A stretch of 13,320 bases of DNA from Nanobdellota archaeon. Its GTDB lineage: Archaea; Nanobdellota; Nanobdellia; Woesearchaeales; UBA12501. The position numbers were made by a program, and so were the translations under genes. Below, piece by piece: positions 1-13,320 of this stretch. The notes beneath the pieces are model-generated. The model saw nothing but the letters and a program-made list of their open reading frames with translations. It did not search any database and was not told the DNA's origin. The stretch's first letter is position 1; each line of letters starts with the position of its first letter. The stretch covers positions 1-13,320 of the forward strand of contig JAHJCS010000246.1 in the NCBI GenBank assembly GCA_018812465.1, read 5' to 3'.

Positions 1-1885
1 AATCCTTTCCATTCTTGTCCTTATACTCTATTGTGATGGCCAGTGTGTTGACTCCCTCATTGAGATCCTTGCCTTTGAGATTCAGATCATAAGCAATATC
101 CTTGTCAATGTAAGGGTAATAATGCTCGATATCAGTTCTTGCACCAGAGATAAGAACCTTGACTTCCTGGGGCTCTGAATCAGACTCCTTTTTTGCGCTG
201 AATCTCACATTAAAGAGATCCCTGAATCTCACTTCAGAAGGAAAATCAATATCAGCAATGCTCATATCAGGTTTGTCCATCCCATAGAAACTTATAGTAT
301 TTATCTTGGATATCTGGTCATTGGTTATGCTTAGGATAACATCATTCTGGCCCTTCTTGATTCCATGGATAGTGAAATTCATTGCCTTCTCCTGGGTGAT
401 ACCAATATGGCTTTCCCGGCAGTCATCCTTCATGCAGATGTTCATGTTCTTCAGGAAAACATTTCCAGTATTTGTGAGGAAACACTGAAGAATGGGTTTA
501 TCATACTGGTAATACTCTTCTTTTTCAAAGCTACAGTCTACTTTGAGGTTTTTAGAATATGCTTTGCTTTCCTCTTCTTTTATCATTGAGGAGATCTGAT
601 GTATCTCATCAAGACTATGTTCTCCTGCATCATTAACAGAGGTGAAAGAAGCATCGCCTGATGCATTCTGAAGAGTGTATGCATGGAACGGGAATGTATA
701 GATATAATCCTTATCCAGATCCTCATCCACTTTGATTATCCAGGAGATCTCCTTGACCTCTCCTGGCCTTAGAAGGATATGTTTTTTGGTTTCATCAAGA
801 TTTGTTATCCTGTTTGTCTGAGAAAGATATACATCCTTTGATACATAATAATCTCTCATGTTAAGCACAGATGCTGTGATCAGGTTATAGGATCCAAAAC
901 CGATATTATCATCTAACACATCCATGATTATTGAGACATCAGCGCCTCTGTTAGGCCCTATCTCGATCACAGCTACATTAGTATCCAGATCATCAAGGTC
1001 CAGGGAAACTCCTGGTTCTGCCCTCCATTGATATGATGAAGTTATCTTTCCTGCGTCCTCTGAAGCCTTGCTGAAGATATGGGTTGGGTCTATCCACCCA
1101 TATTCTCCGTAGGTCACATCATAGGGCACCCAGCCATAACCTGGGAAATATACTTCTGCCCAGCCATGAGGACCCCATTTCTCTGGAAACTGAGGTGAAT
1201 CAGTGTATGATATGCCTGCGACAAACCTTGCAGGTATGCCTAATGACCTTAGCATAGATATGAACAAAGAAGTCAGCTCATCACAAACTCCTTCCCTGTT
1301 CTCAATGACCCAGCTTGCCTTCTGAGTAGCCTCTGCATTGACTGTTGAGAAATTGTACTGGATGTTAGTGTTGACCCAGAAGGCGATAGTATCAACAACA
1401 TCTATAAGATCATCTTTTCCACTAGCAAGTTCAGAAGCAAGATTTATTATATCATCATTCAGGTCTATTATCTCAGCAGGCTGTGTGAAAACTTTTATCT
1501 CATCAGGAACATCCACAAAAGGGAAATTCATCTTCCTCGTGATGGTTATGGGATCATCTTTTACCTTGACTTTAGAACGCATAGTTATAGGCAATCTCTG
1601 CTTCCCCGGATTAAGCCACTCAAATACAACTGAATCATCAAGGAATTTAGGTTCTGGCTCAAAGTCTGACTCAAGAATATCCTGCCCAAGGACCTGTTTA
1701 GGAAAGAAAGAGATGTTAGCCAATATGAAATCTATGTCAGGATTGGAATTGAAAGATTTGATAGTCACACTTGTAGAAAGATCAACATCAAGCACAAGAT
1801 ACTTGCTGTTATAGAACCATAATTCATCTGCATACACAGTAGGTAAGATAAGAATTAATGCTAGGATAAAGAGTGTTTTATTCAT
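1..1885 (-). CDS. Secreted transglutaminase-like protein (3' end outside window)
   Basis: Translating the minus strand from ATG at 1885 gives 628 codons with no stop to the window edge, so the C-terminus is missing. Residues 1-19 form a signal peptide (hydrophobic core FILALILILP, likely cut after VYA). Residues about 160-265 are a transglutaminase-like (papain-fold) core: GVCDE carries the nucleophile Cys201, GPHGWAEVY carries His240, and PYDVT carries Asp256, in the family's order and spacing. The remainder to residue 628 is beta-rich and Ig/CARDB-like, with the wording of archaeal surface proteins (LTNTGNVFLKN, GVNTLAITIEY). The predicted role is an extracellular peptidase or crosslinking enzyme acting on surface proteins; the family includes proteases as well as transamidases, so the reaction is open. 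GAGG 4 nt before the ATG is a Shine-Dalgarno, so this gene has a leader, unlike most neighbours. Its upstream region is the last relic of the tRNA-Ser 3' end. Confidence 0.88.
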   Translation of the reverse strand, partial: MNKTLFILALILILPTVYADELWFYNSKYLVLDVDLSTSVTIKSFNSNPDIDFILANISFFPKQVLGQDILESDFEPEPKFLDDSVVFEWLNPGKQRLPITMRSKVKVKDDPITITRKMNFPFVDVPDEIKVFTQPAEIIDLNDDIINLASELASGKDDLIDVVDTIAFWVNTNIQYNFSTVNAEATQKASWVIENREGVCDELTSLFISMLRSLGIPARFVAGISYTDSPQFPEKWGPHGWAEVYFPGYGWVPYDVTYGEYGWIDPTHIFSKASEDAGKITSSYQWRAEPGVSLDLDDLDTNVAVIEIGPNRGADVSIIMDVLDDNIGFGSYNLITASVLNMRDYYVSKDVYLSQTNRITNLDETKKHILLRPGEVKEISWIIKVDEDLDKDYIYTFPFHAYTLQNASGDASFTSVNDAGEHSLDEIHQISSMIKEEESKAYSKNLKVDCSFEKEEYYQYDKPILQCFLTNTGNVFLKNMNICMKDDCRESHIGITQEKAMNFTIHGIKKGQNDVILSITNDQISKINTISFYGMDKPDMSIADIDFPSEVRFRDLFNVRFSAKKESDSEPQEVKVLISGARTDIEHYYPYIDKDIAYDLNLKGKDLNEGVNTLAITIEYKDKNGKD

Positions 1886-1924
1886 GATTCCTCTTTTTTG
1901 ATGAAATGGATGTTAATGAAAATA

Positions 1925-1944
1925 AACGCCACGGCTGAGATTTG
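1925..1944 (-). repeat. Outermost, diverged copy of tRNA-Ser 3' end
   Basis: Twenty bases match the acceptor and T-stem end of tRNA-Ser(GCU) at 2172-2191 with one mismatch (CCGTGGC instead of CCGCGGC in the tRNA sense). It lies 125 bp from the next copy (2050). Decay at this outer position fits it being the oldest gene end. Its outer flank, CGTTTATTTTC on the minus strand, is the only AT-rich box at roughly promoter distance from the 1885 start codon. Confidence 0.75.
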
Positions 1945-2042
1945 GGAACGAACGGTTTCGCCCCTTCACGACGAGATTAGTGTGGGACATCCTTGCCATG
2001 CTCGGAGTCCCACTCCATGCGCTTTTTGATATATATTATTTA
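1945..2042 (-). mobile_element. Hairpin insert C, between 2nd and 3rd tRNA-Ser 3' ends
   Basis: Non-coding stretch of about 98 bp. In the tRNA sense it reads AT-rich linker, then GCATGGA, a 7-bp stem GTGGGAC/GTCCCAC (2013-2007 with 1988-1982), then ACTAATCT (1981-1974), and a weak second hairpin before the tRNA end copy. CATGGAG before the stem and CACTAATCT after it recur in the insert behind the 5S gene (9831-9870), where the stem has compensatory changes. The shared sequence is directly seen; calling it a mobile element is inference, since no transposase or terminal inverted repeat is present. Confidence 0.5.
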
Positions 2043-2077
2043 ATTATGAAACGCCGCGGCTGAGATTTGAACTCAGA
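2043..2077 (-). repeat. Perfect 35-bp copy of tRNA-Ser 3' end
   Basis: Identical to 2164-2198 at an offset of 121 bp. It covers the T-arm, the acceptor 3' strand, the discriminator base and about 9 nt of trailer of tRNA-Ser(GCU). No matching 5' acceptor strand (GCCGCGG) lies within tRNA distance, so this is a gene-end copy and not a second tRNA. Duplicated tRNA 3' ends that include the T-arm are what site-specific integration into tRNA genes leaves behind, but here the intervening DNA is only 86 bp. Confidence 0.9.
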
Positions 2078-2163
2078 GCACGGTTCGCTCCGTGCACACG
2101 CGGAGCTGGTGCAACATCGATTTCATCGAGTTGCACGAACTATGAAGCCATTTGGCAATATTT
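2078..2163 (-). mobile_element. Hairpin insert B, directly downstream of tRNA-Ser
   Basis: Three hairpins fill this non-coding stretch. 2078-2095 is GCACGG/CCGTGC with a 6-nt loop. 2109-2136 is GTGCAAC/GTTGCAC enclosing ATCGAT/ATCGA with a 3-nt loop. 2147-2156 is GCCA/TGGC. In the tRNA sense GTGTGCACGGAG leads into the first of these, and the same 12 bases lead into the last hairpin of the insert behind 5S (9873-9884). In both inserts that hairpin touches the duplicated gene end, which suggests it marks the element boundary. Confidence 0.55.
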
Positions 2164-2172
2164 ATTATGAAA

Positions 2173-2256
2173 CGCCGCGGCTGAGATTTGAACTCAGATA
2201 TCCCGAAGGAAACAGGATTAGCAATCCTGCGCAATACCAGGTTATGCGACCGCGGC
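2173..2256 (-). tRNA. tRNA-Ser(GCU)
   Basis: The minus strand folds as a class II tRNA of 84 nt: acceptor GCCGCGG (2256-2250) with CCGCGGC (2180-2174), a short D-stem GCA/TGC, anticodon stem CAGGA/TCCTG around loop TTGCTAA (anticodon GCT), a long variable arm (TCC..GGGA), T-stem CTGAG/CTCAG with loop TTCAAAT, and discriminator G, as expected for serine. It reads AGC/AGU codons. No CCA is encoded and no intron is seen. It is the only complete copy: the first 17 nt recur at 2426-2442 and the last third recurs at 2043-2077 and 1925-1944, with hairpin-rich inserts between. Confidence 0.93.
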
Positions 2257-2260
2257 ATTG

Positions 2261-2425
2261 ATGCATCGCTCTCTTACCGCAGATGATATTTAATCATCCT
2301 TTCTCGGACCATTCTGAGCGAAGCGAGGATACGATGAAAACCTCAGGTTTTCAGCGTGCCAAAAATCCTTTGGATTTTTGAGCATGGTCCTTAGTGGCCG
2401 GATCAAGGAAGAAGACCCTTGAGCT
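2261..2425. mobile_element. Hairpin insert D, between 5' relic and intact tRNA-Ser
   Basis: 165 bp of non-coding DNA flanked by a 21-bp direct repeat (2240-2260 and 2426-2446). It is packed with stems: GATGAT/ATCATC (2282-2298); an outer GGACCAT/ATGGTCC (2306-2312, 2384-2390) that encloses ACG-A-TGAAAACC/GGTTTTCA-G-CGT (2331-2357) and CAAAAATCC/GGATTTTTG (2360-2380); and TCAAGG/CCTTGA (about 2403-2422). The enclosed set draws as a three- or four-way junction. It carries GAGCGAAGCGAGG (2316-2328), which also forms a loop in the insert behind 5S. Kinship with inserts A-C is weaker than among those three. No coding potential is seen. Confidence 0.5.
2286..2293 (-). promoter_or_regulatory. TATA box for intact tRNA-Ser, inside insert D
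   Basis: Minus-strand TTAAATAT is centred about 33 nt before tRNA base 1. An archaeal start about 27 nt downstream of the box would leave a leader of about 6 nt, which RNase P would remove. The box sits in the loop of a perfect 6-bp inverted repeat (2282-2298). If used, the insert itself supplies the promoter of the tRNA it separated from its old one. Confidence 0.5.
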
Positions 2426-2446
2426 GGTTATGCGACCGCGGCATTG
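2426..2446 (-). repeat. 5' relic of tRNA-Ser (21-bp copy)
   Basis: Identical to 2240-2260. In the tRNA sense it is CAAT followed by tRNA bases 1-17, stopping in the D-loop. The match ends abruptly on both sides. It sits at the correct distance from a TATA box at 2468-2477, so this looks like the original 5' end of the gene, left behind when insert D entered. Confidence 0.9.
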
Positions 2447-2467
2447 GTTATTGGGACTTAAACGCCT

Positions 2468-2477
2468 CTTTTTATAG
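2468..2477 (-). promoter_or_regulatory. Probable original tRNA-Ser promoter (TATA box)
   Basis: Minus-strand CTATAAAAAG is centred about 30 nt before base 1 of the 5' relic (2442), giving a leader of about 4 nt. It is a better TATA box than the one in insert D. Transcription from here would yield relic, insert D, intact tRNA and the downstream copies in one RNA. Confidence 0.5.
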
Positions 2478-2502
2478 TTTTCCATAGATAATACCAAAAA
2501 GA

Positions 2503-2511
2503 TTTATAAAT
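2503..2511 (+). promoter_or_regulatory. TATA box of initiator tRNA
   Basis: TTTATAAAT preceded by the purine-rich CAAAAAGA (BRE-like). The centre is 28 nt before tRNA base 1 at 2535, so the transcript should begin at or next to the mature 5' end. Confidence 0.75.
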
Positions 2512-2534
2512 GGTGTGTTTTTTGGAATAGTTAT

Positions 2535-2609
2535 AGCGAGGTGGGGCAGCCAGGAGTGCCCGTTGGGCTCATAACCCAAAGGTCGGTGGTTCAAATCCAC
2601 CCCTCGCTA
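2535..2609 (+). tRNA. Initiator tRNA-Met (CAU)
   Basis: A 75-nt class I cloverleaf: acceptor AGCGAGG/CCTCGCT with discriminator A, D-stem GGGC/GCCC, anticodon stem TTGGG/CCCAA around loop CTCATAA (anticodon CAT), variable AGGTC, T-stem GGTGG/CCACC with loop TTCAAAT. The A1-U72 first pair and the three consecutive G-C pairs at the base of the anticodon stem are the archaeal initiator signature, which separates it from elongator tRNA-Met and tRNA-Ile2. No CCA is encoded and no intron is seen. It is transcribed divergently from tRNA-Ser. Unlike tRNA-Ser, its ends show no duplication. Confidence 0.95.
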
Positions 2610-2660
2610 GTTTATTCTTCTAGTTTACATTCATTCGGTTTTAGATTATATCAAAAACTA

Positions 2661-2668
2661 TTTATATA
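2661..2668 (+). promoter_or_regulatory. TATA box of the HPF-like gene
   Basis: TTTATATA. Counting about 27 nt from its centre puts the transcription start at about 2690, on the ATG at 2689. This supports a leaderless mRNA starting at that ATG over the GTG at 2683. Confidence 0.6.
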
Positions 2669-2688
2669 TGTGAACAAATTATGTGAAT

Positions 2689-2997
2689 ATGGAAGAAATC
2701 CAGTTCAAAGGGGTTAGTGAGCTCAGCAAAGAGGAAAAAGAGATTGTGAATAAGCTTTCTACAGAATATTATGCTAAGATAAAAAGAAAACTGCATAATG
2801 ATACTTCATTACAGCTTCATATCAAGGCCCATTCAAAAGGCGGAGAGAGGAAGAAGTATTCTGCCCATCTGAGGGTTATAGCTCCAACAAAGACACTTGA
2901 GTCTAAGGAAGATGACTGGGATCTCGCAAGAACCCTTCATAAAGTATATAAGAATATGGAGACAGAAGTTAATAAAACATTCAAGAACCGTGCCTGA
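2689..2997 (+). CDS. Small HPF/RaiA-like protein, 102 aa
   Basis: The protein begins MEEIQFKGVSELSKEE; an in-frame GTG two codons upstream (2683) would add MN. An N-terminal helix (LSKEEKEIVNKLSTEYYAKI) is followed by two strand-like segments (LQLHIKAHSK, KKYSAHLRVIAP) and a C-terminal helix (DWDLARTLHKVYKNMETEVNKTF). This strand-strand-helix order with a D-L-A-x-x-L-H-x-V-x-x-x-M helix resembles the ribosome hibernation factors HPF/RaiA, which sit on the small subunit during starvation. The size fits the short form. The similarity is a pattern judged by eye with no invariant residue to check, so the function is tentative. It lies upstream of the RNase HII gene, which has its own TATA box. 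Confidence 0.72.
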   Translation: MEEIQFKGVSELSKEEKEIVNKLSTEYYAKIKRKLHNDTSLQLHIKAHSKGGERKKYSAHLRVIAPTKTLESKEDDWDLARTLHKVYKNMETEVNKTFKNRA

Positions 2998-3011
2998 TTT
3001 CTTTCAATACC

Positions 3012-3019
3012 TTTAAATA
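3012..3019 (+). promoter_or_regulatory. TATA box of rnhB
   Basis: TTTAAATA, centred about 27 nt before the ATG at 3042, so the mRNA is predicted to be leaderless. It follows the HPF-like stop codon by 14 nt. Confidence 0.6.
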
Positions 3020-3041
3020 CAACAATGACCTATTCTTTATT

Positions 3042-3695
3042 ATGACATTGATAGCAGGAATTGATGAAGCTGGCAGAGGGCCATTGATAGGGCCAATGGT
3101 CATGGCAGGAGTGACTATTGAGAAAGAGGATGAAGCTAGACTGGCAGCTATTGGAGTGAAGGACTCAAAGAAGATAGCTCCTGCTAAGCGGGAGATATTG
3201 TTTGATCAGATAAAGGGCATTGCAAAGGATATAAAAATTATAATAATAGAACCTGCAGTCATTGATTATTATGTAGAATCAGAGAACAAGAACCTCAACT
3301 GGCTTGAGGCTGACAAGACAATAGACATCCTTAATGGCATCAAAGCAGAGAAGGCATACATTGACTGCCCCAGCAACAACATCTCATCTTATACCAGCTA
3401 TCTAAGGACAAAACTAAAAACAAAGATTGAGCTTAAAGTAGAACATAAGGCAGATGATACATATCTTGTTGCAGGTGCTGCTTCGATAATGGCAAAAGTG
3501 ACCAGGGACAGGGAGATAGAGAAGATAAAAAAGAAGATAGGAAAGGAATTTGGTTCTGGTTATCCTTCTGATCCAGTCACAAAAAGATTTGTTGAAGAAA
3601 ATTGGAACAAGTATCCAAAAATATTCAGACATAGCTGGGAAACATACAAGAAAATTGCTGAAAAACAGCACCAGAGCAGTCTTGGAGAATTCTAG
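3042..3695 (+). CDS. rnhB: Ribonuclease HII
   Basis: A type 2 RNase H of 217 aa, the usual archaeal length. It cleaves the RNA strand of RNA-DNA hybrids and starts removal of ribonucleotides embedded in DNA. GIDEAGRGPLIGPMV at residues 6-20 gives the DEAGRG signature with Asp8 and Glu9; AYID supplies Asp108; HKADDTYLVAGAASIMAKV supplies Asp138 and the following conserved helix; GSGYPSDPVT is the late conserved loop. All four metal-binding acids are present. The last residues QSSLGEF (Gln211, Leu214, Phe217) have the spacing of a PCNA-interacting peptide, ending in one aromatic residue instead of two. Its stop lies 9 bp from the stop of the convergent surface-protein gene. Confidence 0.96.
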   Translation: MTLIAGIDEAGRGPLIGPMVMAGVTIEKEDEARLAAIGVKDSKKIAPAKREILFDQIKGIAKDIKIIIIEPAVIDYYVESENKNLNWLEADKTIDILNGIKAEKAYIDCPSNNISSYTSYLRTKLKTKIELKVEHKADDTYLVAGAASIMAKVTRDREIEKIKKKIGKEFGSGYPSDPVTKRFVEENWNKYPKIFRHSWETYKKIAEKQHQSSLGEF

Positions 3696-3704
3696 AACGC
3701 CATT

Positions 3705-6700
3705 CTAAGTCATCAGATTAAATGTTGTTGTCTCCATCACGCTACCACCATATTTGTCAGTGCATCTGATATAATAAGTGTATTCTTTGTCTTCTTCTAG
3801 GCCAGGGAGAATGGCCCTAAAATCCCTGTGAGATGCCTTCTCCATGCTGAGAAAAGCATAGGGATTGTCATTGAACCCACATTTTATCTCATTCTGGGTG
3901 ATATCCTCTGAGACCCTGACTGTGATCTCTTCCTCAGATGAGCTTATGACTCCTGATGGTTTTATCTCAATTATTTTCAGCTCATCTGCCTTTGAAATGA
4001 GATAATGATAGCTTTGTTCAGGTATATTCTGGGCAGGAGCATATGAATCCAGGCATTTAATATAAAACTGGAATGTCCTGTTCAAAAATTCTGGCTCTGT
4101 AAGATTCATGCATTCAAAGGTGAGCTTTGAGCTTTCTTGAAGATCTGCATTATATGAACAGATTGAGTGGCTTCCATAATCCATGCAACCCATTGCTTGC
4201 ATCTGATCATTATTATCCAATGCAAAGCTGCACTTTGCACTCTCATTGATTCTGAGTATGATCCTAGGTGTTGAGTAGTCCAATTCTATAGAATCCTCTC
4301 CTTGAAGGTTTTTCCTGAATCTCAGGTCTATTGTATCATTATAGATAATTATCCTTTCTGGGTTCACATCCACTGTCTTGTTTCTATTGGTGATATCTAG
4401 GTTTAGCACATAATTGCCAAGATTGTTCCTGTCTTTCTCCTCAAGATCAAAGTGAGCGCTGCATGAATAAGTGCCTTTCTTAAGGTCTTCTGAGATTATG
4501 CAGGAATCAAAAGATCCTTTCATAGATGAAAAATCTGTATCCTGCAAAGAATACCTGCAAGATTTAGATTCACCTAGATAAAGGTCCAGCCTTATCTCTG
4601 AAGAGTTGATGCCAAAGACAAGATTATCAAGCATTTCAGCAGGAACTCCTATAACAGACTCATTGAGAGTCAGGTAATCCATTGGATTTGCATTATCAAA
4701 ACCTGAACTGTATGATTCAATGCCCTGAATCAGTGGTGCAGGAGAAGTGAACATCCTGAGGGAATGACTCATTATGCTTTTTGGATTATCAGCACAGATT
4801 ATGAAAATATCATTATCAGCAAACGGTGTGCGTATCTCTGCAGAGCATTCGTATGTGCCTCCTGCAATAGGTGTTATGCCATAATCTCCCGTGAGGCATG
4901 AGAAACTGTAATTCATGATGTCAAAACCAGTATCATAATAATCATATCTGCACTCAGAAGGCTCATCCAGATATATTCTGAGAGTGACTGTCTCATCAAG
5001 AGGATTCATCTTGCCGTTATTTGGAGGGTCAGTAGTGATTATGACAGGGGCCTCTTCATCAGTATATCCATAATCAACAATGAACTGTATAAAGACCTGA
5101 TTCTCATTCTTATTGCCTGACCGGTCTGTGCAGTCAAAGAAAAGATAGTATCCTCCTTTGTCAAACTGCGTCAACAAGCCTCTCACTACCTGATCCACAT
5201 CATATCTCACATCAGTGAGCAGGCTGGATATCTTCTCTACTTTTGGTTTTATCTGTTTTATGAAATCATTGCCAGTTATCCTGCCATAGATCTCAAGCTC
5301 AGGACCAAGACTCTCAGATATAGAATCCATTATGCTTTTGATATTGTAGATCAGATCCACAAGACTTCTTGTTGAGGCAAAGTTTATTGATTCATAAAGG
5401 GTTTCTGGTATCACCAGCCTTGGAGGCATTCTTATTGTGATGTTGTGTTTTGTCCTGAATACACCATCACCGATAAGCACTGTCTGAAGACTGTATCCCT
5501 CAATCCTTGGTGTCAGGCTTACACTGCATCTTGTCTCTTCATCAGTCTTTATTCCTACTGTGAATGGCTTGTGAGGCCTGACAGGCTCTATTATCCTGAA
5601 TCCTTCATAGCCTGCAAGAGAGGTCCTCTCAAGGCCATACTGAGATGATATTGTATCAATATCTATATCTACTTTTGGTGAACTGAAGTCCATTATATGC
5701 ATCTTACTGCATAAAGGAACACCTTCTTTTATCTCAAACTGGCATTTCTCGCTGATGCTCTTGCATCTGTACTCTGTGCAAGGCCTGACCAGATCATAGG
5801 AGCACAAGCTGCAGTCCCCTTCTTCAGGAGGCATCCAGAGATTGCAGATTGAGAAATCCTCAATCTCAAGCTTCTGTCTTGATACAAAAGGATTAGCATA
5901 AGCGCTCGGGCTTATCTTGGATATCTGATTGAAGAAACTGGACAGTGAAGCAACAAACACGGATAGAGTGCTGAAATGCTGCTGTACTGATTCAACAACT
6001 CTTGAGGACTTCCTTTCAAATCCAAGATTAAGCTTCCATCTTGTCCCATCAGAAAGAGGGTTTGTGTTAAGTCCTTCTTCAGGATAAGCTGTGCGGTTCA
6101 CATTCTTAAGGATGTCTGTCTCATAGAATCCAGTCATTGTCAGATCATCATTGAAGTTCCTGTAATTGCCGCAGTCTCCCTGAGAATAGCAGTATCTGGC
6201 AGCGCTGTCCAGCCATTCCTGAGGGCAGGTCAGTCCAGTGCATTTCTCTTTCTGATTTCCCCTAAGACAGATGTCTGCACCCTCATTCTCCCAGAACCTG
6301 AGTCCTGGAGGCACTTCTGGGATGCACTTTCCCTGAGTCTCAAGATCAGAATCCCAATAACAGTCCCTGAATCTCTTGTCATCACAGCATGATTTTGAAT
6401 CACATTGCAAACATGTCTGCCATCTGTTGGGCCTGCACACTGCTTTAGACTTTCCTGAGATGAAACCTTCAGAACAAAGCTCCTGCCTAAAGTCCCTGCA
6501 ATCTTCTATGATGACCTGGCCATTAATGCAACTTTGTTTGTAATGTCTTGTGCCTACATAATCATATCCCTCTCCGACTATAGAATCATAAGCGCACCAG
6601 GATTCTCCATGCACTCTTCCCTCAGAAGAGCAGTCATTGCATGCTGCACCAACACATGGCTCTCGTGGCTCGTATGAAGCAGTGCATGAACAGTCCACAT

Positions 6701-7610
6701 CAGGATTGTAGTCTCCTGCAAGAGAGATGCATCTGAGAGGATCCACATTCTTGAAGCACATGTCAGACATGCTGTCAAAGCAGCACCCAAAATAATCTTC
6801 TTTCTGCTCAATATAATCACCTGATGTGGGAAGTCCCTGCAAAGCGAACTGGAAAGAATACCCCTCTTTTGACAGGATATATACTCTGTCAGGATAAGGC
6901 CTGTGCTTCTCTATTATCACATCAGCCCCATACTTGACCATCCATTCATCTATGTCAAAATATCCAGATGTGACCTCTTTGTTTATTACTGACTGCGCAA
7001 CAGAGTGGAGCCTTCCAAGAGGATAATCAAGTGTTGACTGATAATCTGATATAGAGATAGCATAATCTCCGAAAGTCATATTGACTGGATAATTGACATG
7101 CACCGAGATATCATTCTTGGCAATATCCACATAGACAGTCATCTCTCCTGCCTGGATATTATCCACAAACCTCTTGAACTCAGAAAGCTTCACACATTTC
7201 TTGATCCTGTTCTTGAACTCATAAGACAGCTCATATTCCATCTGTCCTTTTGTCAGCATTGAGTTTATGCAGCTGTATGAAGGGTCAAGTCCTTCAGCAT
7301 AGCATAGATAATTTATCTTTGACTTGTTGTAATAGAGAAAGCTTGGTTCTGAAGGCCATAATGTGCCTCCCTGCAGCCCTATCTTGATCAGAGGGTCTTT
7401 TGCCTCCTGCTGTATGCATTCCTCTACATAAAGCCTAAATGTGGACTCAAGCTTTGGTCCTGTTAATTCCTCACCTTTGAGCTGCAGAGGGGTTGTGCTT
7501 GATATATAACCCACATAGATAGCAGCAAAGACTATTATCAGCACAACAAGACCTATTATCATGAAAGGAGTGATCTGCCCTTTATTAGAAAACCTCTTTT
7601 TTGGATACAT
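3705..7610 (-). CDS. Giant membrane-anchored Cys-rich surface protein, 1301 aa
   Basis: I chose ATG 7610 because a TATA box at 7633-7641 is centred 27 nt upstream; an upstream in-frame ATG (7658) lies before that box. Residues 4-36 are basic residues, then KGQITPF and one hydrophobic segment (IIGLVVLIIVFAAIYV), which looks like a class III/type IV pilin-like signal with a possible cut between Gly11 and Gln12, though Glu at +5 of classic pilins is absent. No other membrane segment is evident. Residues about 276-480 hold about 25 cysteines (CCFDSMSDMC, CNDC, CLQCDSKSCC), pointing to disulfides outside the cell. The rest is beta-rich with repeated Ig-like segments (residues about 850-1301) bearing paired Cys. 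The function is unknown; a surface or envelope scaffold is the likeliest role. The neighbouring TrmB regulator ends 55 bp upstream. Confidence 0.85.
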   Translation of the reverse strand: MYPKKRFSNKGQITPFMIIGLVVLIIVFAAIYVGYISSTTPLQLKGEELTGPKLESTFRLYVEECIQQEAKDPLIKIGLQGGTLWPSEPSFLYYNKSKINYLCYAEGLDPSYSCINSMLTKGQMEYELSYEFKNRIKKCVKLSEFKRFVDNIQAGEMTVYVDIAKNDISVHVNYPVNMTFGDYAISISDYQSTLDYPLGRLHSVAQSVINKEVTSGYFDIDEWMVKYGADVIIEKHRPYPDRVYILSKEGYSFQFALQGLPTSGDYIEQKEDYFGCCFDSMSDMCFKNVDPLRCISLAGDYNPDVDCSCTASYEPREPCVGAACNDCSSEGRVHGESWCAYDSIVGEGYDYVGTRHYKQSCINGQVIIEDCRDFRQELCSEGFISGKSKAVCRPNRWQTCLQCDSKSCCDDKRFRDCYWDSDLETQGKCIPEVPPGLRFWENEGADICLRGNQKEKCTGLTCPQEWLDSAARYCYSQGDCGNYRNFNDDLTMTGFYETDILKNVNRTAYPEEGLNTNPLSDGTRWKLNLGFERKSSRVVESVQQHFSTLSVFVASLSSFFNQISKISPSAYANPFVSRQKLEIEDFSICNLWMPPEEGDCSLCSYDLVRPCTEYRCKSISEKCQFEIKEGVPLCSKMHIMDFSSPKVDIDIDTISSQYGLERTSLAGYEGFRIIEPVRPHKPFTVGIKTDEETRCSVSLTPRIEGYSLQTVLIGDGVFRTKHNITIRMPPRLVIPETLYESINFASTRSLVDLIYNIKSIMDSISESLGPELEIYGRITGNDFIKQIKPKVEKISSLLTDVRYDVDQVVRGLLTQFDKGGYYLFFDCTDRSGNKNENQVFIQFIVDYGYTDEEAPVIITTDPPNNGKMNPLDETVTLRIYLDEPSECRYDYYDTGFDIMNYSFSCLTGDYGITPIAGGTYECSAEIRTPFADNDIFIICADNPKSIMSHSLRMFTSPAPLIQGIESYSSGFDNANPMDYLTLNESVIGVPAEMLDNLVFGINSSEIRLDLYLGESKSCRYSLQDTDFSSMKGSFDSCIISEDLKKGTYSCSAHFDLEEKDRNNLGNYVLNLDITNRNKTVDVNPERIIIYNDTIDLRFRKNLQGEDSIELDYSTPRIILRINESAKCSFALDNNDQMQAMGCMDYGSHSICSYNADLQESSKLTFECMNLTEPEFLNRTFQFYIKCLDSYAPAQNIPEQSYHYLISKADELKIIEIKPSGVISSSEEEITVRVSEDITQNEIKCGFNDNPYAFLSMEKASHRDFRAILPGLEEDKEYTYYIRCTDKYGGSVMETTTFNLMT

Positions 7611-7632
7611 ACTATTTAAACATCCTAGTTTC

Positions 7633-7641
7633 CTATATAAA
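7633..7641 (-). promoter_or_regulatory. TATA box of the giant surface-protein gene
   Basis: Minus-strand TTTATATAG; its centre is 27 nt before ATG 7610. This placement decides the start codon and shows the gene can be transcribed independently of the regulator gene upstream. Confidence 0.65.
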
Positions 7642-7665
7642 AGTTGTGATGGTTTCATTTTATCT

Positions 7666-8412
7666 TTATTTTAGGGGTTTTGCTTTTCTCCACAGCTCAT
7701 CAAAATATGCTGCCATGTGTTTTGCCATGGATGTGTGCTCAAAGTAGATGTTTGTCCTGTCTTTCCGGTCTTTTGGATTTATAACAGCGATTCTTGCTTC
7801 TTTATCATCCATGATATGGATTCTTATCTCCTCAACATTCAGATATCTGACTTCGCAGCCAATCTTTAAATCCTCTTTTATTAGTTTTAGGGTATCCTTA
7901 TTCAGAAGAGTAGTTATAAATCTGATCTTAACCCCTCTTTTTATTGCATCAACTAACTGGCGGTGCATAGAATAAGAGCGTTCTTCATAAGTGAAGATAT
8001 ATCTTATCTCATTTACTGCATTCTGGATAAAATAATCATTCAGTGCGAACCTTGCTTTGCCTGAGAGCACCTGTATCTTTTCAATAATCTTTTCTTCTCT
8101 AAGAGGCCTGCCAATCTGTTTTATTTCTTTGATGATTTCATCTTTAATGCCTGAAAGATCATCAACTTTCTGTTTGACAAGATTATTGATTGCAATCTCT
8201 GGTTTATTAGCATGGAATATCTGGGGCTTTATGCCCACAATATGGACAAAATCCTTTTCAGAAAGCTTATGTAGGGCCCAGTATACCTTGCCATGAGGCA
8301 CTTTAGAGAGTTTACTTACCTTTCCTCCTGTGATGGGCCCATGCTGCAGAAGAGCCAGGTATGTGCTTATTTCATACTCTGTAAGGCCTAATTCCTTCAG
8401 CTTAGCAATCAT
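7666..8412 (-). CDS. TrmB-family transcriptional regulator, 248 aa
   Basis: Residues 1-75 are the TrmB winged helix-turn-helix: MIAKLKELGLTEYEISTYLALLQHGPITGGKVSKLSKVPHGKVYWAL is the characteristic LxxLGLTxYExxxYxALLxxGxxTxxxIxxxSxVPxxxVYxxL pattern. A coiled linker (KQKVDDLSGIKDEIIKEIKQI) follows, then an alpha/beta effector-like domain (residues about 120-245; YIFTYEERSYS, GVKIRFITTL, EVRYLNVEEIRIHIMDD). The protein is shorter than sugar-sensing TrmB proteins of about 340 aa, so it resembles the shorter TrmB-like proteins whose ligands are mostly unknown. It is encoded divergently from the swivelling-domain gene and upstream of the giant surface-protein gene, both of which are candidate targets. 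An 18-bp inverted repeat lies between its TATA box and ATG, suggesting self-repression. The start fits a leaderless transcript. Confidence 0.88.
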   Translation of the reverse strand: MIAKLKELGLTEYEISTYLALLQHGPITGGKVSKLSKVPHGKVYWALHKLSEKDFVHIVGIKPQIFHANKPEIAINNLVKQKVDDLSGIKDEIIKEIKQIGRPLREEKIIEKIQVLSGKARFALNDYFIQNAVNEIRYIFTYEERSYSMHRQLVDAIKRGVKIRFITTLLNKDTLKLIKEDLKIGCEVRYLNVEEIRIHIMDDKEARIAVINPKDRKDRTNIYFEHTSMAKHMAAYFDELWRKAKPLK

Positions 8413-8430
8413 ACAACCACTTGTAGTTGT
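8413..8430. promoter_or_regulatory. Inverted repeat, probable TrmB operator
   Basis: ACAACCAC-TT-GTAGTTGT pairs 7 of 8 positions between its half-sites. It covers the expected transcription start and ends exactly at the ATG of the regulator gene, a position at which a bound protein would block transcription. TrmB-type proteins often repress their own genes. A half-site-like CCACTACAA (8503-8511) lies just before the divergent gene at 8523. Confidence 0.5.
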
Positions 8431-8436
8431 TACATA

Positions 8437-8446
8437 CTTTTAAATG
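8437..8446 (-). promoter_or_regulatory. TATA box of the TrmB-family gene
   Basis: Minus-strand ATTTAAAAG; centre about 29 nt before ATG 8412. Confidence 0.6.
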
Positions 8447-8489
8447 TTTCTGATATAGATTTAGTTTTGGGATTGGGGGGTTAGGAAAA

Positions 8490-8498
8490 AATATATAA
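8490..8498 (+). promoter_or_regulatory. TATA box of the swivelling-domain gene
   Basis: AATATATAA after the A-run GGAAAAA (BRE-like); centre about 28 nt before ATG 8523, so the mRNA is predicted to be leaderless. Confidence 0.65.
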
Positions 8499-8522
8499 GC
8501 AGCCACTACAAAAGGGACTTTT

Positions 8523-9575
8523 ATGGCAAAGTATGAAGAGTACGCAAAAGAAGATTGGATTCAGAGTTATGCGGGCAAATGGGGTTTCCTTAGCAGCTCA
8601 TTCTTTGGATATTTCCATACAAAGTTATTCAAGGAATATCTTGGTTTTGGGCCTAAGACAGTCATAATGATAATAAGGAAGGGGTTCAGCAAAGGCAACT
8701 TCAAGAAGAAAGAGCTTGAGGGAGTCTCAAAGAAACTTGCAGGAATCCTGATAAAAGACAAGAAGACATCGGATGAATGGAGTTCAAGACTCAAGAAAAA
8801 TGCAGACAAGTTCAGAAAGTTTATGGAAAAAGAGAAAGGAAAGGCGATGTCTTCAGATAAACTAGATCAGTTTGAAAAAGTATACAGTGATTATTATGTG
8901 ATACACAGATGCGTGAAGCAGGTTCCTGACCAGCTGCCACCAGACCTGCTTGATGAACTGCTTCCTGTTCTTGAGAAGGCAAGACTTTATTCAGAGAGTG
9001 TTTTTGATTTGTTTGAGGAATTTATCTATTCATTTGCAGATGCAGTGGCCAAGAATACCGGATACACAAAAGAGCAGATTACCAGCATAACAAGAGAAGA
9101 GTACTGGGAGTATCTCAAGTCAGGCTCTCTTCCTGACAAGAAACTGCTTGAACAAAGATATGAGAAGACTGCAATGATATTCAAGAATGGGATTCCTGAG
9201 ATAATACTGGGCGATGAAGTTGACGAACTGGAGACTTCTCTTCTTGGGTCTTTTGAAGGAGTACTTAAAGGCAAATCAGCTTATCCAGGAAAAGTCAAAG
9301 GAACTGTTAGGTTGATATTGGATCCTAATAGGGTAGGGAATTTCAAGAAAGGAGACATCCTAGTCACAGGCATGACAAGGCCAGAATACCTTCCCCTCAT
9401 GGAAAAAGCAGGAGCAGTTGTGACAGACGCAGGAGGCATACTCTGCCATGCAGCCATTGTCGCGAGAGAGCTTAAGATTCCTACAGTGATAGGCACAGAG
9501 AAAGCCACAAAGGTCTTCAAAGACGGCGATAAGGTGCTTGTGGACGCTGATAAAGGCATTATAACAAAGAGTTAG
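8523..9575 (+). CDS. Protein with PEP-utilising phosphohistidine (swivelling) domain, 350 aa
   Basis: Residues about 250-350 are the mobile phosphohistidine domain of PEP synthase and pyruvate phosphate dikinase: YPGKVKGTVRLI, GDILVTGMTRPEYLPLM, then TDAGGILCHAAIVARELKIP, with His309 as the predicted phosphorylated residue. In the full enzymes this domain carries phosphate between an ATP-grasp domain and a PEP/pyruvate-binding barrel. Both are missing here. Residues 1-245 are instead helical and charged, with no ATP-grasp motif that I can see (KWGFLSSSFFGYFHTKLF; PPDLLDELLPVLEKARL). The protein may be a phosphocarrier working with partners encoded elsewhere, or the N-terminal half may be a new catalytic or binding module. 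It is divergent from the TrmB-family gene across 110 bp containing a candidate operator, so it may be that regulator's target. Confidence 0.85.
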   Translation: MAKYEEYAKEDWIQSYAGKWGFLSSSFFGYFHTKLFKEYLGFGPKTVIMIIRKGFSKGNFKKKELEGVSKKLAGILIKDKKTSDEWSSRLKKNADKFRKFMEKEKGKAMSSDKLDQFEKVYSDYYVIHRCVKQVPDQLPPDLLDELLPVLEKARLYSESVFDLFEEFIYSFADAVAKNTGYTKEQITSITREEYWEYLKSGSLPDKKLLEQRYEKTAMIFKNGIPEIILGDEVDELETSLLGSFEGVLKGKSAYPGKVKGTVRLILDPNRVGNFKKGDILVTGMTRPEYLPLMEKAGAVVTDAGGILCHAAIVARELKIPTVIGTEKATKVFKDGDKVLVDADKGIITKS

Positions 9576-9597
9576 TGTTCTTGAACATATTTTTATA
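9576..9597 (+). terminator. Palindrome and T-run after the swivelling-domain gene
   Basis: TGTTCTTGAACA directly follows the stop codon and is followed by ATATTTTTATATATA. The T-run is enough for archaeal termination; the palindrome is too tight to be a strong RNA hairpin and could be a protein site. Confidence 0.35.
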
Positions 9598-9631
9598 TAT
9601 AATTCATATATAAAACACTAATACCGAAACG

Positions 9632-9640
9632 TTTATAAAT
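9632..9640 (+). promoter_or_regulatory. 5S rRNA promoter (BRE and TATA box)
   Basis: CGAAACG followed by TTTATAAAT. The box centre is 27 nt before 9663, the predicted first base of 5S. The 5S gene therefore has its own promoter and is not part of a 16S-23S operon here. Confidence 0.8.
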
Positions 9641-9662
9641 AACCTCTTATCCAGATACTCTT

Positions 9663-9776
9663 GAACGGCCATAGTGGTGTGGTTTACCTGTACCCATTCC
9701 GAACACAGCAGTCAAGCATGCCAACGTTCTCGGTAGTACTGCACTTCTGTGCGGGAAGCCGAGGAAGCTGTTCACC
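9663..9776 (+). rRNA. rrf: 5S ribosomal RNA
   Basis: The core TACCCATTCCGAACACAG and the later GGTAGTACTG are 5S signatures. The terminal helix pairs GAACGGC (9663-9669) with GCTGTTC (9767-9773). The length of about 114 nt is slightly short for 5S. It is a stand-alone gene with no 16S or 23S in the window. A 21-bp repeat of its 3' end (9758-9778) recurs at 9894-9914, so there are two possible 3' ends. The first copy is not followed by a T-run and the second is. The 3' end given here is that of the first, contiguous copy; a few bases either way are uncertain. Confidence 0.92.
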
Positions 9777-9778
9777 TT

Positions 9779-9893
9779 ATATTTCTAGTAAGAGTATATT
9801 GATTTTAAATTTGAATCTTGCTAGCATCACATGGAGAGGGATTGAGCGAAGCGAAATCCCTCACTAATCTATGTGTGCACGGAGTAAAGCCGT
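9779..9893 (+). mobile_element. Hairpin insert A, behind 5S rRNA
   Basis: 115 bp of non-coding DNA made of three stems in series. First, CTAGTAAGA/TCTTGCTAG (9785-9793, 9816-9824, one G-U pair). Second, GCATCACAT/ATGTGTGC (9824-9832, 9871-9878, one bulge) enclosing GAGGGATT/AATCCCTC (9836-9843, 9855-9862) with loop GAGCGAAGCGA. Third, GCACGG/CCGTGC (9877-9882, 9890-9895), which touches the second copy of the 5S 3' end. It shares CATGGAG and CACTAATCT with insert C and GTGTGCACGGAG with insert B at the tRNA-Ser locus. The structure and the shared sequence are seen directly; mobility is inferred from occurrence at two unrelated RNA genes. Confidence 0.6.
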
Positions 9894-9914
9894 GCCGAGG
9901 AAGCTGTTCACCTT
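9894..9914 (+). repeat. Second copy of the 5S rRNA 3' end (21 bp)
   Basis: Identical to 9758-9778, 136 bp upstream. It includes the 3' strand of the terminal helix (GCTGTTC), which could pair with the 5S 5' end as well as the first copy can. The adjoining T-run suggests this was the original gene end before the insert arrived. Confidence 0.92.
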
Positions 9915-9918
9915 TTTT
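9913..9918 (+). terminator. T-run terminator behind outer 5S end
   Basis: Six T residues directly after GTTCACC. The inner 5S end is followed by TTATATTTC and has no equivalent run, so most transcripts probably cross insert A before ending here. Confidence 0.55.
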
Positions 9919-10002
9919 CAATAATTCTCTGAGATATCTTGAATATAATGATAGAATTATGGAGTTCTCATTCTTATCAGATTCTAAGAATCAATATTAT
10001 TC

Positions 10003-10530
10003 CTAATAATAGAATTCAATGGGCATTTCTTTTCCAGGCTTTGTCTTTACCACAACTTTCTGTCTTGATTGCAGATATTCTGCAAGATTGAACCCTCTTG
10101 CCAGGCTAAGTACCTTGGCAGGAAGCTTGTTAAGACCAGGATTCTTTTCCAGTATGCCATCCAGGGTTTGGTATCCCTCCTCAAGCATATCTCCGAGAGC
10201 AGAAGCAGGCTCGATATCCTTTGTCCTGCCGAAGTATCTTTTTAGGGTTTTGAGACCTGAAGTATAAAGAAAAGAAGTACCATTAGTGTTGAATAGGATA
10301 GGCTTAACAGCCCATATTGACCCATGCCTCACTCTTGCATTCATCTGCCTTAGAACTCCCGGATCTTCTGGGCCTCCAAGAAATACATAAGCAACAGTGT
10401 CAAAACAGTATCTTGGGTTCATCCTTTTAGGGTCAACTACCCATATCTGCGCATCAGGAGATCCTTGAGATCTTGCAGCATATACTCTCTGCGCTTCAAC
10501 AACCCCCTCAAATTTCACTGGATATATCAA
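10003..10530 (-). CDS. Conserved-looking protein of unknown function, 175 aa
   Basis: I do not recognise the family. The start is probably TTG 10530: AGTGA, an SD-like match, lies 6 nt upstream. A GTG at 10518 is the alternative. The protein appears soluble, with no signal or membrane segment. The N-terminal half is strand-rich (PDAQIWVVDP, CFDTVAYVFLGGPED, SIWAVKPILFNTNGTSFLYTSG); a helical part follows (residues about 90-155; LKTLKRYFG, ALGDMLEEGYQTLDGIL, NLAEYLQSRQ) and a short strand tail (KVVVKTKPGKEMPIEFYY). It follows the NFACT gene in the same direction after 52 bp but has its own AT-rich box (ATTTAAATATTA, about 10571-10582), so linkage to that operon is uncertain. It converges on the 5S/insert A region. 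Confidence 0.75.
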   Translation of the reverse strand: MIYPVKFEGVVEAQRVYAARSQGSPDAQIWVVDPKRMNPRYCFDTVAYVFLGGPEDPGVLRQMNARVRHGSIWAVKPILFNTNGTSFLYTSGLKTLKRYFGRTKDIEPASALGDMLEEGYQTLDGILEKNPGLNKLPAKVLSLARGFNLAEYLQSRQKVVVKTKPGKEMPIEFYY

Positions 10531-10570
10531 TTTAAGTCACTTTTTGTAATAAACTGGGAATAATAAGTGA

Positions 10571-10582
10571 TAATATTTAAAT
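10571..10582 (-). promoter_or_regulatory. Possible TATA box of the 175-aa gene
   Basis: Minus-strand TTAAATATTA overlaps the stop of the NFACT gene. A start about 27 nt downstream (about 10549) leaves a short leader that contains the SD-like AGTGA. Confidence 0.4.
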
Positions 10583-11698
10583 TTATTCAATGTCAATCAT
10601 AACCTTTCCTTCCTTCTCATTTATCTCTTTTATCACTTTGTGACCTTTAAGCTTTTCCTTGATCTCTTTCCAGCTGTACTTCTTGCTTGCTTTGCCAAGC
10701 TCATCAAGGATATCCTTGATCTCTGAGTATCTTTCATAGATGAACTCGCCTTTTCTCTGGTCCTCTTCTGCGCTGTTCTTCTGTTTGAATATGTTCTTCT
10801 CCTGCATCTCTATTGATTTCTTTATCTTATCAAGTTCCTTGTTGACTGTCTTCTGCTTCTGTTCCTTGTCTTTGACTATCTGATGGCCAGTTATCACAGA
10901 ATCAAGGGCTTGATTATATGTTTCAGCTTTCTTCTGACCATATGATTTATATCCCTCAAGAGAGAAAGGCACTATGTCTATCACATCATTGTCTTTCATC
11001 ACAATCCGTGGATCTGGCTTGTTCTCAAGAAGCTTCCTGAGTGAAGAATATATTTTTTTGCCAGAGACTTCTTTAGGTTTTTTGTCCTTGTCTGTGCTGC
11101 TCTGTATGCATAGCTCCTCTGAGTATATGCCGCCGAGCCTGATATCAAGTGCAAGAGCCTTGACTATTGATTCCTGCTCTGAATTCTTTAGCAATGCACA
11201 GAACTCATCTTCTCCTATCTCAAAGAGATTGTGCTCTTGATTTGGAAACAGATACTTCTGGCCTGATTTTATCTCCCTGTCCTTGAAAGCCTGTATGTTC
11301 AGAGGAGAAAGTATCTTGTCATTCTGCACAAGTATTGTGTTGCCTGATCCGAACAGCTCTATGATGAGATTGAATTTGGATTCTTTGGTCTCTAGCTGGA
11401 TCTGGATTATCCTTTCTGAGCCAAGCTGACTGATGTTCTTGAGAATTGCATTGGAGAGCTTTTTTCTTAGGTAAGTGCAGAAACCATAAGGGTTCTGAGG
11501 ATTCTCTGGCTTATGCTCTGTGAAGTACATGAACTTGCCCTGTATCCTTAGAAGTCTCTTGCCTGCTCCGGTCTTATGGATCTGGAGGATTATGATATCA
11601 TTTTCTGGCTGGTATATCTTGTCAATCTTGCTATCTTCAATGCATTTAAGCTCGTCTACAAGATATCTGACTTCTATAGCAGAGAATTCTTTTTTCAT
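10583..11698 (-). CDS. NFACT-family protein (RqcH/Rqc2/NEMF), N-terminal half only, 371 aa
   Basis: The start is ATG 11698 (MKKEFSAIEVRYLVDEL), 1 nt after the upstream stop; a longer frame from 11758 would overlap that gene. Residues 1-190 are the NFACT-N domain: SAIEVRYLVDELK, YGFCTYLRKKLSNAI, then QLGSERIIQIQL and FGSGNTILV. Residues 195-235 could be the HhH region, and 270-345 are a long charged coiled coil (KEQKQKTVNKELDKIKKSIE). The family binds 60S/50S-type subunits carrying stalled peptidyl-tRNA and recruits tRNA for tailing. Full-length members have over 550 residues and continue into NFACT-R (DUF814). This one stops after KVMIDIE, and the next downstream gene is unrelated, so NFACT-R is lost or encoded elsewhere. 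Two acids needed for tailing in yeast Rqc2 (Asp9, Asp98) align with Glu9 and Glu95. Confidence 0.86.
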   Translation of the reverse strand: MKKEFSAIEVRYLVDELKCIEDSKIDKIYQPENDIIILQIHKTGAGKRLLRIQGKFMYFTEHKPENPQNPYGFCTYLRKKLSNAILKNISQLGSERIIQIQLETKESKFNLIIELFGSGNTILVQNDKILSPLNIQAFKDREIKSGQKYLFPNQEHNLFEIGEDEFCALLKNSEQESIVKALALDIRLGGIYSEELCIQSSTDKDKKPKEVSGKKIYSSLRKLLENKPDPRIVMKDNDVIDIVPFSLEGYKSYGQKKAETYNQALDSVITGHQIVKDKEQKQKTVNKELDKIKKSIEMQEKNIFKQKNSAEEDQRKGEFIYERYSEIKDILDELGKASKKYSWKEIKEKLKGHKVIKEINEKEGKVMIDIE

Positions 11699-11699
11699 C

Positions 11700-12080
11700 T
11701 TAACCACACACCTTATTATCCATTGTGAATCCGCATACCTGTTCCTTGAAATGCGCAAGATCAGCGTAACCGCTTATGAGCACAGAACCATCATGCATTA
11801 TGATGTATCCAACCATCAATGATTGTTCATATCTCATACTGCTGAAGTCAATACTTACTTCTTCAGAATAAGCCTTGAGGGACTCCTCAGCCCTAACACA
11901 TGAATTATCACACATATCTGGCTTCAGGAATATGATCTGCACTTGCTTTGCTTTGCTGCTCCCACAAGGGTATTGGCTCAAGAGAATGGCAAATAGAATA
12001 GAGATTAATAAAAGAAATAATAATACTGCTGCCAATGCCTTGTGGGTATAGCAGGAATCATGCCTCTTTTTCTTGACCAT
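11700..12080 (-). CDS. Small membrane-anchored thioredoxin-like protein, 126 aa
   Basis: Residues 1-13 are basic, residues 14-36 form one membrane helix (ALAAVLLFLLLISILFAILL), and the remainder (residues 37-126) would face outside. The outer part starts with a strand (KQVQIIFLKPD) then MCDNSCVRAEESLKAY, placing a CxxxC pair at the start of a helix, as in thioredoxin-fold proteins (which normally have CxxC). GYIIMHDGSVLISGYAD fits the next strands, and two further Cys are near the end (QVCGF, KVCG). It is probably a degenerate extracytoplasmic thiol protein or metal-binding protein; the family is not certain. It lies 1 nt after the SurA-thioredoxin fusion and 1 nt before the NFACT gene, so translation of the three is probably coupled. 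Confidence 0.75.
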   Translation of the reverse strand: MVKKKRHDSCYTHKALAAVLLFLLLISILFAILLSQYPCGSSKAKQVQIIFLKPDMCDNSCVRAEESLKAYSEEVSIDFSSMRYEQSLMVGYIIMHDGSVLISGYADLAHFKEQVCGFTMDNKVCG

Positions 12081-12081
12081 T

Positions 12082-13176
12082 TTATGCTTTTAGAAGCATA
12101 TCAATCACAGCCTTAAAGTCCCTTTCTTCTGCTGCTAGGTCATTTGCCTGTTCAAATGCATTGCCTATCCTGTAATATTTGCAGCCGAACACATAAGTAG
12201 GAACTCCACCTTGTTCGCTTTTCTCCCAGAACATCTTCAGATAAGTGTCAGGAACCTTGGTCTCTGGCTCAGGAGTAAGAGTATTGTCACCAGTATCCAT
12301 CTCCCAGTGATATGCTGCAATAGTGTCTCCATACTCTTTTGCCATGGAGTCAAATGTCTGTTTTATCCACCTGCAATGAGGGCAGGTTGTTGTTGAGAAC
12401 AATATCACAAGAGGTTTTCCATCTTCCATGCATATCTCTTCATCTATGCTCCTGAATGACTTTCCTGGCTGAGTGTTTGCTGCGCCTGATGAGGCTCCCT
12501 GGCCCAGAAGTATCTGTATGTCTGCATTGTCTTTGAGTTCCTGCATGAACTTCTGGTTAGCAAGATAAGATTTAATATCATCCTTGACATCAGAATAAGG
12601 CTGATATGTCTCGTTTCCTGTGGTGAAAAGCTCCTTGTTCTTGGCATAGAAATCTTTAACCTCATTATCAGCGATTTCCATCTCTGACAGGCTCTGATTC
12701 ATGAGCTTTGTTATGATTATCTGCTCTTCAGCCAGTAACTTGAATTCATCAAGAGTCATGTTCTGCTCTTCAAGCTGCTGAATGAACTCATCTTCAGTCA
12801 CTCCGCCAAGCTCTATGATCTCATTGACCATGCTGATGACCTCTTCTTCAGAAGCACTTATGCCTCTTTTGGCTGCTTCCTGCACAAGAAGCTTTTGAGG
12901 TACGATTGTCTCAGTAAGGAATTTCTCACGGGTGATGCCTATCATCCTGTAGGTCTCAGGCACTCTGCTGTATAGCTGATCAAGCTCTTTCTCTGTTATC
13001 TTCTCTCCGTTTACGACAGCTGCCACATTCTCTGGTTCTATCGCTGGAAATAGCCGGTCATAGAATACCAGCAGAAGCACGAGCGCCAGGAGTATGAATA
13101 CTGCAGCGCCAATCTTCCAAGTGTTAGAATTATCTTTTTTATCTGATTTATGGTTGTGTGATTTTTTCTTTGCCAA
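12082..13176 (-). CDS. Membrane-anchored SurA-like chaperone fused to thioredoxin, 364 aa
   Basis: Residues 1-20 are basic and residues 21-39 are a membrane anchor (KIGAAVFILLALVLLLVFY). Residues about 50-220 match the SurA/PrsA N-terminal chaperone module (VAAVVNGEKITEKELDQLYSRVP; KLLVQEAAKRGISASEEEV), but I see no parvulin isomerase domain. After a linker (residues 225-240, SSGAANTQPGKS), residues 245-364 are a thioredoxin fold: PLVILFSTTTCPHCRWIK with CPHC at 265-268 and cis-Pro326 in GGVPTYVFG. The predicted role is holding unfolded secreted proteins while oxidising or isomerising their disulfides. The start is TTG with a GAGAGGG Shine-Dalgarno 7 nt upstream; no ATG lies near. It heads the operon with the small thioredoxin-like and NFACT genes. 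The Cys-rich surface protein encoded in this window is an obvious kind of client. Confidence 0.9.
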   Translation of the reverse strand: MAKKKSHNHKSDKKDNSNTWKIGAAVFILLALVLLLVFYDRLFPAIEPENVAAVVNGEKITEKELDQLYSRVPETYRMIGITREKFLTETIVPQKLLVQEAAKRGISASEEEVISMVNEIIELGGVTEDEFIQQLEEQNMTLDEFKLLAEEQIIITKLMNQSLSEMEIADNEVKDFYAKNKELFTTGNETYQPYSDVKDDIKSYLANQKFMQELKDNADIQILLGQGASSGAANTQPGKSFRSIDEEICMEDGKPLVILFSTTTCPHCRWIKQTFDSMAKEYGDTIAAYHWEMDTGDNTLTPEPETKVPDTYLKMFWEKSEQGGVPTYVFGCKYYRIGNAFEQANDLAAEERDFKAVIDMLLKA

Positions 13177-13183
13177 TTTTTAT

Positions 13184-13190
13184 CCCTCTC
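13184..13190 (-). promoter_or_regulatory. Shine-Dalgarno of the SurA-thioredoxin gene
   Basis: GAGAGGG on the minus strand, 7 nt before TTG 13176, supports the non-ATG start and a leadered mRNA. AT-rich boxes at 13201-13217 and 13236-13250 are candidate TATA elements; I cannot choose between them. Confidence 0.5.
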
Positions 13191-13288
13191 TTAAATGATT
13201 GTATAAATACTTATAAGATGTGGTTTTATCTAGAACATTAATAAATCTTTTGGTGTTGTACTCCTATAGGTTGTCACTGTTTGGTTCC

Positions 13289-13301
13289 AATAAATATTTA
13301 T
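13289..13301 (+). promoter_or_regulatory. TATA box pointing out of the window
   Basis: AATAAATATTTATAT on the plus strand after GGTTCC. A start about 27 nt downstream would fall at or just beyond 13320, so a rightward gene probably begins just outside the window. 13218-13288 shows nothing else I can support. Confidence 0.4.
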
Positions 13302-13320
13302 ATCAAAGGCCCAATAGTAT

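Follow-up and report, generated by a model that had tools for sequence, protein, structure and literature searches.

A gene-sparing mini-element of two hairpins at the ends of tRNA, 5S rRNA and protein genes in Woesearchaeota

Integrases often use the 3′ ends of tRNA genes as attachment sites, where the tRNA end stays whole, a second copy of it lies displaced, and serial insertions occur; integrated elements can also carry the diverged 3′ end of a protein gene. Integrons follow a cassette logic, and their attC sites are conserved as folded structures rather than as sequences.

Casposons target tRNA 3′ ends and the 3′-distal parts of protein genes, duplicating the target, and the accounts cited here describe an A. 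boonei casposase that requires the motif TCAAATC upstream of the target segment, together with target duplications of 1–27 nt (median 15) that overlap just 4–7 nt of the tRNA (PMC6614799, PMC4046053). The mORFs of fungal mitochondria supply the gene they enter with a new 3′ end, the resident one being left behind downstream (PMC3630166), and REPINs are miniature, non-autonomous hairpin DNAs that occur either solo or as inverted doublets (PMC3116915). The rRNA introns of Woesearchaeota, described in a paper on archaeal group I introns, are distinct from the hairpin unit considered below.

This paper describes a family of mobile, gene-sparing mini-elements of Woesearchaeota, whose mobility is well supported by their dispersal, by the repeats of gene ends beside them, and by sites unoccupied in a sister species. 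A literature search, with preprints and most subscription papers outside its scope, returned no description of such a family.

Inserts of the window and the unit they share

The window, i.e., the whole stretch of DNA that was analysed, comprises 13,320 nucleotides (contig JAHJCS010000246.1, positions 1 to 13,320) of the Nanobdellota archaeon assembly GCA_018812465.1, which totals 1.35 Mb in 280 contigs and is 79% complete. Its inserts A to D lie at a tRNA-Ser(GCU) gene and at the 5S rRNA gene, with the features listed here; R1 is the search model described further on.

about 1928..1944, minus strand: third, degenerate copy of the tRNA-Ser 3′ end (locus L030), bounding insert C (13-nt exact core; alignment)
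1945..2042, minus strand: insert C, with its unit at 1949–2013 (R1 match of 69.8 bits, among the nine training copies)
2043..2077, minus strand: second copy of the tRNA-Ser 3′ end with flank (exact 35-bp direct repeat)
2078..2163, minus strand: insert B (R1 match of 58.5 bits, among the nine training copies)
2164..2198, minus strand: tRNA-Ser 3′ end with 9 nt of flank, copy 1 of the 35-bp repeat (exact direct repeat)
2172..2257, minus strand: tRNA-Ser(GCU), host of inserts B, C and D (ARAGORN; Rfam RF00005, 54.9 bits at 2173–2256)
2240..2260, minus strand: tRNA-Ser 5′ end with 4 nt of flank, copy 1 of a 21-bp repeat (exact direct repeat)
2261..2425, plus strand: insert D, with the unit inverted relative to tRNA-Ser (terminal part recurs at other loci)
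2426..2446, minus strand: displaced copy of the tRNA-Ser 5′ end (exact 21-bp direct repeat)
9661..9776, plus strand: 5S rRNA gene, host of insert A (Rfam RF00001, 62.1 bits)
9758..9778, plus strand: 5S 3′ end, copy 1 of a 21-bp repeat (L047; read from the sequence; alignment)
9779..9893, plus strand: insert A (R1 match of 26.4 bits, E 5.7e-5, outside the training set)
9894..9914, plus strand: displaced copy of the 5S 3′ end (L047; read from the sequence; alignment)

The coordinates that a preliminary description had given for the four inserts and their gene-end copies are exact, direct repeats of 35, 21 and 21 bp being located there, and the sequence words it had reported as common to A and B and to A and C are present; inserts A, B and C align as a single unit of hairpin, linker and hairpin. 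In insert B, which has relatives at loci L019, L041 and L060, the unit occupies 2078–2136, the remainder is filler, and hairpin 2 touches the displaced copy of the tRNA-Ser 3′ end; in insert A, the R1 unit spans 9836–9895, and its final 2 nt are common to the copy of the 5S end. Insert D, as read from the sequence, consists at about 2306–2421 of an enlarged hairpin 1 and a terminal hairpin, GGATCAAGGAAGAAGACCCTTG, which ends 4 nt away from the displaced copy of the tRNA-Ser 5′ end. It is assigned to the family because its terminal hairpin recurs elsewhere (the terminal part is also present at L005, L017, L080 and other loci) and follows the common hairpin 1 in L045. Hairpin 1 of insert D (window 2306–2390) is expanded by two extra hairpins and is short in the related genomes G001, the sister species, and G002.

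The shared unit measures ∼62–70 bp and comprises hairpin 1 (7 bp, strongly covarying), a linker and hairpin 2. The mini-element of 85–165 bp proposed in the preliminary description thus stands as a family and has to be reduced in size, the remainder of each insert being largely site-specific filler between gene and unit. Among 22 bounded inserts, which span 64–165 bp, homology detected by BLAST is mostly limited to the unit, from ∼5 nt before hairpin 1 through hairpin 2, with extensions to the left in a few pairs (B/L041, L017/L005, L077/L033), and the idea that the filler is shared, transduced sequence was rejected on this basis. When these inserts were compared by BLAST with the collected loci, the G203 5S insert and the G075 insert matched only themselves.

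What is conserved in hairpin 1 is the structure rather than the sequence. Over 60 distinct rows its pairing holds in 98.3% of cells, all seven pairs show two-sided changes, and covariation reaches 0.661 compared to 0.243 in shuffles and at most 0.113 with slid partners, values that are to be read with the fact that the alignment had been fitted to the tested structure, which favours that structure. In 38 of these 60 rows the apical loop fits RC(RNA)GY, which shuffles do in 1.7 (maximum 7); GNA triloops are very stable DNA mini-hairpins. For hairpin 2, a simple and weak stem test finds 6 bp or more in 44 of 56 rows, where shuffles give a fraction of 0.43, and compensating changes can be read by eye from the rows (CAACGG/CCGTTG, GCACGG/CCGTGC, CAAATG/CATTTG). 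The hairpin structure that mini-elements of the REPIN or IS200-IS605 type require is therefore conserved, by covariation in hairpin 1 and weakly in hairpin 2.

The unit is dispersed within the genome and within the order. A DNA search of the window genome with 1925–2446 gave 13 matches, the window included, and stretches of B, C and D are found again at other places; at L007/L019, for instance, a B-like insert lies between a different tRNA and a copy of the 3′ end of that tRNA. From an alignment of twelve copies, nine were taken for model R1, which includes hairpin 1 only because the first alignments placed hairpin 2 one column off. R1 yields 22 matches at E<1e-3 in the window genome, 13 of them outside the nine training copies, and 30 at E<=1. 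Of the held-out copies, it recovers the 5S insert, at the E-value listed above, and the L014 insert at E 9.8e-12; the L013 insert is missed genome-wide at E<=1, and with filters off just a 22-nt fragment appears (E 0.93).

Counting the window genome each time, R1 matches 8 of 60 genomes of relatives (7 of 59 others), 32 of 287 sampled genomes of the order (31 of 286 others), and 25 of 371 sampled genomes of the phylum, all 25 being the window genome or members of the same genus, family or order. Many matches beyond the genus are weak (E 1e-8 to 1e-3), the E-values of R1 are rough and the larger runs used stricter filters, so that single weak matches may be due to chance and others may be missed. 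The further copies that a model search had been expected to uncover thus exist, both in this genome and in others of the order.

Two further arrangements were observed. Loci L046, L048, L049, L050 and L058 of the window genome are bigger inverted-repeat elements with the unit nested inside, and this group has the sequences CGCCGCCCTGACGCAGACGAGG... and GGCAGCAACAA...TTGTTGCTGCC. At L045 of the window genome and L078 of G051, in two families of the order, the unit lies just upstream of a similar short reading frame.

Gene ends, joints and sister species

The repeats of gene ends were assessed by matching the 45 nt that follow hairpin 2 against the 450 nt on the other side of the unit, past its tail, and swapped loci served as the control, in 66 matches that had locus sequence (23 from the window genome), or 65 once L115 was dropped as a slicing artefact. 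A repeat above the 99th percentile of the swaps was present at 24 of 65 copies, against 0.7 expected, and it starts 0–5 nt after the R1 match in 19 of these 24; the reverse comparison gave 8 of 65. In the window genome, 11 of 23 matches have such a repeat, namely at eight tRNAs (six identified by Rfam, L044 and L054 by eye), the 5S gene, the RNA-like gene of L041 and the protein gene of L033. Fewer than half of the copies thus have the gene-end repeat that had been expected at each of them, the test showing none at 41 of 65. RNA genes as the targets are confirmed for tRNA and 5S and have to be widened to protein genes, given that a protein-gene 3′ end is doubled on contig C35 of the window genome and at G001:C90. 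By eye, L036 (C138 of the window genome) and L037 (C129) have the same PEP synthase-like 3′ end and a unit, followed by different genes.

An independent view is provided by a census of tRNAs, which counted end copies that match exactly over 13 nt or more and lie no farther than 400 nt away, with swapped flanks as the control. In the window genome, copies of the 3′ end occur at 7 of 20 tRNAs (swaps 5/368), six of them real because that of L015 is merely the T-arm of a neighbouring tRNA, and copies of the 5′ end occur at 3 of 20 (swaps 1/368). The figures for G001 are 3/18 at 3′ ends (swaps 2/306) and 0/18 at 5′ ends (swaps 0/306), and those for G013, an assembly of 20 contigs from another family that is 99% complete, are 2/20 and 1/20, with swaps at 0/376 each. 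Judged by eye, the three tRNA inserts of G013 have the same hairpin-linker-hairpin plan, the 5′ one being inverted, and two of them get weak R1 scores (E 5e-4 and 0.067); in G203, again of another family, a 5S gene is arranged as in the case of insert A. The check suggested for related genomes, that tRNA and 5S genes have repeats of their ends beside them, is therefore borne out in other families of the order. A census by alignment score, whose counts are lower because the flanks of clustered tRNAs inflate the swaps, placed 5/19 3′ ends and 3/19 5′ ends of the window genome above the 99th percentile of the swaps, and 3/18 and 0/18 in G001. The Rfam model detects 18–20 tRNAs per genome (window genome, G001, G013), even at 99% completeness, and many tRNA matches are 95–134 nt long, which suggests introns and hence that the census misses genes.

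At sites with a gene-end copy, the unit meets the displaced copy with its hairpin-2 end, at that edge of the copy which is internal to the gene, and the host gene remains whole. At tRNA 3′ ends, the inner edge of the repeat is 16–26 nt from the gene end (17 cleanly read repeats), and at tRNA 5′ ends it is 11–26 nt from the start (six ends), positions that we take to be in or just before the T-arm and in or at the edge of the D-arm, respectively. For hairpin 2 this means the T-arm at 3′ ends and, with the unit inverted, the D-arm at 5′ ends; on either side the joint falls at the first hairpin arm encountered from outside.

Other units, as read by eye, are placed differently. At least ten abut the 5′ start of a gene by their hairpin-2 end, with no gene-end copy, among them L029, L042, L072, L074, L076 and L103 at tRNA starts and L075, L110, L111 and L118 at start codons of ribosomal-protein genes (named by eye); the unit before tRNA-Leu has the same position in the window genome, G001 and G051. 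The units of L113, L120 and L121 appear to lie inside a tRNA T-loop, with no flanking end copy, and are perhaps introns or broken genes.

The check for empty orthologous sites in a close relative gave five, i.e., sites occupied in the window genome and empty in G001, at tRNA-Ala, tRNA-Thr, elongator tRNA-Met, the 3′ side of tRNA-Ser and the 5′ side of tRNA-Phe (all but Ser named from anticodons by eye). The TGGAAAA that follows the displaced tRNA-Ala copy in the window genome directly follows the gene in G001, which identifies the distal end as the resident one. Both species have inserts at a tRNA with anticodon GCG (with different terminal hairpins), at the tRNA of L017/L099 and at the RNA-like gene of L041/L071. 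In G002, tRNA-Ser has a different insert, whose repeat includes 6 nt of G002 flank absent from the other two species. Insert D is common to the three species, at the same place in G001 and G002, and the gene and its copy have changed together, reading GGCACAACC in both for G001 and CGCATAACC in both for the window genome and G002. The RNA-like gene of L041/L071 is conserved, with complementary ends (GGATAGGCCCCC...GGGGGCCTAT), and has a unit and an end copy in the window genome and in G001; neither it nor L039 matched an Rfam family at E<=0.5.

Movement of the unit and rival explanations

The reading that we tentatively place first, at somewhat less than an even chance, is that a non-autonomous, two-hairpin mobile unit of ∼62–70 bp moves as a cassette of gene end, flank and unit from a related lineage. 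The cassette would come from the same gene in that lineage, the break would fall in the hairpin arm that is outermost in the target gene, and the arriving gene end would take over the role of the resident end, with hairpin 2 joined to the latter in its displaced position. A putative recombinase would act in trans, and the choice of the gene would be made by selection, because the gene keeps working only if the cassette brings the matching end. Neither a donor allele nor a circular form was observed, and the 41 of 65 copies that lack a gene-end repeat in the test above, as well as the units at gene starts that have none, speak against this reading.

The main competitor, which we regard as quite possible, is local duplication at insertion: much as in target-primed reverse transcription or in template switching during replication, the T- or D-arm would be nicked and the unit joined there by its hairpin-2 end, with a stagger both wide and variable, so that the gene-end copy is a long target-site duplication and the filler is either junk or decayed flank. 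The geometry is in its favour, since the insert has a constant end at hairpin 2 (within 5 nt in 19/24), whereas the filler and the outer edge of the repeat vary.

The sole case able to distinguish the two is the methyltransferase-domain gene of C35 in the window genome, whose last 34 codons (stop included) are doubled around a unit. The two ends differ at 15 of 34 codons, 14 silently and one with a change of residue (17 of 102 nt), whereas random placement of these changes alters the residue at 11.9 codons on average and at 7 at the minimum (2000 trials). Differences that are almost all silent imply that both ends evolved as functional protein ends, unlike a fresh, idle duplicate; the sequence of this gene therefore favours a carried end over a local copy, even if the doubled end could be the remnant of a tandem paralogue. 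Of the two options in the earlier formula, that the element 'carries or creates' its copy, the first fits better here: a brought-in end that would be diverged yet functional is seen at one protein gene, and tRNA ends are too conserved to tell.

The flanks speak on both sides. Across 17 RNA-gene loci the gene ends are 97% alike, a figure biased by the choice of these loci for their end copies, and over the following 26 nt the likeness is 65% (56% in swaps); such near-identical ends beside diverged flanks at several loci count against local duplication, with the same bias of choice. Beyond the exactly shared flank there is weak similarity (permutation p 0.0034, 17 loci), so the filler may be the diverged flank of a donor allele, which fits the carried reading. 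Conversely, 8 of 17 copies share at least 4 nt of local flank with the gene, against 1.8% of swaps, as local duplication also predicts, and this counts against carriage. Local duplication is also favoured by the G002 tRNA-Ser insert, which repeats the flank of G002 itself. The tandem cases L019 and L130 have no filler and look like local duplications. On balance, carried gene ends are slightly ahead.

The search for an enzyme covered eight unit-bearing genomes. Cas1 (PF01867) was found in none of them, five being at least 90% complete, with the control positive in 9/14, and it was rejected as the engine for these genomes. The Y1 transposase (PF01797) is present in 2/8, with none in the window genome, G001 or G002 (76–91% complete), and could possibly act from outside. 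Reverse transcriptase (PF00078) is present in 3/8, with none in the window genome or G001, both of them incomplete, and all three proteins gave no match in the window genome (79% complete), G001 (91% complete), G009 and G013. Template switching needs no transposase and is in line with these results; a reverse transcriptase in just 3/8 bearing genomes is a point against local duplication. A viral vector was also considered and set aside: three terminal-hairpin patterns, which are narrow, had 0 matches in viral contigs.

A more elaborate version of cassette transfer, which we consider unlikely, would be an integron-like shuffling of gene ends, in which a Woesearchaeota recombinase joins folded hairpins and the tRNA gene itself is a recombination site. 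Hairpin 2 would be joined with the T- or D-arm where the partner is an RNA gene, and with a hairpin close to the gene end where it is a protein gene; gene end, flank and unit would be excised as circles and inserted into other genomes, and selection would retain the circles that land in the same gene. Lineages would in this way exchange gene ends as cassettes by structure-guided recombination.

Improbable, too, is the view that the inserts are attachment-site scars, i.e., tiny satellites or remnants of integrated elements with the gene-end copies as attL and attR. The serial inserts at one gene (tRNA-Ser, L013, L016) are as this view predicts; a single unit combined with many gene ends, including 5′ ends, 5S and protein genes, is not, given that an integrase usually has one site, and no integrase gene is seen in inserts of 64–165 bp. 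It is most doubtful that the inserts, instead of being mobile DNA, are fixed functional RNA structures, such as hairpins for the processing or regulation of tRNA, 5S and other transcripts: the covariation does show a conserved structure, and the units before tRNA-Leu and insert D are kept in place in three genomes each, but the five sites are empty in G001, and the unit is found in either orientation with respect to the gene and within larger inverted repeats. An assembly artefact, which the fragmented state of the window genome and arrays that stop at contig ends might suggest, is scarcely credible in view of the same layout in the 20-contig G013 of another family and in other assemblies.

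What these observations describe is a mini-element family spread through an order of uncultured archaea that lands in highly conserved genes without breaking them, and they offer a handle on why unrelated mobile elements repeatedly target tRNA ends. If gene ends are carried between lineages, the family would also be a means of patching essential tRNA, rRNA and protein genes with ends of foreign origin.

Comparison with known systems

The closest analogues of the unit are casposons, mORFs, REPINs and integrase attachment sites, and membership is shown in none of them. With integrase attachment sites, it shares the whole tRNA end with a displaced copy and the serial insertions; the differences are that one unit type occurs at many different tRNAs, at 5S and at protein genes, 5′ ends included, and that the inserts hold no integrase. 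With integron attC sites it shares the conservation of a folded structure and the cassette logic, whereas the cassette would be a gene end and not a gene, and no attC core was recognised by eye. The casposase motif TCAAATC, in our reading, looks like a T-loop.

As the cited accounts present casposons (PMC6614799, PMC4046053), the class of target is alike and the enzyme and the duplicated segment differ: the Woesearchaeota copies start in the T- or D-arm, at 3′ ends 16–26 nt inside the gene in the 17 that were read, 5′ ends are used as well, and the eight unit-bearing genomes searched gave no Cas1. The likeness to REPINs lies in the head-out inverted doublets of the unit with a short spacer at L046/L050, L066 and L010; the abstract on REPINs places them in extragenic space and mentions no gene-end copies (PMC3116915), which the Woesearchaeota unit has, and the Y1 transposase of a REPIN/RAYT system is found in two of the eight bearing genomes, none of them among the three of this genus. 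Finally, as described in PMC3630166, mORFs encode a homing endonuclease, which the 22 bounded inserts (64–165 bp) are too short to encode, and they enter protein genes, whereas the unit is ∼65 bp long, noncoding and mostly at RNA genes; what the two would have in common is a host-gene end replaced on insertion.
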